From NCBI GenBank assembly GCA_947369085.1, contig CANBJR010000003.1, positions 44,416-108,415 on the forward strand: 64,000 nucleotides of DNA. The letters are read 5' to 3'. Below are positions 1 to 64,000 of this stretch, piece by piece. The stretch comes from an uncultured Clostridia bacterium (lineage in GTDB: Bacteria > Bacillota > Clostridia > Oscillospirales > Acutalibacteraceae). The notes beneath the pieces are model-generated. The model was given only the letters and a program-made list of their open reading frames with translations. It was not told where the DNA came from and searched no databases. The translations under genes and the position numbers were made by a program. Position 1 is the first letter of the stretch, and each line of letters opens with the position of its first letter.

Positions 1-33
1 CACCTTATTTAAAATTAAAAGCATACTGAAAAT

Positions 34-924
34 TCAACGCATTTCCCACTGTTTTATGTCCTTTACTTCGTTATACATTGCAACATAGCTTTTATGGCGT
101 GATGGTTCAATCTCTCCGTCAGTCACTGCCTGCAAAATTCTGCACCCCTTTTCACAGGTATGTGAGCATGAGGTGAACTGACATTCGCCTAAATAACTTT
201 CAAATTCAGGAAAGCAATACTGCAACTGAGTTTTGTCAATCATTTCGTATCTTTGCAAGTCAACAGTGGAAAAACCCGGAGTATCAGCAACAAAACAACC
301 GTCAATTTCAAACAGCTCGACAACCCTTGTTGTGTGTTTGCCTCGACCAAGCTTACGGCTTATCTGCCCTGTCTGTAATTTAAGATTTGGAAAGATGCAA
401 TTTATAAGCGTTGACTTTCCAACACCGCTGTTTCCTGTAAAAGCAGATACTTTGCCTTTGAGAAAAGCTTTAAGCTTATTAACATCTTCTGTATCATCGG
501 GAGAACAGAGAAATACGGGAAATTTTGAATTGCGGTAAATATTTGCAATTTTCTCGCCCGACTTCAAGTCATTTTTTGACACGACGATTGCAGGAATCAT
601 ATTGTTGTTTACTGCCGCCGCAGTCATCTTATCAATTACCGTAAAGTTCGGCTCAGGGTCAACCGTAGAGCAAACGATAACAAGCGTGTCAACATTTGCA
701 AGTGCAGGTCTTTTGAGTTTATTTTTTCTCGGCTTGATTTCCTCAATTGATGCAAAACCCTCATCGGGAACGGAAATTACTACCTTATCGCCGACAACGG
801 GGGAATTTCCGCTTTTGCGAAAACTTCCCCTTGCCTTACATTCATATTCTATGCCGCCACAGCGAACGTAGTAAAATCCGCCGATTGACTTCATTAATAT
901 TCCGTTAAGCGTATTCATACTCAT
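34..924 (-). CDS. rsgA: Ribosome small-subunit-dependent GTPase A
   Basis: Circularly permuted GTPase that helps late maturation of the 30S subunit. The 296 residues show an N-terminal OB-fold, an NKxD-type motif (SKND, about 116-119) placed before the P-loop GNSGVGKST (164-172), then DTPG (214-217), which is the permuted G4-G1-G3 order of this family. A C-terminal zinc site is visible as C248, C253, H255 and C261. Length is normal. Its ATG overlaps the stop of the upstream kinase gene by one base (TGATG), so the two are translationally coupled. It is the last gene of the operon inside the window; a second ATG two codons in is an alternative start. Confidence 0.96.
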   Translation of the reverse strand: MSMNTLNGILMKSIGGFYYVRCGGIEYECKARGSFRKSGNSPVVGDKVVISVPDEGFASIEEIKPRKNKLKRPALANVDTLVIVCSTVDPEPNFTVIDKMTAAAVNNNMIPAIVVSKNDLKSGEKIANIYRNSKFPVFLCSPDDTEDVNKLKAFLKGKVSAFTGNSGVGKSTLINCIFPNLKLQTGQISRKLGRGKHTTRVVELFEIDGCFVADTPGFSTVDLQRYEMIDKTQLQYCFPEFESYLGECQFTSCSHTCEKGCRILQAVTDGEIEPSRHKSYVAMYNEVKDIKQWEMR

Positions 925-3020
925 CAGAAATTCATACCATTGTCAACAGATCCTGTAGGCTGATCAGCGTCTGTCGGATATTGTGGATTTTCAGGATAAG
1001 TTTCAGGCTCTGTTGCAGGCTCATACGGTGCAGTTGTTTCAACAACAAAATCGTAAGTGCCTGTTGTAGTTACAGAAGATGTTGAGAAATCTATACTATA
1101 CTCACGGTAAGCCTGACCGTCAAGCTGAACAACTACTGTTGAAGTACCTGAACCTGTAATTTCAAGAGTACAGGTTTTGTTATACTTAGGAACAAGAGTT
1201 TTTGAATACTGCGGGTCAACCACGCCGTCAACAATTACTGTCATTTCCACTGAATCATCGGTATTTGTCGGAAGGTCAACGTAAACATTTACCGTGTTTT
1301 TGTCGCCCTTGCCCGAGCTGACAGTCAGCGTAACAACCGTTCCCTTTTCAACCTTGCCGTATTGTAACGGTGACATTCCCAAAACAGTATCTTTTGCTTC
1401 TTTGCTTTCGTCATCATACTGCGTTTCTACAGTAAGACCAAGTTCCTCAAGCTCTGATTTTGCTTCGCTCAGCGTCAAACCAATTGCAGAGGGAAGTTCA
1501 ACCTGTTCAGCTCTTTCACCGTTAGCTACGTAAACATACACTGTTGAGCCTATAGTTGCCTTAACTCCGGCTTTCGGGAATGTGTCAATTGTATATCCCT
1601 TTGGTGTTTTTGTGTTTTCTACATAAACTACCTCTGTCATAAAACTCTTGTCTTTCAGCGACTGCACTGCTTCGCTTTCGCTGAAATTAGTAACAAAAGG
1701 AACCGATACTTCGGTATTTGTGCCGTTTACTGTCAGGGTTATTGTCGAGCCGGACTTAACCTTCATCGAACCGCCGGCAGGCTCCTGATCAAGAATTGCA
1801 CCGATTTCCTTTGATTCGTCATACTTGCTCTTTATTTCAAACTGGAAATTATTCGGATTATCCTCTTTAGCCTCTACAAGAGTCTTGCCAACATAATCAG
1901 GAACGTCTACATCTTTTGCCTGAACAGAACTGCAACCTCTGAATACTGCAAGAGCAAATATAATTACAAAAACTGCCACAGCAGCAATCAGAATACCCTT
2001 GACTGCATAGTAGGAAGGCTTATGTTCCTTGATAAAATCTTCGTCCTCCGGCTCATCTTCCTGATTCAATCTTTCGTCAGAAACAGATCTTTTAATCACC
2101 TTTGTTTTGTCATCCGCTGCATCTTTCAGCGAATTAACAAATTTTGTCGGCTGATTGTCAACGAATGATTTTCCGTAATCAAAAACAATTGACGGGTTAA
2201 GCCTGAACCTCTCTATGTCGCTCAACATTTCAGCGGCAGAGGTATAGCGAGCTGACGGCTGTTTTTGCATAGCTTTCATTGTAATTTGTTCAAGGCCTAT
2301 AGGTATACCCGGGTTCACCTCACGAGGGTGCTTGGGTGTTGACTGAAGCTGCATAAGCGCAACGGTAACAGCACTGTCACCGTCAAAAGGCAGTTTTCCC
2401 GTAAGCATTTCGTAGAGCATTACACCGACGGAATAAATATCTGTTTTTCCGTCAGTAACATCTCCCCTTGCCTGCTCAGGTGCAATGTAATGAACTGACC
2501 CGATAGCCTGCTCGGTCATTGTGCGTGTTGCCTTGTCGGAAAAGCGTGCAATACCAAAATCGGTTACTTTGATTGTTCCGTCCTGCAACAGCATAATATT
2601 CTGCGGCTTGATGTCACGGTGAACGATTCCGCACTCATGAGCGTGCTGCAAAGCCTTTAAAATCTGCGTTGCAAGGTGAAGTGCGTCCTTCCACTCAATT
2701 ATGCCCTGTCTGTCAATATACTCTTTAAGCGTAATTCCGTCGATATATTCCATTACAATGTACTGAATCATATCTCCGAAGCTTACATCGTAAACCTTGA
2801 CGATATTCGGATGAGAAAGCATTGCAATAGCTTTTGATTCGTTTTTAAATCTGCGAATAAACTCCTCGTTGTTGAGGTATTCATCTTTAAGAATCTTAAT
2901 TGCAACCTCACGGTCGTCGATTGTGTCGGTACAACGGTAAACATTAGCCATTCCGCCCACGCCGATAAGCTCATGGATTTCATAACGGCCGTCAAGTCTT
3001 TTGCCAATATATTTATCCAA
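924..3020 (-). CDS. prkC: PASTA-domain Ser/Thr protein kinase
   Basis: Membrane Hanks-type kinase that senses cell-wall fragments through external PASTA repeats. A cytoplasmic kinase domain fills about the first 280 residues (GVGGMA loop, HRDIKPQN catalytic loop, DFG). A single membrane segment follows at about 340-362, then three PASTA repeats and a Thr/Pro-rich tail ending in NGMNF. I chose a TTG start at 3020, giving MDKYIGKRLDGRYE, because GGAG lies 8 bases upstream; a longer form would begin at 3038 and swallow that Shine-Dalgarno. It sits directly after its cognate phosphatase, the usual kinase-phosphatase pair of Firmicutes. Confidence 0.95.
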   Translation of the reverse strand: MDKYIGKRLDGRYEIHELIGVGGMANVYRCTDTIDDREVAIKILKDEYLNNEEFIRRFKNESKAIAMLSHPNIVKVYDVSFGDMIQYIVMEYIDGITLKEYIDRQGIIEWKDALHLATQILKALQHAHECGIVHRDIKPQNIMLLQDGTIKVTDFGIARFSDKATRTMTEQAIGSVHYIAPEQARGDVTDGKTDIYSVGVMLYEMLTGKLPFDGDSAVTVALMQLQSTPKHPREVNPGIPIGLEQITMKAMQKQPSARYTSAAEMLSDIERFRLNPSIVFDYGKSFVDNQPTKFVNSLKDAADDKTKVIKRSVSDERLNQEDEPEDEDFIKEHKPSYYAVKGILIAAVAVFVIIFALAVFRGCSSVQAKDVDVPDYVGKTLVEAKEDNPNNFQFEIKSKYDESKEIGAILDQEPAGGSMKVKSGSTITLTVNGTNTEVSVPFVTNFSESEAVQSLKDKSFMTEVVYVENTKTPKGYTIDTFPKAGVKATIGSTVYVYVANGERAEQVELPSAIGLTLSEAKSELEELGLTVETQYDDESKEAKDTVLGMSPLQYGKVEKGTVVTLTVSSGKGDKNTVNVYVDLPTNTDDSVEMTVIVDGVVDPQYSKTLVPKYNKTCTLEITGSGTSTVVVQLDGQAYREYSIDFSTSSVTTTGTYDFVVETTAPYEPATEPETYPENPQYPTDADQPTGSVDNGMNF

Positions 3021-3038
3021 AAGGTTCACTCCAATCAA

Positions 3039-3764
3039 TTAGTAAATCACTGTTGCGGTAATGTTATCGCTTCCGCCGCCATCTTTTGCACATTCAACAA
3101 GCTTTGTGATAAGTCCCTCTCCACGGTTTTCGTGGCAAATTTTAACCATATCGCCTGTTGAAACACAGTTTGAAAGTCCGTCGGTACAAATGAGAAGAAC
3201 GTCGCCGTAAATAAAGTTTGCTTCTATATAATCAAGTCTTACGGACGGCTTTATTCCTAACGCTCTTGTAATAAAGTTTTTGTTGGGATGATTCTGCGCC
3301 TGCTCATAGGTAAGCTCGCCGCGGCGCACCATTTCCTGAACAACCGAGTGGTCCTCGGTAAGCTGTTTTATCTTACCGCCTCTGATTGCGTATGTACGGC
3401 TGTCGCCAACGTGAACAACGTGAACAGTTGTGTCCTTGACAAATACAAATTCACAGGTAGTTCCCATTCCCGCAAGCTCTGGGTCTTTTGTTGAAAGCTC
3501 GAATATTTTCATATTGGCGTTTACAACAATTTCAGCCATAAGCTCGCCGATTTGTTCCTTTGTCATATCATCCTTATATAAATCGGTAATTTTGGTGCTT
3601 ATATATTCAACGGCTGTTGCGCTTGCAATATTTCCGCCGTTGGCACCTCCCATTCCGTCGCACACTACTGCCCAAACACAGCTGGGAGAAATAACTCCGA
3701 AGCGAAAATCATCCTGATTCTGGGTTCTGACAAGTCCGATGTCGCTTTTGCTGAATACTTCCAA
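3039..3764 (-). CDS. prpC: PP2C-family protein phosphatase
   Basis: Metal-dependent Ser/Thr phosphatase that reverses PrkC phosphorylation. The 241-residue protein has the PP2C motifs in order: RTQNQDDF near the N terminus, VCDGMGG, HVGDSRTY, LTEDHS, and a late DGLSN plus SDNITATV, which carry the metal-binding aspartates. It has no signal or membrane segment, so it is cytoplasmic. It lies between rlmN (one-base gap) and the kinase, in the standard order of this Firmicutes operon. Confidence 0.95.
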   Translation of the reverse strand: MEVFSKSDIGLVRTQNQDDFRFGVISPSCVWAVVCDGMGGANGGNIASATAVEYISTKITDLYKDDMTKEQIGELMAEIVVNANMKIFELSTKDPELAGMGTTCEFVFVKDTTVHVVHVGDSRTYAIRGGKIKQLTEDHSVVQEMVRRGELTYEQAQNHPNKNFITRALGIKPSVRLDYIEANFIYGDVLLICTDGLSNCVSTGDMVKICHENRGEGLITKLVECAKDGGGSDNITATVIY

Positions 3765-3765
3765 G

Positions 3766-4803
3766 TTATTTACCTCCTTTTAAAATATGATTTCGTTTAA
3801 GCTGACCGCAGGAAGCGTTTATATCGCTTCCAAGAGTTCGCCTTACGGTTGCCGTAATATTTTTTTCGGCAAGTATATCAATAAAAGACTGCTGTCTTTT
3901 TATATTGCTCTTTATGTATCCCGTTCCCTCAACGGTGTTTACGGGAATTAAATTTACATGGCAGTTCATACCCGACAGCCTGTTTGCAAGCTCCCTTGCA
4001 TTTTCGTCGCTGTCATTTACTCCGCTAATCATTGAATATTCAAAGGTAACCCGTCTGCCTGTTGTGTTAAAATAATCTCTGCACGACTGTAATAATTCTA
4101 CTATGGAATATTTTTTAGCAATCGGCATTGTTTTCTTTCTGATTTCATCATTCGGTGCGTGAAGTGAAACCGAAAGAGTAATCCCAAGATGGAGCTTTGC
4201 AAGCTCGTAGATTTTCGGAACAATTCCGCACGTTGAAAGAGTAATGTGGCGCATACCAATGTTAAGTCCGTTGTCCGATGAAGCGAGATTTATAAACTTG
4301 ATAACATTGTCAAAGTTATCAAGCGGCTCACCCATTCCCATAAGCACAACATTTGAAATTCTTATATTCAAGTCTCTTTGAGCCGCCTCAATCTGCGCAA
4401 GCATCTCTGACGGGGTAAGACTGCGTGAAAAACCGCTTTTTCCTGTTGCACAAAAGGTACAGCCCATTTTACAGCCGACTTGAGTTGATATACACATTGA
4501 CCAGCCGTGCTTATAGCTCATAACCACAGCTTCAACGCACTCACCATCGTTAAAAGAAAAAAGGTACTTTACTGTTTTATCATACCTTGAAACAAGTTTT
4601 TTTTCAATATTTGCAACAGAAATGTAACTACTTGTTTTTAAAAAATCTCTTAAGTCTGTTGAAATATTGCGCATTTCATCAAAACTTACAACATTTTTTG
4701 AAAGCCACAAGCGAATCTGTTTTGCACGAAACTTTGGAAATCCTCCGTCTGTTATGAAATTTTCAAGCTCTTCGTCATTTAAAGATTTTATGTCATCGAG
4801 CAA
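3766..4803 (-). CDS. rlmN: 23S rRNA/tRNA adenine-C2 methyltransferase
   Basis: Radical SAM enzyme that methylates A2503 of 23S rRNA and A37 of some tRNAs. The cluster motif CTFCATGKSGF is clear, as is MGMGEPLDN in the SAM-binding region, and a C-terminal cysteine (INASCGQL) matches the methyl-carrying Cys of the family. At 345 residues the length is normal. It begins with TTG two bases after rsmB ends, so the two are probably translationally coupled. Confidence 0.95.
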   Translation of the reverse strand: MLDDIKSLNDEELENFITDGGFPKFRAKQIRLWLSKNVVSFDEMRNISTDLRDFLKTSSYISVANIEKKLVSRYDKTVKYLFSFNDGECVEAVVMSYKHGWSMCISTQVGCKMGCTFCATGKSGFSRSLTPSEMLAQIEAAQRDLNIRISNVVLMGMGEPLDNFDNVIKFINLASSDNGLNIGMRHITLSTCGIVPKIYELAKLHLGITLSVSLHAPNDEIRKKTMPIAKKYSIVELLQSCRDYFNTTGRRVTFEYSMISGVNDSDENARELANRLSGMNCHVNLIPVNTVEGTGYIKSNIKRQQSFIDILAEKNITATVRRTLGSDINASCGQLKRNHILKGGK

Positions 4804-4805
4804 TT

Positions 4806-6140
4806 TCAGACCTTCTTTCCGAATACTGCAATGTAAAATCCATCGGTACCTGCCGTGTGAGGCATAAGCGTAATTTCGTAGTCTTTTTCTTCAAATGCAC
4901 GGTTAATCTGAGACGGAAGCGAAAGCTTAACTCCGAAAAAATCCGGGTGCTCCTCAAGAAAGCGCTGCGCATTTTTATTGTTTTCCGCCGGGTTTAATGT
5001 GCAGGTAGAGTATACAAGACGACCTCCATTTGCAAGATACTGAGCGCTTTGACAGAGAATCTTGTACTGTAACTGCGGCAAATCGTCGGTGATAATATTA
5101 TCTTTATAGCGAATTTCGGGTTTTCGTGAAAGAATTCCCAGTCCGCTGCACGGAACATCGCAGAGAATTTTGTCGGCAAGCGGCAAAGAGGTTTGCGAAG
5201 AGGCTCCGTCACGCTTCATGGTAATTATTGAATGTATGCCAAGTCGCTTTGAACCGTCACTTATTAATTTTAGCTTATGGTCGTACAAATCGCAGGCAAA
5301 AATTTTGCCCCTGTCGCCCATATACTGCGCCGCTGTAAATGATTTTCCGCCGGGCGCCGAACAAACATCAAGCATTACCTCTCTGGGCTTAGGCGAGAGA
5401 AAATCAACGCAAAGCTGAGAAGAAGCATCCTGTATATGAAGTTTTCCCGATTTGTAGGCAGTTAAACGCTCAATTGAGCCTGTTTCGGTCAGAGAAACTG
5501 CATTTTCAAGAAACGGGATTTGTTCGGCTGTTACATTGTCCTTAGCAAGCTCTGCAATAAGTGAATTTTTATCAGTTTTTAGCGTATTTATTCTTGCGCA
5601 AATTTTCGGTCTGCCGCCGAGTGAGATTAAAAGTTTTTCTGCGTTTAGTTCTCCATAAGAGTTAATCCACAGTTTTACAAGCTCCTGCGGTGCAGAATAT
5701 TTGACAGAATAATACAAAATCTTGTCAGACTTGTCAGGAAGCTTATATTTTTCCTCTGCACGTGTGATACTGCGGAGTATTCCGTTGATAAATCCCGAAG
5801 ATTTTTGGAGCTTATGCTTTTTTGCAAGATTTACGCTCTCGTTTACAGCCGCACTTTCGGGTATTTTATCCATAAACAAAAGTTGTAAAATCCCCAGTCT
5901 TAATATCATTTTTGTTTTGAATTCAATTTTCCTTAAAGGAATTTTAGAGTATTGTTTTATAATATAATCAAGTGTGATTTTGCGCTCAAGCACTCCATAA
6001 ACGAGTGCTGAAACAAAGGAGCTGTCAAGCCCTGACAGCCTGTTTTCACGTATTGCATTGTTAAGCGCTATATTTGAGTAGGCATTATCCTGTTCAATTT
6101 TCATCAACACGTTAAGCGCTGTGTTTCTCGGGTTTAACAT
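4806..6140 (-). CDS. rsmB: 16S rRNA m5C967 methyltransferase
   Basis: SAM-dependent rRNA cytosine methyltransferase of 444 residues. An N-terminal NusB-like helical domain (about 1-150) is followed by the RsmB/NOP fold: SAM motif DVCSAPGGKSF, then the catalytic motif DVPCSGLG and YSTCTLNPAEN, the two cysteines used for m5C chemistry. Part of the conserved fmt-rsmB-rlmN-prpC-prkC-rsgA order. Confidence 0.95.
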   Translation of the reverse strand: MLNPRNTALNVLMKIEQDNAYSNIALNNAIRENRLSGLDSSFVSALVYGVLERKITLDYIIKQYSKIPLRKIEFKTKMILRLGILQLLFMDKIPESAAVNESVNLAKKHKLQKSSGFINGILRSITRAEEKYKLPDKSDKILYYSVKYSAPQELVKLWINSYGELNAEKLLISLGGRPKICARINTLKTDKNSLIAELAKDNVTAEQIPFLENAVSLTETGSIERLTAYKSGKLHIQDASSQLCVDFLSPKPREVMLDVCSAPGGKSFTAAQYMGDRGKIFACDLYDHKLKLISDGSKRLGIHSIITMKRDGASSQTSLPLADKILCDVPCSGLGILSRKPEIRYKDNIITDDLPQLQYKILCQSAQYLANGGRLVYSTCTLNPAENNKNAQRFLEEHPDFFGVKLSLPSQINRAFEEKDYEITLMPHTAGTDGFYIAVFGKKV

Positions 6141-6163
6141 TTTTTCTCCATTAGATTCATATT

Positions 6164-6868
6164 TTAATTTCTTCTGTTATTTGCAATTATAATAAGTCTT
6201 AAAAGCTGCATAATTGCGGTAAGAGCAGCGGCAACATATGTCATTGCAGCAGCCTGAAGAGTGCGCTTTGCACCTGTGTATTCTTCGCCGTAAAGCAAAT
6301 CAGACTCCTTGATGCATTCGAGCGCTCTTTTTGACGCATTAAATTCAACAGGCAGAGTTGCAATTGTAAACAGCACCGACAGTGAAAACAGAATAATTCC
6401 GATGTAAAGCATAACAAATCCTATTTTTGCGGTAAAAATGAGTCCGAGTAAAATTAAAATCCAGCTTAACTGCGAGCCTATCTTTGCCATAGGCAGTACG
6501 GCGCTTCTGATTTTATTCGGCATATAACCCTCCGCGTGCTGAACTGCATGGCCTGCTTCGTGACATGCTACACCGACTGCGGCTACGGAAGTGTTGTTGT
6601 AAACCGTTTCGGAGAGTCTTATTACATTTGTTCTCGGGTCAAAGTGGTCGGTCATACTGCCAGCCACTTGTTCAATTCTCACGCCCGTAACTCCGTTCTT
6701 GCGAAGCACATACTCAGCCGCCTGTGCGCCTGTAAGATTGCGTGAATTTCTGATTTTTGAATATTTTGAAAATGTTGACTTTACATTAATCTGACAAATC
6801 AGAGTAATTATTATGCAGGGCACGATAAAAACAAGATATGTCCAGTCAAATCCGTAAAAAAATGGCAT
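6164..6868 (-). CDS. YugP-family membrane zinc metallopeptidase
   Basis: A 234-residue membrane protein with the zinc-protease motif HEAGH (in ACHEAGHAVQHAEGY). Hydrophobic segments lie at the N terminus (about 8-26), at about 125-165 and at the C terminus. This matches the YugP/DUF2268-like neutral zinc metallopeptidase family often found between fmt and rsmB in Clostridia. The substrate is unknown; membrane-protein quality control would be a guess. Confidence 0.88.
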   Translation of the reverse strand: MPFFYGFDWTYLVFIVPCIIITLICQINVKSTFSKYSKIRNSRNLTGAQAAEYVLRKNGVTGVRIEQVAGSMTDHFDPRTNVIRLSETVYNNTSVAAVGVACHEAGHAVQHAEGYMPNKIRSAVLPMAKIGSQLSWILILLGLIFTAKIGFVMLYIGIILFSLSVLFTIATLPVEFNASKRALECIKESDLLYGEEYTGAKRTLQAAAMTYVAAALTAIMQLLRLIIIANNRRN

Positions 6869-6879
6869 AAAAAGTCCTC

Positions 6880-7797
6880 CTATTCGATAATTTCGCCGAT
6901 TTCAATTCTATGTCCTGCAAGAAAAGCATCGGCTGTCATACGTTTTTTGCCTTCGGGCTGAAGCTCAAGAATTTCAACGGAATTTTCACCACAGCCGACA
7001 ACAAACGGATTTATTGAAAGAACCTCTCCGATTTTGCCTGCTTTGGAGCAAAGCCTTGTTGAAAAGATTTTTACGTTCTTTCCGCAAATTTTAGCTGTTG
7101 CAACAGGCCAAGGGTTAAGTCCTCTTACCTTGTTGTGAACTTCAAAAGCTGATTTTGAAAAATCAAGCGGGCAAAGCGACTTGTCAATCTTTGAAGTATG
7201 AGTTGCAAGACCTTCGTCCTGCTTTTGAGGTGTAATTTCGCCTTTTTCAAGTGCACTAAGTGTTTTCAAAATAAGCTCGCCACCAAGAAGGGCGAGTCGG
7301 TCAAAAAGCTCGCCCGATGTTTCATTCTCGCCGATTTCTGTTTCCTTTTTGAGCAAAATATCGCCTGTATCCATACCTATATCCATAAGCATTGTTGTAA
7401 TTCCCGTTACCTTGTCGCCGTTTAACACCGACTGCTGAATCGGCGCAGCTCCTCGATATTTGGGCAAAAGCGAACCGTGAATGTTGACGCAACCGAATTT
7501 AGGTGCGTCAAGCACGGCTTTGGGAAGAAGTTTTCCGTAAGCCGCAACGACAATTACATCGGGGTTGTAGCTGTTGATAACTTCAAGCGCATCGCTGTTT
7601 TTTATTGAGTCAGGCTGATAAACCGGAATATCAAGAGATTGGGCACATATCTTTACATCGGGAGGAGTTAAAATCTGCTTTCTGCCCCTTGGCTTATCGG
7701 GCTGGGTAAATACTGCGCATACCTCATGCTCGGAAGAAGCAAGAGCTTTTAGTGCGGGAACAGCAAAATCGGGAGTTCCCATATAAATTATTTTCAT
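6880..7797 (-). CDS. fmt: Methionyl-tRNA formyltransferase
   Basis: Transfers a formyl group from 10-formyl-THF to Met-tRNA for initiation. The 305 residues start with the family signature MKIIYMGTPDFAVP and contain the active-site HGSLLPKYRGAAPI with the catalytic Asn/His/Asp set, followed by a C-terminal OB domain. It pairs functionally with def just upstream, the usual fmt-def arrangement; about 100 bases separate them. Confidence 0.96.
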   Translation of the reverse strand: MKIIYMGTPDFAVPALKALASSEHEVCAVFTQPDKPRGRKQILTPPDVKICAQSLDIPVYQPDSIKNSDALEVINSYNPDVIVVAAYGKLLPKAVLDAPKFGCVNIHGSLLPKYRGAAPIQQSVLNGDKVTGITTMLMDIGMDTGDILLKKETEIGENETSGELFDRLALLGGELILKTLSALEKGEITPQKQDEGLATHTSKIDKSLCPLDFSKSAFEVHNKVRGLNPWPVATAKICGKNVKIFSTRLCSKAGKIGEVLSINPFVVGCGENSVEILELQPEGKKRMTADAFLAGHRIEIGEIIE

Positions 7798-7897
7798 ATT
7801 GTTTCCTTCTTGTTTTATAACGCATTTTATTGCAGAGATGATTATTCAGCAGACGGCATTTACCGCAGTAAAAGCTCGCCGTATTTAATAGAATGGA

Positions 7898-8374
7898 TTA
7901 AATATTCATCTTTTCAATTTCCTTAGGAGTCAACATTCTGATTGCTTTATCTTTGAAAATTATGCCTTCAAGGTGGTCAAGCTCATGACAAAAAGCTTTT
8001 GCAAGCAAATCCCTGCCATCAATTACAAACTCGTTGCCGTTTCTGTCCTGCGCCTTAACCTTTACATAATCGGGACGGCGTGTGTATCCCCACTCTCCGG
8101 GACATGAAAGACAGCCCTCGAGCGTTTCCTGTTCGCCGCTGTAGGCTATAATCTTCGGATTTACAAGTTCTATAACACCCTCGCCGATGTCGATTACAAC
8201 AACTCTGCGGAGTATTCCTACCTGCGGTGCTGCAAGTCCTGCGCCCTGTGCAAGGTGGAGCGTTTCGATCATATCGTCAATCAGTTCGGCAAGCTTGCCG
8301 TCAAACTTTTCTACTGTTCTGCATTTTTTTGTAAGGACGCTGTCGCCCTCTTTTACAATTTGTCGGATTGCCAT
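7898..8374 (-). CDS. def: Peptide deformylase
   Basis: Metalloenzyme that removes the N-formyl group from new proteins. All three motifs are present: GAGLAAPQ, EGCLSCPG and HELDHLEG (HExxH metal site). At 158 residues it is a compact bacterial form. It stands between priA and fmt in the operon. Confidence 0.96.
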   Translation of the reverse strand: MAIRQIVKEGDSVLTKKCRTVEKFDGKLAELIDDMIETLHLAQGAGLAAPQVGILRRVVVIDIGEGVIELVNPKIIAYSGEQETLEGCLSCPGEWGYTRRPDYVKVKAQDRNGNEFVIDGRDLLAKAFCHELDHLEGIIFKDKAIRMLTPKEIEKMNI

Positions 8375-8392
8375 TTACTTTCCTTTCCTTTG

Positions 8393-10834
8393 TCAGCAGA
8401 CGAGTGCGTTCATATCAGCATACGCAGTCACACTGCCAAATTCTTTATTTTTACCGAACTCAATAAGCAGTGTTGAAAGCAACTTTCGAAATTCACGGTT
8501 GTTTTTACACTTAATTATGAGTTTGTATCTGAATTTATTACTTACCTTTACAACAAGGGCAGGCGATGGTCCCAAAATCCTCAAAGGAATATTTGGATAA
8601 TCACTTTTTGCAAAGCTGATAAACGAGCTTAAAAAAGCGTTTGCCGCCTTTAAGGTGAGCGTTTGATTTTCACCTACAAAGCCTATCAGGCAAATATCTG
8701 CGAACGGGGGATAAAGCATAGCCTTGCGGACATTAATTTCAGTATTAAAAAATGTATCGTAATCCTGTTTTGCTGCCATCGAAATTATAAGATTATCGGG
8801 CGTATACGACTGAATTACAGCCATTCCCTTACTGTCGCCTCTGCCGCTTCTTCCCACAACCTGAGTGAGAAGCGAAAACGAACGCTCATAACTGCGGTAA
8901 TCGTCGGCATAAAGCATATGGTCGGTGTTGAGCACCCCGACAAGCGTTACATTCGGAAAATTAAGCCCCTTTGCTACCATTTGCGTGCCGACAAGAATAT
9001 CATATTCACCGTTAGCAAAAGCAGTTATCATCTTTTCATAAGAGGATTTTGACGAGGCAGCATCGGTATCCATACGCAAAATCCTTGCATTCGGAAAAAT
9101 CTGTGAAATATCGCTTTCAGCCTTTTGTGTGCCTGTGCCGCCAAAACGAAGCGACTGACTGTGACAGTTAGGGCACTCGTCGGTGCAGGGAATCGAATAG
9201 CCGCAGTAGTGGCACATCATTCTGTTGTTTGCACTGTGGTATGTCAGCGAAATTGAACAGTTGGGGCATGTCACAGGTTCTCCGCAAACACGGCAGGTAG
9301 CAAAAGTATTGTGCCCTCTGCGGTTTAAAAGAAGAATTGACTGCCTTCCATGTTCAAGATTATAGTTGAGATTTTCAAGCAGTACATCGGAAAAACCTGT
9401 TGTGTTACCGTTTTGCACCTCAACATTCATATCGGCAGTAACTACATCGGGCAATACAGCTTTGCCGTAGCGGCGTGAAAGCGTATTGAGAGAATATCTG
9501 CCGTTTTTAGCATAGTAATAGGTTTCAACGCTCGGAGTTGCCGAGCTTAAAATCAGAAGCGCATTGTTCTGCGCACATCTGAATTTTGCAATTTCTCGGG
9601 CATGATAGCGCGGAGTGCTTTCGGATTTATAGCTGTACTCCTGCTCCTCATCCATTATAATCAGTCCAAGATTATCAAAAGGTGCAAAAACTGCGCTTCG
9701 TGTTCCGATAACAATCTGTGCAAGTCCTTTTTTTACCCTCTTGTATTCGTCAAGCCTTTCTCCGAGCGACAATGCACTGTGAAAAACAGCTATTTTATCG
9801 CCGAATCGCTGTGAAAACTGTGAAACAAACTGCGGTGTAAGTGAAATCTCGGGAACCATTACAATTATTCCCCTGCCGTCGTTTATTACTCTTTCAATCA
9901 ACCTGATAAACACGCTTGTTTTTCCAGAACCGGTCACACCGTAGAGCAGGCTAATATGTGGCTTTAAGTCCTTGTACTCACAGTAAAGCGAATCGCAGGC
10001 TTTTTGCTGTTCGTCCGAAAGGGTAATTTCAGCAATTTCAGAATCAGCACTTCGCTTTTCAATACGAAAAACCTCTTCATCATAAAAATGAATCAATCCC
10101 TTTTTGCACAGTGAGTCAATGACCGAAGAAGAAACGCCCGTAAAGTACATAACCTCTTTAACCGAAACACCACCGGTCATTTCAATCAAATTATAGACAT
10201 TTTTCTGCTTTTCCGTCAGTCTGATCTTTGAAATGTCGGCATTGGAGTTTACCGCCGTCATTTTTGCAGTTGCATCGCAAACCCTGCGAAAAGCTTCATC
10301 CGACTTATAAAGCACACCCTTTTCGACAAGCGAGTCAAGCACATAAGTATCGGAATAACCAAATGCGCTGAGGATTACATCGGATTTTACGGGTCTGCGT
10401 TTTGAAAAAAGATAATCGTAAATCCTCTGTTCCTCAAAATCCATCACGGGTGCATTTCCAACAGGTAAATCATTTGCACCGTAAACTGTGGTTACTTTAT
10501 AGTTGATTCCTGCCGGAAGCATTGTTCTTACCGCATCGTAAAGAGTGCAAAAGTAATGCTCCTTCATAAACTCGGCTGTCTTAATCATTTCTTTCGACAA
10601 AATCGGCTCATTGTCCAGCACGCTGATAACAGATTTCAAGGCATCTGAACGTGAATAGCTGACTTCCAAAACTATTCCCTGACGTTTTTTATTACCCCTG
10701 CCGAACGGCACAAGCACACGGACACCAACTTTACAGCGATTTAAAAGCTGTTGAGGAATAAGGTAGTCAAACGGCTTATCAAAAGAATAAGCCGTGTTTT
10801 CAACTGCAATGCTTGCAACTAAATCAGAGCTCAT
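8393..10834 (-). CDS. priA: Primosomal replication-restart helicase PriA
   Basis: DEAH-type 3'-to-5' helicase that reloads the replisome at stalled forks. The 813 residues contain an N-terminal DNA-binding domain, Walker A GVTGSGKTS, the DEEQ box, and two zinc clusters of cysteines (CRVCGEPVTCPNCS and CHYCGYSIPCTDECPNC), then the C-terminal helicase lobe with QVVGRSGRGD. Its start overlaps the end of rpoZ by 11 bases. In many related Clostridia coaBC lies between rpoZ and priA; it is absent here. Confidence 0.97.
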   Translation of the reverse strand: MSSDLVASIAVENTAYSFDKPFDYLIPQQLLNRCKVGVRVLVPFGRGNKKRQGIVLEVSYSRSDALKSVISVLDNEPILSKEMIKTAEFMKEHYFCTLYDAVRTMLPAGINYKVTTVYGANDLPVGNAPVMDFEEQRIYDYLFSKRRPVKSDVILSAFGYSDTYVLDSLVEKGVLYKSDEAFRRVCDATAKMTAVNSNADISKIRLTEKQKNVYNLIEMTGGVSVKEVMYFTGVSSSVIDSLCKKGLIHFYDEEVFRIEKRSADSEIAEITLSDEQQKACDSLYCEYKDLKPHISLLYGVTGSGKTSVFIRLIERVINDGRGIIVMVPEISLTPQFVSQFSQRFGDKIAVFHSALSLGERLDEYKRVKKGLAQIVIGTRSAVFAPFDNLGLIIMDEEQEYSYKSESTPRYHAREIAKFRCAQNNALLILSSATPSVETYYYAKNGRYSLNTLSRRYGKAVLPDVVTADMNVEVQNGNTTGFSDVLLENLNYNLEHGRQSILLLNRRGHNTFATCRVCGEPVTCPNCSISLTYHSANNRMMCHYCGYSIPCTDECPNCHSQSLRFGGTGTQKAESDISQIFPNARILRMDTDAASSKSSYEKMITAFANGEYDILVGTQMVAKGLNFPNVTLVGVLNTDHMLYADDYRSYERSFSLLTQVVGRSGRGDSKGMAVIQSYTPDNLIISMAAKQDYDTFFNTEINVRKAMLYPPFADICLIGFVGENQTLTLKAANAFLSSFISFAKSDYPNIPLRILGPSPALVVKVSNKFRYKLIIKCKNNREFRKLLSTLLIEFGKNKEFGSVTAYADMNALVC

Positions 10835-11030
10835 CTTCTTCCGGCTCTAAGAGGTTTATTTCGTGTTTTTTAATTTCGTCAATTGCAAGAAGAACGGGTT
10901 TTTCTTCAGTAACAGTCTTTTCTTCTTCAAACTGCTGCGTAATCTGTCTTGCTCTTTTTGAAACGCCCACTACAAGTGCGTACTTGCTCTGCTTACCCTC
11001 AAATAATTCATCTACATTTACTCTGTGCAT
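10824..11030 (-). CDS. rpoZ: RNA polymerase omega subunit
   Basis: A 68-residue protein of the omega family with the recognisable stretch KYALVVGVSKRARQI. Omega helps assemble and stabilise the core polymerase. Its 3' end overlaps the priA start and it lies just downstream of gmk, the common gmk-rpoZ pairing in Gram-positive bacteria. Confidence 0.92.
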   Translation of the reverse strand: MHRVNVDELFEGKQSKYALVVGVSKRARQITQQFEEEKTVTEEKPVLLAIDEIKKHEINLLEPEEDEL

Positions 11031-11095
11031 AATAATTCTCCTTAACTCTTCTTAAAATATTTATCTTAGCCGTGATAATCACACGGGATTTACAC

Positions 11096-11674
11096 TTATT
11101 TTGTCTCCGATTTTGCTGTTTTGATAATATTGATAATCTCGTCAACAGCATCTTCAAGCTTATCGTTCACTACAGCGTACTTGTATTTATCCTTAAAGCT
11201 GATTTCTCTTTTTGCCTGTCCAAGACGCTCAAGGATAGTTTCTTCGTTCTCGGTATTTCTTTTTCTCAGCCTTTTTTCAAGTGTATCAATCGACGGCGGA
11301 AGCACGAATATGCTGAGAACATCGGGGTACTTCTCCATAATCTGAAGTCCTCCGCAAACCTCTATTTCAAGAAAAACGTCATAGCCCTGATTAAGTAAAT
11401 CCTCAACCTGCTGTTTCGGAGTGCCGTAGTAATTTCCGCAGTACTGTGCATACTCAAGATAACCGTCTTTTTTAATAAGGCTTTCAAACTGCTCCTTTGT
11501 AACGAAATTATAGTGGACTCCGTCAATTTCTCCGTTTCTGGGGGAACGAGTTGTGTTTGAAACCGAAAGCCTGATGTTTTTGTCACGCTTTAAAAGCTCC
11601 TGCATTATTGTTCCTTTACCTACGCCCGACGAGCCTGTGTATAAAACGAGCATTCCTCTTTTTTTACTGTTCAT
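11096..11674 (-). CDS. gmk: Guanylate kinase
   Basis: Phosphorylates GMP to GDP. P-loop GSSGVGKGT is at the N terminus, followed by the GMP-binding region (TRSPRNGEIDGVHY) and the lid. I chose the ATG at 11674 (MNSKKRGML) because the protein then begins just before the P-loop as in other family members; the frame stays open upstream to 11740, but that extension only reads through the end of remA. The start overlaps remA by 11 bases. Confidence 0.95.
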   Translation of the reverse strand: MNSKKRGMLVLYTGSSGVGKGTIMQELLKRDKNIRLSVSNTTRSPRNGEIDGVHYNFVTKEQFESLIKKDGYLEYAQYCGNYYGTPKQQVEDLLNQGYDVFLEIEVCGGLQIMEKYPDVLSIFVLPPSIDTLEKRLRKRNTENEETILERLGQAKREISFKDKYKYAVVNDKLEDAVDEIINIIKTAKSETK

Positions 11675-11921
11675 CCTTTTGCTCCTCACTTTCCTCGGCT
11701 CTGTTCTGGATTGCCTCGCAGGAAATTGCCGAAAGCACAACGTGGTTATTGTCGGTAATCAGAACAGACTTACACTTTCTTCCGCATGTTGCGTCAATCA
11801 ACATTCCGTCTGCCTTTGCTTCCTGAACAATACGCTTAACGGGAGCCGAAACAGGCGCAACCACTGCAACAAGTTTGTCAGAGCTTACAAGATTGCCAAA
11901 ACCGATATTAATAAGCTTCAT
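11664..11921 (-). CDS. remA: RemA/DUF370-family DNA-binding regulator
   Basis: 85-residue protein starting MKLINIGFGNLV, the signature of the RemA (DUF370) family. In Bacillus subtilis RemA is an arc-shaped DNA-binding activator of matrix and osmoprotection genes. The family core (ATCGRKCKSVLI, DNNHVVLSA) is intact, with an acidic Glu-rich tail. The yicC-remA-gmk-rpoZ order is conserved in Firmicutes. Confidence 0.92.
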   Translation of the reverse strand: MKLINIGFGNLVSSDKLVAVVAPVSAPVKRIVQEAKADGMLIDATCGRKCKSVLITDNNHVVLSAISCEAIQNRAEESEEQKDEQ

Positions 11922-11948
11922 ATTACCCCTTATTTCTCTGAAAAATAC

Positions 11949-12833
11949 TTACTCGATATTCTGAACCTGCTCACGGATTTTTTCAATTTCACTCTTGATG
12001 TCAACTACTTTGTGAGCAAGAACAGCATCCTGAACCTTTGAACCGATTGTATTTGCTTCACGGTTCATCTCCTGAATTATAAAGTCAATTTTTCTTCCGA
12101 CAGGCTCATCGTACTCAAGAAACTTTTCAAGCTGTGCAAAGTGACTTCTGAGCCTTACTGTTTCTTCGGCTACGGCAACCTTATCGGAAAATACTGCCAC
12201 CTCGGTTAAAACCCTCTGTTCGTCAATTTCAACCTCGTAATCTTCAAGCGTTTGCTTAATTCTCTCAAGCAAACGACTTTCGTATTCTGCAACAGTCTGA
12301 GGAGAACGCTCCTCAATCTCGGTGACAATTGAAAGAATTGTGTTTGCCCTGCTTAAAATGTCGGCTTTCATCTTCTCGCCCTCGGTTTCACGCATTGCAA
12401 TGAAAGAATCAATAGCAGTTTTTGCAACTGATAAAACGTCATTAGTAATCTGTTCTTCGTCCTCGGCAGGCTTGTGAACAGTGAAAATATCGGGAAAACG
12501 TGAAAGCGAAACAACAGTTACATCGTTTTCAATTCCGTAAGTATCGCTGATTTCTTTCATAGCGTTGATATAGCCCGACACAAGCTGATGGTTTACCGTA
12601 ACCTCCGAAGGCGCTTCGTTATTTGCGCCTATGGTAACGAACATATCTATTTTTCCTCTGGACACCATTGAATTGACATAGCTTTTCAGCTTATCGTCAA
12701 GAAAGCCATATCCTCTGGGAGTACGGCAGGAAAATTCAAAGTAGCGGTGATTTACACTTTTGATTTCAACGGCAATTTCTCTGCCGTTGATTTCAGTTTC
12801 GCACCGACCGAATCCGGTCATTGACTTAATCAT
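11949..12833 (-). CDS. YicC-family endoribonuclease-like protein
   Basis: About 294 residues beginning MIKSMTGFGR, the hallmark of the YicC/YloC family, which in other bacteria has endoribonuclease activity. The C terminus matches the family's second conserved region (GRKIDFIIQEMNREANTIGSK). I prefer the ATG at 12833 over the in-frame start at 12851, since family members start at this Met. First gene of the long minus-strand operon. Confidence 0.93.
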   Translation of the reverse strand: MIKSMTGFGRCETEINGREIAVEIKSVNHRYFEFSCRTPRGYGFLDDKLKSYVNSMVSRGKIDMFVTIGANNEAPSEVTVNHQLVSGYINAMKEISDTYGIENDVTVVSLSRFPDIFTVHKPAEDEEQITNDVLSVAKTAIDSFIAMRETEGEKMKADILSRANTILSIVTEIEERSPQTVAEYESRLLERIKQTLEDYEVEIDEQRVLTEVAVFSDKVAVAEETVRLRSHFAQLEKFLEYDEPVGRKIDFIIQEMNREANTIGSKVQDAVLAHKVVDIKSEIEKIREQVQNIE

Positions 12834-12903
12834 TTTTCTACTTCCTTTCAAAACTTCTGTTTATTTAAAAATTGCTTTACTTTTACTTTTCATATAATAG
12901 TGT

Positions 12904-12932
12904 ATTATACCACTATTATAATATTTTGACAA
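12904..12932 (-). promoter_or_regulatory. Housekeeping promoter of the yicC-rsgA operon
   Basis: On the minus strand, TTGTCA (12927-12932) and TATAAT (12904-12909) are separated by 17 bases, a near-perfect SigA promoter. It lies about 70 bases upstream of the YicC-family start and is the only strong promoter I see for the 13-gene operon. Confidence 0.8.
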
Positions 12933-12966
12933 TGGAGTTATTACAAAACTGTAATAACTTTTTTTA

Positions 12967-12996
12967 TTTACAGACTATAAATGCTTGTGATATACT
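12967..12996 (+). promoter_or_regulatory. Promoter of the yebC-family gene
   Basis: TTTACA (12967-12972), an 18-base spacer and TATACT (12991-12996), 40 bases before the start codon at 13037. It is divergent from the yicC promoter. Confidence 0.7.
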
Positions 12997-13036
12997 TATT
13001 AAGATAGATTTACTTTATTAAGAAGGAATGAATTTT

Positions 13037-13771
13037 ATGTCAGGACATAACAAATGGAGTACAATTAAACAGAAAAAGGGTAAAAACGACGCTGCAAGGG
13101 CTAAGGTTTTTACTAAAATCGGCAGAGAGCTTATTGTTGCAATCAAAGAGGGCGGCAGCGCCGACCCGAGTGTTAACTCAAAGCTCAAAGACTGTATTGC
13201 AAAAGCAAAGGCTGCAAACGTGCCTAATGACAATATTGAACGTATTATCAAGAAAGCCGCTAATGACAGCGATTCCACAAACTATGAGGCTGTTACATAC
13301 GAAGGCTACGGTCCTAGCGGTGTGGCAGTAATTGTTGAGGCGCTGACCGATAACCGTAACAGAACAGCAGGTGAAGTAAGACACTACTTTGATAAATTCG
13401 GCGGAAATATGGGCACACAGGGTTGTGTAAGCTTTATGTTCTCACAAAAAGGAGTTCTCGTTATTGAGCGTGAAGAACTTGAAAAGGACGAAGATACTGT
13501 TATGAGTGACGCTCTTGAGTGCGGAGCATCAGATTTTGAGGCTGACGAAGACGTATTCACAATTTACACAGAGCCTGAGGACTTTGGCGCAGTAAGAGAT
13601 GACCTTGAAAAATTAGGTTATGCTTTTGTTTCGGCAGAGCTTGAAATGGTGCCAAGCACATATACTAAGCTTGAGGACGAAGAAACCGCAACAAAAATGC
13701 AGAAGATGCTTGATATGTTTGAGGATAACGACGATATTCAGAATGTATGGCACAACTGGGAAATGGATTAA
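13037..13771 (+). CDS. YebC/PmpR (TACO1) family protein
   Basis: About 244 residues beginning MSGHNKWSTIKQKKGKNDAARA, the invariant start of this family. Members have been described as transcriptional regulators and, more recently, as translation factors that relieve ribosome stalling at proline tracts. I chose 13037 rather than the ATG at 13028 because AAGGA lies 9-10 bases upstream and directly abuts the earlier ATG. Length and the acidic C-terminal domain are normal. Confidence 0.93.
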   Translation: MSGHNKWSTIKQKKGKNDAARAKVFTKIGRELIVAIKEGGSADPSVNSKLKDCIAKAKAANVPNDNIERIIKKAANDSDSTNYEAVTYEGYGPSGVAVIVEALTDNRNRTAGEVRHYFDKFGGNMGTQGCVSFMFSQKGVLVIEREELEKDEDTVMSDALECGASDFEADEDVFTIYTEPEDFGAVRDDLEKLGYAFVSAELEMVPSTYTKLEDEETATKMQKMLDMFEDNDDIQNVWHNWEMD

Positions 13772-13791
13772 TTAAATCTGTGTTCAGCAAA

Positions 13792-13817
13792 AACCGCCTT
13801 TCGACTGAAAGGCGGTT
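13792..13817. terminator. Bidirectional hairpin terminator
   Basis: Perfect 11-bp stem AACCGCCTTTC/GAAAGGCGGTT with a GACT loop, followed by AATTTATTTTTT on the plus strand. It lies between the convergent yebC-family gene and the FTR-like gene, so it can serve both. Confidence 0.85.
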
Positions 13818-13820
13818 AAT

Positions 13821-14018
13821 TTATTTTTTCTTATAATACATAAGACAGTGACAATAACCCTCAAATGCAGGGTCGGATATTTTGCTTTTAAAATCTTCGC
13901 ACATACATTTTGTTGAAGAACTTTTGACAAGCATACTCGGACAGTAACCACCTGTCCTTTTCAATCCTTCTCTGACACATTTTACTATTGACTTATCTTC
14001 ATTAAGAAGGATTTTCAC
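13821..14018 (-). CDS. Small ferredoxin-thioredoxin-reductase-like Fe-S protein
   Basis: A 65-residue protein with cysteines C26, C38, C40, C56 and C58 arranged as CPS, CMC and CHC. This resembles the CPC-CPC-CHC pattern of the catalytic subunit of ferredoxin-thioredoxin reductase, which passes electrons from a 4Fe-4S cluster to a thioredoxin disulfide. It lies 4 bases after trxA, which supports that role. The second Cys of the first motif, one half of the redox-active disulfide in the plant enzyme, is Ser28 here, so the canonical dithiol is incomplete. Family assignment is from the motif pattern and context only. Confidence 0.65.
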   Translation of the reverse strand: MKILLNEDKSIVKCVREGLKRTGGYCPSMLVKSSSTKCMCEDFKSKISDPAFEGYCHCLMYYKKK

Positions 14019-14022
14019 TAAA

Positions 14023-14337
14023 TCACCTGTTTCTGTCTATAATTTCCTGAAGCTGCTGCTCGCTTTTAAAACCGATTGACCTATCTACAGCTTGTCCGTT
14101 TTTGAAAATTACAATATTGGGTATTGACTGTACTTCAAATTCATCTGAAATAGCGGGATTTTCATCAATATTAACCTTGTAAAACTTAACATCGGGATTC
14201 ACTGCACTAAGCTTTTCGAGTACCGGTGACAGCATTTTGCACGGACCGCACCAATCTGCAAAAAAATCAACAACAACTGTGATTGGAGAATTAATCACTT
14301 TTTCCGCAAATTCTTCCTGATAAATTTTTTCAATCAT
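14023..14337 (-). CDS. trxA: Thioredoxin
   Basis: 104-residue cytoplasmic thioredoxin with the WCGPCK active site and the cis-proline region SIPNIVIF. Length is canonical. The small FTR-like protein follows 4 bases later, suggesting a ferredoxin-driven redox pair rather than an NADPH flavoenzyme, although no reductase of the latter type is in view. Confidence 0.96.
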   Translation of the reverse strand: MIEKIYQEEFAEKVINSPITVVVDFFADWCGPCKMLSPVLEKLSAVNPDVKFYKVNIDENPAISDEFEVQSIPNIVIFKNGQAVDRSIGFKSEQQLQEIIDRNR

Positions 14338-14608
14338 AATAACATTGCTCCTTTTTTAGAAATTTGGAATATTAAAAACAATAATTTGTCATAATATCGC
14401 AAACAATTTGAACAGCGATATAATTTATTTATTCCATATTTATTATTGACATTTACGCATAATTTATAATTTTGCATAAAATATTTTTATAATATCCACA
14501 ATTTTTGATGCTATTTTCCTTTAAATTAAGAATATCGCAAATAAATATGTTTGTCAAGTGAAAATATGCTGATTTTATCAAATAGTAACAATTACTGATT
14601 TTAAAAAA
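14338..14608 (-). promoter_or_regulatory. Long AT-rich leader and promoter region of trxA
   Basis: No gene is visible here. On the minus strand TTGACA (14552-14557) and TATTCT (14529-14534), with a 17-base spacer, form a strong promoter about 190 bases before trxA. The leader contains an inverted repeat ATATCGC (14394-14400) and GCGATAT (14415-14421), and the -10 region overlaps another AATATCGCAAA copy. A redox or stress operator is possible but unproven. Confidence 0.55.
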
Positions 14609-14642
14609 GCGACTGTTTCCGCAATTAAACGGAAACAGTCGC
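14609..14642 (-). terminator. Terminator of the fabF operon
   Basis: 13-bp perfect stem GCGACTGTTTCCG/CGGAAACAGTCGC, followed on the minus strand by a T-run. It lies immediately after the thioesterase stop codon. Confidence 0.85.
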
Positions 14643-14645
14643 TAT

Positions 14646-15065
14646 TTATTCAGTGATATTATCTTTCAATTTTTGATAAAATTCGGGAAATGAACGTTTA
14701 ATGCTCATAGGTTTGAAGCTGCTGTTTACAAAGCAGTGGGTTGTGTGACCTGTTGATGCAATTTCATTATTATCGCAAAAACGCATTGTATAATCATACT
14801 CCATTCGGGAGCCGTTGAAAAACACAAGCTTGACTTCAATATACATATCGTCAAAAAATCTTATTGGCTTTACGTACTTTGCATAAGCGTCAACATTCGG
14901 AATAAGCACTCCGCATTCTTCAAGCTCAAGCACGTCACAGCCGATTTTGTGCATAAAATCAATACGAGCTTCCTCAAAATATCTTATATGATTTGAATGG
15001 TGAACAATTCCCATTCTATCGGTTTCATAATAAGCCGCACGTCTGATATAAAATCCATTCTCCAT
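14646..15065 (-). CDS. Hotdog-fold acyl-CoA thioesterase (YbgC/FadM type)
   Basis: 139-residue protein with the 4HBT signature YETDRMGIVHHSNHIRYFEEAR, where the Asp serves as the catalytic residue. It would hydrolyse acyl-CoA or acyl-ACP. It is the last gene of a three-gene operon with an acyl-CoA ligase and a ketoacyl synthase, so it may release the product of that module. Substrate length cannot be read from the sequence. Confidence 0.85.
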   Translation of the reverse strand: MENGFYIRRAAYYETDRMGIVHHSNHIRYFEEARIDFMHKIGCDVLELEECGVLIPNVDAYAKYVKPIRFFDDMYIEVKLVFFNGSRMEYDYTMRFCDNNEIASTGHTTHCFVNSSFKPMSIKRSFPEFYQKLKDNITE

Positions 15066-15077
15066 ACAGATACCTCT

Positions 15078-16739
15078 TTACTTTTTAAGAAGCAAGCCGT
15101 CCTTTAAGTCCTGTTCAGCTTGTTTTTTAATTATGAAGTGCTGTTTTTTGCCCGTAGCCGTATGCGGAAGTTCTTTTACAAAACGGAAGTAGCGAGGAGC
15201 CTGATATTTTGAAATATTAGGCGACGCAGAGCAATAATCTGCAAGCTCGGCAACCGTAAGGCTGTCGTCCTCGGGTATTACGTAAGCTGCGACTGACTCT
15301 CCTCTTGTGCTGTCAGGCACACCTGTTACAATGCACTCGTGAACCTTTGGATGGAGGTTAAGGACTTCCTCAATTCTTGCAGGATAGATATTTTCACCCT
15401 TGCTGATAATCATATCGTCTTTTCTGCCTGCAATTGTGATAAACTGCTTTTCGTCCCATATGCCTATGTCACCCGTATACATCCAACCCTTGTAGAATTT
15501 TTCTTTTGTGGCTTCGGGATTATTCACATAGCTGTAGGTAGATTTGCCGGGACAGCTTATAATAATCTCGCCCTCGGTTTTGTTGTCAGTGGGAACAACA
15601 TCATCAGGCTCTGCCTTTTTGTCATCGTAAACCCTTACAACTCTTACTTCGTCGTCAGTACAGGAACGTCCTGCCGAACCTGCCATTTCAGGCAAATCAA
15701 ACGGGCGAAGGAACGTATTCCAAAATGACTCTGTTGTGCCGTAGCCGTTGAAAATATTGCGGGTAAGCACATTTTGAAAACGTATGCACACTTCCCTTTC
15801 AAGAGGACTGCCCATTGTGACAATTCCCTTTAGTGTTGAAATATCCTTAGGATGCTTTTCCTGTCTGCTTGCAAGCAAATTAAGAATTGACGGAACTCCG
15901 GTCATAAAAGTAATTCCGTACTTTTCAACGTAATCGATACAATTTTTCGGGTTAAAGGTACGAAGAATCACCATAGCCGCACCTGCATAAAGAGTAGGCG
16001 TCGGACCGCCCGAATGAAGTCCGCCCCTGTGAAACCACGGGGTCATATTCATTGTAACGTCTGTAGGGTTAAGCGGAAAATGCATAATTACATCATGAGC
16101 CGACAAAACTTCGTTTACATTGTTAAGCGGAACGCCCTTTGGTGTTCCCGTTGTACCGGATGTCTGAAGTCGTACAACCTCGTCATAAAAATACGGATTA
16201 AAGTCAACGGGAGGATTCTCTTCTGACGCATTCTCTACATAATCATCATAAAGAATGTGATTTTCAGGAAGAGTAAATTCCCTTGATGTAACATTTACAG
16301 CAATCACAACTTCAGGCTTATGCTTACAAATTGAAAGCGCATCAATAGCAGTCTGCACTATTTCGGCGTCATAAACATAGACCTTAGGCTTATTGTGGTC
16401 GATAATTTCAGCTGTTTCACCGGGAGAAAGATTGAAATTTGCAGGATTGAAAATTGCCCCTATTTTCTGGGAAGCAATATAACCGAACAAAAACTGGGGA
16501 GAATTGAAAAGCTGAGCAAATACTACATCGCTTTTCTTAACATTGCTGACTTTCATAGCGTTGGCAAATTTATTTGAATCTCTGTTTAACTCAGTGTAGG
16601 TCCATATTCTGCCTGACATCGGGTCGAAAGCTGCATTCTTGTAACCAAAGCGCCTTACATTTCGCATAAATCCATTAAGCCAGGTAAACTCACTTTCAAA
16701 AGTCCTTTTAAACATTTCACAATCGTATGTCAGTTCCAT
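15078..16739 (-). CDS. AMP-forming acyl-CoA/acyl-ACP ligase
   Basis: 553-residue ANL-superfamily enzyme. Motifs seen are the phosphate loop LQTSGTTGTPKGVPL, the YGTTES adenine motif, YTGDIG, and the C-terminal catalytic lysine region TATGKKQHFI. It activates a carboxylic acid as acyl-AMP and transfers it to CoA (or an ACP). It lies between the FabF-like synthase and the thioesterase, 12 bases before the latter. Residues that would define the acid are not diagnostic to me. Confidence 0.87.
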   Translation of the reverse strand: MELTYDCEMFKRTFESEFTWLNGFMRNVRRFGYKNAAFDPMSGRIWTYTELNRDSNKFANAMKVSNVKKSDVVFAQLFNSPQFLFGYIASQKIGAIFNPANFNLSPGETAEIIDHNKPKVYVYDAEIVQTAIDALSICKHKPEVVIAVNVTSREFTLPENHILYDDYVENASEENPPVDFNPYFYDEVVRLQTSGTTGTPKGVPLNNVNEVLSAHDVIMHFPLNPTDVTMNMTPWFHRGGLHSGGPTPTLYAGAAMVILRTFNPKNCIDYVEKYGITFMTGVPSILNLLASRQEKHPKDISTLKGIVTMGSPLEREVCIRFQNVLTRNIFNGYGTTESFWNTFLRPFDLPEMAGSAGRSCTDDEVRVVRVYDDKKAEPDDVVPTDNKTEGEIIISCPGKSTYSYVNNPEATKEKFYKGWMYTGDIGIWDEKQFITIAGRKDDMIISKGENIYPARIEEVLNLHPKVHECIVTGVPDSTRGESVAAYVIPEDDSLTVAELADYCSASPNISKYQAPRYFRFVKELPHTATGKKQHFIIKKQAEQDLKDGLLLKK

Positions 16740-16777
16740 AAATTCAGCCTGCTTTCATAAAATAATTCGCTATATTA

Positions 16778-17998
16778 TTAATACTTACCTACTATAATAC
16801 TTGAATTTTGTCCTCCAAAACCGAATGCATTTGACATTGCATACTTTATGTCAGCTTTTTTAACTGTATTGGCAACAAAGTCAATGCCTGCGCACTCCGG
16901 GTCAACTTCGTTGAGATTGATTGTCGGAGGTAAGATTCCTGTTTCAATTGCTTTTACGCAGGTGATTGTTTCTGTTATTCCGCCTGCGCCCATCATATGG
17001 CCTGTTGCTCCCTTTGTTGAGCTTACATAAGGCAGATTTTCTTTAAACACCTTTTTAATTGCAGAAGTTTCAACAGAATCGCCCTTATTTGTAGCAGTTC
17101 CATGTGCATTAATATAACCAATTTCTTCTACTTTTATTCCGGCTTCTTCAATAGCCAGCTGCATACAAGCAATTGCACCTCTGCCTTCGGGATGAGGTGC
17201 AGTAACGTGATGAGCGTCGCCGGTATTGCCGCAGCCTTTGATGACTCCGAGAATTTTTGCACCTCTGGCAAGAGCGTGTTCCTCGGTTTCAAGAATCAGC
17301 GCACCGCCGCCCTCGCCTATTACAAAGCCGTCACGTGTAACATCAAACGGTCTGCTTGCACTTGACGGAGAGTCGTTTCGTCTTGATAAAGCCTTTGCGT
17401 TTGCGAGAGAATAAATAACAAGAGGACAAAGCACTGATTCTGCACCTACAGCAAGCATTACGTCTGCTTTTCCTGCGTTAATGCACATACAAGCGGTATT
17501 GATTGCATCACCGCCCGAAGAACACGCTGTGCTTACCGTAAAGCTTGGTCCCTGAATATTATAGTCAATTGCGATATTTGCAGCTGCGATATTGCCGAGA
17601 ATTTTCGGAATAAATCTGGGACCTACCTTCTTGTGCGAAGCACCCGACAAAGCGTCCTGAGTATATGCAATAGTTGCAATACCGCTCATTGCCGTTCCCA
17701 TAACAATTCCCGTTCTCTGCGGCTCAATTTCAAGCTTACTCTGCTTTAAAGCCTCCTCAGCGGCAATATAGGCATATTGCATAAACGGGTCGGTTTTTCT
17801 TATAAGGTCTTTAGGAAGATAATCTGACGGGTTAAAATCCTTTACCTCGCCGGCAATTTGCACGGCAAGCTCGCTTGGGTCAAAGGTACGGATTGTATCA
17901 ATTCCCGAAACACCTGCGGTGATATTCTTCCAGTAATTATCTACGCCCACACCTACCGGAGTTACTGCGCCCATTCCGGTAATTACAATTTTTTTCAT
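16778..17998 (-). CDS. fabF: Beta-ketoacyl-ACP synthase II
   Basis: About 406-residue condensing enzyme with the active-site Cys in TACSSGGDAI and the two histidines in NAHGTATNKGD and GATGHMMGAGG, the C-H-H triad of KAS II. The start at 17998 (MKKIVITGMGAVTPVG) is the usual family N terminus; a longer in-frame start exists at 18019. It is the first gene of the operon with the acyl ligase and thioesterase; no ACP or other fab genes are nearby, so this is not the main fatty-acid cluster. Confidence 0.93.
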   Translation of the reverse strand: MKKIVITGMGAVTPVGVGVDNYWKNITAGVSGIDTIRTFDPSELAVQIAGEVKDFNPSDYLPKDLIRKTDPFMQYAYIAAEEALKQSKLEIEPQRTGIVMGTAMSGIATIAYTQDALSGASHKKVGPRFIPKILGNIAAANIAIDYNIQGPSFTVSTACSSGGDAINTACMCINAGKADVMLAVGAESVLCPLVIYSLANAKALSRRNDSPSSASRPFDVTRDGFVIGEGGGALILETEEHALARGAKILGVIKGCGNTGDAHHVTAPHPEGRGAIACMQLAIEEAGIKVEEIGYINAHGTATNKGDSVETSAIKKVFKENLPYVSSTKGATGHMMGAGGITETITCVKAIETGILPPTINLNEVDPECAGIDFVANTVKKADIKYAMSNAFGFGGQNSSIIVGKY

Positions 17999-18181
17999 AA
18001 CAATACTCCTCAAGCACAAATTTAAAATAGTTATTTACATTTTGCATATTATTATGCTATACTTGAATTATAGCAGAATATAAGTAATAATTCAACAGTT
18101 TGTATAATGCAAAAACACCGACTTTCAGGGATATATTTCCGGTTTCTGCATAACATTATTTAACGAAAGGCACGATAAAAA

Positions 18182-19093
18182 GTGGATATTAATCAATTAA
18201 ATTGTTTCATTTCCGTAGCGCAGACATTAAACTTCTCCGAAGCGGCACGCCGCAACTATGTTTCGCAATCAACCGTAAGCCGCTACGTGAGCGACCTCGA
18301 AAAGGAATTCGGCGTTCAGCTTTTTGCACGCTCACATAGAGATGTAATCATCACAAACGAGGGCAAAACCCTGCTCCCCTACGCAATTGAAATTGTAGAT
18401 ACACTTAAAAAAGCAAAAACAGTCATTAAACAGATGCATGATGGAGGTCAGGGTAAAATCACGCTCGGCTGCGATGTAACCTCGCTGTGTTTCCCGTCGA
18501 AATGCGTTTCTGATTTCAATGAAAAATACCCTGCAATTACAATTGAAGTAAAGCCGCTTGACTGTGACGACAAAAGTCAGGCTATTACAGGAAGCGATTT
18601 TGACTTCTGCTTTATGCCACGTGATATGGTGCCCGAAAACTCCGGAATCGAAACGCTTGTCACACACAATGAAACGCTTGCTATTGTAACGGCAAAGAAC
18701 TATAAATTCAAGAACAAAAAATCTGTAAGTCTAAGAGAGCTTGCTAATGAAAAACTGCTCTTGCTCTCCGAATCTGTTTCACCTATTGTATATATGGAAA
18801 TTATGGATTTATTCCGCACTTTTCACATATCACCGAACGTTAAAGATACGTTTGATGACCTTGTTTCAATGTATATTTCAGTTTCATCAGGTCTCGGAAT
18901 TTCCATTATTCCGCAGTCTCTTGCAACATTCACCTCAAACGAATACACAGACGTTTTTCCTGTTGACGATGCAGATACAAGCATAGCCTACGTTATGGCT
19001 TGGGGCAAAAATATATCTAATCCCGCCGCAAAGCTTTTTGTTGAAGCTGTTAAAAAATATGCCAAAGGCGATGACAATGCATACGGTCTATAG
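18182..19093 (+). CDS. LysR-family transcriptional regulator
   Basis: 303-residue LTTR starting with GTG. The winged-HTH domain (FSEAARRNYVSQSTVSRYVSDLEKEFG) covers about residues 1-62, and a periplasmic-binding-like effector domain follows. It is divergent from fabF across a gap of about 180 bases, which in this family usually means that it controls the divergent operon. The downstream alcohol dehydrogenase is a second possible target. The effector is unknown. Confidence 0.9.
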   Translation: MDINQLNCFISVAQTLNFSEAARRNYVSQSTVSRYVSDLEKEFGVQLFARSHRDVIITNEGKTLLPYAIEIVDTLKKAKTVIKQMHDGGQGKITLGCDVTSLCFPSKCVSDFNEKYPAITIEVKPLDCDDKSQAITGSDFDFCFMPRDMVPENSGIETLVTHNETLAIVTAKNYKFKNKKSVSLRELANEKLLLLSESVSPIVYMEIMDLFRTFHISPNVKDTFDDLVSMYISVSSGLGISIIPQSLATFTSNEYTDVFPVDDADTSIAYVMAWGKNISNPAAKLFVEAVKKYAKGDDNAYGL

Positions 19094-19178
19094 TTGTAAA
19101 ATACCGTCATATAAATATATAATTCGACAAATAGTGCAACTTCTACAAAATTTTCACAAACAAATAATATAAAAAGTA

Positions 19179-19207
19179 TTTACTTTATTGAAAAACGGTG
19201 ATATAAT
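19179..19207 (+). promoter_or_regulatory. Promoter of the iron alcohol dehydrogenase
   Basis: TTTACT (19179-19184), 17-base spacer, TATAAT (19202-19207), followed by a strong GGAGGAG ribosome site before the ATG at 19259. This suggests high expression. Confidence 0.75.
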
Positions 19208-19258
19208 TATCTCAGTCAAGCGAAATTGACCAATTAAGTTATACTGGAGGAGTTTATA

Positions 19259-20470
19259 ATGTACAGATTCACATTACCCCGTGACCTTTTTCACGGTGAA
19301 GATGCACTCTCAAGTCTTAAGACTTTAGAAGGTAAAAAGGCAATTATTGTCGTAGGCGGCGGTTCAATGAAACGTTTTGGATTTCTTGACAAAGCTGTTG
19401 AATATTTAAAAGAAACAGGTATGGAGGTTAAGCTTTTTGAAGGTGTTGAGCCTGACCCATCTGTTGAAACAGTTATGAAGGGTGCTGCTGTAATGCAGGA
19501 ATTTCAGCCCGACTGGATTATTGCAATGGGCGGCGGTTCACCGATTGACGCTGCAAAGGCTATGTGGGCATTCTATGAATATCCTGAAACAACCTTTGAG
19601 GATTTGATTACACCGTTCAGCTTCCCAAAGCTCAGAACCAAGGCTAAATTCTGCGCCATTCCGTCTACATCGGGTACTGCAACTGAAGTTACAGCTTTCT
19701 CTGTAATCACAGATTATTCAAAGGGCATCAAGTATCCGCTTGCTGACTTTAACATCACTCCCGATGTTGCTATTGTCGACCCTGCTCTTGCAGAAACAAT
19801 GCCCAAAAAACTTACTGCTCACACAGGTATGGACGCTATGACTCACGCAATTGAGGCATTCGTTTCTACACTTAACTGCGAATATACAGACGCACTTGCA
19901 CTTCATGCTATTAAAATGATTCATGACAACCTCAAAAAGTCTTATGACGGAGATATGGCTTGCCGTGATAAGATGCACGACGCTCAGTGCCTTGCAGGTA
20001 TGGCATTTTCTAACGCTCTGCTCGGCATTGTTCACTCAATGGCTCACAAGACCGGCGCTGCTTTCTCGGGCGGTCATATTATCCACGGCTGTGCTAATGC
20101 TATGTATCTTCCAAAGGTTATTAAGTTTAATTCAAAGGATGCTACAGCAGCAGAACGTTATGCTCGTATTGCAAAGTTCATTGACCTTAAGGGCGATACA
20201 ACAGAAGAGCTTGTTGACGCACTTATCGCTGAGCTCCGCAGTATGAACGACCAGCTTGACATTCCGCAGGCTATCAAGAACTACGGTCCCGGCGGAGTTA
20301 AAGCTGACGAAAGTATAATTGACGAGAAAGAGTTTATGGATAAGCTTCCAGAAACAGCTAAGAATGCTATCGGTGACGCTTGCACAGGCTCTAACCCCCG
20401 TCAGCCAAGCCAGGAGGAAATGGAAAAGCTTCTTAAGGCTTGCTACTACGATTTAGAAATTGATTTCTAA
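19259..20470 (+). CDS. Iron-containing (type III) alcohol dehydrogenase
   Basis: 403-residue NAD(P)-dependent Fe-ADH. The Rossmann motif GGGSPIDAAKAM, the family pattern STSGTATEVTAFSVI, and the metal-site region with HAIEAFVSTL and the histidines in HSMAHKTGAAF and HGCANA are visible. Such enzymes reduce acetaldehyde or butyraldehyde during fermentation. The isolated transcription unit has a consensus promoter, a strong ribosome site and a terminator, consistent with a major fermentative ethanol dehydrogenase. Substrate assignment is inference. Confidence 0.92.
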   Translation: MYRFTLPRDLFHGEDALSSLKTLEGKKAIIVVGGGSMKRFGFLDKAVEYLKETGMEVKLFEGVEPDPSVETVMKGAAVMQEFQPDWIIAMGGGSPIDAAKAMWAFYEYPETTFEDLITPFSFPKLRTKAKFCAIPSTSGTATEVTAFSVITDYSKGIKYPLADFNITPDVAIVDPALAETMPKKLTAHTGMDAMTHAIEAFVSTLNCEYTDALALHAIKMIHDNLKKSYDGDMACRDKMHDAQCLAGMAFSNALLGIVHSMAHKTGAAFSGGHIIHGCANAMYLPKVIKFNSKDATAAERYARIAKFIDLKGDTTEELVDALIAELRSMNDQLDIPQAIKNYGPGGVKADESIIDEKEFMDKLPETAKNAIGDACTGSNPRQPSQEEMEKLLKACYYDLEIDF

Positions 20471-20508
20471 TTTTCTTTTTTCATTTCGTCATTTCTCTTT
20501 ATACATTA

Positions 20509-20540
20509 AAAGAAGCTGTCCTAAAATGGGCAGCTTCTTT
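20509..20540 (+). terminator. Terminator of the alcohol dehydrogenase gene
   Basis: Hairpin AAAGAAGCTGTCC/GGGCAGCTTCTTT with one mismatch and a TAAAAT loop, 38 bases after the stop codon. The U-tract is short and is partly formed by the stem. Confidence 0.65.
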
Positions 20541-20561
20541 GCGTAAACAACATTTTTATAT

Positions 20562-21074
20562 TTAATTCTTAATGAGAATTTTATTCTTTATGTATGGAAT
20601 AACTGCATCCTGTTCAACTCCGATTACCGTTGAAATCTCCTCTTTTATAATTTTCTCGGCTTCACGAAGAAACATTTCATCGGAAATATGGAGTTTTCTG
20701 CCCTTGCTGCTCTGCACTGTTCTGTGCAGCCAGATAGATTTCAGCAAAACAAGAATTTCGCTTACATTACCAAACGAAATGATATTTCTGAATTCTTCTT
20801 TTCTTTCTGCTTCGTTTGTGTTCCACTCAATATCCTTTACAGACACATTATTTAACACCTCGTCAAGCTGATCACAAGTCATAAGTCGTTTCATTTTACT
20901 TACAAGCTTTTCATTATTGACCGGTACAAAAAGCGTTGCTTCATTGTTGGAAATCGGCTTTAAAACATAGTAGCGTATAACTGTTTTGTCGAAAACCTTT
21001 TCAGTTATATCGGTAATTTCACAAACACCATTGACACTGTAAAGAACCTTTTCACCTATGTTAAAAACCATCAT
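20562..21074 (-). CDS. CarD/CdnL-family transcriptional regulator
   Basis: About 170 residues with an N-terminal Tudor-like RNA-polymerase interaction domain (FNIGEKVLYSVNGVCEITDI) and a helical C-terminal DNA-binding part containing the WLHR motif. Members bind the polymerase beta subunit and stabilise open complexes. The start was set at the ATG at 21074 because GGAG lies 6 bases upstream; the next codon is also ATG. It is a single gene with a divergent AT-rich region behind it. Confidence 0.85.
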   Translation of the reverse strand: MMVFNIGEKVLYSVNGVCEITDITEKVFDKTVIRYYVLKPISNNEATLFVPVNNEKLVSKMKRLMTCDQLDEVLNNVSVKDIEWNTNEAERKEEFRNIISFGNVSEILVLLKSIWLHRTVQSSKGRKLHISDEMFLREAEKIIKEEISTVIGVEQDAVIPYIKNKILIKN

Positions 21075-21305
21075 TTCCTTCTCCACGGTTTTTCCCCTCC
21101 GTAAAAATTGTCAGCTGTTTTGCAACAGTCAACATCTTTATGCTAATTTTATTCACAAAATTTTCTCAAAAAACACGGCTCATCAACAGTACTTATCTCT
21201 GATAACAAACCGCACGTTGGTTTATATATATAATACCACAAATTGTCAGGATTTGTCATAGGCAATTTATCCAAAATTTCAGTCTTTCATACTTGTACTA
21301 ATTGA

Positions 21306-22064
21306 TTAAACATCTGCAACAAGCTCAACGGGACAGTGATCAGAGCCTAAAATGTCGGTATGAATATCAACACTTTCAAGCTTATCATCAAGCGAAGAAG
21401 AAGTGATAAAATAGTCAATACGCCAGCCTGCATTCTTCTCTCTTGCCTTAAATCGGTATGACCACCATGAATAAACACCCTCTTTATCGGGATTAAAATA
21501 TCGGTATGTATCGGTAAAACCGCTGTTAAGAAGAGCAGTCATTTTTCCTCTCTCCTCGTCGGTAAATCCTGCATTTTTGCGATTGGTCTTTGGATTTTTT
21601 AAGTCAATTTCATTGTGTGCAACATTCAAATCTCCGCACATAATAACAGGCTTTTTACTGTTTAATTCAAGCAGATATTTTCTGAAATCATCCTCCCACT
21701 CCATTCTGTAATCGAGCCTTTTCAGCTCGTTTTGCGAATTTGGAGTGTAACATGTAACAAAATAAAAATTATCAAATTCAGCCGTAATCACTCTGCCCTC
21801 TTTATCGTGCTGTTCAACACCGATTCCGTTTGTAACAGATAATGGCTTTTGCTTCGTGAACAATGCAGTACCCGAATAGCCCTTTTTCTCGGCATAATTC
21901 CAGTACTGAAAGTAGCCGTCAAGCTCTAAGTTAATTTGTCCTTCCTGAAGTTTAGTTTCCTGTAGGCAAAAAATATCTGCATCGGCTTCTTTAAAATAAT
22001 CAAGAAATCCCTTTGTTACGCAGGCACGAAGTCCGTTTACGTTCCACGAAATAAATTTTTTCAT
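21306..22064 (-). CDS. Exodeoxyribonuclease III (AP endonuclease)
   Basis: 252-residue Mg-dependent AP endonuclease/exonuclease of the ExoA/XthA family for base-excision repair. Motifs are SWNVNGLRA, LQETKLQ, GDLNVAHNEIDL, and the terminal WRIDYF and GSDHCPV, which give the full catalytic Asn/Glu/Asp/His set. Length is canonical. Confidence 0.95.
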   Translation of the reverse strand: MKKFISWNVNGLRACVTKGFLDYFKEADADIFCLQETKLQEGQINLELDGYFQYWNYAEKKGYSGTALFTKQKPLSVTNGIGVEQHDKEGRVITAEFDNFYFVTCYTPNSQNELKRLDYRMEWEDDFRKYLLELNSKKPVIMCGDLNVAHNEIDLKNPKTNRKNAGFTDEERGKMTALLNSGFTDTYRYFNPDKEGVYSWWSYRFKAREKNAGWRIDYFITSSSLDDKLESVDIHTDILGSDHCPVELVADV

Positions 22065-22184
22065 ATTATCACCTAAATAAAATTTTGATTATATTAATAG
22101 TATAATGCATTTAAAACTTTTTGTACAGGCAAATTTTTAATCTAATAAGAATATTATTTAACAGATTATTTCGGTGGTGATAAT

Positions 22185-22538
22185 ATGTTTGAAATACTAA
22201 GTTTTCTAAGTCAATACATTTGCTTTTTCATTCTTCATGTCTGCTCAGGAGGTTCGTTTCCAAAGCCGCTCTCTGAAAAGCAGGAAAAAATCTACCTTGA
22301 ACGCTGTGCAAACGGCGACAAGGAAGCACGAAACAAGCTTGTTGAACACAATTTGCGGCTTGTTGCACATATTATAAAAAAATACTACGGAACACAGAGC
22401 GAACAGGACGATCTTGTTTCAATAGGGACAATCGGACTTATCAAGGCTGTTGACACATATGATATGAAAAAAAACATACGTCTTAGCTCCTATGCAAGCA
22501 GATGCATTGAAAAAACAATCCCCTCGCAACGGCTCTAA
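22185..22538 (+). pseudogene. sigK: sigK 5' half, interrupted by a skin-like element
   Basis: N-terminal half of the late mother-cell sigma factor SigK. The first 109 codons are native: a hydrophobic pro-sequence (FEILSFLSQYICFFILHV), then sigma region 1.2/2 with EHNLRLVAHIIKKYY and DLVSIGTIGLIKAVDTYD, ending SSYASRCIE. After Glu109 the reading leaves the sigma sequence (KTIPSQRL) and stops at 22536. The missing half is at 35629-35997. It is not a dead gene: removal of the 13.1-kb insert would restore it. The start has a GGTGGTG ribosome site 6 bases upstream. The hydrophobic N terminus suggests a pro-protein cleaved by a SpoIVFB-type protease. Confidence 0.93.
22506..22523 (+). other. Left attachment site of the skin-like element (attL)
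   Basis: Codon alignment of the two sigK junctions gives ATT-GAA-AAA-ACA-ATC-CCC here and ATT-GCG-AAT-GAA-ATC-CTT at 35623-35640. The shared AA at 22512-22513 and 35629-35630 is the likely 2-base crossover core of a serine recombinase, flanked by shared ATTG and ATCC. Crossing there yields the normal SigK sequence CIENEILM. Confidence 0.75.
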
Positions 22539-22657
22539 ATTATGTAAAACAGGAAAATTCAGCTCCTAATCAGTCAAATTGGAATGTTTTTAGAAAAATT
22601 TCAGACAGGTTATTTATTTTATATAAAAGCACAAAAAATAAAGTTAAATTTTCACCC

Positions 22658-23113
22658 TTGTACATACACACATTTAATTTTGCTCATCCTCTGAAGTTAA
22701 CCGAAGCAGAAAAATTTCTTCAAAAATACAAAACATTAGAAGAAATACCGACAACTGCTGAAAAGCTAAAATATTTACGCATTAAAAAGTCACTGCTTCA
22801 GCGTGAAGTTGCTGAATTTACAGGGATAAATGAAAGTACATATATTGGTTATGAAAATCCCGACAGGGATTATTATCCAATAGATAAAATGAGAAAAATC
22901 GCAGAATTTTATAATATTGATATTAAAAATCTTTTGGATTCTTATAATCTATTTCTATATAATGGACAAGGCAGACAAATAAAAGAATTGAGGACAAGTC
23001 TTGGTTTTACACAATATGAATTCGGTAAACTTTTAGGAGTAAAGCCATATATGGTTAAGAATTGGGAAAGTGAGAAAGTAAGAATTTCTAAAAGTTCGTG
23101 GATAAAATTATAA
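22658..23113 (+). CDS. Double XRE-type HTH protein (start unclear)
   Basis: Two helix-turn-helix domains in one chain: one near EKLKYLRIKKSLLQREVAEFTGINESTYIGYEN and one near IKELRTSLGFTQYEFGKLLGVKPYMVKNWE. The only start I can offer is TTG at 22658, with no ribosome site. The frame is open upstream, without a Met codon, to 22511, right beside the crossover point, and stops at a TGA at 22508. In the excised circle this frame would be continuous with the recombinase reading frame. It may therefore be a C-terminal extension expressed only after excision, or a regulator whose start was lost. A DNA-binding role is likely. Confidence 0.6.
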   Translation: MYIHTFNFAHPLKLTEAEKFLQKYKTLEEIPTTAEKLKYLRIKKSLLQREVAEFTGINESTYIGYENPDRDYYPIDKMRKIAEFYNIDIKNLLDSYNLFLYNGQGRQIKELRTSLGFTQYEFGKLLGVKPYMVKNWESEKVRISKSSWIKL

Positions 23114-23163
23114 TCCATAAATGTCTCGAATAATTTACTATAAGATTTTTTTGACTTTTGCAC

Positions 23164-23192
23164 TTGACATATTTTCTAAAAAAGCCTATACT
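23164..23192 (+). promoter_or_regulatory. Consensus promoter of the ImmA/IrrE operon
   Basis: TTGACA (23164-23169), 17-base spacer, TATACT (23187-23192). It lies 21 bases before an AGGAGG ribosome site at 23213-23218. Confidence 0.85.
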
Positions 23193-23226
23193 ATTAAATA
23201 AGAAAAATTGTTAGGAGGCGTCCATT

Positions 23227-23982
23227 ATTAGTACTTTATTTGATATTCCTGAAAAATTACAAAAAGATATTGTAAACTGTATAAATGCAGCCGTTGGTGA
23301 TGAAATTAAGGAAGATATTGCATCTAGCAAACTCATCTTTCATAACAATACTAAATTTCGTATTTGGGATATATTATATTCTAAAATATATGAAGAACTT
23401 CCTTTTCTGAATTGTAGCACAGGCATGGCTAAAAGAGGTCCATGGAATATGGCGGTTGCTTTTCACAATGAAACTAATATATTATTTACTTTTATGAGAG
23501 AAGGGCGATATAAAGAATTACACCGCTCGATTGCCAGACGCAAGAGACATCATTATTTAGATGCATTAGCTCAAACTTTTAATAGCGATTTATCTGCTCC
23601 TACCAAACAATTATCAATTTTTGAAAGAAGCGACTTTATTGACCAAGACAAAATGCCTGAGACAATTGAAAAGATTTTAACAAGCCTAGAAAAAGAGTCA
23701 TCAATCGTAAAAAATCATGTTTTAGTACTCTTTGATAGTTATAATTTCTCCTTAAGTTCAGTAAGAGCTGTGATTGTCGATAGTGATCTTAATATAGTTG
23801 AAGAGAAAAGTTGGAATCAACACATTATAGTTAATGAAAGCTCTGTTGTTGATAAAATTGATAAATTAGATTTGCCTGCAAATAATCCAAGTAAGGGATT
23901 AAAATTAACTGCCAAAGCAAATGCCAGAAAAAGAACAACGGAATTGCGCAAGGGGGATACAGAAAAAAATAATATAGGTTAA
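23227..23982 (+). CDS. Unrecognised protein upstream of HTH-ImmA/IrrE, probable ATT start
   Basis: The frame is open from 23215 to 23982. A perfect AGGAGG at 23213-23218 has no ATG, GTG or TTG at the right distance; ATT codons lie 5 (23224) and 8 (23227) bases away. An ATT start at 23227 would give 251 residues beginning ISTLFDIPEKLQKDIV; the first ATG (23425) has no ribosome site and would drop 66 well-formed residues. I do not know its function. Similar proteins, possibly the DUF5986 family, sit before HTH-ImmA/IrrE genes in mobile elements. The tail is Lys/Arg-rich. Confidence 0.65.
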   Translation: MSTLFDIPEKLQKDIVNCINAAVGDEIKEDIASSKLIFHNNTKFRIWDILYSKIYEELPFLNCSTGMAKRGPWNMAVAFHNETNILFTFMREGRYKELHRSIARRKRHHYLDALAQTFNSDLSAPTKQLSIFERSDFIDQDKMPETIEKILTSLEKESSIVKNHVLVLFDSYNFSLSSVRAVIVDSDLNIVEEKSWNQHIIVNESSVVDKIDKLDLPANNPSKGLKLTAKANARKRTTELRKGDTEKNNIG

Positions 23983-24011
23983 TTTACATTTCGGAAGGAA
24001 ATAGGACTAAT

Positions 24012-25160
24012 ATGACAAATAATTTACAATTTAACAGCGAAAGATTAAAAAAAGCTCGAATGTATCGAAGTATGACTGTTGCCGAACTTGCAGATAAAAT
24101 TGGTTGTCAAAGACAAACAATTTCAATGTATGAAAATAAGAAAATTCACAAACCTGATGACTCAACAATTAGAAAATTATCATCAGCATTGCATTTTCCT
24201 GAAAAATATTTTTATGAACAAAATGCTAATATAAATATTGGCTCGACATATTTTCGCTCTCTTTTAACTACAAATAAAAAATATCGTAGTGAGCAAGTTC
24301 AAAAAATAGAGTTTGTTTCACAAATATATGATTTTCTCAATGATTATGTTGAATTCCCATGTTTGAACTTGCCACAAATTGAACCTGGTTCCACACCTGA
24401 AAATGCTGCAAATGTTTTACGTAATTATTGGGGATTAGGCGATAAACCTATTCAAAATATAGTATATGAAGTTGAGCAAAATGGTATTATTGTTACTTCA
24501 TTCGAAACATCAACAAACGATATAGATGCCTTTAGTCAATTTATTAATAATCATGATGAAAATCTTTTTATTATAGGATATTCGAATAATAAAACTTCTG
24601 CGGCAAGAATTCATTTTGATATTGCCCATGAGCTAGGACACATTTGTTTACATGATTGGAGCGAAGACTTAGAATTATTAACAAAAGAAGAATTTAAAGA
24701 ACGTGAACAAGAAGCTCATAACTTTGCATCGGCTTTATTATTACCCGAAACATCCTTCAAGAAAGATGTTATTCATAATCCAACTAGTATTCCTTATTAC
24801 ACTCAGCTTAAAAAGAAATGGAAAGTATCCATATCAGCAATGATACGACGTTCCTTTAACTTAGGGATTATTACCTATGATGAATATCAAATGTTATACA
24901 GAGTACTTCAAAGACGTGGTATGCGAAAAGTAGAGCCATTAGATGATTCTTTAATAACTGCTTCTCCCTCTTTGTTAAAGACTTCTGTACAATTGTTATT
25001 AGAAGAAAAGGTTTTTACTCCCGAAGAATTTATGAATGAGCTTTCTTTTTCATATAATTTAAGCCTATATCCAGAAGAGGTTGAGTTTTTGCTTGATTTG
25101 CCAAATGGAACATTAAAAACTTCTAAAATTATACCTATTCATAATTTACACCTAAAATAA
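24012..25160 (+). CDS. HTH and ImmA/IrrE metallopeptidase fusion
   Basis: 382 residues. An XRE helix-turn-helix (about 8-62, MTVAELADKIGCQRQTISMYEN) is followed by an ImmA/IrrE zinc peptidase with HELGH at 206-210 and a downstream Glu (EREQEAHNFASALLLP). ImmA of ICEBs1 cleaves the element repressor, and related proteases act in phage induction, so this is the best candidate for controlling the element's own genes. It shares an operon with the gene before it (29-base gap, AAGGA ribosome site). Confidence 0.9.
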   Translation: MTNNLQFNSERLKKARMYRSMTVAELADKIGCQRQTISMYENKKIHKPDDSTIRKLSSALHFPEKYFYEQNANINIGSTYFRSLLTTNKKYRSEQVQKIEFVSQIYDFLNDYVEFPCLNLPQIEPGSTPENAANVLRNYWGLGDKPIQNIVYEVEQNGIIVTSFETSTNDIDAFSQFINNHDENLFIIGYSNNKTSAARIHFDIAHELGHICLHDWSEDLELLTKEEFKEREQEAHNFASALLLPETSFKKDVIHNPTSIPYYTQLKKKWKVSISAMIRRSFNLGIITYDEYQMLYRVLQRRGMRKVEPLDDSLITASPSLLKTSVQLLLEEKVFTPEEFMNELSFSYNLSLYPEEVEFLLDLPNGTLKTSKIIPIHNLHLK

Positions 25161-25201
25161 GATAGATTATCTTCATTTTATTGAACTTAGTACAACATTT
25201 A

Positions 25202-25375
25202 CTAACTATTTCTCAAATCTTTCTGAACATCATTAAGCAACTCCAATTTTTGATTTTTAGGGCAGGTTAGCTTTTTTATGTATGTACTTACAGCTTCTGC
25301 GTGAACTTTTGCAACTCTGCTTTTCAGTTCATTGATGTTTTCTTCACCCTTAGGGTAATGTACTACAACATTCAA
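25202..25375 (-). CDS. Small hypothetical mobile-element protein
   Basis: 57 residues beginning (M)NVVVHYPKGEENINELK. I chose the TTG at 25375 because GGGAGGG lies 9 bases upstream; the in-frame TTG at 25396 would translate the ribosome site itself. It is hydrophilic, mostly helical, and carries the pattern HAEAVSTYIKKLTCPKNQKLELL. I do not recognise a function. It is downstream of, and may be cotranscribed with, the Rep-like gene. Confidence 0.5.
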   Translation of the reverse strand: MNVVVHYPKGEENINELKSRVAKVHAEAVSTYIKKLTCPKNQKLELLNDVQKDLRNS

Positions 25376-25428
25376 ATTAACCTGCCCTCCCTTCAATATA
25401 AAATATGGTTTACTATTTGTCCGTTATG

Positions 25429-25641
25429 TTAGAAATTGCAATTATTATCTTGTAATTTTTCATCAACGGACATTTCATTTATCACGGTACATAATAATTT
25501 TTTTACATTATTAAACTCGTTCCAACGGTCAGCAGTCATATATCCTGTCTGTTCCAAAAATCCCTGTGCGTTATTTAATGATTTAATTAACTTTTTCATC
25601 TCAACTTTCATATAGCGTCTTGTAATAACTTTGTTTTTCAT
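25429..25641 (-). CDS. Small hypothetical protein after the Rep-like gene
   Basis: 70 residues from the ATG at 25641 (MKNKVITRRYMKVEMKKLI), with an alternative in-frame start at 25656. It is basic at the N terminus and acidic at the C terminus. It begins a few bases after the stop of the Rep-like gene, so it is probably in the same operon. No domain recognised; a copy-control or accessory role is only a guess. Confidence 0.5.
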   Translation of the reverse strand: MKNKVITRRYMKVEMKKLIKSLNNAQGFLEQTGYMTADRWNEFNNVKKLLCTVINEMSVDEKLQDNNCNF

Positions 25642-25646
25642 AATAA

Positions 25647-26543
25647 TCAATCCCATCTTTTTAAATTAAATTGTTCATAGGTGATGTTGTTCAATTCGAG
25701 CTCATTGCCATTTTCATCTTCACACCTAACATTGTTCGTATATGAATAGAACGGTTCACGATTTTTAACAAGATTCTTAACCTCACTATGAGTAAGATAT
25801 ATTGCAACGGGTCTTTTAATTCCTTTTGAACAGGTGTACAACTTAAAATTCGGTGGATAAAACTTTAATCTGCCACCTTTGACAATAGATTTTTTATTGT
25901 CAGAAGTCTGATTATTTTCAAATATATCAACATCAGAAAATCTCGCTGAAAAATATGCTCCGAAATTATCTGAAAATGGTATATTACTTATCCATACCAT
26001 ACCCATACCCAAAATTTTATTGAGTTTGCTTTGTTCTATAAATATCGGTCTGTATGAATGGTATTTTATTAGCACGTGAATATGCCATGTACCATTTTGT
26101 TGTGGTTCAATTATTCGGATATACTCAAAATCGGGATATTTGTATGAAAACCTTGCCCAAAAGTCCTTAAAATCCTTATTAGCCTGTCTATAATCAGTCA
26201 TTTCACTTCCATAAGTCAAAACAATATGCTTCTCTGTAAAGTCGCCTACAAAATTGTTATTGATAATACGCCTGAGTGTGATAAATGTTTTTTGATTAAT
26301 ATATCTATCTGCTTTTGAATTTTTATCTGACTTATAATGATGAACCTCACCTGTACTTATATCAACATACATTTCCTTACTTAATTTCCTATATTTTGAT
26401 AAGTTATAATTAGTCTTATCTGTCGTAATCGCTTCTACAACATTATTTGTGATATACACTTTTGAAACTGCGTCATCAGGTATTTTTAGAGGCTTGACTT
26501 TTTTTATTTTGATTTTTCTGTTTGTGTTTTCAAAACTTTCCAT
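25647..26543 (-). CDS. HUH-type rolling-circle replication initiator-like protein
   Basis: 298 residues from the ATG at 26543, which has AAAGGAG 8 bases upstream. The central GTWHIHVLIK (HIH at 154-156) is the metal-binding HUH motif of Rep and relaxase nucleases; a preceding KHIVLTYG strand fits motif 1 and Tyr197 in NFGAYFSARF is a plausible catalytic tyrosine. This suggests nicking at an origin, for example replication of the excised circle. It could instead be a degenerate HUH protein with another role. Confidence 0.72.
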   Translation of the reverse strand: MESFENTNRKIKIKKVKPLKIPDDAVSKVYITNNVVEAITTDKTNYNLSKYRKLSKEMYVDISTGEVHHYKSDKNSKADRYINQKTFITLRRIINNNFVGDFTEKHIVLTYGSEMTDYRQANKDFKDFWARFSYKYPDFEYIRIIEPQQNGTWHIHVLIKYHSYRPIFIEQSKLNKILGMGMVWISNIPFSDNFGAYFSARFSDVDIFENNQTSDNKKSIVKGGRLKFYPPNFKLYTCSKGIKRPVAIYLTHSEVKNLVKNREPFYSYTNNVRCEDENGNELELNNITYEQFNLKRWD

Positions 26544-26561
26544 TTTTAAAACTCCTTTCAA

Positions 26562-26855
26562 TGTTCTACTATTAATAACGGAACAGAGGAGTTAAAACAG
26601 CTTAATTTTTTTTAATTTTATCAAATTTCTTATATTTTTCAGAAGTTAGAGCGTTAAAATATATAAATACAGGAACTTTCTTAAAGCCTGAATTTCTAAA
26701 GCTATTATAATCCGTTAGTAATATCATATTTCATATAAATGACCTCTGAAAACCTTGCAAATAAAAAAGCTGACAAAACATCACGCAAGACATTTTGACA
26801 GCTATAGAAAAAGCTCCTCTACTTCGAGGAGCTAAACTATTAAAATTATATTAAT
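26562..26855 (-). terminator. Intergenic region with two minus-strand hairpin terminators
   Basis: No gene is seen. AGCTCCTC/GAGGAGCT (26812-26833) followed by TTTTTC on the minus strand terminates the zinc-ribbon gene to its right. A second hairpin, AGCTGACAAAA with TTTTGACAGCT (26768-26803, one mismatch), followed by TTTTTTAT, gives a backup. The remaining AT-rich part presumably holds the promoter of the Rep-like gene. Confidence 0.7.
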
Positions 26856-27878
26856 TTAATGAGTATTATTTGCTGTTATATTTAATTCTGTTACAAAAAG
26901 ATTTTCATCAAATTCAAAACTTAAAGTTCCTCCGTCTATATTATAAGCTACAGAACCAGAGGATAAAAAATTATATATCGGTTCTCCAAGCTTTGCATAA
27001 ACATCATCATATGTACTGTTTCCGTTAATATTTCCATAACACAGACCTGTTTTATTAGTTGAAGATAAATATGTAACGTTCAAAGATACTATTTTATTCG
27101 TTTCTATAAGAACTGTAACACTGAAGCCGTCAAACGTATATACATACCACTTATCAGAAGCAGTTATCACATCATCAGTTTGCTCTCCAAAATGATTTTT
27201 AACACTGTCAAAATCCTGTCCAAGATAATTGATACTTTCAAAATCAATAATTGAATCTTCTGCTTTTGATAAATAAAACTTACCGCCAATATCCCATAAC
27301 GCATTGTCTCCTTTTGTAATCACCGTTGTTTCAAGATAAATTTCATTATCATTAAACTTAATTATACCATTACCGCTGTTTAGCCAGCTATCATTATCAA
27401 AGCTAAATGTACCTACTCCATCAATAACACGGCAGGTAACATTATCTAACCGAGCAATCCAACTATAAGCAGGGTTCGATTTTCTTGTAAAGGTAAAACG
27501 AACTACATCATATTTAACTGAAACAATTTCAAGCATACTACCGCCGACATCTGCAAAGTCATCCTTAGTTTTGCCTTTGTCGTACCATAACCCTATATAT
27601 TTGCTGTAATCTACTTTTTGATTTGTATTTGAAGAAGAAATGGAAGATGTCTGCGAATTATTATTTTTTGATATATTAGGCATTAAAAATAATATTAAGA
27701 TTATTCCTGCAATTACGAAAACAAATAATGCTATTACTGAAATCAAAAAAACTAGTTTCTTTTTTACCTTAATCTCTTCTCCTGTTTTGACATCAATCAG
27801 CTTTGTCATACAGTAAGGGCAGAAAGCTGATTCAACAGGCAATTCTTTGCCACAATTACGACAATACTTTGTATCCAT
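26856..27878 (-). CDS. Zinc-ribbon single-pass membrane protein
   Basis: 340 residues. An N-terminal zinc ribbon (CRNCGKELP, then FCPYC, residues 6-23) precedes a basic stretch and one membrane helix at about 43-66. A Ser/Asn/Thr-rich linker and a large extracytoplasmic domain follow; the last part (YLGQDFDSVKNHFGEQ and STYDDVYAKLGEP) repeats a SmpA/BamE-like pattern seen in other Firmicutes surface proteins. Function unknown. It is one of two zinc-ribbon membrane proteins in a row in the skin-like element. Confidence 0.75.
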   Translation of the reverse strand: MDTKYCRNCGKELPVESAFCPYCMTKLIDVKTGEEIKVKKKLVFLISVIALFVFVIAGIILILFLMPNISKNNNSQTSSISSSNTNQKVDYSKYIGLWYDKGKTKDDFADVGGSMLEIVSVKYDVVRFTFTRKSNPAYSWIARLDNVTCRVIDGVGTFSFDNDSWLNSGNGIIKFNDNEIYLETTVITKGDNALWDIGGKFYLSKAEDSIIDFESINYLGQDFDSVKNHFGEQTDDVITASDKWYVYTFDGFSVTVLIETNKIVSLNVTYLSSTNKTGLCYGNINGNSTYDDVYAKLGEPIYNFLSSGSVAYNIDGGTLSFEFDENLFVTELNITANNTH

Positions 27879-27981
27879 ATTTGTTCACTTCCCTAATGTA
27901 AATATTATACATAAAATGGAATAAAAATACAAGAAAAAAGATAGTCCTTGCATACACAAGAACTATCTTTCTGAAGTATAC

Positions 27982-29373
27982 TTATTTAATTTCAAAAGTA
28001 TCAAGCACGCTGTCCATCATATTCATAGCATCAATATATTTCTGATTGGCAGCTTCATCCTCAATTATTCCAAGTCCCGTAGGATATTCTATATAAAAAT
28101 TATATTTATCATTAGAGTCTAATAATTCTGCTGAAATAAAGTCGTCAACTCCTGTTGTTTTTACAATAGAGAAAAGAAGTCCGGAACTGCCCGTATCACC
28201 TTGTTCGTGATTATATTTTTCATAAAAAGTAACTGTGTCACCTATTTCTTCATATACATATTCATCAGGAACAACAATTGAATAATCGCCAAATGAAACT
28301 CTGACACTGTTCTTTAGGCGTTCTTCATAATCAGCAATAAGCTGTACATTAAATTTTTCAATTTTGCTTAACATATCCTCTGAAAAATCCTTGGGATTAA
28401 TCGTACCATTGTACCAGCTTTGAGAGTTAAAATACTCCTGTATATAGTCGGTATCAAACTTTCTGCCATGACGAGCGTAAATTTCATTTCGAGCAAGCTC
28501 AAGCTCGTCCTCGCTCAAATCATCAATGTCTTTGTTTGACAATTTCATTTTATCGCTGTCAGGAAGTATATATTCATCATCCTTTGATGATGTAGTGGGT
28601 GCCTTTGTTGGTGATTCGGTTGCTGCATATAAATTGTTAGTTGCCTTCTCTGTACTAGTTTCTGCTTTAGTTGAATTAAATTCTGTCAAATTTTCTTTAT
28701 CGTGCTCAGACATAGGCTGTAATTGAAGTTCATCCATATTCTCATCATATGAAAGAGTTACATTTTTATATTTCATAATGGTTATATTATCGCTATTGGA
28801 TTTTATATAATTAATTGATGCGTGCCAATTTTGTATATTTTCTGCGGTATATTCATCTCCTGATGCAATTACTCCGCAATATGTACCAATGCGCACAGCG
28901 CTTTCATTGTTTAACTTACTTACAAAAATAGAAGAAATATTATCAACTTTTTCATTTTGTGAACCTATAGTTTCAAAAATATTAATTAAATATCCGTTCC
29001 CTTTATATAATTTTGAATCTAAAAATTCATTTTCTTCCCAGTCATCAGGATTAAATTTTACTGTTACACCCTCTGCTTGTGTCATAGCTTCACTTAATTT
29101 TTCTGAAAATTCGATATATGTGAAATCAAATAAATTTTCTGTTGTTTCAGTTGACTGACTGCCATTTAATGCAGAAATCACAAGAACAATCCCTGTAGTA
29201 ATCATTACAACTGCAAGCACTGCCGCAACGCAAATTATTATCAGTTTTTTAGTGTTTATTCTTTTTTTGCTTGGTATAATTTCCCGACTATTTATCATAA
29301 TCATACAGTACGGACAAAATTCTGCTTCAATAGGCAATTCTTTTCCACACTTCGGGCAATATTTTTTAGACAT
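27982..29373 (-). CDS. Zinc-ribbon membrane protein with YARHG domain
   Basis: 463 residues. An N-terminal zinc ribbon (CPKCGKELP, FCPYC) is nearly identical in plan to the neighbouring protein, followed by a membrane helix at about 44-69. The outer part holds a Thr/Ser linker and a YARHG domain (ELARNEIYARHGRKFDTDYIQEYF, about 280-330), an extracellular module of unknown role often linked to cell-wall processes, and ends in a DUF-like region. Probably a surface protein. A terminator-like hairpin precedes its neighbour. Confidence 0.78.
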   Translation of the reverse strand: MSKKYCPKCGKELPIEAEFCPYCMIMINSREIIPSKKRINTKKLIIICVAAVLAVVMITTGIVLVISALNGSQSTETTENLFDFTYIEFSEKLSEAMTQAEGVTVKFNPDDWEENEFLDSKLYKGNGYLINIFETIGSQNEKVDNISSIFVSKLNNESAVRIGTYCGVIASGDEYTAENIQNWHASINYIKSNSDNITIMKYKNVTLSYDENMDELQLQPMSEHDKENLTEFNSTKAETSTEKATNNLYAATESPTKAPTTSSKDDEYILPDSDKMKLSNKDIDDLSEDELELARNEIYARHGRKFDTDYIQEYFNSQSWYNGTINPKDFSEDMLSKIEKFNVQLIADYEERLKNSVRVSFGDYSIVVPDEYVYEEIGDTVTFYEKYNHEQGDTGSSGLLFSIVKTTGVDDFISAELLDSNDKYNFYIEYPTGLGIIEDEAANQKYIDAMNMMDSVLDTFEIK

Positions 29374-29478
29374 TTTAAATCACTCCCATATTAATTATAC
29401 ATAATATATAAGAAAAGTACAAGTAAAAAGATAATCCGAGCGAATACCCGAATTATCTCTTAAACTTTTTAGCTAAAA

Positions 29479-30267
29479 TTAGATTTTCTTGTTTCCATTT
29501 AATTTTGTTATATAGTTTATTAGTATCTCACGATTTTCTTTTCTATTTCCCATATGAAAGGCAAATTTAAACTGTTCACCATTGTTTAATAAGATTTTAA
29601 AAGGTGATTCCATAGGACCACTGCATGGAACGATACTTACTATTTTGTTAAGAGGAATACTTAAATAGTCAGTTCCTGCAAGAGATAGCAAACCAATGCC
29701 TACAGCGTTTAACAATCCTTTTTTCTCAAAGATGAGCCTTTGATTAGTTAAGATAATATTACCGCTTGTTGCTATGCCATTTCTATATGCACCTAATTGA
29801 ATAAAAATAATTGACTCATTCGGAAACAAGGGAGTTTTTAAACGAGTGTTAACCTTGCTGGGTATTTTGCTTGCTTGAGAATCATTTTGTGGATAATTAT
29901 CAGTAGTGCTATTTTCATCGCTGTTTGCAGAATAAATTGGGGAGGTAAAACTATCAATAGAATTATTAAACGTTCCATTTACCGAATTTAACTGCAATGA
30001 TGTATTTTTCTTTTTAAAGTGCAACACTAAAAAAATGATGCCGCCAAGTATCAATACAATACCTATTATTAAAAAAATAACAGTAGTAATCTGATATGTA
30101 AACTCTTCCTGTTGTGCTGCTCTTATCCCACGATATGCACGTGTAACAGAATATACGGCAGCAGACGGTCTATTCTTATAGTGAACAAGAGAAAAAACTA
30201 GCGAAATAACACCAAGAGCAAAAGATGATATTGATATGCACAGAAAAGTTTTTGTATAATTTTTCAT
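29479..30267 (-). CDS. Two-helix membrane protein with GRAM/PH-like domain
   Basis: 262 residues. Membrane helices lie near residues 7-28 and 62-86, separated by an external basic loop; a Ser/Asn-rich linker follows. The C-terminal part (about 150-255, starting LFPNESIIFIQLGAYRNG, with GNIILTNQRLIF) resembles GRAM or bacterial PH domains, which bind lipids or proteins. It forms a likely membrane-associated group with its neighbours. Assignment is moderate. Confidence 0.65.
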   Translation of the reverse strand: MKNYTKTFLCISISSFALGVISLVFSLVHYKNRPSAAVYSVTRAYRGIRAAQQEEFTYQITTVIFLIIGIVLILGGIIFLVLHFKKKNTSLQLNSVNGTFNNSIDSFTSPIYSANSDENSTTDNYPQNDSQASKIPSKVNTRLKTPLFPNESIIFIQLGAYRNGIATSGNIILTNQRLIFEKKGLLNAVGIGLLSLAGTDYLSIPLNKIVSIVPCSGPMESPFKILLNNGEQFKFAFHMGNRKENREILINYITKLNGNKKI

Positions 30268-30282
30268 ATGTGTACTCCTTGT

Positions 30283-30717
30283 CTACTTTACCTCTTTAAA
30301 AAATAAGTCTATATATTCCATAGCATTGCTATCTGTCATTAAATCAGAATCATTTGCCTTTACAGTGAATACTGAAATTTTTTGGTTTTTCTGATTATAT
30401 GTATATGTTATATATGCTTCATGCGGATTACTCTCATCAATAGCTTTATAGACACATCTGACAACTACATCATCATCACTTAGATATCCATTTTCTTTAA
30501 AAGCCTTTACATCATCTTCAGGTGCTATCTCCCATTCTTCAGTCACATCAACACCTAATTTCTCATATGCTTTTTTAAATGTTTCTGCAATAGGCATATT
30601 GGGATATTCTGATAAACTTCCATTTTTGACTGATTCAATAGGGTCTTGTGAACCACATCCGGTTATTAATAGAGTTAAAACTATTATCATTGATAAAATT
30701 AAAGATACTTTTTTCAT
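30283..30717 (-). CDS. Lipoprotein of unknown function
   Basis: About 144 residues from the ATG at 30717: signal MKKVSLILSMIIVLTLL, lipobox ITGC, then a mature domain with many acidic residues. The in-frame upstream start at 30744 adds only hydrophilic residues and contains the likely ribosome site. It is 15 bases upstream of the GRAM-like gene, so the two are probably cotranscribed. The mature domain is not recognised. Confidence 0.75.
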   Translation of the reverse strand: MKKVSLILSMIIVLTLLITGCGSQDPIESVKNGSLSEYPNMPIAETFKKAYEKLGVDVTEEWEIAPEDDVKAFKENGYLSDDDVVVRCVYKAIDESNPHEAYITYTYNQKNQKISVFTVKANDSDLMTDSNAMEYIDLFFKEVK

Positions 30718-30801
30718 TATTAATGATTCCTTTCTGTTTTTCAATTTTTTTAATAATTAAGTAATAAAATATTTATTGTCTGTAAATTCACGGTATTGTA
30801 T

Positions 30802-31203
30802 TCAAATTAATGCAATTATCCTTTTAGCAATTTCTTCATTATCTTCCTTGAAAATACTGGATTTTCTTTCTTTGTATTTATCGTTTACAGGTAATTCTTC
30901 ATTCAGGTCTGTATTGAGCCATTTAATTTTAACTTCATTATCACAGTTTTCATAACCTTGATGCGAATTTGAGTTTTTAAAAGTGTCAGTAACTACACCA
31001 ATTGCTTTTATTTTCATAGGATTAGTTGTTATATAAAATGACTTGATGTAAATAATATCTCCTATTTTAATTTTCTTCATTAACTCATAATACTTTGGCT
31101 GTTCCTGTTCAGACCAGCCTATACAAACAAAATTTTCCTTGAAAAAATTATCAAACTGATTATTTGTGCCATTAAAAAATGACCCCATTCCCCAAATTGC
31201 CAT
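30802..31203 (-). CDS. EVE/PUA-like small protein (tentative)
   Basis: 133 residues beginning MAIWGMGSFFNGTNNQFDNF. The pattern GDIIYIKSF followed by KIKAIGVVTD looks like the beta-barrel of EVE/PUA-type modules, which bind modified nucleotides and in other proteins are fused to restriction or McrB-like ATPases. Here it is a stand-alone domain inside the skin-like element. Fold assignment is by eye and weak; the gene itself is credible. Confidence 0.5.
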   Translation of the reverse strand: MAIWGMGSFFNGTNNQFDNFFKENFVCIGWSEQEQPKYYELMKKIKIGDIIYIKSFYITTNPMKIKAIGVVTDTFKNSNSHQGYENCDNEVKIKWLNTDLNEELPVNDKYKERKSSIFKEDNEEIAKRIIALI

Positions 31204-31406
31204 AAATATAGCACTCCTTTGATTAAAATATTTTTAAATTACAGGCAACAACTGCATTACCTGACAAAATCAATAAATCTTCTACTGATTTCAAGATAAT
31301 TTTATCACAAATACTGCTATTAGTCAATATTAAATGCTTTTGGTTAATTTATTTTTTGTTCTAAAAAGTATAAAATAAATATAAAAGCATTTTGAGGTTT
31401 TTGCTT

Positions 31407-31742
31407 ATGGATAGAAATATTGACTATGCAGCACTTGGTAAGCGAATAAAGAATAAAAGAGTTGAAAACAAGCTTACACAGGAACAGCTCGGTGAAATGT
31501 GTGAGCTTTCTTCGGCTCATATAGGTCACATTGAAAGAGGTACACGTATTTTATCTGTTGATGTACTTTTCAAAATATCACAGGCACTTAATGTGAGTAT
31601 TGATTATCTCCTTTTTGATTCAATTGAAAATAATAATATTCTTACTAACATTATTCCTACTTTGAAAACTTGTGATAAATCAAAAGTTAATAACTTTCTT
31701 AATACCGTACGTGTGCTTGCAGATAATATTGACAAACTTTAA
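31407..31742 (+). CDS. XRE-family transcriptional regulator
   Basis: 111 residues from the ATG at 31407 (TGAGG about 9 bases upstream; the frame could start at 31392). An N-terminal HTH_3 domain (ENKLTQEQLGEMCELSSAHIGHIERG, about 10-65) is followed by a short C-terminal oligomerisation tail. It is typical of phage- or plasmid-type repressors and is transcribed away from the EVE-like gene, so it may control the region between them. Confidence 0.85.
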   Translation: MDRNIDYAALGKRIKNKRVENKLTQEQLGEMCELSSAHIGHIERGTRILSVDVLFKISQALNVSIDYLLFDSIENNNILTNIIPTLKTCDKSKVNNFLNTVRVLADNIDKL

Positions 31743-31776
31743 CTGTTGAATTAAAGATAAATATGTAAAATAATAA

Positions 31777-31834
31777 CCGTCTTTGATTAAATTATAATCA
31801 AAGGCGGCTTTTTTGTCCTGTGCTGTCAGCACAG
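31777..31834 (+). terminator. Tandem terminators after the XRE gene
   Basis: CCGTCTTTGATTA/TAATCAAAGGCGG (31777-31807, one G-T mismatch) followed by CTTTTTTG, then a second stem CTGTGCT/AGCACAG followed by TTTTTTAATTTTT. The second hairpin also has a T-run on the opposite strand side and may stop the YoeB transcript. Confidence 0.75.
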
Positions 31835-31862
31835 TTTTTTAATTTTTACAGTATTAAATCAA

Positions 31863-32123
31863 TTATTCATCATAATGACCTTTGCAGGAAGCAATAACAA
31901 TTGCACCATCCTTTTCACGATAAACAATTCTGTTTGTATCGTCAATCCTCCTGCTCCACCAACCGCTTAAATTTCCTTTTAACGGCTCAGGTTTTCCAAT
32001 ACCCTCAAAGCAATTGCGCTGAATATCCTTTATAATTGTATTCAGGCGCTTTAACGTCTTTTTATCCTGCGTTTGCCAATAACAATATTCTTCCCACGCA
32101 CATTCATCCCAAAGTAATTTCAT
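31863..32123 (-). CDS. YoeB-family toxin (ribosome-dependent mRNA interferase)
   Basis: 86 residues of the Txe/YoeB family: WDECAWEEYCYWQ at the start, PEPLKGNLSGWWSRRI in the middle, and the C-terminal catalytic pattern CKGHYDE with the terminal His-Tyr. Such toxins cut mRNA at the ribosomal A site. It follows the RelB-type antitoxin gene by 4 bases. Confidence 0.92.
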   Translation of the reverse strand: MKLLWDECAWEEYCYWQTQDKKTLKRLNTIIKDIQRNCFEGIGKPEPLKGNLSGWWSRRIDDTNRIVYREKDGAIVIASCKGHYDE

Positions 32124-32127
32124 AACA

Positions 32128-32388
32128 TTATTCCTCTATCAATTCATGTTCGGTCAAAATTGCTCTGCCCGATTCAATATCAGCAATTACAGAGTTCAAA
32201 TGTTTCATATTACTTTCGGAATAAAACGGGTCAGCCGAAATTTCAAAAGGAATTCTTTTTTCACGGCTTACTTTCGTTGCAAATATTGTAAATGCGGTGG
32301 TCATACTCATACCCATATCCTTACAAACCTGCTCCATACTTTTTTTCAGGTCTGAATCCATACGAAAATTTACCATAGATTGTGCCAT
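32128..32388 (-). CDS. RelB/DinJ-family antitoxin
   Basis: 86 residues from the ATG at 32388 (MAQSMVNFRMD). The N-terminal ribbon-helix-helix (VNFRMDSDLKKSMEQVCKDMGMSMTTAF) binds DNA and the C-terminal half would wrap the toxin. It is the first gene of the pair and is expected to autorepress through the operator just upstream. A RelB/DinJ antitoxin with a YoeB-type toxin is a mixed pairing seen elsewhere. Confidence 0.9.
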   Translation of the reverse strand: MAQSMVNFRMDSDLKKSMEQVCKDMGMSMTTAFTIFATKVSREKRIPFEISADPFYSESNMKHLNSVIADIESGRAILTEHELIEE

Positions 32389-32418
32389 ACAAAACACTCC
32401 TTATTTCTTGATAGCTTA

Positions 32419-32461
32419 ATTATATTACATTGTAAAGCAAATGTCAATATTATGCTTTACA
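32419..32461 (-). promoter_or_regulatory. Promoter and palindromic operator of the toxin-antitoxin pair
   Basis: On the minus strand TTGACA (32442-32447), 17-base spacer and TATAAT (32419-32424). A perfect 9-bp inverted repeat TGTAAAGCA (32431-32439) and TGCTTTACA (32453-32461) straddles the -35 element, the expected site for antitoxin autorepression. Confidence 0.85.
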
Positions 32462-32485
32462 ACATTATATGTACACAATTAAGAA

Positions 32486-33190
32486 TTATAATGACTTTTT
32501 TAATTCAAGTGCATTCTGATAACGATTATCGGGAATAGTCTGCGTGCATTTTACTATAACCTTTTTAAGCTTGCCGCTATACAGCTTCCTTTCGGGCGGC
32601 TCTCCTGTGAGCATTACATTCATAAGCTTGCCGAGAGCATAAATATCCGTTCTTGCGTCCGTTTGGTTGAGTCCATACTGTTCGGGAGCTGCATATCCAT
32701 GAGTTCCAAGCATTTTTGTATCTTCGCTTTGATAGGGTTTGTAAAGCCTTGCAGCGTCAAAATCAATGAGTTTTACTACTCCTTTTTGGTTAATCATTAC
32801 ATTTTCAGGCTTAATATCTTTATGTATAATTCTATTTGAATGCAGAAAATCAAGTGCATCACACAATTCAGATATTATTCTTTTTACACCTACAGGCGAA
32901 TATAAATTATCCTTAAGATAGTCATAAATTGTCTGTCCGTCAATATATTCCTCAAGAGCAATAACGCCATCTTTGGTCTTAACAACATCATAGACATTTG
33001 AAATGTTTTGGTGAAAAAGGCTTCGCAAAACAAAATAAACCTCTCCTGACCCCTCTACAGACCTCCTAACGAGGCTTTTACCCAGTTCTTTGTGTCGGTA
33101 AACTATAATTGGAGATTTATTAGGTTTATTCAATGCCTTAACAAACTGATATTGTTCTTTTAATACATTGTCAATCCAGTTATCATTCAT
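32486..33190 (-). CDS. Small soluble protein kinase (Hanks type)
   Basis: 234 residues, no membrane segment. The catalytic loop HKDIKPEN (Asp125) and the APE-like segment GYAAPEQYG are intact, but the metal motif is DFD (143-145) rather than DFG and I see no glycine-rich loop in the N-lobe, so activity may be altered. Divergent from an HTH gene 84 bases away; such kinase-HTH pairs recur in mobile regions of Clostridia. Targets unknown. Confidence 0.82.
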   Translation of the reverse strand: MNDNWIDNVLKEQYQFVKALNKPNKSPIIVYRHKELGKSLVRRSVEGSGEVYFVLRSLFHQNISNVYDVVKTKDGVIALEEYIDGQTIYDYLKDNLYSPVGVKRIISELCDALDFLHSNRIIHKDIKPENVMINQKGVVKLIDFDAARLYKPYQSEDTKMLGTHGYAAPEQYGLNQTDARTDIYALGKLMNVMLTGEPPERKLYSGKLKKVIVKCTQTIPDNRYQNALELKKSL

Positions 33191-33274
33191 AAATTCTGCT
33201 CCGATTTCTTATTGATTATTTTATTATATCATGTTAAACTGTTTATGAAAATACAATTAAAGGAAATGAGTAAA

Positions 33275-33703
33275 ATGAAATTTAAATCAACCTCGGACTT
33301 ACTGAAAGAACTTTCAGCCACAGAAAACTTTGATGAATTTGCAAAAGAAAATAAAGATTATATGATTAGTAAGTCTTTGTCAGAGCATTTATGTGAACTG
33401 CTTATAGAAAAGAAGCTTAAAAAGTCAGAAGTAATTAAAAAATCAGAGATTAGCAGTGACTATGCTTATCAAATATTTTCGGGGACAAAATCTTCTCCAA
33501 CAAGAGATAAGCTTATTTCACTTGCAATCGGTATAGGATTATCAGTTGGTGAAACAAGCGGACTTTTGAAGCTTGCAGGACTAATGCCGCTGTACGCAAA
33601 AAATCTGCGTGACAGCATTATTATTTTTGGAATTAACAACAGTAAAAGCGTTTGCAAGATAAATGAAATGCTGTTTGAAAAAGGTGAAACAACTTTAAAT
33701 TAA
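33275..33703 (+). CDS. HTH regulator divergent from the kinase gene
   Basis: 142 residues from the ATG at 33275, with AAAGGA 10 bases upstream. A helix-turn-helix in the middle (KKSEVIKKSEISSDYAYQIFSGTKSSPTR, about 60-100) is followed by a compact C-terminal domain. It is likely a partner or target of the divergent kinase, but this is context inference. Confidence 0.75.
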   Translation: MKFKSTSDLLKELSATENFDEFAKENKDYMISKSLSEHLCELLIEKKLKKSEVIKKSEISSDYAYQIFSGTKSSPTRDKLISLAIGIGLSVGETSGLLKLAGLMPLYAKNLRDSIIIFGINNSKSVCKINEMLFEKGETTLN

Positions 33704-33890
33704 GCTATTAAACTTAAATATAGATATATAAATATCAAAAATTAAATTCTTTTTGCAATTTACAGTATTTTGATTTATAATAAGGTTAAAGTTGAGCGAA
33801 TTCGCTTTTGCCTTATTATTTTTTTACATCATTAGAGCCGTTGCGATATATAACTCAATATTATACTACATAACAAAGAAGGATTATAAA

Positions 33891-35633
33891 ATGAGATTTG
33901 AAGATGATAAAAGAAAATTTGCAATTTATTCAAGAAAATCTAAATTTACAGGCAAGGGCGAAAGTATTGCCAATCAAATTGAATTGTGTAAGCGTTATAT
34001 ACAAACTCATAATGAAAATGTGAGAGACGAAGATATTATTCTTTTTGAAGACGAAGGTTTTTCGGGAGGTAATGTTAAAAGACCTCAATTTCAGTTAATG
34101 ATGTCTGAATTAAGAAATAAAAAAATTAAAGCTGTTGTTTGTTATCGACTTGACAGAATCAGCCGTAAAATAAGCGACTTTTCAAGTATGATTGACGAAT
34201 TTGCAGAATATGATGTTGCTTTTGTATCTATAAAAGAGCAGTTTGATACAAGTAGTTCTATGGGAAAGGCTATGATGTATATTTCCTCAGTCTTTGCACA
34301 GCTTGAGCGTGAAACAATAGCCGAAAGAATAAGAGATAATATGCACGAGCTTGCAAGAACAGGTCGGTGGCTTGGAGGAGTTCCTCCAACAGGATATACC
34401 AGTATTCCGATTGTTGGTAGCGTAACTGTTGATGGTAAAGCACGAAAGGCATATAAACTTGACCTAATAAAAAATGAAGCTGCTTTAGTAAAGCAACTTT
34501 TTGAAGTTTTTCTTGAAACTAACTCATTAACTAAAACAGAAACATATTTTTTGCAGAATCATATTACTACTAAAAACGGAAAGAATTTTTCACGATTTAC
34601 AATAAAAGGAATCCTACAAAATCCTGTTTATATGGCTGCTGATAAAGACTCTTTTGAATATTTTAATAATTTAAATGTTGATGTTTACGCAAATGAAGAT
34701 GACTTCAACGGCAGATACGGAATAATAGCGTATAATAAAACCTTGCAAAAAACTGGTCAGGCAAACAAAGTGCGTGATATGAATGAATGGATTATAGCCA
34801 TTGGCAAGCACAAACCTATCATAAGCGGTGCCGACTGGGTTAAAACACAAGCTTTATTAGAACAGAATAAATCAAAATCATACAGAAAACCCAAAAGCAA
34901 TGTTGCTCTTTTATCGGGATTATTATACTGCGGAAATTGCGGAAATTATATGCGACCAAAACAAAGTCAAAGACTTAATGCAAGCGGTGAAAAGATATAC
35001 AGTTATCTTTGTGAAACCAAAGAAAAAAGCCGAATGCATAATTGTCAGATGAAAAATCCAAATGGTAACACTCTTGACAGACTGGTATGTGAAGAAATAA
35101 AAAAGTTATCTGAGGATAGCTCTGAATTTATCGGGCAATTAAAACAGACAGAAAAAGAATTTTTATCAAACAACAGCGAATATAACAGTCAGCTTGACAT
35201 TTATAAAAACGAATATGAGGAAAACCAAAAACAAATTGAAGCACTTGTAATGGCTCTGGCAAAATCAGCCGAGATGCCTGCCTATGATTATATCAACAAA
35301 GAAATCGCAAAGCTTGATTGTAAAAACAAGGAGTTAATCAATAAAATTGATGATTTAGAAAAAATCACGGGAAACAATTCTATGTCAGATACTGAATTTA
35401 ATCTACTTGAAGAACTACTTGCCTCTTTTAGCAAAACATTTGATGTTATGAGTATAGAAGAAAAAAGAGCGGCACTCAGAACATTTATTGAGCGTGTTGT
35501 ATGGGACGGCAAACAGGTTCATATTTATCTTTTTGGTTCAGAGGAAAAAGAGAATTTGAACAATATTATTGAAGACATAAATTCAAACTCTTTTGACGGC
35601 TGTGAAGAGCCGCAAGGAGGGGATTGCGAATGA
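33891..35633 (+). CDS. Large serine recombinase of the skin-like element (SpoIVCA-like)
   Basis: 580 residues from the ATG at 33891 (AAGAAGGA 7 bases upstream; the frame runs to 33792 but lacks a site there). The resolvase domain has the catalytic Ser in FAIYSRKS, YRLDRISR and QLERETIAERI; then a recombinase domain, a zinc ribbon (CGNCGNYM, then C residues in LCETKEKSRMHNC) and a coiled coil before the tail. It would excise the element from sigK. Its TGA stop (35631-35633) lies just past the crossover core, in sigK sequence. Confidence 0.95.
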   Translation: MRFEDDKRKFAIYSRKSKFTGKGESIANQIELCKRYIQTHNENVRDEDIILFEDEGFSGGNVKRPQFQLMMSELRNKKIKAVVCYRLDRISRKISDFSSMIDEFAEYDVAFVSIKEQFDTSSSMGKAMMYISSVFAQLERETIAERIRDNMHELARTGRWLGGVPPTGYTSIPIVGSVTVDGKARKAYKLDLIKNEAALVKQLFEVFLETNSLTKTETYFLQNHITTKNGKNFSRFTIKGILQNPVYMAADKDSFEYFNNLNVDVYANEDDFNGRYGIIAYNKTLQKTGQANKVRDMNEWIIAIGKHKPIISGADWVKTQALLEQNKSKSYRKPKSNVALLSGLLYCGNCGNYMRPKQSQRLNASGEKIYSYLCETKEKSRMHNCQMKNPNGNTLDRLVCEEIKKLSEDSSEFIGQLKQTEKEFLSNNSEYNSQLDIYKNEYEENQKQIEALVMALAKSAEMPAYDYINKEIAKLDCKNKELINKIDDLEKITGNNSMSDTEFNLLEELLASFSKTFDVMSIEEKRAALRTFIERVVWDGKQVHIYLFGSEEKENLNNIIEDINSNSFDGCEEPQGGDCE

Positions 35634-35640
35634 AATCCTT
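35623..35640 (+). other. Right attachment site of the skin-like element (attR)
   Basis: Sequence ATT-GCG-AAT-GAA-ATC-CTT in the sigK frame; it overlaps the last codons and stop of the recombinase gene. The likely core is AA at 35629-35630, matching 22512-22513. Downstream sequence (NEILMH) is native sigK. Confidence 0.75.
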
Positions 35641-35997
35641 ATGCACTTTCGCAATGTAAAAAAGAGCGCTCAGGACATTTCGCTGAACGAAACAATAGAC
35701 ACAGACAAAGACGGTAATCCGCTTACTTTGCTTGATATTATGGCGGTTGACGACAATATAATCGACACGCTGGACTTAAAATTTAACAGCAGAAAGCTTG
35801 GACAATACATTAACGAAGAGCTTGATGAGCGTGAGAAAAAAATTATAATTCTTCGTTACGGACTGGACGGAAACGAGCCTATGACGCAAAAAAATGTCGC
35901 AAAGCTCTTAAATATTTCAAGGTCTTATGTAAGCAGGATTGAAACACGTGCCCTAAAAATTTTGAAAAAACGCTTTGACAGCAGTTCAAATTTGTAA
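35629..35997 (+). pseudogene. sigK: sigK 3' half, activated only by excision
   Basis: C-terminal 122 codons of SigK, beginning NEILMHFRNVKKSAQDISLNETI and containing region 4 with REKKIIILRYGLDG and the recognition helix KNVAKLLNISRSYVSRIE. It lacks its own start; an in-frame TTG at 35593 is inside the recombinase gene. Joined to Glu109 of the 5' half it gives a 231-residue sigma factor. Features that separate it from SigE are the NEILMHFR..KK pattern and the DGNPLTLLDIM region. Confidence 0.93.
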
Positions 35998-36032
35998 TCT
36001 GAACTGTTCTATGAATAAATTATCTTTACTGC

Positions 36033-36054
36033 GGGCGACCAAAAAAGGTCGCCC
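36033..36054. terminator. Terminator after sigK
   Basis: Perfect stem GGGCGACC/GGTCGCCC with an AAAAAA loop, between the sigK 3' half and the convergent lipoprotein gene. The U-tract is poor on both sides. Confidence 0.6.
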
Positions 36055-36063
36055 CTGATTATA

Positions 36064-36420
36064 TTATTTTACCTTTTTCAAAGTAATGGTATGGTTGTTG
36101 TATGAAAGGTCAAGCTTATCGCCCTTTGGGTTGTAATCAAACGTGTAATTTTGAGCAACCTCAGGTATAAAAACAACAAAGGATTTTTCATCAGCTACAC
36201 AAACGCCTTTTATTTCTGCGTTTTTATCTGAATTACTGATTTTCAGCATTGCCGTATCTCCGTCAAATTCAAGATTCACCTCTGCACCGCCATCAAGTTT
36301 TGCCCCCCACTTTGATGACCTCAGCTCATTTACGTAGCCGGAAGTATCAGTTGTGCACGCAGAAAAAACAAAACATACTGAAATTAACAGAACAGCGACC
36401 AATTTTTTCAAAATTCTCAC
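36064..36420 (-). CDS. Small lipoprotein
   Basis: 118 residues starting with GTG: signal peptide ILKKLVAVLLISVCFVF, lipobox FSAC, then a beta-rich domain (EVNLEFDGDTAMLKIS, HTITLKKVK) that looks like a small calycin-type or DUF5640-like fold. Single gene, convergent with sigK. Function unknown. Confidence 0.75.
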   Translation of the reverse strand: MRILKKLVAVLLISVCFVFSACTTDTSGYVNELRSSKWGAKLDGGAEVNLEFDGDTAMLKISNSDKNAEIKGVCVADEKSFVVFIPEVAQNYTFDYNPKGDKLDLSYNNHTITLKKVK

Positions 36421-36612
36421 CCGTTTCGGAATATAATTAGTTTTAATATTGCTTTCAGATTAAATATATTAAAATTTAAAATTCTTTATTACCCATTTAC
36501 AGTTTTGTTATAATTCTTGAATAGCATAATAACTTCTGCTATAGTAAATAAAGTACTACTAATTAAGTCGCAATAAAAGTTACTTTTGATTTTTGAAACG
36601 GAGTGAAATATT

Positions 36613-37620
36613 TTGCAGAATGAAATCAAAGAAAATTGTAATGTTTTTGAAAAAAACGGAGAAGTTTTAAATGCAGGCTGGGCACGAACTCCGGTTTTTG
36701 AATACAACCGAAATTTGAGCAAAACATTTGGTAAACACGGTGAAAGCGACAGCTACTTTATAAACAACGGAGAAGTATCTCTTTATCTTTCAGTTGAAAA
36801 TTACGGAATGGAGTTTGCAATTAAAATTGCTGTTGCCGACCTTAAAAGAGGCGGAGTTATCAGCGACTGTGTTGTTAAAAAATTTGTTCTGTTTAAAAAT
36901 GAGCTTCCTGAGTCAGGCAACAATGGCGAACTGCTGTACACCGACAGGCGTATTCAGCTGCAGCTTACAAACACAACCGACGGACGTTTTTTAAAATGCG
37001 ACTTTTTTGATTTTGGCGGACTAAAAAATCTTTACTTCAATATAACTCTTAAAAAGGTATGCGGTGAAAGCCTTAATGAATTAGCTCCGTTTGAGCGTGA
37101 CAGAAAATATTTTTATCTTAAAAGGTTTGTTCCTAAGTTTATTGCAAGCGGAGTAATCCGTATAGGAGGACTTGAATATTCTTTAAATGAAAATAGTGCA
37201 AGAGCTTATTTTGACTGGACGCGTTTTTCAAAGCCAAGAAAGCACAACTATCAGAGGTTAAGCTCTGACTGCATAATCGACAACAAACGATTTTCACTTT
37301 GCCTTGCCAGCAGAGTCGGCGACAACCGATACGGTAACGAAAACTGCTTTATTTTAGACGGAAAGCTTGAAAAACTGCATCAAATAAATGTTAAAGGCAC
37401 AAACGGCAGACTAAACAGACCATGGTATTTTACAGCAGGAATTTCTGCTGTTGACATCACGTTCAAACCGTTTACGGTTAAAGGTGAGCCTATGGCTGCC
37501 GTTATGGATAAAACAACTGTAGTTTTCGGTAGACTTTACGGACATATTAAACGTGTTGACTACGATAATCCGCTTGTGCTCGACAACACTCAGGCACATA
37601 TGATTTTTACCCAAATTTAA
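36613..37620 (+). CDS. DUF2804-family protein
   Basis: 335 residues starting with TTG (GGAG 10 bases upstream). The opening AGWARTPVFEYNR and internal WTRFSKPRKHNYQRLSSD, with CLASRVGDNRYGNENCF and NRPWYFT, match the pattern I know of DUF2804 proteins, which are large beta-sandwich proteins of unknown function. No signal peptide or membrane segment is seen. It is monocistronic with a terminator. Confidence 0.7.
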   Translation: MQNEIKENCNVFEKNGEVLNAGWARTPVFEYNRNLSKTFGKHGESDSYFINNGEVSLYLSVENYGMEFAIKIAVADLKRGGVISDCVVKKFVLFKNELPESGNNGELLYTDRRIQLQLTNTTDGRFLKCDFFDFGGLKNLYFNITLKKVCGESLNELAPFERDRKYFYLKRFVPKFIASGVIRIGGLEYSLNENSARAYFDWTRFSKPRKHNYQRLSSDCIIDNKRFSLCLASRVGDNRYGNENCFILDGKLEKLHQINVKGTNGRLNRPWYFTAGISAVDITFKPFTVKGEPMAAVMDKTTVVFGRLYGHIKRVDYDNPLVLDNTQAHMIFTQI

Positions 37621-37633
37621 CGTACATAGCAAA

Positions 37634-37665
37634 AGGACTGCTTCACTTTAAAATGAAACAGTCCT
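37634..37665 (+). terminator. Terminator of the DUF2804 gene
   Basis: AGGACTGCTTCA/TGAAACAGTCCT hairpin (one mismatch), followed by GTTTTTAAT. Confidence 0.75.
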
Positions 37666-37691
37666 GTTTTTAATATAAACTTTTATAAAAA

Positions 37692-38147
37692 TTAATCCGT
37701 AAGTCTTGCCATCATTGCAAAAGCCGTAATAAAGCTGATTAGCAAATAGAACAGCAGAGCAAATAACGAGCCGTATGAAATAAAATTGATAGATACTATT
37801 GTAAGAATTGAAAATACTCCAAGCAAACAGCAAATAATAGAAACAATATTTTTCAGATTTCTTTGCTTATCAAGCGCGCAAAAGAAAAATCCCACTATCG
37901 GTATAACAAGGAAAACGAAGAACATTGGAAGTGCCGAGCTAAAGGCTGCCCCCAGTGCTCCCTCGGGAAAATCACCGCCAAGGTAACCTAACATATCAAA
38001 TACGGTTGCATAAAATCCAAGCTTAGTGGGATCGGGATTGGGAATCTGTACAAAAGTAAATGTACAAAAAAGAATCTGTGCAAGAAATAAAACGCATTGG
38101 GCAATTCTTAGTCTTTTTCTCGTCTTATTTTCAGGCTTTTTTAACAT
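37692..38147 (-). CDS. Four-helix membrane protein of unknown function
   Basis: 151 residues with hydrophobic segments at about 16-34, 65-85, 98-118 and 122-146. The basic N terminus (KKPENKTRKRLR) suggests it faces the cytoplasm. The first external loop contains a Pro/Asp-rich patch. No family recognised. Confidence 0.7.
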   Translation of the reverse strand: MLKKPENKTRKRLRIAQCVLFLAQILFCTFTFVQIPNPDPTKLGFYATVFDMLGYLGGDFPEGALGAAFSSALPMFFVFLVIPIVGFFFCALDKQRNLKNIVSIICCLLGVFSILTIVSINFISYGSLFALLFYLLISFITAFAMMARLTD

Positions 38148-38270
38148 ATTTATCCTCCGAAATTTTTAACAAATTACTTAATAATAATATTATATCACAA
38201 CTTTCGTCATTGCACAATAGACAAATTTGTGATATAATACAAATGTTATTTTTATTGGGAGTGATCTAAA

Positions 38271-39908
38271 ATGAGTTATATAAACGAATCAATAATTTAT
38301 AATATTTATCCGCTCGGATTTTGCGGAGCACCGAAAGATAATGACGGAAAACTTGTTTACAGGCTTGACAAAATTTACGACTGCATTGAACATCTTAAAA
38401 AAATGTCTGTAAATGTTCTTGTGTTTAATCCACTGTTTGAAAGCTCACGTCATGGCTATGATACTATCGACTACAGAAAGGTTGATTGCCGTCTTGGCGA
38501 TAATAATTCTTTTAAGAAAATTTGCAAGACACTTTACGATAACGGAATCAAGGTAATTCTTGACGGAGTTTTCAATCACGTTGGCAGAGATTTTTTTGCA
38601 TTCAAAGACGTTCAGCAAAACCTTGGAAATTCACGTTACTGCAACTGGTTTCAAAATCTCAACTTTGGCGGCAGCAGTCCAAAAGGCGATCCGTTTTGGT
38701 ACGAGGGCTGGGCAGGACACTATGACCTTGTAAAGCTCAATCTGCAAAACGACGAAGTTGTTAATTATCTGCTCGACTCTGTTAAATTCTGGATTGACGA
38801 ATTTGATATTGACGGTTTAAGACTTGACGCTGCCGACTGTATTGACCTTGAGTTTTTTAGAAAACTGCGCAACGTATGCAAGTCAAAGAAGCCTGACTTT
38901 TGGCTTTACGGTGAAATCACACACGGCAACTACAACAGATGGGCTAATAATGAGCTCCTTGATTCGGTAACTAACTACGAATGTTACAAGGGCATTTACT
39001 CAAGTCACAACGACCACAACTACTTTGAAATTGCGCACTCACTCAACAGGCAGTTTGGTAACGGCGGAATTTACCGCAACATTTACACCTATAATTTCGT
39101 GGATAACCACGATGTAAACAGGATTGCAAGTGACTTGAAAGACAAAAATCATCTTGCTAATGTCTATACGCTTATGTACACAATGCCCGGTGTGCCGTCA
39201 ATTTACTATGGCAGTGAATACGGAATTGCGGGAAAACGTACGCAACACAGCGACTATGAGCTTCGCCCATGTCTTGACCTTAACAATGTTGAAAATGCAA
39301 ATTATAATTTGCTCAATCACATAATTAAGCTCGGCAAAGTCAGACTTGCTCTTGACGCACTTAAATACGGTAATTTTGATAATGTCAACATTATGAACGA
39401 AAAGCTTGTTTACAAGAGATTCACAGACAATCAGACTGTATTTGTTGCATTCAACCTCACAAACCACGATGATACAATTGGCTTTGACACAGGCTGCAAT
39501 GCAAAGCTTACTGATGTTCTGAACGATAACGAGGTATTTGACGTCAACGGTTATTTTGAGCTTTCAATGAAACCATATTCCTCAAGGATTCTTGTTGTTA
39601 ATGACGGCGGTTTTAAGGTGGATTTTGATGTTAAAAGTGAAGTAAAAGCCGTTAAGGCTGACGCTCCAAAAGAGGCTGAAAAGATCGTACAAAAACTTGA
39701 ATATGTTAAGAAAGGCAGATACCTTCACTTTAAAGGGACGGAATATGAAGTGTTGGGCGTTTCAATCCACAGCGAAACAGGTGAAAAGCTTGTTATATAT
39801 ATGAGCGTTGACGGAAAAGACACCCTATGGGCAAGACCTTATGATATGTTTACTGATATTGTTGAATATAACGGCAGTATGGTTAATCGTTTTACTCTGC
39901 TATCTTAA
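38271..39908 (+). CDS. Cytoplasmic GH13 glycosidase with C-terminal DUF1653-like domain
   Basis: 545 residues, no signal peptide. The alpha-amylase core has DGVFNHVG, the nucleophile Asp186 in GLRLDAAD, acid/base Glu215 in YGEITHG and the third carboxylate in FVDNHDVNR, so it should be active on maltodextrins or cyclodextrins taken up by the cell. The last about 70 residues (KKGRYLHFKGTEYEVLGV... PYDMFTDIVEYNG) match DUF1653, which is normally a stand-alone small protein. It lies between two hypothetical genes, 4-6 kb from the secreted amylase. Confidence 0.88.
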   Translation: MSYINESIIYNIYPLGFCGAPKDNDGKLVYRLDKIYDCIEHLKKMSVNVLVFNPLFESSRHGYDTIDYRKVDCRLGDNNSFKKICKTLYDNGIKVILDGVFNHVGRDFFAFKDVQQNLGNSRYCNWFQNLNFGGSSPKGDPFWYEGWAGHYDLVKLNLQNDEVVNYLLDSVKFWIDEFDIDGLRLDAADCIDLEFFRKLRNVCKSKKPDFWLYGEITHGNYNRWANNELLDSVTNYECYKGIYSSHNDHNYFEIAHSLNRQFGNGGIYRNIYTYNFVDNHDVNRIASDLKDKNHLANVYTLMYTMPGVPSIYYGSEYGIAGKRTQHSDYELRPCLDLNNVENANYNLLNHIIKLGKVRLALDALKYGNFDNVNIMNEKLVYKRFTDNQTVFVAFNLTNHDDTIGFDTGCNAKLTDVLNDNEVFDVNGYFELSMKPYSSRILVVNDGGFKVDFDVKSEVKAVKADAPKEAEKIVQKLEYVKKGRYLHFKGTEYEVLGVSIHSETGEKLVIYMSVDGKDTLWARPYDMFTDIVEYNGSMVNRFTLLS

Positions 39909-39916
39909 AACAACAA

Positions 39917-39948
39917 AGCTGTAACAGATTAAATGTTCTGTTACAGCT
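39917..39948 (+). terminator. Terminator of the GH13-DUF1653 gene
   Basis: Perfect 12-bp stem AGCTGTAACAGA/TCTGTTACAGCT followed by GTTTTATT. Confidence 0.85.
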
Positions 39949-39974
39949 GTTTTATTATGATAAAATATTTATTA

Positions 39975-40529
39975 TTATATTTCTTTGTCTAAGCTTAAAG
40001 CATCAAGTAACTCCTGCGCCTTCTTTTTTGCTATTTCCCCTGATTTTATTGAAAAATCTTCATTAATATAAAATTTACGATTCTCTATATCTTTTAGTAT
40101 ATCGGTAATCGGCTTCTGTTCATTAGGTTTTGCTGAAATAATTTTACGGGCGCACTCACACGCAATTGAAAACTCAGCAATGCGTTCGGATTTAAGAGAG
40201 TCGTAGTATTTATTTTTTAACTTTTCCCAATAGTTCTGATAATCATAAACAAGGATATTTGAAATTATTTTCCAGACATTCCAACTGTTAAAAATTGATT
40301 CCTTATCAAATACCTGAGAAATGTATCCTATGTACGGATAGACAATTAAAGGATTTTCTTCACTGATTTTTTCGAGAATCATTTGTGCCCAAAGATTCAT
40401 TGAGTTTGATTCCCTTAGCATAATATCAGTTATGACAGGAATAAATAACACGTCTTTTTGAGCAAGATCGATATAATATTCATCATCTTCTCGTTTTCTA
40501 AGTTCAAAGTAAATTCTTTCTAAACCCAT
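39975..40529 (-). CDS. Helical protein of unknown function
   Basis: 184 residues from the ATG at 40529 (MGLERIYFEL); an in-frame start at 40541 is possible. It is rich in charged alpha-helices with a repeated helix-turn rhythm (IPVITDIMLRESN, WAQMILEKISEEN), as in HEAT- or armadillo-like proteins. No signal or membrane segment. I do not recognise it. Confidence 0.6.
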   Translation of the reverse strand: MGLERIYFELRKREDDEYYIDLAQKDVLFIPVITDIMLRESNSMNLWAQMILEKISEENPLIVYPYIGYISQVFDKESIFNSWNVWKIISNILVYDYQNYWEKLKNKYYDSLKSERIAEFSIACECARKIISAKPNEQKPITDILKDIENRKFYINEDFSIKSGEIAKKKAQELLDALSLDKEI

Positions 40530-40642
40530 AAATACTCTCATTTCATTTTTTATTTTTATTTGAAATTTATTTTGGTGACTATTAATATTTTACCATAAAT
40601 TGCCATATTTTTCAAGCAATATACTATAAAAAATGCAAAATG

Positions 40643-40669
40643 CCCCGAACACACTAAGTATGTTCGGGG
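40643..40669 (-). terminator. Terminator of the dockerin amylase gene
   Basis: CCCCGAACA/TGTTCGGGG stem just after the amylase stop codon; on the minus strand it is followed by GCATTTTGCATTTTTTAT. Confidence 0.75.
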
Positions 40670-40701
40670 TATTTTAAATTAGCTCAAAAAATTATATTCT
40701 A

Positions 40702-43700
40702 TTACTCTGTATATAAATACCATGAGCCGCCTGCTTTGTTTCCTGCGTTTGCAAGGAAGCAGTTCTTACCGTCAGTAACGGTCATATCATCGGTCTGCAT
40801 ATCCCATGTGGATTCGGTATTTTTGAAGAGGAAGCATTTTGATCCGGGTGTAAGAGGAGTTGCAAAATCGTAATACCAAATATTTGTTCCCTCAATCTGA
40901 GTCATCAGAACAGCTTTATTTCCAAGTTTACTTTCAGCCCATCCATAAATGTAAACTTCTGACCACTTTGTCTTTGAGTTGTCGAAATAAACTCTTGAAA
41001 GTGTAAAAGCAGGTCTTTCTTCAGGAACATAAGCTCCAACAGATACTTGTTCATCATTGCTGAGAGTTACACAGTTCTTATCTGTTGAAACCTTAGCTGA
41101 CCAGCAGTTGTAAACATTGCCTGTATCCCCTCCTACAGGAGTTTCAAAAACAGGCTCAAGGTAGCGATAAACTACGCAAGATGTCATTGTTGTAGGAACT
41201 TCTGCTGTGTATACATTTGGATAAGCATCTAAGTCCTTGACAAGGTCATAACTTTCACCTGAATTGCTGTCGTATACAAAGAGTGAAACTCCGTCGTCTG
41301 TCATCCAGCCAAGTGTTGTCTTGAAGTAGAAAGTAAATGTATCAGCAGGCTGAGGATCTGTAGGATTTGTCGGCTGAGGATCTGTCGGATCTACTGGTTC
41401 GGAAATAAGCTCATATGAAAGCGTGAGTGTTCCGTCTTCGTTTTCAACAAGTGTAAGAACTGACTCGCCTGCGGGAATCATAAGCTTGTCTGCTGTTGTG
41501 TCGAGTTCCTCTGTGTTATAAAGAGTTACCTCTGTTACATTTCCCTGCCAGCCGTCTGTCATAAACCACTCTTTGTTGCCTGCGGTTTTTACGCCTACGT
41601 AGCTTGTTGTATCAAAGTTTACTGTTACCTGTCCGTTTTCAAACTTATAGTCGCCGAGGTTTTCATAATCTTCTTCACATCCGTAGTTTGCACCGTTGAT
41701 GCTACCGAAAAGATAATAATCCTTTGTGAGAGGAGGATTTGTTGTTTCGGGTTCTGTTGCAGTTGGCTGCGGCTCAGTTTCAGTTGGCTGAGGTTCTGTT
41801 GCTTCAGTAGCTGTTGTATCAGGTACTGTTACAGTTGTTTCAGGTTGTGTCGCAACTGTTGAATCAGGCTCAGTTTCAGTTACATAAGGCTGACCTGTAA
41901 GGCCCCAGTTCGGATCACTTGCAATGTACTTCTGAATCATTGTTGCATCAAGAACATTGATTACACCATCAGCATTAACATCAGCAAGTACAAGATATTT
42001 ATCCTCAATAGATTCTAATCCTACACTGTGCTTCTGAATTAATGTAGCATCTTGAATTTTTACGGTACCATCACCGTTAACGTCACCGTAAATCATAGTT
42101 CCTACGGGAGATGATGAGGTAGGCACAGGATTTGTTGTGGGTACAGGAGGTACTGTTGTAGGTACAGGTTTTGTTGTGGGTACAGGAGTTGTAGCAACTG
42201 TACCTTTTGTAACATCTGTTGCGTCAACAGGTGTTCCTGCTGAAGGAACTAGTGTTGTTGAATTCCAACCTGATGTCGATCTGCCTGTTAAAATCTTTGA
42301 TTCTCCGTTAAGCTTAAGCTTTGTTCTTGCACCGTCAGCGGGGTGCTGATTTCCGTTTGAATCACTAACAATTACATATGTGTTGCGTGAATGAGCAAGG
42401 TCATATGTTGAATCGGTGATTTCCTGTGAAGCGTTGTTTTTAGCAAGACAGGAATTATCAGATACTTCAATGTAATAGTAGCCTGTAGCGGGATCTATCT
42501 GCATAGGCTGACCCGGCCATGAAGCATTTGAATAAGTTTCGGTTGATGAAGTGTCTTCATCATAAAGGTATACGTTGAAAGGAGCCTTCCATGATGAAAT
42601 CTTTGATGAGTCAAAGAATACGTAAACACCTGAAGAAGCAGCTTCCTTCTTAGTATACTTGTATGTAGCAGTTGTTGTCTTTGCACCGTCTGTAGCGGTG
42701 AGAGTAAGATTGATTGTATCGTTGTAATTATAATCAGAACCTATGCGGATTGTTGTTTTACCCGTATAAGTTACAGGAGTTGAATCATCAAGGCAGTATG
42801 TACCTGAAGTAGCGTTTTCAAGACCGAGTTCAACAGTCATTGTTTCGCCCTTGAAAGTACCGCTTTCAACAGAGCATGTGTTCTTTGGAGTTGTTGTGCC
42901 GTTGTAAACAACTGCAACGCCTGTGCTGCCGATTGAGCCTGTTAAAGTTCCGCCGGAAACTGTGAACTTATTGCCTGTGATTGTATCGGTATATGTGCCG
43001 TTTGCAATGCCGGTTCCTGAAATACTTACGCTCTTGCTTGTGCCTTTGCAGTTAGCAAGAACAATACCGTTTGTGCCTCTTGCAACGTATGCAACACCGT
43101 CAGAAGAACCGAGCTTTTCGCTCTGACCTACAAAGATATTGTGGAATTTATTTACTTCAGATACAGCAGTGCTCTTGTAAGCTGTGTCTGTTCCTGCTTC
43201 GCCCATAAGAGCAGAGCCGGGACGTGCAAAGTAAAGAGCAGTTGAATCTTTTCTTGAAGCAACAATTGCCCAAGCCTTGATTACATCTTCGTCTGAAACA
43301 CCTGCTGTATTAGCAATGCCGGCAGAGCCTGAACTGCCTTCGTATGTATCGTGAGATTCAGCCCACAAAACAGCATTAGAAGCGCTTACGCCTGACTTGT
43401 AGCTTGCGTTTGCAGCAGTTGAAGCGTTGCCCTTTGAAACAGCAGCAAGAACTGCATCACCTGTTCTGTTGTCAGTAACATTGATGTAGTCTGTGTAAGA
43501 GCTGTACTGTCTGCCGCTGCCGCAAGTGTTAAGAATTTCACCGTAGATATAAAGATTGCCGCCTGTCTTTTCATTATAATAGTTTTTAGCGGCTGATGTG
43601 ATATTCGGCCAGTAATTTGAAGCATATGAGCCATCATTTGGAGTTTCAATATGCTTAGCTGCGTCAAAACGGAAGCCGTCAACACCGCAGTCAATGCACT

Positions 43701-44352
43701 CTTTAAGGAGTGAAATTACAGCATTCTGAACATTAGTGTTGCCTGTGTTAAGGTCAGGACAAGCCGAAACGTGACCCTGAACTACACCCTGAATTGAGCT
43801 ATCGCTTGCATTGCCTGTGTAGGAATGGAAGTATGAACTCTTGTTTGTGTAAAAATCGGGCTGATAGGTTTTTACCTGCTCGCTTAATGAATTAGGATCA
43901 GTTTCAACCTCGTTACCCATATGGTTTGATACAATATCGCAGATAATTTTGATACCGTATTTGTCAGCCTCTGAGCAAAGTGACTTAAGGTCATCCTTTG
44001 AACCAAGCCATGACTTCTGAGCAATTGACATACTAACCGGCTGATAGAGCTTCCACCACTGACCAGCAACGTCGTTAGAAGTACCGTAGTCCTTTGCCTG
44101 CTGAACAGGAGAGGTCTGAACGGTTGTGTAACCTGCTGCTGCAATAGCAGGAAGGTTTTCTTTGATTGAATTGTACGACCAGTTAAACGCATGAAGTATT
44201 ACGCCGTCTTTAACTTCACTTTGTATTGCCGAATCATTGGATACGACAGCATCGGTTTTTTCAGCAGCGCTGACCGATGAAGTGAAAGCAAAGGATGAGG
44301 TAACCATCATAGCTGCAATAACAAGACTTACAACTTTTCTGAGAGCTTTCAT
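40702..44352 (-). CDS. Secreted modular alpha-amylase with internal dockerin
   Basis: 1216 residues from the ATG at 44352 (the frame runs to 44400). Signal peptide 1-30 (VSAA cleavage); GH13 catalytic domain about 48-400 with Asp230, Glu272 and Asp335; an amylase C-domain; a module like the starch-binding family CBM26 (about 575-690, VYVFFDSSKISSWKAPF); a Pro/Thr linker; a type I dockerin with two Ca-binding repeats (GDVNGDGTVKIQDATLIQ and DVNADGVINVLDATMIQ, 755-811); a second Pro/Thr linker; and three further beta modules, the last ending FKNTESTWDMQTDD. It should attach by cohesin to a starch-degrading complex. Having the dockerin mid-chain is unusual. Confidence 0.93.
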   Translation of the reverse strand: MKALRKVVSLVIAAMMVTSSFAFTSSVSAAEKTDAVVSNDSAIQSEVKDGVILHAFNWSYNSIKENLPAIAAAGYTTVQTSPVQQAKDYGTSNDVAGQWWKLYQPVSMSIAQKSWLGSKDDLKSLCSEADKYGIKIICDIVSNHMGNEVETDPNSLSEQVKTYQPDFYTNKSSYFHSYTGNASDSSIQGVVQGHVSACPDLNTGNTNVQNAVISLLKECIDCGVDGFRFDAAKHIETPNDGSYASNYWPNITSAAKNYYNEKTGGNLYIYGEILNTCGSGRQYSSYTDYINVTDNRTGDAVLAAVSKGNASTAANASYKSGVSASNAVLWAESHDTYEGSSGSAGIANTAGVSDEDVIKAWAIVASRKDSTALYFARPGSALMGEAGTDTAYKSTAVSEVNKFHNIFVGQSEKLGSSDGVAYVARGTNGIVLANCKGTSKSVSISGTGIANGTYTDTITGNKFTVSGGTLTGSIGSTGVAVVYNGTTTPKNTCSVESGTFKGETMTVELGLENATSGTYCLDDSTPVTYTGKTTIRIGSDYNYNDTINLTLTATDGAKTTTATYKYTKKEAASSGVYVFFDSSKISSWKAPFNVYLYDEDTSSTETYSNASWPGQPMQIDPATGYYYIEVSDNSCLAKNNASQEITDSTYDLAHSRNTYVIVSDSNGNQHPADGARTKLKLNGESKILTGRSTSGWNSTTLVPSAGTPVDATDVTKGTVATTPVPTTKPVPTTVPPVPTTNPVPTSSSPVGTMIYGDVNGDGTVKIQDATLIQKHSVGLESIEDKYLVLADVNADGVINVLDATMIQKYIASDPNWGLTGQPYVTETEPDSTVATQPETTVTVPDTTATEATEPQPTETEPQPTATEPETTNPPLTKDYYLFGSINGANYGCEEDYENLGDYKFENGQVTVNFDTTSYVGVKTAGNKEWFMTDGWQGNVTEVTLYNTEELDTTADKLMIPAGESVLTLVENEDGTLTLSYELISEPVDPTDPQPTNPTDPQPADTFTFYFKTTLGWMTDDGVSLFVYDSNSGESYDLVKDLDAYPNVYTAEVPTTMTSCVVYRYLEPVFETPVGGDTGNVYNCWSAKVSTDKNCVTLSNDEQVSVGAYVPEERPAFTLSRVYFDNSKTKWSEVYIYGWAESKLGNKAVLMTQIEGTNIWYYDFATPLTPGSKCFLFKNTESTWDMQTDDMTVTDGKNCFLANAGNKAGGSWYLYTE

Positions 44353-44749
44353 TGAAAACATCCTTTCATAATTATTCAGCTTTATTATAGCAAATTTCAC
44401 AAAAAAAGTATATATTTTATATTTACAAATTACCTATAGTTTTTTTGTGCATATTTCACCTTAATTTTCTAAAATACAGAAATTTTTCGCCCTGTTTTTG
44501 CAGTTTTTTATTTAATCACTTTGATTATATATTTTTTACATATTATCAATTGACTTTTTACTTATATTAGAATATAATTTTTATTGGTCTTTTAAAGGTG
44601 AATCCTGTGTTTCGGAGTCACCACGGATCATGGTTATGTCTTTACAAAGAAGAATTTTGTAGGGGCGGACTGTGTTCGCCTGCAAACAATCTGTAATTGC
44701 AGACGCAGCGCATCCGTCCCCTTTTATTATTTTTAAACGGGGTGCATAA
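44353..44749 (+). promoter_or_regulatory. Amylase-potA intergenic region with promoter and repeat
   Basis: No gene is seen. TTGACT (44550-44555), 17-base spacer, TATAAT (44573-44578) is a consensus plus-strand promoter for potABCD, leaving a leader of about 170 bases that contains the repeat at 44661-44722. Confidence 0.7.
44661..44722. repeat. Imperfect inverted repeat with GGGGCGGA ends
   Basis: AGGGGCGGA at the left and TCCGTCCCCT at the right enclose a nested CTGCAA/TTGCAG pair. It is GC-rich in an AT-rich intergenic region, and similar GGGGCGGAC-type repeats are dispersed in gut Clostridia. It ends in CTTTTATTATTTTT, so it could also act as a leader terminator before potA. Confidence 0.5.
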
Positions 44750-46168
44750 ATGGAACAGACAACAAAAAACACTATCGTTTCATTAAAGGATATTTTTGTA
44801 AGGTTTGACGGCGAGGTTATTCTCAACCATATTAATCTTGATATTCACGAAAAAGAATTTGTTACTATTTTAGGTCCGAGCGGTTGCGGAAAAACTACAA
44901 CTCTGCGCATTATCGGAGGTTTTGTTGAACCTGAAAGCGGCGACGTTATTTTTGACGGCAAGCGCATAAACGGAACTCCTCCTAACAAAAGAAACGTCAA
45001 TACTGTTTTTCAGAAATATTCCCTGTTTCCACACCTTAATGTTTTTGATAACGTAGCTTTCGGTCTTAAGCTAAAAAAAATGCCTAAGGACGAAATAAAG
45101 AAAAAGGTTACAAAAATGCTTGCTACCGTTGACCTTAAAGGTTATGAAAAACGCAGTGTTTCAAAGCTGTCGGGAGGACAGCAGCAGCGTGTTGCTATTG
45201 CAAGAGCAATTGTATGCGACCCGGATATTATTTTGCTTGATGAACCTTTGGGAGCACTTGACCTTAAACTGCGGAAGAGTATGCAGCTTGAGCTTAAAGA
45301 AATTCAGCAGAAAACCGAAAAAACCTTTATATACGTAACACACGACCAGGAAGAAGCTCTTACAATGAGCGACAGAGTTGTTGTTATGAACAACGGCGTT
45401 ATTGAGCAAATCGGCACTCCGGAGGACATATACAACGAACCTGTCAACGCATTTGTTGCCGACTTTATAGGCGAAGCTAATATTTTAAACGGAACTATGA
45501 TTGACGACTGCCGAATTCAAATTCTCGGCAGAGAGCTTGAATGTGTTGACAAGGGATTTGGCAAAAACACTCCTGTTGACGTTGTTATACGTCCCGAGGA
45601 TATTGAAATCACCGCTCCCGAAAACGGCCAGCTTGTCGGTACTGTTGAAAAGCTGACATTCAAGGGCGTACATTACGAGATAAGCGTAAGGTGCGGAAAG
45701 TGCGAAATACTTATTCACTCCACAAAATCTGCTGAAATCGACAGTGAAATAGGAATGAGAGTAATTCCGTTCAACATTCAGATTATGAACAAACTTCTGC
45801 CTTTCTACGACAATGTAATTGAAGCTGAGGTTACATATTCAAACGAGGGCGAAAACTATTTCGAATTTGAGCTTGAGTGCGAAACAATTAAGGTTGAAAA
45901 CAAATATTTTCCGCAGGGTGCAAGAGTTAAAATCACTCTGCCTCCCGAAGCACTTTCACTTGCAGGCGACGGAATCGGCGACTTAAAGGACGTTTACATC
46001 GAATCGGTAGTTTACAAGGGTGAGCACAACGAAATCATCCTTGAGTCTGACGAAAGAAAATGGCTTATGCTGAGCGACACCGACGAACAGGTCGCAACCT
46101 ATGTTCCGCTTGCCTTTGACTTTTCAAAGGCTGTGTTTGAAGTTGTCGGCAATGCAGAGGAGGGCTGA
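44750..46168 (+). CDS. potA: Spermidine/putrescine ABC transporter ATPase
   Basis: 472 residues. Walker [10 protein letters not shown], signature [14 protein letters not shown], Walker [13 protein letters not shown], and the switch His in VTHDQEEAL. The usual TOBE region follows, then about 100 extra residues ([31 protein letters not shown]...) that look like a second TOBE-like domain, since most PotA proteins end near 370. First gene of a four-gene operon with its own promoter. Confidence 0.95.
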
Positions 46169-46170
46169 TT

Positions 46171-46962
46171 ATGAAATCAAAAAAGCCCTCTATTCCCTAC
46201 ATAGCCTGGATGGTTGTGTTCACTATGATTCCGATTTTTATGATCGGATATACTGCTTTTACAGACAAAAACGGCAATTTTTCGCTTGAACCGTTTTCAA
46301 AAGCATTTTTCTACACGGGCGTCTTTATGAAGTCCCTGTGGATTGCGCTCATTTCTACGGCAATCTGCCTTGTACTTGCCTATCCTCTTGCATATATTAT
46401 TACCAAGATGAAACACTCAACGCAGAACACCGTAATTATGCTGATGATGATTCCGATGTGGATGAACTTTCTTTTAAGAATTTACGCATGGGTTACGCTG
46501 TTACAGGATAACGGACCGATTGATATGCTGCTTTCTATGCTTGGAATACACGCTACGTACATCGGCAACACGGGCGCAGTTGTTTTGGGAATGGTTTATG
46601 AATACCTGCCCTTTATGGTGCTTCCGATATACACCGTTATGTGCAAAATTGACGGCGGACTTATTGAAGCGGCTCAGGATTTGGGTTCGAACAGTTTTGC
46701 TGTTTTCAAAAAAGTTATTTTTCCTCTCAGTATTCCCGGAGTAATTTCCGGAATTACAATGGTATTTGTGCCAAGCGCCAGCACATTCCTTGTTTCGCAG
46801 TATTTAGGCGGAACTGACGATATTATGATAGGCGATATTATCGACAAAATTTTCTGGACAGATCAAAACACAGGCTCGGCTATTTCGCTTATTCTTATGG
46901 TGTTTATCTTCGTGTTCCTCATAATTATGAACTTCTTTGGTGATGAGGAGGCGATTGCGTGA
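46171..46962 (+). CDS. potB: Spermidine/putrescine ABC transporter permease
   Basis: 263-residue membrane protein with six predicted helices and the permease loop motif EAAQDLGSNSFAVFKKVIFPLSIPG that contacts the ATPase. It begins 2 bases after potA and overlaps potC by 4 bases. Confidence 0.93.
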   Translation: MKSKKPSIPYIAWMVVFTMIPIFMIGYTAFTDKNGNFSLEPFSKAFFYTGVFMKSLWIALISTAICLVLAYPLAYIITKMKHSTQNTVIMLMMIPMWMNFLLRIYAWVTLLQDNGPIDMLLSMLGIHATYIGNTGAVVLGMVYEYLPFMVLPIYTVMCKIDGGLIEAAQDLGSNSFAVFKKVIFPLSIPGVISGITMVFVPSASTFLVSQYLGGTDDIMIGDIIDKIFWTDQNTGSAISLILMVFIFVFLIIMNFFGDEEAIA

Positions 46963-47774
46963 AAAATACAAAAAATAAAAGCGGCATACTTTCAAAAATC
47001 TATATTGTGCTGATTATGATTTTTCTTTATGCGCCTATCGCCGTACTTATTTTCTACTCTTTTAACAAAGGTAAATCTACTGTCTGGCAGGGATTTTCGC
47101 TTAAATGGTACGAACAGCTTTTTAAAGACGACAATATTATGAACGCTTTGGGCAATACAATTATTATTGCAGTACTTGCTTCATTTTTTGCTACTATCCT
47201 CGGCACAGCCGCCGCAATCGGAATTAACAATTTTAAGGGCAAAAAACGTGTGCTGATTCAGAATGCATCAAACATTCCGATTATAAGTCCCGATATTGTA
47301 ATGGGCGTTTCGCTTATGCTGTTGTTTACGTTCCTCGGAGTTATGTTCAACTTTGAAATGGGATTTGTAACTGTGCTGATTTCGCATATATGTTTCTGCG
47401 TACCTTTTGTTGTACTGAACGTTATGCCGAGAATAAGGAGAATGGACAGCAGTATTTATGACGCCGCTTTAGACCTTGGCTGTAATCAATGGCAGGCATT
47501 CTACAAGGTAGTAATTCATGAGCTTATGCCGGGTATTTTTTCGGGACTGCTTATGAGCTTTACATATTCACTTGACGATTTTATTATCACCTACTTTACA
47601 AGAGGTGCTAAGTTCCAAAACCTGTCTATTGAAATTTACTCAATGACGCACAGGAGAATTTCACCGAAAATCAACGCTCTTTCAGCTCTGCTGTTTCTTG
47701 CGGTGCTTATCATTATGATTATTATTAATCTGCGTGACAGGCACGAGGAAAAAGTAAAAGCACAAAAGACTTGA
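46959..47774 (+). CDS. potC: Spermidine/putrescine ABC transporter permease
   Basis: 271 residues starting with GTG, overlapping the potB end (GTGA). The second permease of the pair: loop AALDLGCNQWQAFYKVVIHELMPG and six hydrophobic helices. The tail is basic (RHEEKVKAQK). Confidence 0.93.
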   Translation: MKNTKNKSGILSKIYIVLIMIFLYAPIAVLIFYSFNKGKSTVWQGFSLKWYEQLFKDDNIMNALGNTIIIAVLASFFATILGTAAAIGINNFKGKKRVLIQNASNIPIISPDIVMGVSLMLLFTFLGVMFNFEMGFVTVLISHICFCVPFVVLNVMPRIRRMDSSIYDAALDLGCNQWQAFYKVVIHELMPGIFSGLLMSFTYSLDDFIITYFTRGAKFQNLSIEIYSMTHRRISPKINALSALLFLAVLIIMIIINLRDRHEEKVKAQKT

Positions 47775-47806
47775 TTAAAATATAACATTTTAAGGGAGAT
47801 TGAGAA

Positions 47807-48880
47807 ATGAAAAGAACAATCAGTATTATCCTCGCTGTCTTAATGACAGCTTCGTTTGCATCATGTTTTTCAGGATGCGGCAACAGCAGTAGTGCAGGTG
47901 AAGTAAACGTCTATAACTGGGGCGAATATATCGCAAACGGTGAAGACGACCTTTTGGATGTTATCGACGAATTTGAGAGCGAAACGGGAATAAAGGTAAA
48001 CTACACCACCTACGAAACGAACGAAGAGCTTTACAATATGCTGAAAAACAGCAACGTAAGCTACGACGTTATCATTCCGTCGGACTATATGATAAGCAAG
48101 CTCATCGAAGAGGATATGCTGCTTGAACTTGATTATGACAACATTCCGAATTACAAATATATTATGGACCGCTTTAAAAATCTTGACTGCGACCCCGAAG
48201 GAAAATATACTGTCTGCTACAGTTGGGGTATTACCGCAATGATTTATGACAAAACAAAGGTCAGCAAAAAGCCGACTTCGTGGGAAGCACTTTGGGACGA
48301 AAGCCTTAAAGGTCAGATTCTTATGTTTAACAACAGCCGTGATGCAATGGCAATTGCAATGCAGCTTTGCGGAATCAATCCGGCTGACTGTACAAAGGAA
48401 GATGTTGACAAGGCGACTGAAAAACTTGCCGAGCAAAAACCGATGCTTAAAAAGTACGTTATGGATCAGGTGTTTACCGAAATGGAAAAGAGTCAGGCAG
48501 CTATTGCTCCATACTACGCAGGCGACGTTGTTACCATGATGGAAGCAAATGAGGATCTCGACTATGCAATACCTGCTGACGGCTCAAACCTTTTCTATGA
48601 TGCAATGTGTATCCCAAAATCAAGCAAAAACAAGGAAAACGCAGAGAAGTTCATTAACTTTATGCAAAAGCCCGAAATTGCCGCAGAAAACTGCAAGTAC
48701 CTTAATTACGGCACACCTAATCAGGAAGCGTATGACAGTTATCTTGACGAGGATATGAAAAACAACGAGCTTATCTTCCCGAGTGACGAATACCTTGACA
48801 AGTGCTATGTATTTACAAATGTTCCCGATGACGTATACGCATATATGCAGGAACAGTTCGTAAAAATTCAGGCTGAATAA
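47807..48880 (+). CDS. potD: Polyamine-binding lipoprotein
   Basis: 357 residues with a signal peptide and lipobox (FSGC), a mature start NSSSAGEVNVYNWGEYI, and the family pattern of PotD/PotF solute-binding proteins. Aromatic and acidic residues needed for polyamine binding are present in regions such as YNWGEYI and PSDYMI. It completes potABCD and lies 32 bases after potC. Confidence 0.93.
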   Translation: MKRTISIILAVLMTASFASCFSGCGNSSSAGEVNVYNWGEYIANGEDDLLDVIDEFESETGIKVNYTTYETNEELYNMLKNSNVSYDVIIPSDYMISKLIEEDMLLELDYDNIPNYKYIMDRFKNLDCDPEGKYTVCYSWGITAMIYDKTKVSKKPTSWEALWDESLKGQILMFNNSRDAMAIAMQLCGINPADCTKEDVDKATEKLAEQKPMLKKYVMDQVFTEMEKSQAAIAPYYAGDVVTMMEANEDLDYAIPADGSNLFYDAMCIPKSSKNKENAEKFINFMQKPEIAAENCKYLNYGTPNQEAYDSYLDEDMKNNELIFPSDEYLDKCYVFTNVPDDVYAYMQEQFVKIQAE

Positions 48881-48891
48881 ACAGTAAAAAC

Positions 48892-48913
48892 AGGAACAGT
48901 TAGCGCTGTTCCT
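48892..48913 (+). terminator. Terminator of the pot operon
   Basis: AGGAACAG/CTGTTCCT stem followed by ATTTTTTATG, 12 bases after potD. Confidence 0.85.
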
Positions 48914-48938
48914 ATTTTTTATGTAAGAATTTTCCTGT

Positions 48939-49790
48939 TCAGTGCTTATTTAATTTATTTTCATCATAATTGTCAAGAAAGCTGTGCTCAACTCCGTTTG
49001 ATTTATACCCCACCATTGTGTCAAGGCAAACGGAATGAATGCTGTTGAAAATACTCTTTTCAATGTTTGGATTCGTCTTTTTAAGTTCTTTTATAAGCTG
49101 TTTTATCTCCTGACGTTTTGAGTCCCCCGTACCGTTATCACAATTTTCGGTAAAACGGCAGGCGCACTGAATAAACTCCAGCTCGTTGTACTTTTGCCAT
49201 GCGATTATTGCGTCCTCGTGAATACAGTACATCGGGCGAATAAGCTCCATTCCCTTAAAGTTGGTGCTGTGGAGCTTTGGCGGCATTGACTGAAGCTGTG
49301 AACCGTAGAACATTCCGAGAAGTGTAGTTTCAATTACATCATTGAAGTGATGACCGAGCGCAATTTTATTGCACCCTAAATCCTGCGCCTTTTTGTATAG
49401 GTGTCCTCTCCTCATTCGTGCACAGAGGTAGCAAGGAGATTTTTCTGTTTTGTCAGCTACGTTAAAAATATTTGTTTCAAAAACCGTTATAGGCATATGC
49501 AAAAGCTTTGCGTTGTCCTCAATCTTCTTTAGATTTTCCGCATTGTAACCGGGGTTCATTACAAGATAGACAAGCTCAAACGGAACTTCGCTGTACTTGT
49601 GAAGTTCCTGCAACAACTTTGCCATAAGCATTGAATCCTTGCCGCCTGATATGCAAACGGCGATTTTATCTCCTGCATTTACAAGTTTATAATTCTTTAA
49701 AGCAATTAAGAACGGATTCCATATCCTTTTTCTGTAGGTTTTTATTATACTGCGCTCGACAAGCTCATATTTTTCAAGTTCTCTGCCCAT
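48939..49790 (-). CDS. TtcA/TilS-superfamily PP-loop ATPase
   Basis: 283 residues. PP-loop SGGKDSMLMAKLL, then the cysteine motif PCYLCARMRRG, plus ALGHHFNDVIET. The pattern fits the TtcA group that thiolates tRNA cytidine 32 or a related sulfur transfer, using a Fe-S cluster held by these cysteines. A second pair in CACRFTENC may supply further cluster ligands. It is a single gene. Confidence 0.82.
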   Translation of the reverse strand: MGRELEKYELVERSIIKTYRKRIWNPFLIALKNYKLVNAGDKIAVCISGGKDSMLMAKLLQELHKYSEVPFELVYLVMNPGYNAENLKKIEDNAKLLHMPITVFETNIFNVADKTEKSPCYLCARMRRGHLYKKAQDLGCNKIALGHHFNDVIETTLLGMFYGSQLQSMPPKLHSTNFKGMELIRPMYCIHEDAIIAWQKYNELEFIQCACRFTENCDNGTGDSKRQEIKQLIKELKKTNPNIEKSIFNSIHSVCLDTMVGYKSNGVEHSFLDNYDENKLNKH

Positions 49791-49898
49791 TTTCCGCTCC
49801 CGAAAGCTGTTTATCAGTTATATTAAAAGATTATAAGGCAAACCTTTAATGATGCCTTTTCTTAAAAATTATAGCATAACTGAACAGATAATACAACA

Positions 49899-49925
49899 GC
49901 CGCTCCGATTTGATTCGGGGCGGCT
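49899..49925 (-). terminator. Terminator of the DegV gene
   Basis: AGCCGCCCCGA/TCGGAGCGGCT stem (one mismatch) on the minus strand, right at the 3' end of the DegV gene. Confidence 0.65.
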
Positions 49926-49930
49926 TAAAA

Positions 49931-50776
49931 TCATTTGCGTATGAACAAAATACCTAGCGTATTGGGACCGCAGTGAGTTGTTACCGTACAACCTGCCGTT
50001 GTTTCAAGAATCTCCTTAAAATCAGGACAAATTTCAAGTACCTTCTGCCTTACCGCTTCAACGTCCTCATCACTGCACTTTGTATGTGTAATAAAAATTC
50101 TGCTCTTGTCTATGTCATCTCTGCCCTTTAAGCGTTCCTCAACATAACTTAACATAACTCGGCTGATATTTCCGCGATACTTTTTGCCGGGAATCATTTT
50201 TCCGTCCTTAACCTCAATGCAGGGCTTTAACTTCAAAAGATTTGCGCCGAAAGCCGCAAGCGCCGAACAACGGCCGCCTTTGTAGAGATAGTCGATACTG
50301 TCAACAACAAAGCTCGCCTCAATCTTTGAAGTAAGAGCAGTACATTCCTCAAAAATTTCCTTCGCAGATTTTCCGCTTTGAGCCATCTCTGCACCGTGCA
50401 TCACAACAAGACCCTGCCCTGTTGAAAGATTTCTTGAGTCTACAACATAAACTCCTCCAACCTCTTGAGCCGCCATACAGGCGTTGCGGTATGTGCTTGA
50501 AAACTCACTGCTTATATCAAAGTGAACAATTTCATATCCCTGTTCACGCCAGTATTTAAAAATTTCAATATAATCTCCGATATTAACAGCACTTGTTGAC
50601 GGAAGTTTACCGTTTTTATCAACATATTCGTAGATATCCTCAGGCGTAACCTCAAGTCCGTCACGCATTGTTTTGTCGTTCATAACAACATGCAGAGGTA
50701 CAATGCTTATGTCGTACTTTTTAATTAATTCCTTTGAAAGGTCGCAGGTGCTGTCAGAAATAATCTTAACTTTCAT
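49931..50776 (-). CDS. DegV-family fatty-acid-binding protein
   Basis: 281 residues starting MKVKIISDSTCDL, with TAGCTVTTHCGPNTLG near the end, the two hallmark ends of the DegV fold. Such proteins bind a fatty acid and act with fatty-acid kinase. The gene stands alone here. The alternative in-frame start is one codon earlier at 50779. Confidence 0.93.
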   Translation of the reverse strand: MKVKIISDSTCDLSKELIKKYDISIVPLHVVMNDKTMRDGLEVTPEDIYEYVDKNGKLPSTSAVNIGDYIEIFKYWREQGYEIVHFDISSEFSSTYRNACMAAQEVGGVYVVDSRNLSTGQGLVVMHGAEMAQSGKSAKEIFEECTALTSKIEASFVVDSIDYLYKGGRCSALAAFGANLLKLKPCIEVKDGKMIPGKKYRGNISRVMLSYVEERLKGRDDIDKSRIFITHTKCSDEDVEAVRQKVLEICPDFKEILETTAGCTVTTHCGPNTLGILFIRK

Positions 50777-50918
50777 CATTATTCTCCAAACTTTTTATAT
50801 TTTTATCTGATTTATGTTTATTTTAACACACACACAGGCATTAATCAATAGTTAGTACAAATTTAAAGCAACTGTATATATAGTCTGCAATTATTATGCC
50901 AAGTGATTGCACGCAAAA

Positions 50919-50946
50919 AGGCACGGCAAAACAAACTGCCGTGCCT
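50919..50946 (-). terminator. Terminator of the ilvA-ridA operon
   Basis: Perfect 10-bp stem AGGCACGGCA/TGCCGTGCCT, followed on the minus strand by TTTTTGCG. Confidence 0.85.
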
Positions 50947-50972
50947 AAAATTTTCAGATAGCAAATATTTAA

Positions 50973-51344
50973 TTACGCTTCTGCTATTACTTCTACCTCA
51001 ACAAGAACGTCCTTTGGAAGCTGCTTTACTGCAACGCAGGAACGTGCAGGCTTTTGAGTAAAATACTTGCCGTAAACTGCGTTAAACGCTGCAAAATCTT
51101 CCATATTTTTGAGGAAGCATACTGTCTTTACAGCCTTTTCCAGCGAACTGCCTGCTGCCTCAAGAACGTTTTTAAGGTTTGTGCAAACCTGCTCGGTCTG
51201 CTCCTCAATTGTTGCAGCCTCAACATTTCCGCTTGCAGGGTTAATTGCAATCTGTCCCGATGTAAAAACAAGTCCGTTTGCCTTTACAGCCTGTGAATAA
51301 GGTCCAATTGCATCGGGTGCATTTTTAGTATAAATCTTTTCCAT
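50973..51344 (-). CDS. ridA: Reactive intermediate deaminase
   Basis: 123 residues with the RidA signature (PDAIGPYSQAVKANGLVFTSGQI and the arginine in KPARSCVAVKQLPKDV). It deaminates the enamine/imine intermediates made by threonine dehydratase. Its position 15 bases after ilvA in one operon fits that function exactly. Confidence 0.95.
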   Translation of the reverse strand: MEKIYTKNAPDAIGPYSQAVKANGLVFTSGQIAINPASGNVEAATIEEQTEQVCTNLKNVLEAAGSSLEKAVKTVCFLKNMEDFAAFNAVYGKYFTQKPARSCVAVKQLPKDVLVEVEVIAEA

Positions 51345-51359
51345 TATATTACCTCCGTA

Positions 51360-52553
51360 TTATACAAGCTTAAAACCTGCGTCAGTAAGTCCTTTTGTGA
51401 TTTCTTTTGCATGCTCATAATTCTTTGTTTCAAGCACGATTCTCAGATAACAGCCGTTAACGTCTGAACCCTCGCTTGCTCTTTCATGGTGAACCGAAAT
51501 TACATTTGCACCGAGGTCAGAAATAATTTTTGAAACGGCAAGAAGCTGTCCCGGCTTGTCCTGAAGCTCAACACAAATAGTCTGCTGTCTGCCGGTCATA
51601 AGAAGTCCTCTTTTGATTACCCTGTTGAGGATTGTAACGTCAATATTACCGCCTGAAACTATGCATACAACCTTTTTGCCCTTTACGGGGAGCTTGTTGA
51701 ACATAACGGCTGCAAGAGGAGCTGCTCCTGCGCCCTCGGCAATCATCTTCTGAGTTTCAATCAACTTTAAAATAGCCGAAGATATTTCATCATCACTTAC
51801 TGTCACAATATCATCAACATACTGCTTTATGTATTCAAACGTATGCTCTCCGGGTTCTTTAACCTGAATACCGTCTGCAATTGTAGAAACAGAGTCAAGC
51901 GCAACAATCTTGTTTTGCTTAATTGACTCATACATTGAGGGAGCACCTTCAGCCTGAACGCCATACACCTTGATATTGGGGTTAAGGCTCTTTACTGCAC
52001 AAGCAACACCCGAAAGCAGTCCGCCGCCGCCGATTGCGGCAACAACAGCGTCAACGTCGGGCATTTCATTGAGAATCTCGATACCAATTGTACCCTGGCC
52101 TGCAATTACATTTTCATCATCGAACGGATGAATAAACGTATAATTCTTTTCATCACGAAGTCTTAAAGCCTCGTTGTAGGCGTCATCATAAACACCGGGC
52201 ACCATACAAACGTCTGCGCCGTAACCCTTTGTAGCCTCTACCTTTGAAATAGGAGCACCGTCGGGCAGACAGATGAGCGACTTAATTCCGTACTTTGTAG
52301 CGGCAAGCGCAACACCCTGCGCGTGGTTGCCTGCGGAGCAAGCGATTACTCCCCTCTTCTTTTCCTCATCGGAAAGCTGTGAAATTTTGTATCCGGAGCC
52401 TCTTACCTTGAACGAACCCGTTATCTGCAAATTTTCGGGTTTAAGGTAAATATCGCATTCGTCGGTAATTGACTGTGCTTTTACAAGGTGAGTAGGTCTG
52501 ATTACATCTTTTAAAACGTATGAAGCATGATATATCTTGTCAAGTGTCAGCAT
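51360..52553 (-). CDS. ilvA: Threonine ammonia-lyase
   Basis: 397 residues. PLP-lysine motif in GSFKVRGSG, the glycine loop AIGGGGLLSG, and a C-terminal ACT-like domain (about 325-397, QTICVELQDKPGQLLAVSKII) typical of the shorter tdcB/ilvA group. It converts threonine to 2-oxobutyrate for isoleucine synthesis or catabolism. Operon partner ridA follows. Confidence 0.93.
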   Translation of the reverse strand: MLTLDKIYHASYVLKDVIRPTHLVKAQSITDECDIYLKPENLQITGSFKVRGSGYKISQLSDEEKKRGVIACSAGNHAQGVALAATKYGIKSLICLPDGAPISKVEATKGYGADVCMVPGVYDDAYNEALRLRDEKNYTFIHPFDDENVIAGQGTIGIEILNEMPDVDAVVAAIGGGGLLSGVACAVKSLNPNIKVYGVQAEGAPSMYESIKQNKIVALDSVSTIADGIQVKEPGEHTFEYIKQYVDDIVTVSDDEISSAILKLIETQKMIAEGAGAAPLAAVMFNKLPVKGKKVVCIVSGGNIDVTILNRVIKRGLLMTGRQQTICVELQDKPGQLLAVSKIISDLGANVISVHHERASEGSDVNGCYLRIVLETKNYEHAKEITKGLTDAGFKLV

Positions 52554-52798
52554 AAAAAGTCTTCCTTTTCTTATAAATAAACACTTTTATAATTTTAGAC
52601 CAATATTGCGATAAAATCAAGGATTTTTTAAAATTAGTAAAGATTTTATTGTAGGACCACAATATCTGTTCGTTTGCTTTACAATAACAATTGATTTTGT
52701 ACAAAAAATATGGTATTATCTATGTATATATTTATCACATATTTAGAATATTGAAATTATAAAAATCACTAATAATTAATTAGTAGGGAGTGTTTAAG

Positions 52799-53167
52799 AT
52801 GCAATTGAAGGAATCGGGTGAAATGTACCTTGAAACCATTTATATATTAAACAAAAAATCAGGATTTGTTCGTTCCATTGATGTTTGCGAATATATGGGG
52901 TATTCAAAACCCAGTGTAAGCAGAGCAGTAAGACTTTTAAAAGAGGGCGGATACCTTACCGTTTCAAAAAACGGAGCACTTAATTTGACAGAACTCGGTC
53001 TGGAAATTGCAGAAAAAACCTACGAACGTCACATTGTACTTACCGAGCTTTTTGAAAAACTCGGCGTAAACGGAGAAACTGCCGTTGCCGATGCCTGTAA
53101 AATAGAGCATGTAATAAGCGACGAAACTTTTTCGGCACTAAAAAAACACCTTGAACACTATGCGTAG
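52799..53167 (+). CDS. DtxR/MntR-family metal-dependent regulator (short)
   Basis: 122 residues from the ATG at 52799 (GGGAG 8 bases upstream; an in-frame GTG is at 52790). A winged HTH (SIDVCEYMGYSKPSVSRAVRLLKEGGYL) is followed by the metal-binding/dimerisation helices (ERHIVLTELFEKLGVN, ADACKIEHVISDE). It lacks a C-terminal SH3-like domain, as in MntR. It is divergent from ilvA across about 245 bases; the metal is not determinable. Confidence 0.88.
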   Translation: MQLKESGEMYLETIYILNKKSGFVRSIDVCEYMGYSKPSVSRAVRLLKEGGYLTVSKNGALNLTELGLEIAEKTYERHIVLTELFEKLGVNGETAVADACKIEHVISDETFSALKKHLEHYA

Positions 53168-53893
53168 TACTGTTTACAATTCTCTTTTTACAAACTGCAA
53201 CGTTAATATACAACCATAGCAATTCAAAACAAACAAAAATCCAATTGATTTCATTTTCTGAATCAATCGGATTTTATTTTAGTGTTTTAAATTATCAGTC
53301 GTTTTCTCTTTTTCTTACAAAATAAGCGATTCCTGTGAATGCTGAAAGTGCAGAAAGAAGTAATACTGCAACAGATGATGAACTGTCTGAATTGCATTAT
53401 TGTTTGTTTTTACAACTGTTTCTCTTGTAGCTAAATGTACATTTATATTTTACATAATATAGCATTAATTTCGTACAACGCTTCATCACAAAATTATAAG
53501 TATAAATTAAAACAATTTGTTTTATTTTTACACCAAACATTGTTCTTCATTAAACCCTACAACTGCCCATATGTTAATAAAATTATATTTAATTTCTTTA
53601 TACACCGATAAAACCTTTATTTCATTGACAAATACCGAAAAAGTTATATAATATAATTGTTTTATAGCGCCTGTTATAAGTTTCGATTTATATATAATAT
53701 ATAAAATAAAAACTTGAGCGTTATTTTTTTAATGATGACTAATCAATTTGTAATTTATAGATATGAGCCCTTACTTTTTTTGCAAAATGTTTTATTTTTC
53801 AGGGCAAATTTAAAAAAACGGTGGTGACCGTATGTAAGAAAGACTTGCAATTTCCCGTAATAAATTTCAAATAAAAATTTAATTTCAGATTGG
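53168..53893. other. Long AT-rich intergenic region
   Basis: It holds a plus-strand terminator (53237-53274: AAATCCAATTGATT pairing with AATCAATCGGATTT), a degraded surface-protein tail on the minus strand (53295-53450), and a promoter TTGACA (53625-53630), 16-base spacer, TATAAT (53647-53652) for the exporter operon, leaving a long leader of about 240 bases. I see no other gene. Confidence 0.6.
53295..53450 (-). pseudogene. Remnant of a cell-surface protein C terminus
   Basis: On the minus strand an uninterrupted stretch reads NSDSSSSVAVLLLSALSAFTG followed by IAYFVRKREND and a stop: a hydrophobic helix and positive tail as in wall-anchored proteins. A stop lies just upstream in that frame, and the preceding part (ETVVKTNNNA) is in another frame, so the gene is broken by a frameshift and most of it is missing. 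No start. Confidence 0.45.
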
Positions 53894-54727
53894 ATGATAT
53901 TATTGTTTACAATATTTAAGGAGCACAAGGGATTTGGAAAGCAAATCCTTTTGCTGGCAAAAAATGAGCTTATTAAAACATACAAGGGCGCTGTAATAGG
54001 TCCTCTTTGGGCTGTAGTAAAACCGGCTTTTACTATTTTTGTTTACTGGTTTGCATTTTCGTGCGGTATTAAAACGCTTAAATCGGTTAATATAAACCTC
54101 GGCGGTCCCGAACCATTTTCAATTGACTTCTTTACATTTATGTTCATCGGAATTATTCCGTGGTTCTTTATTCAGGACAGTATTACTCAGGGCGCAAAAA
54201 CCCTGCGTACCAACAGGCAGTTTATCACAAAGGTAAAATTTCCTGTTTCAACAATTCTGACCTACACAAGTATATCAAGACTTTATGTACATATTTTCCT
54301 TGTTGCTATTATGTACGTTTATGTTCTTTTTGCAATAGGTCCGAGCTGGTATAATCTGCAATTCTTTTTATACTGTCCGCTTATGTTTCTGTTTTTCCTT
54401 GCACTTTCGTGGTCTACTGCGCCTATGTCAGCGTTCAGCAAGGATTTTGAAAGTCTGATTGTTTCAATTATGTCAGGTATTTTCTGGCTGTCGGGAATTA
54501 TGTATGACTCCTACGGCTTTGTTGAAAATCCCGTTCTTAACTTTGTTATGCTTTTCAACCCGATAAACTTCTTTGTAAACGGCTATCGCAACTGCTTCCT
54601 CTACAACAGACCGTTCTTTGAGTACAAAACAGAACTTGTAATTTTTCTTGCAGAATTTGCAGTTGTGTTCTTCCTCGGTATATTTAACTACAACAGACTC
54701 AGGAAAAAACTTCCTGACGTACTATAA
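53894..54727 (+). CDS. Polysaccharide/teichoic-acid-type ABC exporter permease
   Basis: 277 residues of the ABC-2 (Wzm/TagG) family with six hydrophobic segments and the motif TYKGAVIGPLWAVVKPAF at the first cytoplasmic helix. It would export a lipid-linked glycopolymer across the membrane together with the ATPase that follows. The start is ATG with a weak ribosome site. First gene of the surface-glycan operon. Confidence 0.9.
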   Translation: MILLFTIFKEHKGFGKQILLLAKNELIKTYKGAVIGPLWAVVKPAFTIFVYWFAFSCGIKTLKSVNINLGGPEPFSIDFFTFMFIGIIPWFFIQDSITQGAKTLRTNRQFITKVKFPVSTILTYTSISRLYVHIFLVAIMYVYVLFAIGPSWYNLQFFLYCPLMFLFFLALSWSTAPMSAFSKDFESLIVSIMSGIFWLSGIMYDSYGFVENPVLNFVMLFNPINFFVNGYRNCFLYNRPFFEYKTELVIFLAEFAVVFFLGIFNYNRLRKKLPDVL

Positions 54728-54742
54728 GAGGAGGACAAATTT

Positions 54743-55474
54743 ATGGCTGAAGCGATTATTACCTTTAAAAACGTAAGCAAAACATATATTCTATATAAAA
54801 ACGACCAGGCTCGTTTTAAGGCGCTTTTTATCAAACCCAAAAATCCTAAAACCAACAAGGCTCTCAACAATGTTTCTTTTCAAATTAACAAAGGCGAGTC
54901 TGTCGGAATTGTAGGCGACAACGGAGCAGGCAAATCAACCCTGCTTAAGATGATTACAGGCGTTGCTTTTCCCGATGAGGGCGAGATTATCGTAAACGGC
55001 AAGGTTGCCGCTCTGCTTGAGCTTACCGCAGGATTTTCTATGGAAATGACCGGTAGAGAGAACATTTATCTCAAGGGCTACATTCTCGGGCTTGAGGACG
55101 ATTACATCAAGACTATTGAAGAAAATATCATTGAATTCGCTGAACTTGGCGACTACATTGACCAACCCGTAAGAACATACTCAAGCGGAATGAAAATGCG
55201 CCTTGGCTTTGCAATTAACGTTAATATTGAGCCGGACGTTCTTGTTGTTGACGAGGCTCTTGCCGTTGGCGACGCATCATTTAAGAAAAAATGCAAAAAC
55301 AAAATTAAAGAGATTATTTCCGCAGGCACTACTGTACTTTATGTAAGTCACAGTGCAGCATCCGTTAAGGAAATCTGCCCGCGTTCGATATTTCTGAAAA
55401 AAGGCACGATTATTTTTGACGGTCCTACGGAAGAAACCTTAAAGGTTTACGAAGAATCAAAAAAGAAAAAATAA
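54743..55474 (+). CDS. Polysaccharide/teichoic-acid-type ABC exporter ATPase
   Basis: 243 residues, Wzt/TagH-like: Walker A GDNGAGKST, signature SSGMKMRLGFAI, Walker B VLVVDEALAVGD and the switch His in VSHSAAS. It lacks the extra C-terminal carbohydrate-binding domain of some Wzt proteins. Ribosome site GAGGAGG is 6 bases upstream; 15-base gap from the permease. Confidence 0.93.
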   Translation: MAEAIITFKNVSKTYILYKNDQARFKALFIKPKNPKTNKALNNVSFQINKGESVGIVGDNGAGKSTLLKMITGVAFPDEGEIIVNGKVAALLELTAGFSMEMTGRENIYLKGYILGLEDDYIKTIEENIIEFAELGDYIDQPVRTYSSGMKMRLGFAINVNIEPDVLVVDEALAVGDASFKKKCKNKIKEIISAGTTVLYVSHSAASVKEICPRSIFLKKGTIIFDGPTEETLKVYEESKKKK

Positions 55475-55490
55475 TACTGACGGTGAAACT

Positions 55491-56228
55491 ATGGTACACG
55501 TTGTTATTTTTGCAGGCGGCGTAGGAGCAAGAATGAAGTCGCTTGACATACCAAAGCAATTTATTAATGTTGACGGAAAGCCGATTATCATCAGAACGCT
55601 TGAAAACTTTGCTTCTCACCCCGATGTTGATGATATTGTGATCTCCTGCCTTGCAGATAAAATTGAATATATGTGGCAGTTAATTGGACAATATAAGGTA
55701 TCTAAGGTTACGTCAATCGTTCCCGGAGGCGAAAACGGTCACGGAAGTATTCATAACGGACTTGTGGAAGTTCAGAAATTTTCTGACCCCGATGACATTG
55801 TACTTATCTGCGACGGTGTTCGTCCGTTGATTTCGCAAAGGCTTATTTCCGACTGCATAGAAACTGCAACAAAATACGAAACCGCTGTTCCTGTAACGCC
55901 GAGCATTGACTCCGTTTTACAGAGCGAAGACGGCGAAACCTGCTGTAAAAGTCTGCCGAGAAAGCAGATGTACATTACTCAGGCTCCTCAGGGTTACACA
56001 ATGAGCAAAATTATGCACGCCCACAATGAAGCCGAAAGGCTTGGAATTACTAATCCGATTTCTTCAAGCGAGCTGTTGATTGAGCTTGGTGAAACGGTGC
56101 ATATTTTCAAGGGTGAGCGTGACAATATTAAGGTAACAACGCCTGAGGATTTACAGTTTCTTCGTTCACGCTATTATTACAAAAGCTTTAAAAACTTTGC
56201 AAAAGAGGAGCTTAAATATGGATTATAA
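55491..56228 (+). CDS. IspD/TarI-like cytidylyltransferase
   Basis: 245 residues with the nucleotidyltransferase start FAGGVGARMKSLDIPKQF and the CDP-group motifs DGVRPLI and KVTTPEDLQFLR. In this surface-polymer operon a TarI-type enzyme that makes CDP-ribitol, or a related CDP-activated polyol, is more likely than isoprenoid IspD. No TarJ alcohol dehydrogenase is adjacent, so the exact substrate is open. Confidence 0.85.
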   Translation: MVHVVIFAGGVGARMKSLDIPKQFINVDGKPIIIRTLENFASHPDVDDIVISCLADKIEYMWQLIGQYKVSKVTSIVPGGENGHGSIHNGLVEVQKFSDPDDIVLICDGVRPLISQRLISDCIETATKYETAVPVTPSIDSVLQSEDGETCCKSLPRKQMYITQAPQGYTMSKIMHAHNEAERLGITNPISSSELLIELGETVHIFKGERDNIKVTTPEDLQFLRSRYYYKSFKNFAKEELKYGL

Positions 56229-57300
56229 GGTTGAGAACCTTCTGCACCCTTACGTTTTTGAAGACATTAAAACAATTACAGAAAGTAATATTAACTGGCC
56301 GTGCCTTTGCAATAAAACCGTACTTATTACGGGAGGCAACGGCTTTATTGCATTTTACCTTGTTTGCGCAATGCTTATCAGAAACGATATATACGGCAGC
56401 AACATAAAAATTAAAGCCCTTGTAAGAAACCGTGAAAATGCTGAAAATAAGTACGGTGATTTGCTTCTTCGTGACGACTTGGAGCTTATTGTGCAGGACG
56501 TTTGCACTCCCTTTAAATTTGACAGAGCTGACTTTGTAATTCACGCCGCAAGTCAGGCAAGCGCATACTACTTTGAAAACGATCCCGCAGGTACGATTGA
56601 CGCAAACCTTACGGGAACTGCAAACGCACTTGAATATGCAAAGAAAAGCGGCTCAGAAAGCACGCTTATTGTGTCATCGCTAAAAGTTTACGGTTCTGTT
56701 TTTAACGGCAAAAATTCAATTGGCGAGGACGACATAGGCTATATTGATATTGACAGCTACAAAAATTGTTACGCTCAAGGCAAACGTGCCGCAGAAACAC
56801 TCGGCTGTTGCTATGCAAAACAGTACAAAATGAATGTTAAAATTGCAAGACCTGCTTATATTTACGGACCTGCAAACATTGATGACGACAGAGTTTGGGC
56901 ACAGTTTATTGCGAATGTGGTGAAAAAGCAAAATATTTTACTCAAGAGTAATGGCGCTGCGCTGAGGAGCTTTTGCTATGTAACGGACACTGCCGTTGCT
57001 CTGCTTAAAATTCTGCTTGACGGCGAAAATACCACACCTTATAATATCGCAAATCCAAAAAGCGATGTCACAATAAGAGGCTTTGCAAAAGCGACAGTAG
57101 GTGCTTTTCCTGAACTAAAATTGACTTTAAGTTTTGCAAATCCGGAAGATGAAAAAGATCCTGTTCCCTCCCCCATGGCTCCAACTCCTGAAATTCTCGA
57201 TTCAACAAGGCTTAATAATATTGGCTGGAGTACAAATGTAGATTTAACAGAGGGAATCAAGCGCAGTGTAAAAATTATGAGCCTACAAATTAATAAATAA
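56218..57300 (+). CDS. NAD-dependent epimerase/dehydratase (SDR)
   Basis: 360 residues from the ATG at 56218, which has AGAGGAG 7 bases upstream and overlaps the cytidylyltransferase end by 11 bases (an in-frame start at 56197 is unlikely). Rossmann motif TGGNGFIAFYL, catalytic YAQGKRAAE (YxxxK), and a nucleotide-sugar binding C-terminal half as in dTDP- or UDP-sugar epimerases. It probably supplies a modified sugar for the polymer. Confidence 0.88.
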   Translation: MDYKVENLLHPYVFEDIKTITESNINWPCLCNKTVLITGGNGFIAFYLVCAMLIRNDIYGSNIKIKALVRNRENAENKYGDLLLRDDLELIVQDVCTPFKFDRADFVIHAASQASAYYFENDPAGTIDANLTGTANALEYAKKSGSESTLIVSSLKVYGSVFNGKNSIGEDDIGYIDIDSYKNCYAQGKRAAETLGCCYAKQYKMNVKIARPAYIYGPANIDDDRVWAQFIANVVKKQNILLKSNGAALRSFCYVTDTAVALLKILLDGENTTPYNIANPKSDVTIRGFAKATVGAFPELKLTLSFANPEDEKDPVPSPMAPTPEILDSTRLNNIGWSTNVDLTEGIKRSVKIMSLQINK

Positions 57301-57404
57301 AATTTTAAATTCATGACACAAAATTTGAACTGACGGATTTTATCAACAAATCTAATAAATATGACTTTTCTAAGCAGTTTAAACATAATAAAAGGAATAA
57401 AAAT

Positions 57405-59276
57405 ATGCAAATCAAAGATATTTTAAATGAATTTCAAGCCGACTGGGCAGCTATGCCCATGGTTGAAAAGGAAATTATTGACAAACTGAAAAATAAATCA
57501 TTTTTAATTTGCGGACGGGAAATTGCCCGTTGTCTTTGCTATGCTCTTTTGTACCTTAATGAAACCAAAAAACTGCGCATTAAAGTCTATTTCACAGGCG
57601 AAAGCAAATCAGCCATTGCTGACTTTAATAAACAACTGCTGTTGAGAAATGACTTTGATTTCGTACAATTTAATTCTTTATCAGAAATGTCAAAGATAGA
57701 TTATATTGTACACACAGGTCTTTGCTGTGAAAACATTATTACAGATGCACCTCTTTTTACCTCACAAATCAACGAAGTAAAACATCTTGCCGAAGTTTCA
57801 AAAAGAACAAATGCCAAAACCGTTGTTTTGACAGACAGCAGAGTTTACGGCAACACCGAACCTCACAGAGTATACTCGGAAAATGAGTATGCAAAAATTG
57901 ATTTATGTTCCGAAAACTGCTTTGCCTCACAGCTTATGCGAACTACCGAAAGCCTATGGAATTGTGAGAAAAAGGGAAATAATTTTGAACTTACAATTTT
58001 GAGAACGGGAATTGTACTCGGTGCAGGAACAAAGCTTACCACAGAACTTGACAATGTTTTTGACAGTGTTGCAAAAGGTACGAAATGCGAAATTGTTAAT
58101 TCGTGCAAACAATATTCCTTCGTGTATTTAACCGATGTTTTCAAAGCGATTTTGTACTCGCTTATCGTACTTGACAGCGGTGTATATAATGTAAGCGGTA
58201 AAACATCAACTGCATCAACCGGTATGATTTCAGCAATTCTTCACGATGTTTACGGAGAAAATGCCGACATCAAGCTTGATAAAAACGGAGATTTTGTCGG
58301 CTGTGCAATTAATGCAAATAAAATTTCCGAGCACGGCTGTTCGCCTGATATTAATCTTGAAACAGCGCTTGAGCTTTGCGTTATGAGCAGAATGTCTGAC
58401 AACAGCGCAATGGCTCTTCCCCACAACCATGACGGAAGGCTAAGCTCAATTCAGGAAATTCTGCTTGCTTATCTGCTTGAGGTTGACAGAATATGCAAAA
58501 AGCACAACATAAAGTATTTTCTTGGCGGCGGAACTCTGCTCGGCGCGATCAGACACCACGGGTTTATACCGTGGGATGACGACGCCGACATTATGATGCT
58601 GCGTGAAGATTACGATAAATTCTGCGAAATTGCCGCTGATGAAATGCCGCCTTCTATGACATTTCAAACAAATAAAAACGACAAAAACTGTTTCTATGAA
58701 TTCGCAAAATTCAGGCTCAATGACACAAGCTTTGCAACAGGCTTTGCTAAAGAGCACAAGGATATGCACAACGGTCTTGCGTTTGATATTTTCTGTCATG
58801 ATAAAACCGCCAATTCAAGACTCGGTCAGAAAATTCATCTTGGAATGACTTTGTTTACGCGTGCTCTTGTTTTTAACAAATGGAACAACCGCAAGGCTGA
58901 AAACGGCAGTAAAATTCAATCGTTTGTCACCAATTTCTGCAAGAGAGTGTTTCCCATAAGATTCAGCCTATGGCTTGAAAACAAGACGATTAGTTTCTTT
59001 AAAAGAAAAAAGAACGCAAAATATCTCTATGACGGCATGGGACGCAATATTTACAACGGAAGTTTTCCTATTGGATATCTTGATGAGGTAGTTTACGCTG
59101 ATTTTGAAGGATACAAGCTGCCTGTTCCAAAGGAATATGACAAATATCTGACATTTTTATACGGAGATTACATGGAGCTTGCACCGCTTAGCACAAGGCT
59201 CGGTTGTCACGAAATCAAGCTTTGCGACATTGGCAAATATGACGGATTCAAAATAAATTCAACCCACGCAAAATAA
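57405..59276 (+). CDS. Fusion of degenerate epimerase domain and LicD phosphotransferase
   Basis: 623 residues. The N-terminal half (about 1-330) is SDR-like (VVLTDSRVYGNTEPH, LRTGIVLGAG) but the opening GxxGxxG is replaced by LICGREIARCL and the YxxxK pair is not obvious, so it may be a binding or inactive domain. The C-terminal half is LicD: YFLGGGTLLGAIRHHGFIPWDDDADIMM with the metal-binding aspartates, expected to transfer a phosphodiester-linked group (for example phosphocholine or a polyol phosphate) to the glycan. Last gene of the operon. Confidence 0.85.
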   Translation: MQIKDILNEFQADWAAMPMVEKEIIDKLKNKSFLICGREIARCLCYALLYLNETKKLRIKVYFTGESKSAIADFNKQLLLRNDFDFVQFNSLSEMSKIDYIVHTGLCCENIITDAPLFTSQINEVKHLAEVSKRTNAKTVVLTDSRVYGNTEPHRVYSENEYAKIDLCSENCFASQLMRTTESLWNCEKKGNNFELTILRTGIVLGAGTKLTTELDNVFDSVAKGTKCEIVNSCKQYSFVYLTDVFKAILYSLIVLDSGVYNVSGKTSTASTGMISAILHDVYGENADIKLDKNGDFVGCAINANKISEHGCSPDINLETALELCVMSRMSDNSAMALPHNHDGRLSSIQEILLAYLLEVDRICKKHNIKYFLGGGTLLGAIRHHGFIPWDDDADIMMLREDYDKFCEIAADEMPPSMTFQTNKNDKNCFYEFAKFRLNDTSFATGFAKEHKDMHNGLAFDIFCHDKTANSRLGQKIHLGMTLFTRALVFNKWNNRKAENGSKIQSFVTNFCKRVFPIRFSLWLENKTISFFKRKKNAKYLYDGMGRNIYNGSFPIGYLDEVVYADFEGYKLPVPKEYDKYLTFLYGDYMELAPLSTRLGCHEIKLCDIGKYDGFKINSTHAK

Positions 59277-59372
59277 AATCAAAAGCGAATTTATATTGCC
59301 AATAAAAAGCGCAATTCACAATTGACAATCCTATATATTTTTGATATAATGAGATATGTGCTTAAAGCACAT

Positions 59373-59794
59373 TTGCGGATTAAGCTGAACAGCAAGTTTC
59401 AACTGAAAGTAAGCTCCACCTCGGTTCACTCTCCACCGTGTAAAAATTCAGAGAGTAAAAATTAAATACGCGGATATGGCGGAATTGGCAGACGCGTATG
59501 GTTCAGGTCGCACCACTTCGGTGTAAATTCATTTCAGTGCTTATATCCTGCAAATTGTGGATTAAGCAGTTTGCTCCACCTCGGTTCTCAACTCTCAACC
59601 GTGTAAAAATCAAGAGAGAAAAAATCAAATATGCGGATATGGCGGAATTGGCAGACGCGTATGGTTCAGGTCGCACCACCTCGGTGTAAATTCATTTCAG
59701 CATCTATATCCTGCAAATTGTGGATTAAGCGGTTAGCTCCACCTCGGTTCTCAACTCTCAACCGTGTAAAAATTCAGAGAGAAAAATTAAATAT
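59373..59794 (+). repeat. Tandem 162-163-bp repeats carrying tRNA-Leu 5' halves
   Basis: Two units (59470-59632 and 59633-59794) plus a partial one before them (59373-59469). Each unit begins with a 40-base copy of the 5' half of tRNA-Leu (GCGGATATGG...GGTTCAGGTC) but after the anticodon loop turns into unrelated sequence with CACCACYTCGGTGTAAATTC. The next position in the array is occupied by the intact tRNA-Leu at 59795. The remainder has shared spacers such as CTCCACCTCGGTT. Confidence 0.8.
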
Positions 59795-59881
59795 GCACCC
59801 GTGGCGGAACTGGCAGACGCGTATGGTTCAGGTCCATATTTTCGAGAGGAAGTGCAGGTTCAATTCCTGTCGGGTGCACCA
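59795..59881 (+). tRNA. tRNA-Leu (anticodon CAG)
   Basis: Complete class II tRNA with encoded CCA. The acceptor stem GCACCCG pairs with CGGGTGC; the D-arm has the leucine pattern GGCGGAACTGGCAGACGC; the anticodon stem TATGG/CCATA encloses TTCAGGT, giving CAG for codon CUG; a long variable arm (TTTTCGAGAGGAAGT) precedes the T-arm GCAGG-TTCAATT-CCTGT. Confidence 0.95.
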
Positions 59882-59882
59882 C

Positions 59883-59910
59883 AAAAAGCTCGATTTTATC
59901 GGGCTTTTTT
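59883..59910 (+). terminator. Terminator after the tRNA-Leu array
   Basis: AAAAAGCTCGAT/ATCGGGCTTTTTT hairpin with a TTT loop (one mismatch), 2 bases after the tRNA. Confidence 0.85.
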
Positions 59911-59932
59911 CATTTTTTCTTAACTTGAATTG

Positions 59933-60061
59933 TTGGCAGACGCATAACCTTGGGGTTAAAAACTCTTGTAAATTTTCATAAATTAACTTTTGCAAAATTA
60001 TGCAATTATTATAATTTCAAAATTCTTAAGGTCGAGCGTCTGCCAATTGATTTTAACCTTG
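59933..60061. repeat. Inverted and direct repeats at the left end of the mobilizable element
   Basis: TTGGCAGACGC (59933-59943) and its inverse GCGTCTGCCAA (60036-60046) enclose AT-rich DNA; TAACCTTG occurs in direct orientation at 59945-59952 and 60054-60061. The first repeat copies the tRNA-Leu D-arm (GGCAGACGC). This is a candidate attachment or end site of the adjacent element, but the exact boundary cannot be fixed from one end. Confidence 0.45.
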
Positions 60062-61663
60062 CAGTATGAGATTATGTTCCACACCCCTTTCTCCATAAAT
60101 CTCATAATGTTTTGTAAATTTTGCTTTGAGATTAATTTCTATCCTCAGCTTTTTATCGCTCTCATATATCTTGATTTCATCAACAAGCAACCGTAAATTT
60201 GCGTCGCTGATTGCTCCGTCCTTGATGATTTCTTCAATCAGGTCTACGGTTTTCTTCAACTCTGATTTGCGTTTCTTAATCGTTGAATTGTAGTCCTTGA
60301 TAGATTCGATTTCTTCTGTTATCTGCTGTATATCCTTTTCACAATTTTCAAGCATTTCGGTATAGATTTCAGCGTGTTCTTTATCTCTGATTCGTTCAAG
60401 GAGAATCTCTTTTTGGTCGCTCTTGCGCTGTTCAAGCCTATCTTCCAGCTTTTTCAGCTTGTTATTAACCGTATTTTTCTTCTTCATCCACTTCTTAACA
60501 TCTGTTTCAATAGATTTGTAATTTTCAATTGCCGAGTCTTTGACCGCAAGAATTTCCTTGTATATCAACTCATCAAGATCCCTTTCGTTTACTCTATGAG
60601 GACTGCAATTCTCCTTGCCATATCGGTGATAGCCGTTGCAGACATATTCTATCCTGTCAGGATGTTCACGCCATTTCCTCGTTTTGCATACAAAGCAGGA
60701 ACCGCAGTCGCCGCATTTGATAAGTCCTGCATATCTGTGACATGGTTTATTGCTTCCAGCCCTTACATTTCTTTTAACTTTATCCGAGATTAAAAATTGT
60801 ACCTGCTTCCACTTATCTACATCGATAATGGCAGGTACAATATTTTCATGTCTGTACTGTTCCTCTTCGGGAAGATCCTTTCTGATGTGATTGATTTTAT
60901 TGTTGTAGGTCTTGTGATTAACAACCGTGCCTATGTAAAACTCGTTTTCAAGAATTCTCTTGACGCCCTTGTTATCCCATAAGTATCTTCTGCCTATCTC
61001 GGGTTTGTTGTAGCCGAGATTCTTGCCGAATAGTTTTTTCTGATAGTATGCAGGGGATTTCACACCTTCCTCGTTCAAGATTTTTGCTATGGCATTGAAA
61101 CCGTAACCGCTTAAATACATATCAAAAATTCTCCGTACAATTTCTGCGTGTTCCTCAACTATGACTATTTCATTTGTATTCTTGTCCTTAAAATATCCCA
61201 TTGGCGGTGTCAGGACAAGTCCGTCCTTTAGCTTTTGATTCATTCCTGCTCTGACTTTCTTTGAGATATCACGGGCATACATATCGTTGAACAGTCCTTT
61301 AAAACCAATAATCAAATCGTCCGATTCATTTCCTGTGTCAAGATTTTCAGTGACGGAAACTACATTGATTCCGTTTTCCCTTAGGTAATCAATGAATATT
61401 GCTGTCTGAGTTTTGTGTCTGCCTAGCCGTGACATATCCTTTACAAGGATTGTTTCAAAGCTTTTCTTCTCAACCTCTTCATAGATTTTATTGATGCCCT
61501 CACGATTGAAGTGCATACCCGAAACATTATCGTCATAGGACTCTCCCACGATTTCGTGATTGTTTGCTTTTGCATATTCGACTAATATATTTCGCTGATT
61601 CGTCAATGAGTTAAGTTCAGCGTCCTCATCTCTTGACAGTCTGTAATACAACCATACTTTCAT
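60053..61663 (-). CDS. Large serine recombinase (TndX/TnpX-like)
   Basis: 536 residues: resolvase domain with the catalytic Ser in YYRLSRDED, then VKDMSRLGRH and the recombinase domain, a zinc ribbon (CGDCGSCFVC with CNGYHRYGKENC) and a long coiled coil before the C-terminal tail. It is of a different lineage from the recombinase in the skin-like element. It is expected to integrate and excise the mobilizable element. Confidence 0.93.
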   Translation of the reverse strand: MKVWLYYRLSRDEDAELNSLTNQRNILVEYAKANNHEIVGESYDDNVSGMHFNREGINKIYEEVEKKSFETILVKDMSRLGRHKTQTAIFIDYLRENGINVVSVTENLDTGNESDDLIIGFKGLFNDMYARDISKKVRAGMNQKLKDGLVLTPPMGYFKDKNTNEIVIVEEHAEIVRRIFDMYLSGYGFNAIAKILNEEGVKSPAYYQKKLFGKNLGYNKPEIGRRYLWDNKGVKRILENEFYIGTVVNHKTYNNKINHIRKDLPEEEQYRHENIVPAIIDVDKWKQVQFLISDKVKRNVRAGSNKPCHRYAGLIKCGDCGSCFVCKTRKWREHPDRIEYVCNGYHRYGKENCSPHRVNERDLDELIYKEILAVKDSAIENYKSIETDVKKWMKKKNTVNNKLKKLEDRLEQRKSDQKEILLERIRDKEHAEIYTEMLENCEKDIQQITEEIESIKDYNSTIKKRKSELKKTVDLIEEIIKDGAISDANLRLLVDEIKIYESDKKLRIEINLKAKFTKHYEIYGERGVEHNLILQG

Positions 61664-61758
61664 TTTAATTCTCCTCTCCGTTTTATCATCTGAATGTTGT
61701 GGTCACACCGCCTCGGTGCAACCACAACATATCACAACTCGTTTCTAATATCCAGCTA

Positions 61759-61923
61759 TTAAGCTGACTTTTTATCAATAATATTTTCATCATCTGGCAA
61801 CAGATTATTTTCCGAAACATAATCTTTGATTACACTTTTCAGGAAAGTATTAAATTGCTCGTCTGTTCCCGTGTAGTTATAAAAAACAGATTCAATTATT
61901 ACAGGTTCTGATTTTCTGCTCAT
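61759..61923 (-). CDS. Small hypothetical protein between relaxase and recombinase
   Basis: 54 residues (MSRKSEPVIIESVFYNYTGT...) with a very strong GGAGG ribosome site 3-4 bases upstream of the ATG. It is acidic with no hydrophobic segment. It lies between the relaxase and the recombinase, where small accessory proteins often occur in clostridial mobilizable elements. Function unknown. Confidence 0.6.
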   Translation of the reverse strand: MSRKSEPVIIESVFYNYTGTDEQFNTFLKSVIKDYVSENNLLPDDENIIDKKSA

Positions 61924-61940
61924 AGTCCTCCTTTCTCCGA

Positions 61941-63413
61941 CTACATTTGAATGGTCGGGCTGTTATCAAGTTCTTCATCTTCGTATTCAGTATTCTCTTC
62001 TTTTGATATCGCACCCGCAATCAATCCGGCGGTAAGTCCAAGTAAAGTACCAATATCACTGCCGTTTTGCTCGGCTGCAATTCTCTTTCTGCGTTCTTCT
62101 TCATCTTCCGACTCATCATAAATTATCCGAGAAAGTGATTCAGCAAGAGAGTTGACACCACTGAGGACAGTATGGTTATTGCTATCCATTTTAGAGTTGT
62201 CAGGAGTGTTGACTTCTTCACCTGTGACGCTATTGCCGATTCCAACTCCTGACCTTGTCGCAATGTATTGTTCAAAAACTCTTCTTGAATCTTCCCAGCC
62301 TGTTGGATAGACTCGGTCATCTGAGTTTGCACCGACCTGATTTCTTTTAGAGTCTGTTGCGAAACTTTCTTCAGCTCCTTCTGACAATTCTGTGAGATTG
62401 TTTTCATATTGTCTTTGTTGATTTCCAAAATTCTCTCCAGATATTGCACCATTTGGTCGTCCGTTGAGATTCTTGAAATCAGGTTGTACAGCTCCGGCTG
62501 AAAGGTTATTGCCGTTCTCAGCAGGGTGAGTTCTTCCTCCCTGACCTGTGACGGAATTGAAATTACTTTCGTTTCTCCCGAGAGTAGTTCTATCGCCGTC
62601 AGCGAGTTGCTGTTCCTCTGCTTGAGATTTTCCAAAATATTGTTCTTGCCTGTATCTGAATTCATTTTCCATACTTCCTTTCAAATATTTATCGTTGTGC
62701 AGTTTAATATCTCTGCACTTCATTTTGTTCGGGCATTGATAGGTGATGTATTTCCTGTCCTCTGTCCAAGTTACGGAATAACCCATAATTGACATTGCAT
62801 TTATGAAATCATCCTTGCTTCTGCTTATGTTCATAGCTTTGTCTATGTCATTCATCAGTTTAAATTTCCAACTCTGACCTTTGACTGCGGTGCGGTATTC
62901 TCGTGTAGAGATTTTCATACCGTCCTTGCTATAAGGCTCAAGAGTTGAAAGGTTATGCTGTCTGCAAATTTCATCACTCAAGGCTCGTAATGATTTAAGT
63001 GTGTTTGGATTCTGTCGAAGCTTCTTCCCGTTTTCAAAGCTGACAGAGTTGATTACAAAGTGAGAATGAATATGCTGTGCATCACAATGAGTTGCAACTA
63101 AAACTTCATAACCTGTCCACGCTCTCTCGGCAAACTCTAATGCAACCTCATGAGCTTTCTGCGGAGTAATATTTTCTTCGGGTGAGAATGATTGAACGTA
63201 CTGATAGAAATTCATACCGTCAGTTTTACCGTATGACTTTTTAGTAGCCATAAACTCTTTGAATGCATTTTCACCGTCACAATTAATTCCGCTGACAAGT
63301 CTTTGTTTTGAAGTTTCATCATAGACTTTTTTATCCTGACAGCAGTAATCAATTACACCTTTCATAGCACTGATTGATTGCTTTGACTCACGAATATACG
63401 TTACGGTCGCCAT
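61941..63413 (-). CDS. Relaxase (MobA/VirD2 family)
   Basis: 490 residues from the ATG at 63413 (MATVTYIRESK). The N-terminal domain carries the HUH motif HCDAQHIHSHFVINS that binds metal, with a candidate catalytic Tyr near its start (about 6-24), giving nicking at oriT. The second half is low-complexity and Asn/Ser-rich and ends in a Glu-rich tail (DEEERRKRIAAEQNG). Its start overlaps the MobC stop (ATGA-type coupling), and the second half hosts another gene in a different frame. Confidence 0.92.
   Translation of the reverse strand: MATVTYIRESKQSISAMKGVIDYCCQDKKVYDETSKQRLVSGINCDGENAFKEFMATKKSYGKTDGMNFYQYVQSFSPEENITPQKAHEVALEFAERAWTGYEVLVATHCDAQHIHSHFVINSVSFENGKKLRQNPNTLKSLRALSDEICRQHNLSTLEPYSKDGMKISTREYRTAVKGQSWKFKLMNDIDKAMNISRSKDDFINAMSIMGYSVTWTEDRKYITYQCPNKMKCRDIKLHNDKYLKGSMENEFRYRQEQYFGKSQAEEQQLADGDRTTLGRNESNFNSVTGQGGRTHPAENGNNLSAGAVQPDFKNLNGRPNGAISGENFGNQQRQYENNLTELSEGAEESFATDSKRNQVGANSDDRVYPTGWEDSRRVFEQYIATRSGVGIGNSVTGEEVNTPDNSKMDSNNHTVLSGVNSLAESLSRIIYDESEDEEERRKRIAAEQNGSDIGTLLGLTAGLIAGAISKEENTEYEDEELDNSPTIQM
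62123..62665 (-). CDS. Nested mobilization protein overlapping the relaxase gene
   Basis: 180 residues in a different frame, wholly inside the relaxase gene. AAAGGAAG lies 10 bases before the ATG at 62665. The protein is not random: it has a long coiled coil (ILEINKDNMKTISQNCQKELKKV...) and a clean C-terminal membrane helix (LKWIAITILSSVVSTLLL). This repeats the design of RSF1010, whose mobB gene is nested in mobA. It may anchor the relaxase at the conjugation apparatus. The relaxase half it overlaps is low-complexity, which fits relaxed selection on that frame. Confidence 0.75.
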   Translation of the reverse strand: MNSDTGKNNILENLKQRNSNSLTAIELLSGETKVISIPSQVREEELTLLRTAITFQPELYNLISRISTDDQMVQYLERILEINKDNMKTISQNCQKELKKVSQQTLKEIRSVQTQMTESIQQAGKIQEEFLNNTLRQGQELESAIASQVKKSTLLTTLKWIAITILSSVVSTLLLNHFLG

Positions 63414-63724
63414 CACTTTTTCTCCGACAGTTTTATGATTGCGTCATAGATTTTTCTTTGCATAGCAATCATTTCACTAAAGGTGTAGGAACTAAAAGCA
63501 CCGCTGTTTATCTTTCTTGTTATCTGATTCAGGTTGTTACCAATCCTTTTCAGTTCAACAAGTAACGGTTGCAAATCAACTACTTTAATTTCGGTTTGCG
63601 ATGAAGATTTCAAAATATATTCAGTCAATGTCAGCTTAGCTTTCTTTGATTTTTTATAGATTGCTGATTTTTCGGAATTAGTTAATCTGATACTTAAGGT
63701 TTGATTTCGTTTACGATTTTCTAT
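63413..63724 (-). CDS. MobC-family mobilization protein, apparent ATA start
   Basis: About 103 residues. The C-terminal part (DLQPLLVELKRIGNNLNQITRKIN) is classic MobC; the N-terminal ribbon-helix-helix (RKRNQTLSIRLTNSEKSAIYKKSKKAK) lies in the same open frame further upstream. No ATG, GTG or TTG precedes it, but a GGAGG (63734-63738) lies 9 bases before an ATA at 63724, the place where an ATG would be expected. Either ATA is used weakly or the start is mutated; an internal ATG-like start would delete the DNA-binding part. Confidence 0.7.
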   Translation of the reverse strand: MENRKRNQTLSIRLTNSEKSAIYKKSKKAKLTLTEYILKSSSQTEIKVVDLQPLLVELKRIGNNLNQITRKINSGAFSSYTFSEMIAMQRKIYDAIIKLSEKK

Positions 63725-64000
63725 TTTTATGCACCTCCGTGTTAAAGTGGGTCCGGGCTTCGCTCGGTTTTATGTGTTCGGCGGACAGCCGGGCGCTCTG
63801 CTTGCCCCGGACAAGTCCGGGAAATGTAGCCCAAACCTCTGCTTCTAAAATCAAATTTCAATTTTGCCGTAAATTCGCTCAAATTTCGATTTTACTTGCA
63901 GTCGAGTATGGTGTCCATCTTTTCTTAAAAAGCGGACAAACCCGCAAATTCTGCCCGACAGGGACGATAGGAACGATATGGACGATATTTATCGGACAAG
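63725..64000. other. Candidate oriT region
   Basis: GC-rich stretch upstream of mobC. A perfect palindrome CCCGGAC-AA-GTCCGGG (63806-63821), a nearby GGTCCGGGC, and GACGATA/GACGATA-type direct repeats near 63964-63988 are seen. Such hairpins next to mobC-relaxase genes are typical of transfer origins. No ORF of credible size is present, and the element continues beyond the window. Confidence 0.5.

Follow-up and report, generated by a model that had tools for sequence, protein, structure and literature searches.

How a bacterium could use a sigma factor gene that lies in two pieces 13 kb apart is the question raised by the window, a stretch of 64,000 nucleotides from an uncultured Clostridia bacterium. 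The sigma factor SigK is likely needed late in spore formation. We asked where the interrupting DNA begins and ends, what its recombinase encodes in the integrated and the excised state, and whether the arrangement recurs.

The interrupted sigK gene and the ends of the element

The sigK gene and its junctions are arranged as follows.

22185..22511, plus strand: sigK 5' half, codons 1-109, recognised by sigK profile models
22489..22536, plus strand: attL, with the sigK arm, the central AA at 22512-22513 and the element arm
35606..35653, plus strand: attR, with the element arm, the central AA at 35629-35630 and the sigK arm
35629..35997, plus strand: sigK 3' half, 122 codons (35629-35994) plus stop, recognised by sigK profile models

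The 5' half ends in RCIE and the 3' half starts with NEILMH. With TIGR02846 the 5' half scored 147 bits versus 110 bits for the best SigE model, and the 3' half scored 139 bits with NF004471 and 125.5 bits with TIGR02846 versus 104 bits; either one, as a half, falls short of the curated full-length cut-offs. When the ends were joined at the central AA (22512-22513 with 35629-35630), CIENEILM was given back together with the best palindromic attP, in which 17 of 23 bases are mirrored, among the 49 junctions considered, all of which leave a sigma frame open. The next-best junctions, in neighbouring registers, had 15 and 14 mirrored bases and did not restore CIENEILM, and of 200,000 pairs drawn at random from the window only one reached 17 mirrored bases. 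The original prediction had named these two halves, their separation by 13.1 kb and the junction giving CIENEILM, and all three are borne out by the coordinates, the sigK models and the attP. With a length of 13,117 bp, the element has a GC content of 31% versus 39% in the flanks. As in skin-type elements, sigK is interrupted and restored by exact joining, and attL and attR are built of a short core with inverted arms.

The same junction was found in other genomes. In 21 genomes, sigK is split between codons 109 and 110 with the AA first at every one of the 18 left and 20 right junctions that were read, as it is at all 73 named loci (of 80) with a sigK 3' half at most 400 bp downstream. Since the junction queries had been cut at codon 109/110, both sides were checked by the identity to the window SigK over 12 codons. 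The identity drops from 10.4 to 2.5 codons across the left junctions (17 ends), from 9.2 to 1.2 across the right junctions (20 ends) and from 8.6 to 1.2 at the named right ends (73 ends). In 37 joined sites, the attP had on average 15.3 mirrored bases out of 25 (range 11-20), against a mean of 6.2 and a 99.9th percentile of 14 in the control.

A second intact sigK, for which the original prediction had proposed to look, was not found in this genome, an assembly of 98 contigs that is 84.6% complete. The sole other full-length match, on contig C63, fits SigE better (336 bits, slightly below that model's cut-off of 348.6) than SigK (245 bits). Compared with intact sigK of two genomes of the same genus, both halves are under purifying selection (pN 0.21-0.27, pS 0.77-0.88), and the genome encodes SpoIIID and SigE. 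To the right of the element, 40702-44400 encodes an alpha-amylase that carries dockerin and CBM26 domains, and to this extent the description of the host as amylosome-type was upheld.

The attachment site within the recombinase gene

A domain search (PF00239, PF07508 and PF13408) confirmed the large serine recombinase that had been predicted at the right end of the element. Its gene and the frame that it meets after joining are the following.

33891..35633, plus strand: integrated form of the large serine recombinase (580 aa, ATG start), with the TGA at 35631-35633 within sigK DNA
22514..23113, plus strand: tail frame, 199 codons plus stop, with two helix-turn-helix domains; joining of the ends puts it in frame with the recombinase

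The attP falls within the recombinase gene. In the integrated form the reading frame stops inside sigK and the catalytic part is whole, with the Resolvase, Recombinase and zinc-ribbon domains all kept. In a circle with rejoined ends, the frame would continue past attP and take in another 199 codons, which encode a double helix-turn-helix tail. This layout was not found in a search of the open-licence PMC literature. The idea that translation could reach the tail from the sigK 5' frame by a -1 frameshift was dropped, as the junctions, inspected by eye, had no common slippery site.

In 33 elements, the read-through lengths were two-peaked, with 193-234 codons in 18 elements and 0-65 codons in 15, ten of which belong to one Lachnospiraceae-type clade. 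Since these 15 have no tail, it is not required for excision as such. The tails are homologous to one another, and Trp23 is invariant in all 11 that were aligned. They are under purifying selection, with dN/dS values of 0.11, 0.19 and 0.34 in three of five pairs, the other two being saturated; in one close pair (G223/G038) the value was 0.87 over the linker codons 9-47. Four elements (G116, G129, G097 and G038) have their ends on separate contigs and their joining was inferred. Omitted from the 33 were G141, whose left contig stops after 25 open codons, G092 with a cut recombinase, G126 with the recombinase on the opposite strand, G186 with the recombinase missing from the fetched piece, G013, G117 and G017 without a left end, G157 without a right end, and L135, which is the same element as G191.

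Proteins in which recombinase and tail are already fused also exist. Among the 120 relatives listed, 24 have at least 740 residues and 23 of these contain recombinase and helix-turn-helix domains; they are predicted proteins from public genomes and metagenomes. The junction peptides read in them agree with attP (20 were fetched, and the core was located in 21 of the 24). The tails are exchanged at this core, with the recombinase 100% and the tail 40% identical in one case and, conversely, the tail 100% and the recombinase 59% identical in another. Because several of the contigs are long, up to 402 kb, tandem elements instead of circles may account for the fused frames. No fused frame was found in 398 genomes of the family and 394 of the order (overlapping sets, two candidates scored per genome). 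The tail region alone gave no matches in a set of 5.8 billion proteins; as the full-length query retrieved the fusions, the tail-only search is insensitive and does not count as negative evidence. In IMG/VR, a single-sequence query with the tail found none, and the alignment A1 as query found three loci.

Relatives, cargo and a conserved small protein

In 73 of the 80 named loci, from Clostridia and some Negativicutes, a sigK 3' half split at the same codon directly follows a relative of the recombinase, and the same architecture occurs in isolates and independent assemblies such as Massilioclostridium coli and Lacrimispora strains. In the other seven, no adjacent 3' half was found at L116, the contig ends at most 129 bases from the recombinase match at L129, L131, L149 and L154, and the element seems to be inverted at L137 and L172, the latter judged by eye. 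Within the series L009-L028 of 20 recombinases, the best 14, including that of the window, adjoin a sigK 3' half and the other six do not (L026, in this series, is cut by a contig end). The recombinase block is 95.8% identical to that of G030, from another genus, with sigK flanks of about 60% identity, which points to mobility of the element as a whole or, at the least, of its recombinase end. At E values of 1e-60 or better, phages yielded one relative with 39% identity and plasmids six records, all below 60%; the recombinase on a Ruminococcus albus plasmid is not beside a sigK half.

The following cargo genes were recognised.

23425..25160, plus strand: RmrT-like (DUF5986) and RmrA-like (helix-turn-helix and M78 peptidase) genes, together a candidate defence system by PADLOC
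25202..25375, minus strand: 57-aa protein with two predicted helices and a TTG start, candidate recombination directionality factor
25400..25429, minus strand: sigmaE-like -35/-10 with a SpoIIID-like GGACAA between, by a pattern devised after viewing the sequences
25647..26561, minus strand: rolling-circle-type replication protein (REP_ORF2-G2P), by domain and PHROGs searches
31863..32397, minus strand: YoeB/RelB toxin-antitoxin pair, by profile searches
32486..33190, minus strand: serine/threonine kinase-like cargo, by profile searches

Phage structural families were found neither in the 17 ORFs of the element searched with Pfam nor in the 10 of these searched with PHROGs, in agreement with the original prediction; in this the cargo differs from that of a prophage-derived skin.

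The small protein is present in 29 of 31 elements, with a weakest E value of 8e-5, and absent in G045 and G092. It is a candidate excision factor. The sigmaE/SpoIIID-like layout stands upstream of 17 of the 29 genes versus at most one in any of 200 shuffle rounds; the pattern was fitted post hoc, many of the 17 are closely related and 12 of the 29 genes are without it. A generic sigmaE consensus scan scarcely exceeded the shuffles (11.4 versus 10.9 of 15) and was set aside as uninformative by itself. The family counts 116 proteins including that of the window, and where the source names a relative it is a 'hypothetical protein', except P0233, which is likely a chance match. The idea that the small protein is the sole other conserved ORF of the 2.65-kb elements L170 and L171 was dropped; they carry another ORF of 168-183 aa, whose family occurs in 13 of 31 elements.

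A possible recombinase switch and its relation to known systems

The sequences themselves show how sigK is split, the AA core between mirrored attP arms, and a tail that is in frame and recurs in related elements, as well as the natural fusions among predicted proteins. We consider it probable that the 13,117-bp element, which splits the only sigK found, is cut out of the chromosome by its large serine recombinase in the sporulating mother cell, and that sigK is rejoined and the double helix-turn-helix tail added to the recombinase gene in one step. From the gene arrangement we infer both the excision in the mother cell and a role of the tail. The 57-aa protein, expressed from the sigmaE/SpoIIID-like promoter, would be the directionality factor, by analogy to CD1234 in Clostridioides difficile, so that the short recombinase would excise the element in the mother cell only. 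In the circle, the long recombinase would, with its DNA-binding tail, likely repress its own gene or block attP x attB, of which we are less sure, and sigK would stay repaired. The length of the recombinase would then encode the integration state of the element. The full reading, which we regard as tentative, is that one stroke repairs sigK and lengthens a short, excision-competent recombinase by two DNA-binding domains, that this long form locks the circle out, and that recombination between att sites swaps the tails.

The tail might serve transfer rather than sporulation if the long recombinase were the form in which the element arrives, the tail acting in integration or in repressing cargo and replication genes and the trimmed short form only excising. 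Consistent with this, homologues of the window-type rolling-circle Rep, the only type counted, occur in 9 of the 14 complete elements with a tail and in none of the 15 without one, the elements being related to one another, and the recombinase is 97% identical in another genus. The tail also folds like the mobile-element repressors Stl, ImmR and P22 C2, by matches that chiefly span the two helix-turn-helix domains and barely probe the N-terminal 60 or so residues. However, Pfam searches of the ORFs in the window's element recognised no transfer gene, and tail-less relatives, too, occur in several host families, which leaves an arrival form possible but somewhat doubtful. We think it unlikely that an ordinary regulator gene of its own, read downstream of the sigK 5' half, encodes the tail and that the frame matches that of the recombinase only because the att site is palindromic. 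In-frame ATG, GTG or TTG codons are present within the first 45 codons of 12 of the 18 tails. In one tail such a codon follows a Shine-Dalgarno-like motif, in G125 a ribosome site precedes the ATG at codon 22 if looser spacing is allowed, and in L178 and L179 an ORF resembling the tail begins with an ATG of its own. Against this, 6 of the 18 tails, including that of the window, have no such codon among the first 45, Trp23 is invariant, and the 23 natural fusions join the tail to the recombinase in one frame.

The fragmented and incomplete assembly would allow for a dead insertion that has broken sigK in a host no longer sporulating. This is improbable, as both sigK halves are under purifying selection, SpoIIID and SigE are encoded, and the recombinase, the att arms and the small protein are all open and conserved. 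The fragmentation is also the one point in favour of an assembly artefact, which can be practically dismissed because isolates and independently assembled genomes show this architecture too.

The directionality of serine recombinases is normally attributed to a separate small factor. The gene structure of the sigK element suggests a second layer, in which the product of the reaction alters the length of the enzyme itself. If true, this would account for how the element could stay out once removed, state-coded recombinases would be available in nature in large number, and a candidate directionality-factor family would be supplied for many spore-forming gut bacteria. In addition, the timing of sporulation by DNA excision becomes testable in cultured commensals. 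The core would be a natural domain-shuffling point if recombination at att sites swaps tails between elements.

With 14.6 kb, skinCd of C. difficile is similar in size to the element of the window. In skinCd, the recombinase is CD1231 and the directionality factor CD1234, a protein of 72 aa under sigmaE and SpoIIID (PMC5025042). Both elements split sigK with a large serine recombinase adjoining the 3' half, and the excision factor of skinCd has a predicted counterpart in the window; unlike in the window, a tail behind an attP in the recombinase gene is not described for skinCd in the available text (PMC5025042). The B. subtilis skin likewise combines a split sigK, a serine recombinase, SpoIVCA, and a small directionality factor, the 64-aa Skr, whose gene overlaps spoIVCA (PMC6957869), the counterpart here being a candidate. 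However, it is a 48-kb prophage-like element (PMC13141910), and the parts available describe no tail. The two skins are placed in different sigK regions (PMC5025042; PMC6957869), so the element of the window cannot match both, and the claim that all three share one site has to be given up.

The original prediction also went too far in calling it a different kind of element, since non-phage intervening elements are known. An example is gin in gerE of Bacillus cereus, which uses a serine recombinase and the additional factor GirX (PMC5595907). Like the element of the window, gin is non-phage and has a regulator/metalloprotease cargo pair; it differs by residing in a gene other than sigK and by its three recombinases (PMC5595907). 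That prediction had also missed that the attP lies in the recombinase gene, that a small protein is conserved, and that the element is one of many.

In the archaeal SSV-type suicidal integrases, the attP is also within the recombinase gene and a chimeric exchange of gene parts was proposed (PMC8371274). These are tyrosine recombinases whose gene is split by integration (PMC8371274), whereas the enzyme of the window is a serine recombinase whose domains stay whole. In mycobacteriophage BPs, the attP lies within a regulatory gene and integration alters the length of its DNA-binding product; there, the repressor is changed and not the recombinase, and the version shortened by integration is the active and stable one (PMC4557955). 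For the myxophage Mx8, a phage in which no sporulation gene is involved and for which the available text describes no double helix-turn-helix tail, the attP lies within the coding sequence of int, and upon integration the 3' end of the integrase is replaced and its behaviour altered (PMC6070905). An open frame running through attP is likewise found in the recombinase gene of the sigK element.

The sigK halves and their junction

The original prediction held that sigK is split by a skin-like element. The gene was indeed found in two pieces, at 22185-22511 and 35629-35994, 13,117 bp apart, and sigK models gave the best score for both. The only full-length rival elsewhere in the genome was SigE-like, and no second sigK was found in the genome assembly, which is 84.6% complete. 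Compared with sigK in two genomes of the same genus, where the gene is intact and the insertion site empty, both halves are under purifying selection.

The restored junction that had been proposed was also borne out: the AA at 22512-22513 / 35629-35630 gives back SRCIENEILMH, as one of 49 junctions with an open sigma frame. Once the element ends are joined, this AA also sits exactly at the midpoint of their best inverted repeat, mirrored 17 of 23. Among the 49 frame-keeping junctions compared, the next-best mirrored attP scores were 15 and 14, and 17 was reached by 1 of 200,000 random pairs. Frame and palindrome alike pick the dinucleotide AA.

The first 24 or so residues of the joined SigK, ahead of FPKPLS (22185-22260), are hydrophobic and resemble a pro-sequence. 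The SigK of C. difficile is described as having no pro-sequence (PMC5025042). A large alpha-amylase with dockerin and CBM26 domains at 40702-44400 is in line with the suggested amylosome-type host.

Features of the window
22514-23113, +: tail, a frame that joins the recombinase frame in the circle
23425-25160: RmrT/RmrA-like pair, a PADLOC candidate defence system in the cargo of the sigK element
25202-25375, -: 57-residue small protein, candidate excision factor
33891-35633, +: large serine recombinase of the sigK element
60053-61663, -: large serine recombinase of a second mobile module (60053-63416) at the right edge
61941-63416, -: MobA/VirD2-type relaxase adjoining that recombinase

Distribution and movement of related elements

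Of 250 same-family genomes, 30, including the window's own, matched the recombinase at E 1e-60 or better. The sigK 3' half followed the recombinase directly in the best 14 of 20 loci fetched and not in the other 6. Both sides were read in 21 genomes, and all junctions available there (18 left, 20 right) had the same AA and lay at codon 109/110. In a genome collection scan, the best 80 of 530 loci were named (Lacrimispora, Flavonifractor, Massilioclostridium, Merdimmobilis, Sporomusa and others), and 73 of these 80 had the sigK 3' half at most 400 bp past the recombinase. Four of the remaining seven stop at most 129 bases from the recombinase match. Since the probes ended at codon 109/110, identity to SigK past that cut was checked as well. 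Over 12 codons it fell from 10.4 to 2.5 at left ends (n=17), from 9.2 to 1.2 at right ends (n=20) and from 8.6 to 1.2 at the named right ends (n=73), where AA comes first in all 73.

In G030, a genome of another genus, the recombinase block has 95.8% DNA identity as far as the att core, whereas the sigK flanks have only about 60%, which argues that the element, or at minimum its recombinase end, moves between hosts. Three sigK elements (L137, L172 and L084, the last from G126) are apparently inserted in reverse, with the recombinase toward the 5' half. A 52% recombinase relative with an att-like arm at its end lies on the Ruminococcus albus 7 megaplasmid pRUMAL01 (L260, 12001-13710), with no sigK half adjoining.

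A recombinase frame that crosses attP

The integrated recombinase stops at the TGA within sigK's own AATGAA (35631-35633), a stop position shared by 54 of the 73 named loci. In the circle form the frame passes attP and continues for 199 codons, with two helix-turn-helix (HTH) domains at the end. The tail structure was predicted with a pLDDT of 90.5, and the HTH domains of the model matched SinR, P22 C2, 434 Cro, Stl and ImmR. The 33 elements with both ends read fell into two groups, 18 with read-throughs of 193-234 codons (4 of them joined from ends on different contigs) and 15 with 0-65, 10 of which form one Lachnospiraceae-type clade. The long tails are homologous (11 aligned) and conserved at the protein level, with an invariant Trp23. 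Under strict spacing, only 1 of the 18 tails pairs a Shine-Dalgarno-like motif with a start codon in its first 45 codons, and in 6 of the 18, ATG, GTG and TTG are absent from this stretch; under looser spacing, the ATG at codon 22 of the G125 tail qualifies as well. The tail as such is therefore most likely not made while the element is integrated. The recombinase tree (31 rows) needs four tail gains or losses, three forced by well-supported branches, so tails were probably lost or regained over time.

On two IMG/VR contigs, L178 (7947-8612) and L179, a terminase-like ORF (identified by eye) and an att-like core lie upstream of an HTH ORF that resembles the tail and has an ATG of its own; neither a recombinase nor a sigK half was found on the fetched pieces.

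The joined 779-residue protein was used as a query, with 7,999 candidates scored, 6,672 past E 1e-100 and 120 listed. Among the matches listed, 24 had at least 740 residues, 23 of them with recombinase and HTH domains together. The 20 fused proteins fetched had junctions of the type ...GEDSE|CYTI..., as expected of attP. They may represent circles or tandem insertions; several sit on long contigs. A search of 398 genomes of the family and 394 of the order, two sets that overlap, with two candidates scored per genome, gave no fused ORF. The core could be located in 21 of the 24 long proteins, including P0109, which has no HTH, giving 210 pairs. Ten pairs had a common tail (95% or more) on recombinases less than 65% identical, and four had a common recombinase (93% or more) with tails of about 65% or less; at the extremes, recombinases 100% identical had tails at 40%, and tails 100% identical had recombinases at 59%. 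Such pairs in both directions argue that the att core is the point of tail exchange.

The small protein, excision and known systems

Recombinase-overlapping frames aside, the small protein is the most widespread ORF family, present in 29 of 31 elements with or without a tail. It has the pattern MNVVVHYP...HAEAV...L.CP..QK and two predicted helices, and no match was obtained in Pfam or PHROG. Its 116 relatives, where named, are mostly "hypothetical protein". In the two smallest elements, of 2.65 kb, the gene content is the recombinase, the small gene and one ORF of 168-183 residues, of a family common to 13 of the 31 elements:
L170 element, 145-696: third ORF
L171 element, 184-690: third ORF

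Ahead of the small gene, ATA-NN-G[GT]ACA-N9-11-[CA]ATA occurred in 17 of 29 elements, compared with a mean of 0.01 (maximum 1) in 200 shuffle rounds and 0.12 (maximum 2) in random windows. The pattern was devised post hoc and many rows are closely related, yet several separate recombinase lineages have it. The layout resembles a sigmaE promoter combined with a SpoIIID-type site; SpoIIID was found in this genome. The C. difficile excision factor CD1234 is controlled by sigmaE and SpoIIID, according to PMC5025042.

In vegetative cells the element would stay in, and the short recombinase alone should not act on attL x attR. Mother-cell sigmaE and SpoIIID would switch on the 57-residue protein, which would enable excision by the short recombinase; sigK would be rejoined and the recombinase gene of the circle would acquire the tail. 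We infer these steps and the use of the tail. Its two HTHs suggest DNA binding, and most likely the tail would keep the circle from reinserting into sigK by silencing or misdirecting the long recombinase. A rival use would be control of the arrival phase: among complete elements, 9 of 14 tail-bearing ones, against 0 of 15 tail-less ones, encode a protein homologous to the window's rolling-circle Rep, so the circle may be a genuine stage of the life cycle.

No description of an attP-spanning serine recombinase of a sporulation gene was found in searches of an open-licence library. The sigK element has the structure that defines skin elements and would work alike; unlike in these, its recombinase gene spans attP. 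The principle of an attP within a gene is described for the Mx8 int (PMC6070905), the BPs repressor (PMC4557955) and the archaeal suicidal integrases (PMC8371274).
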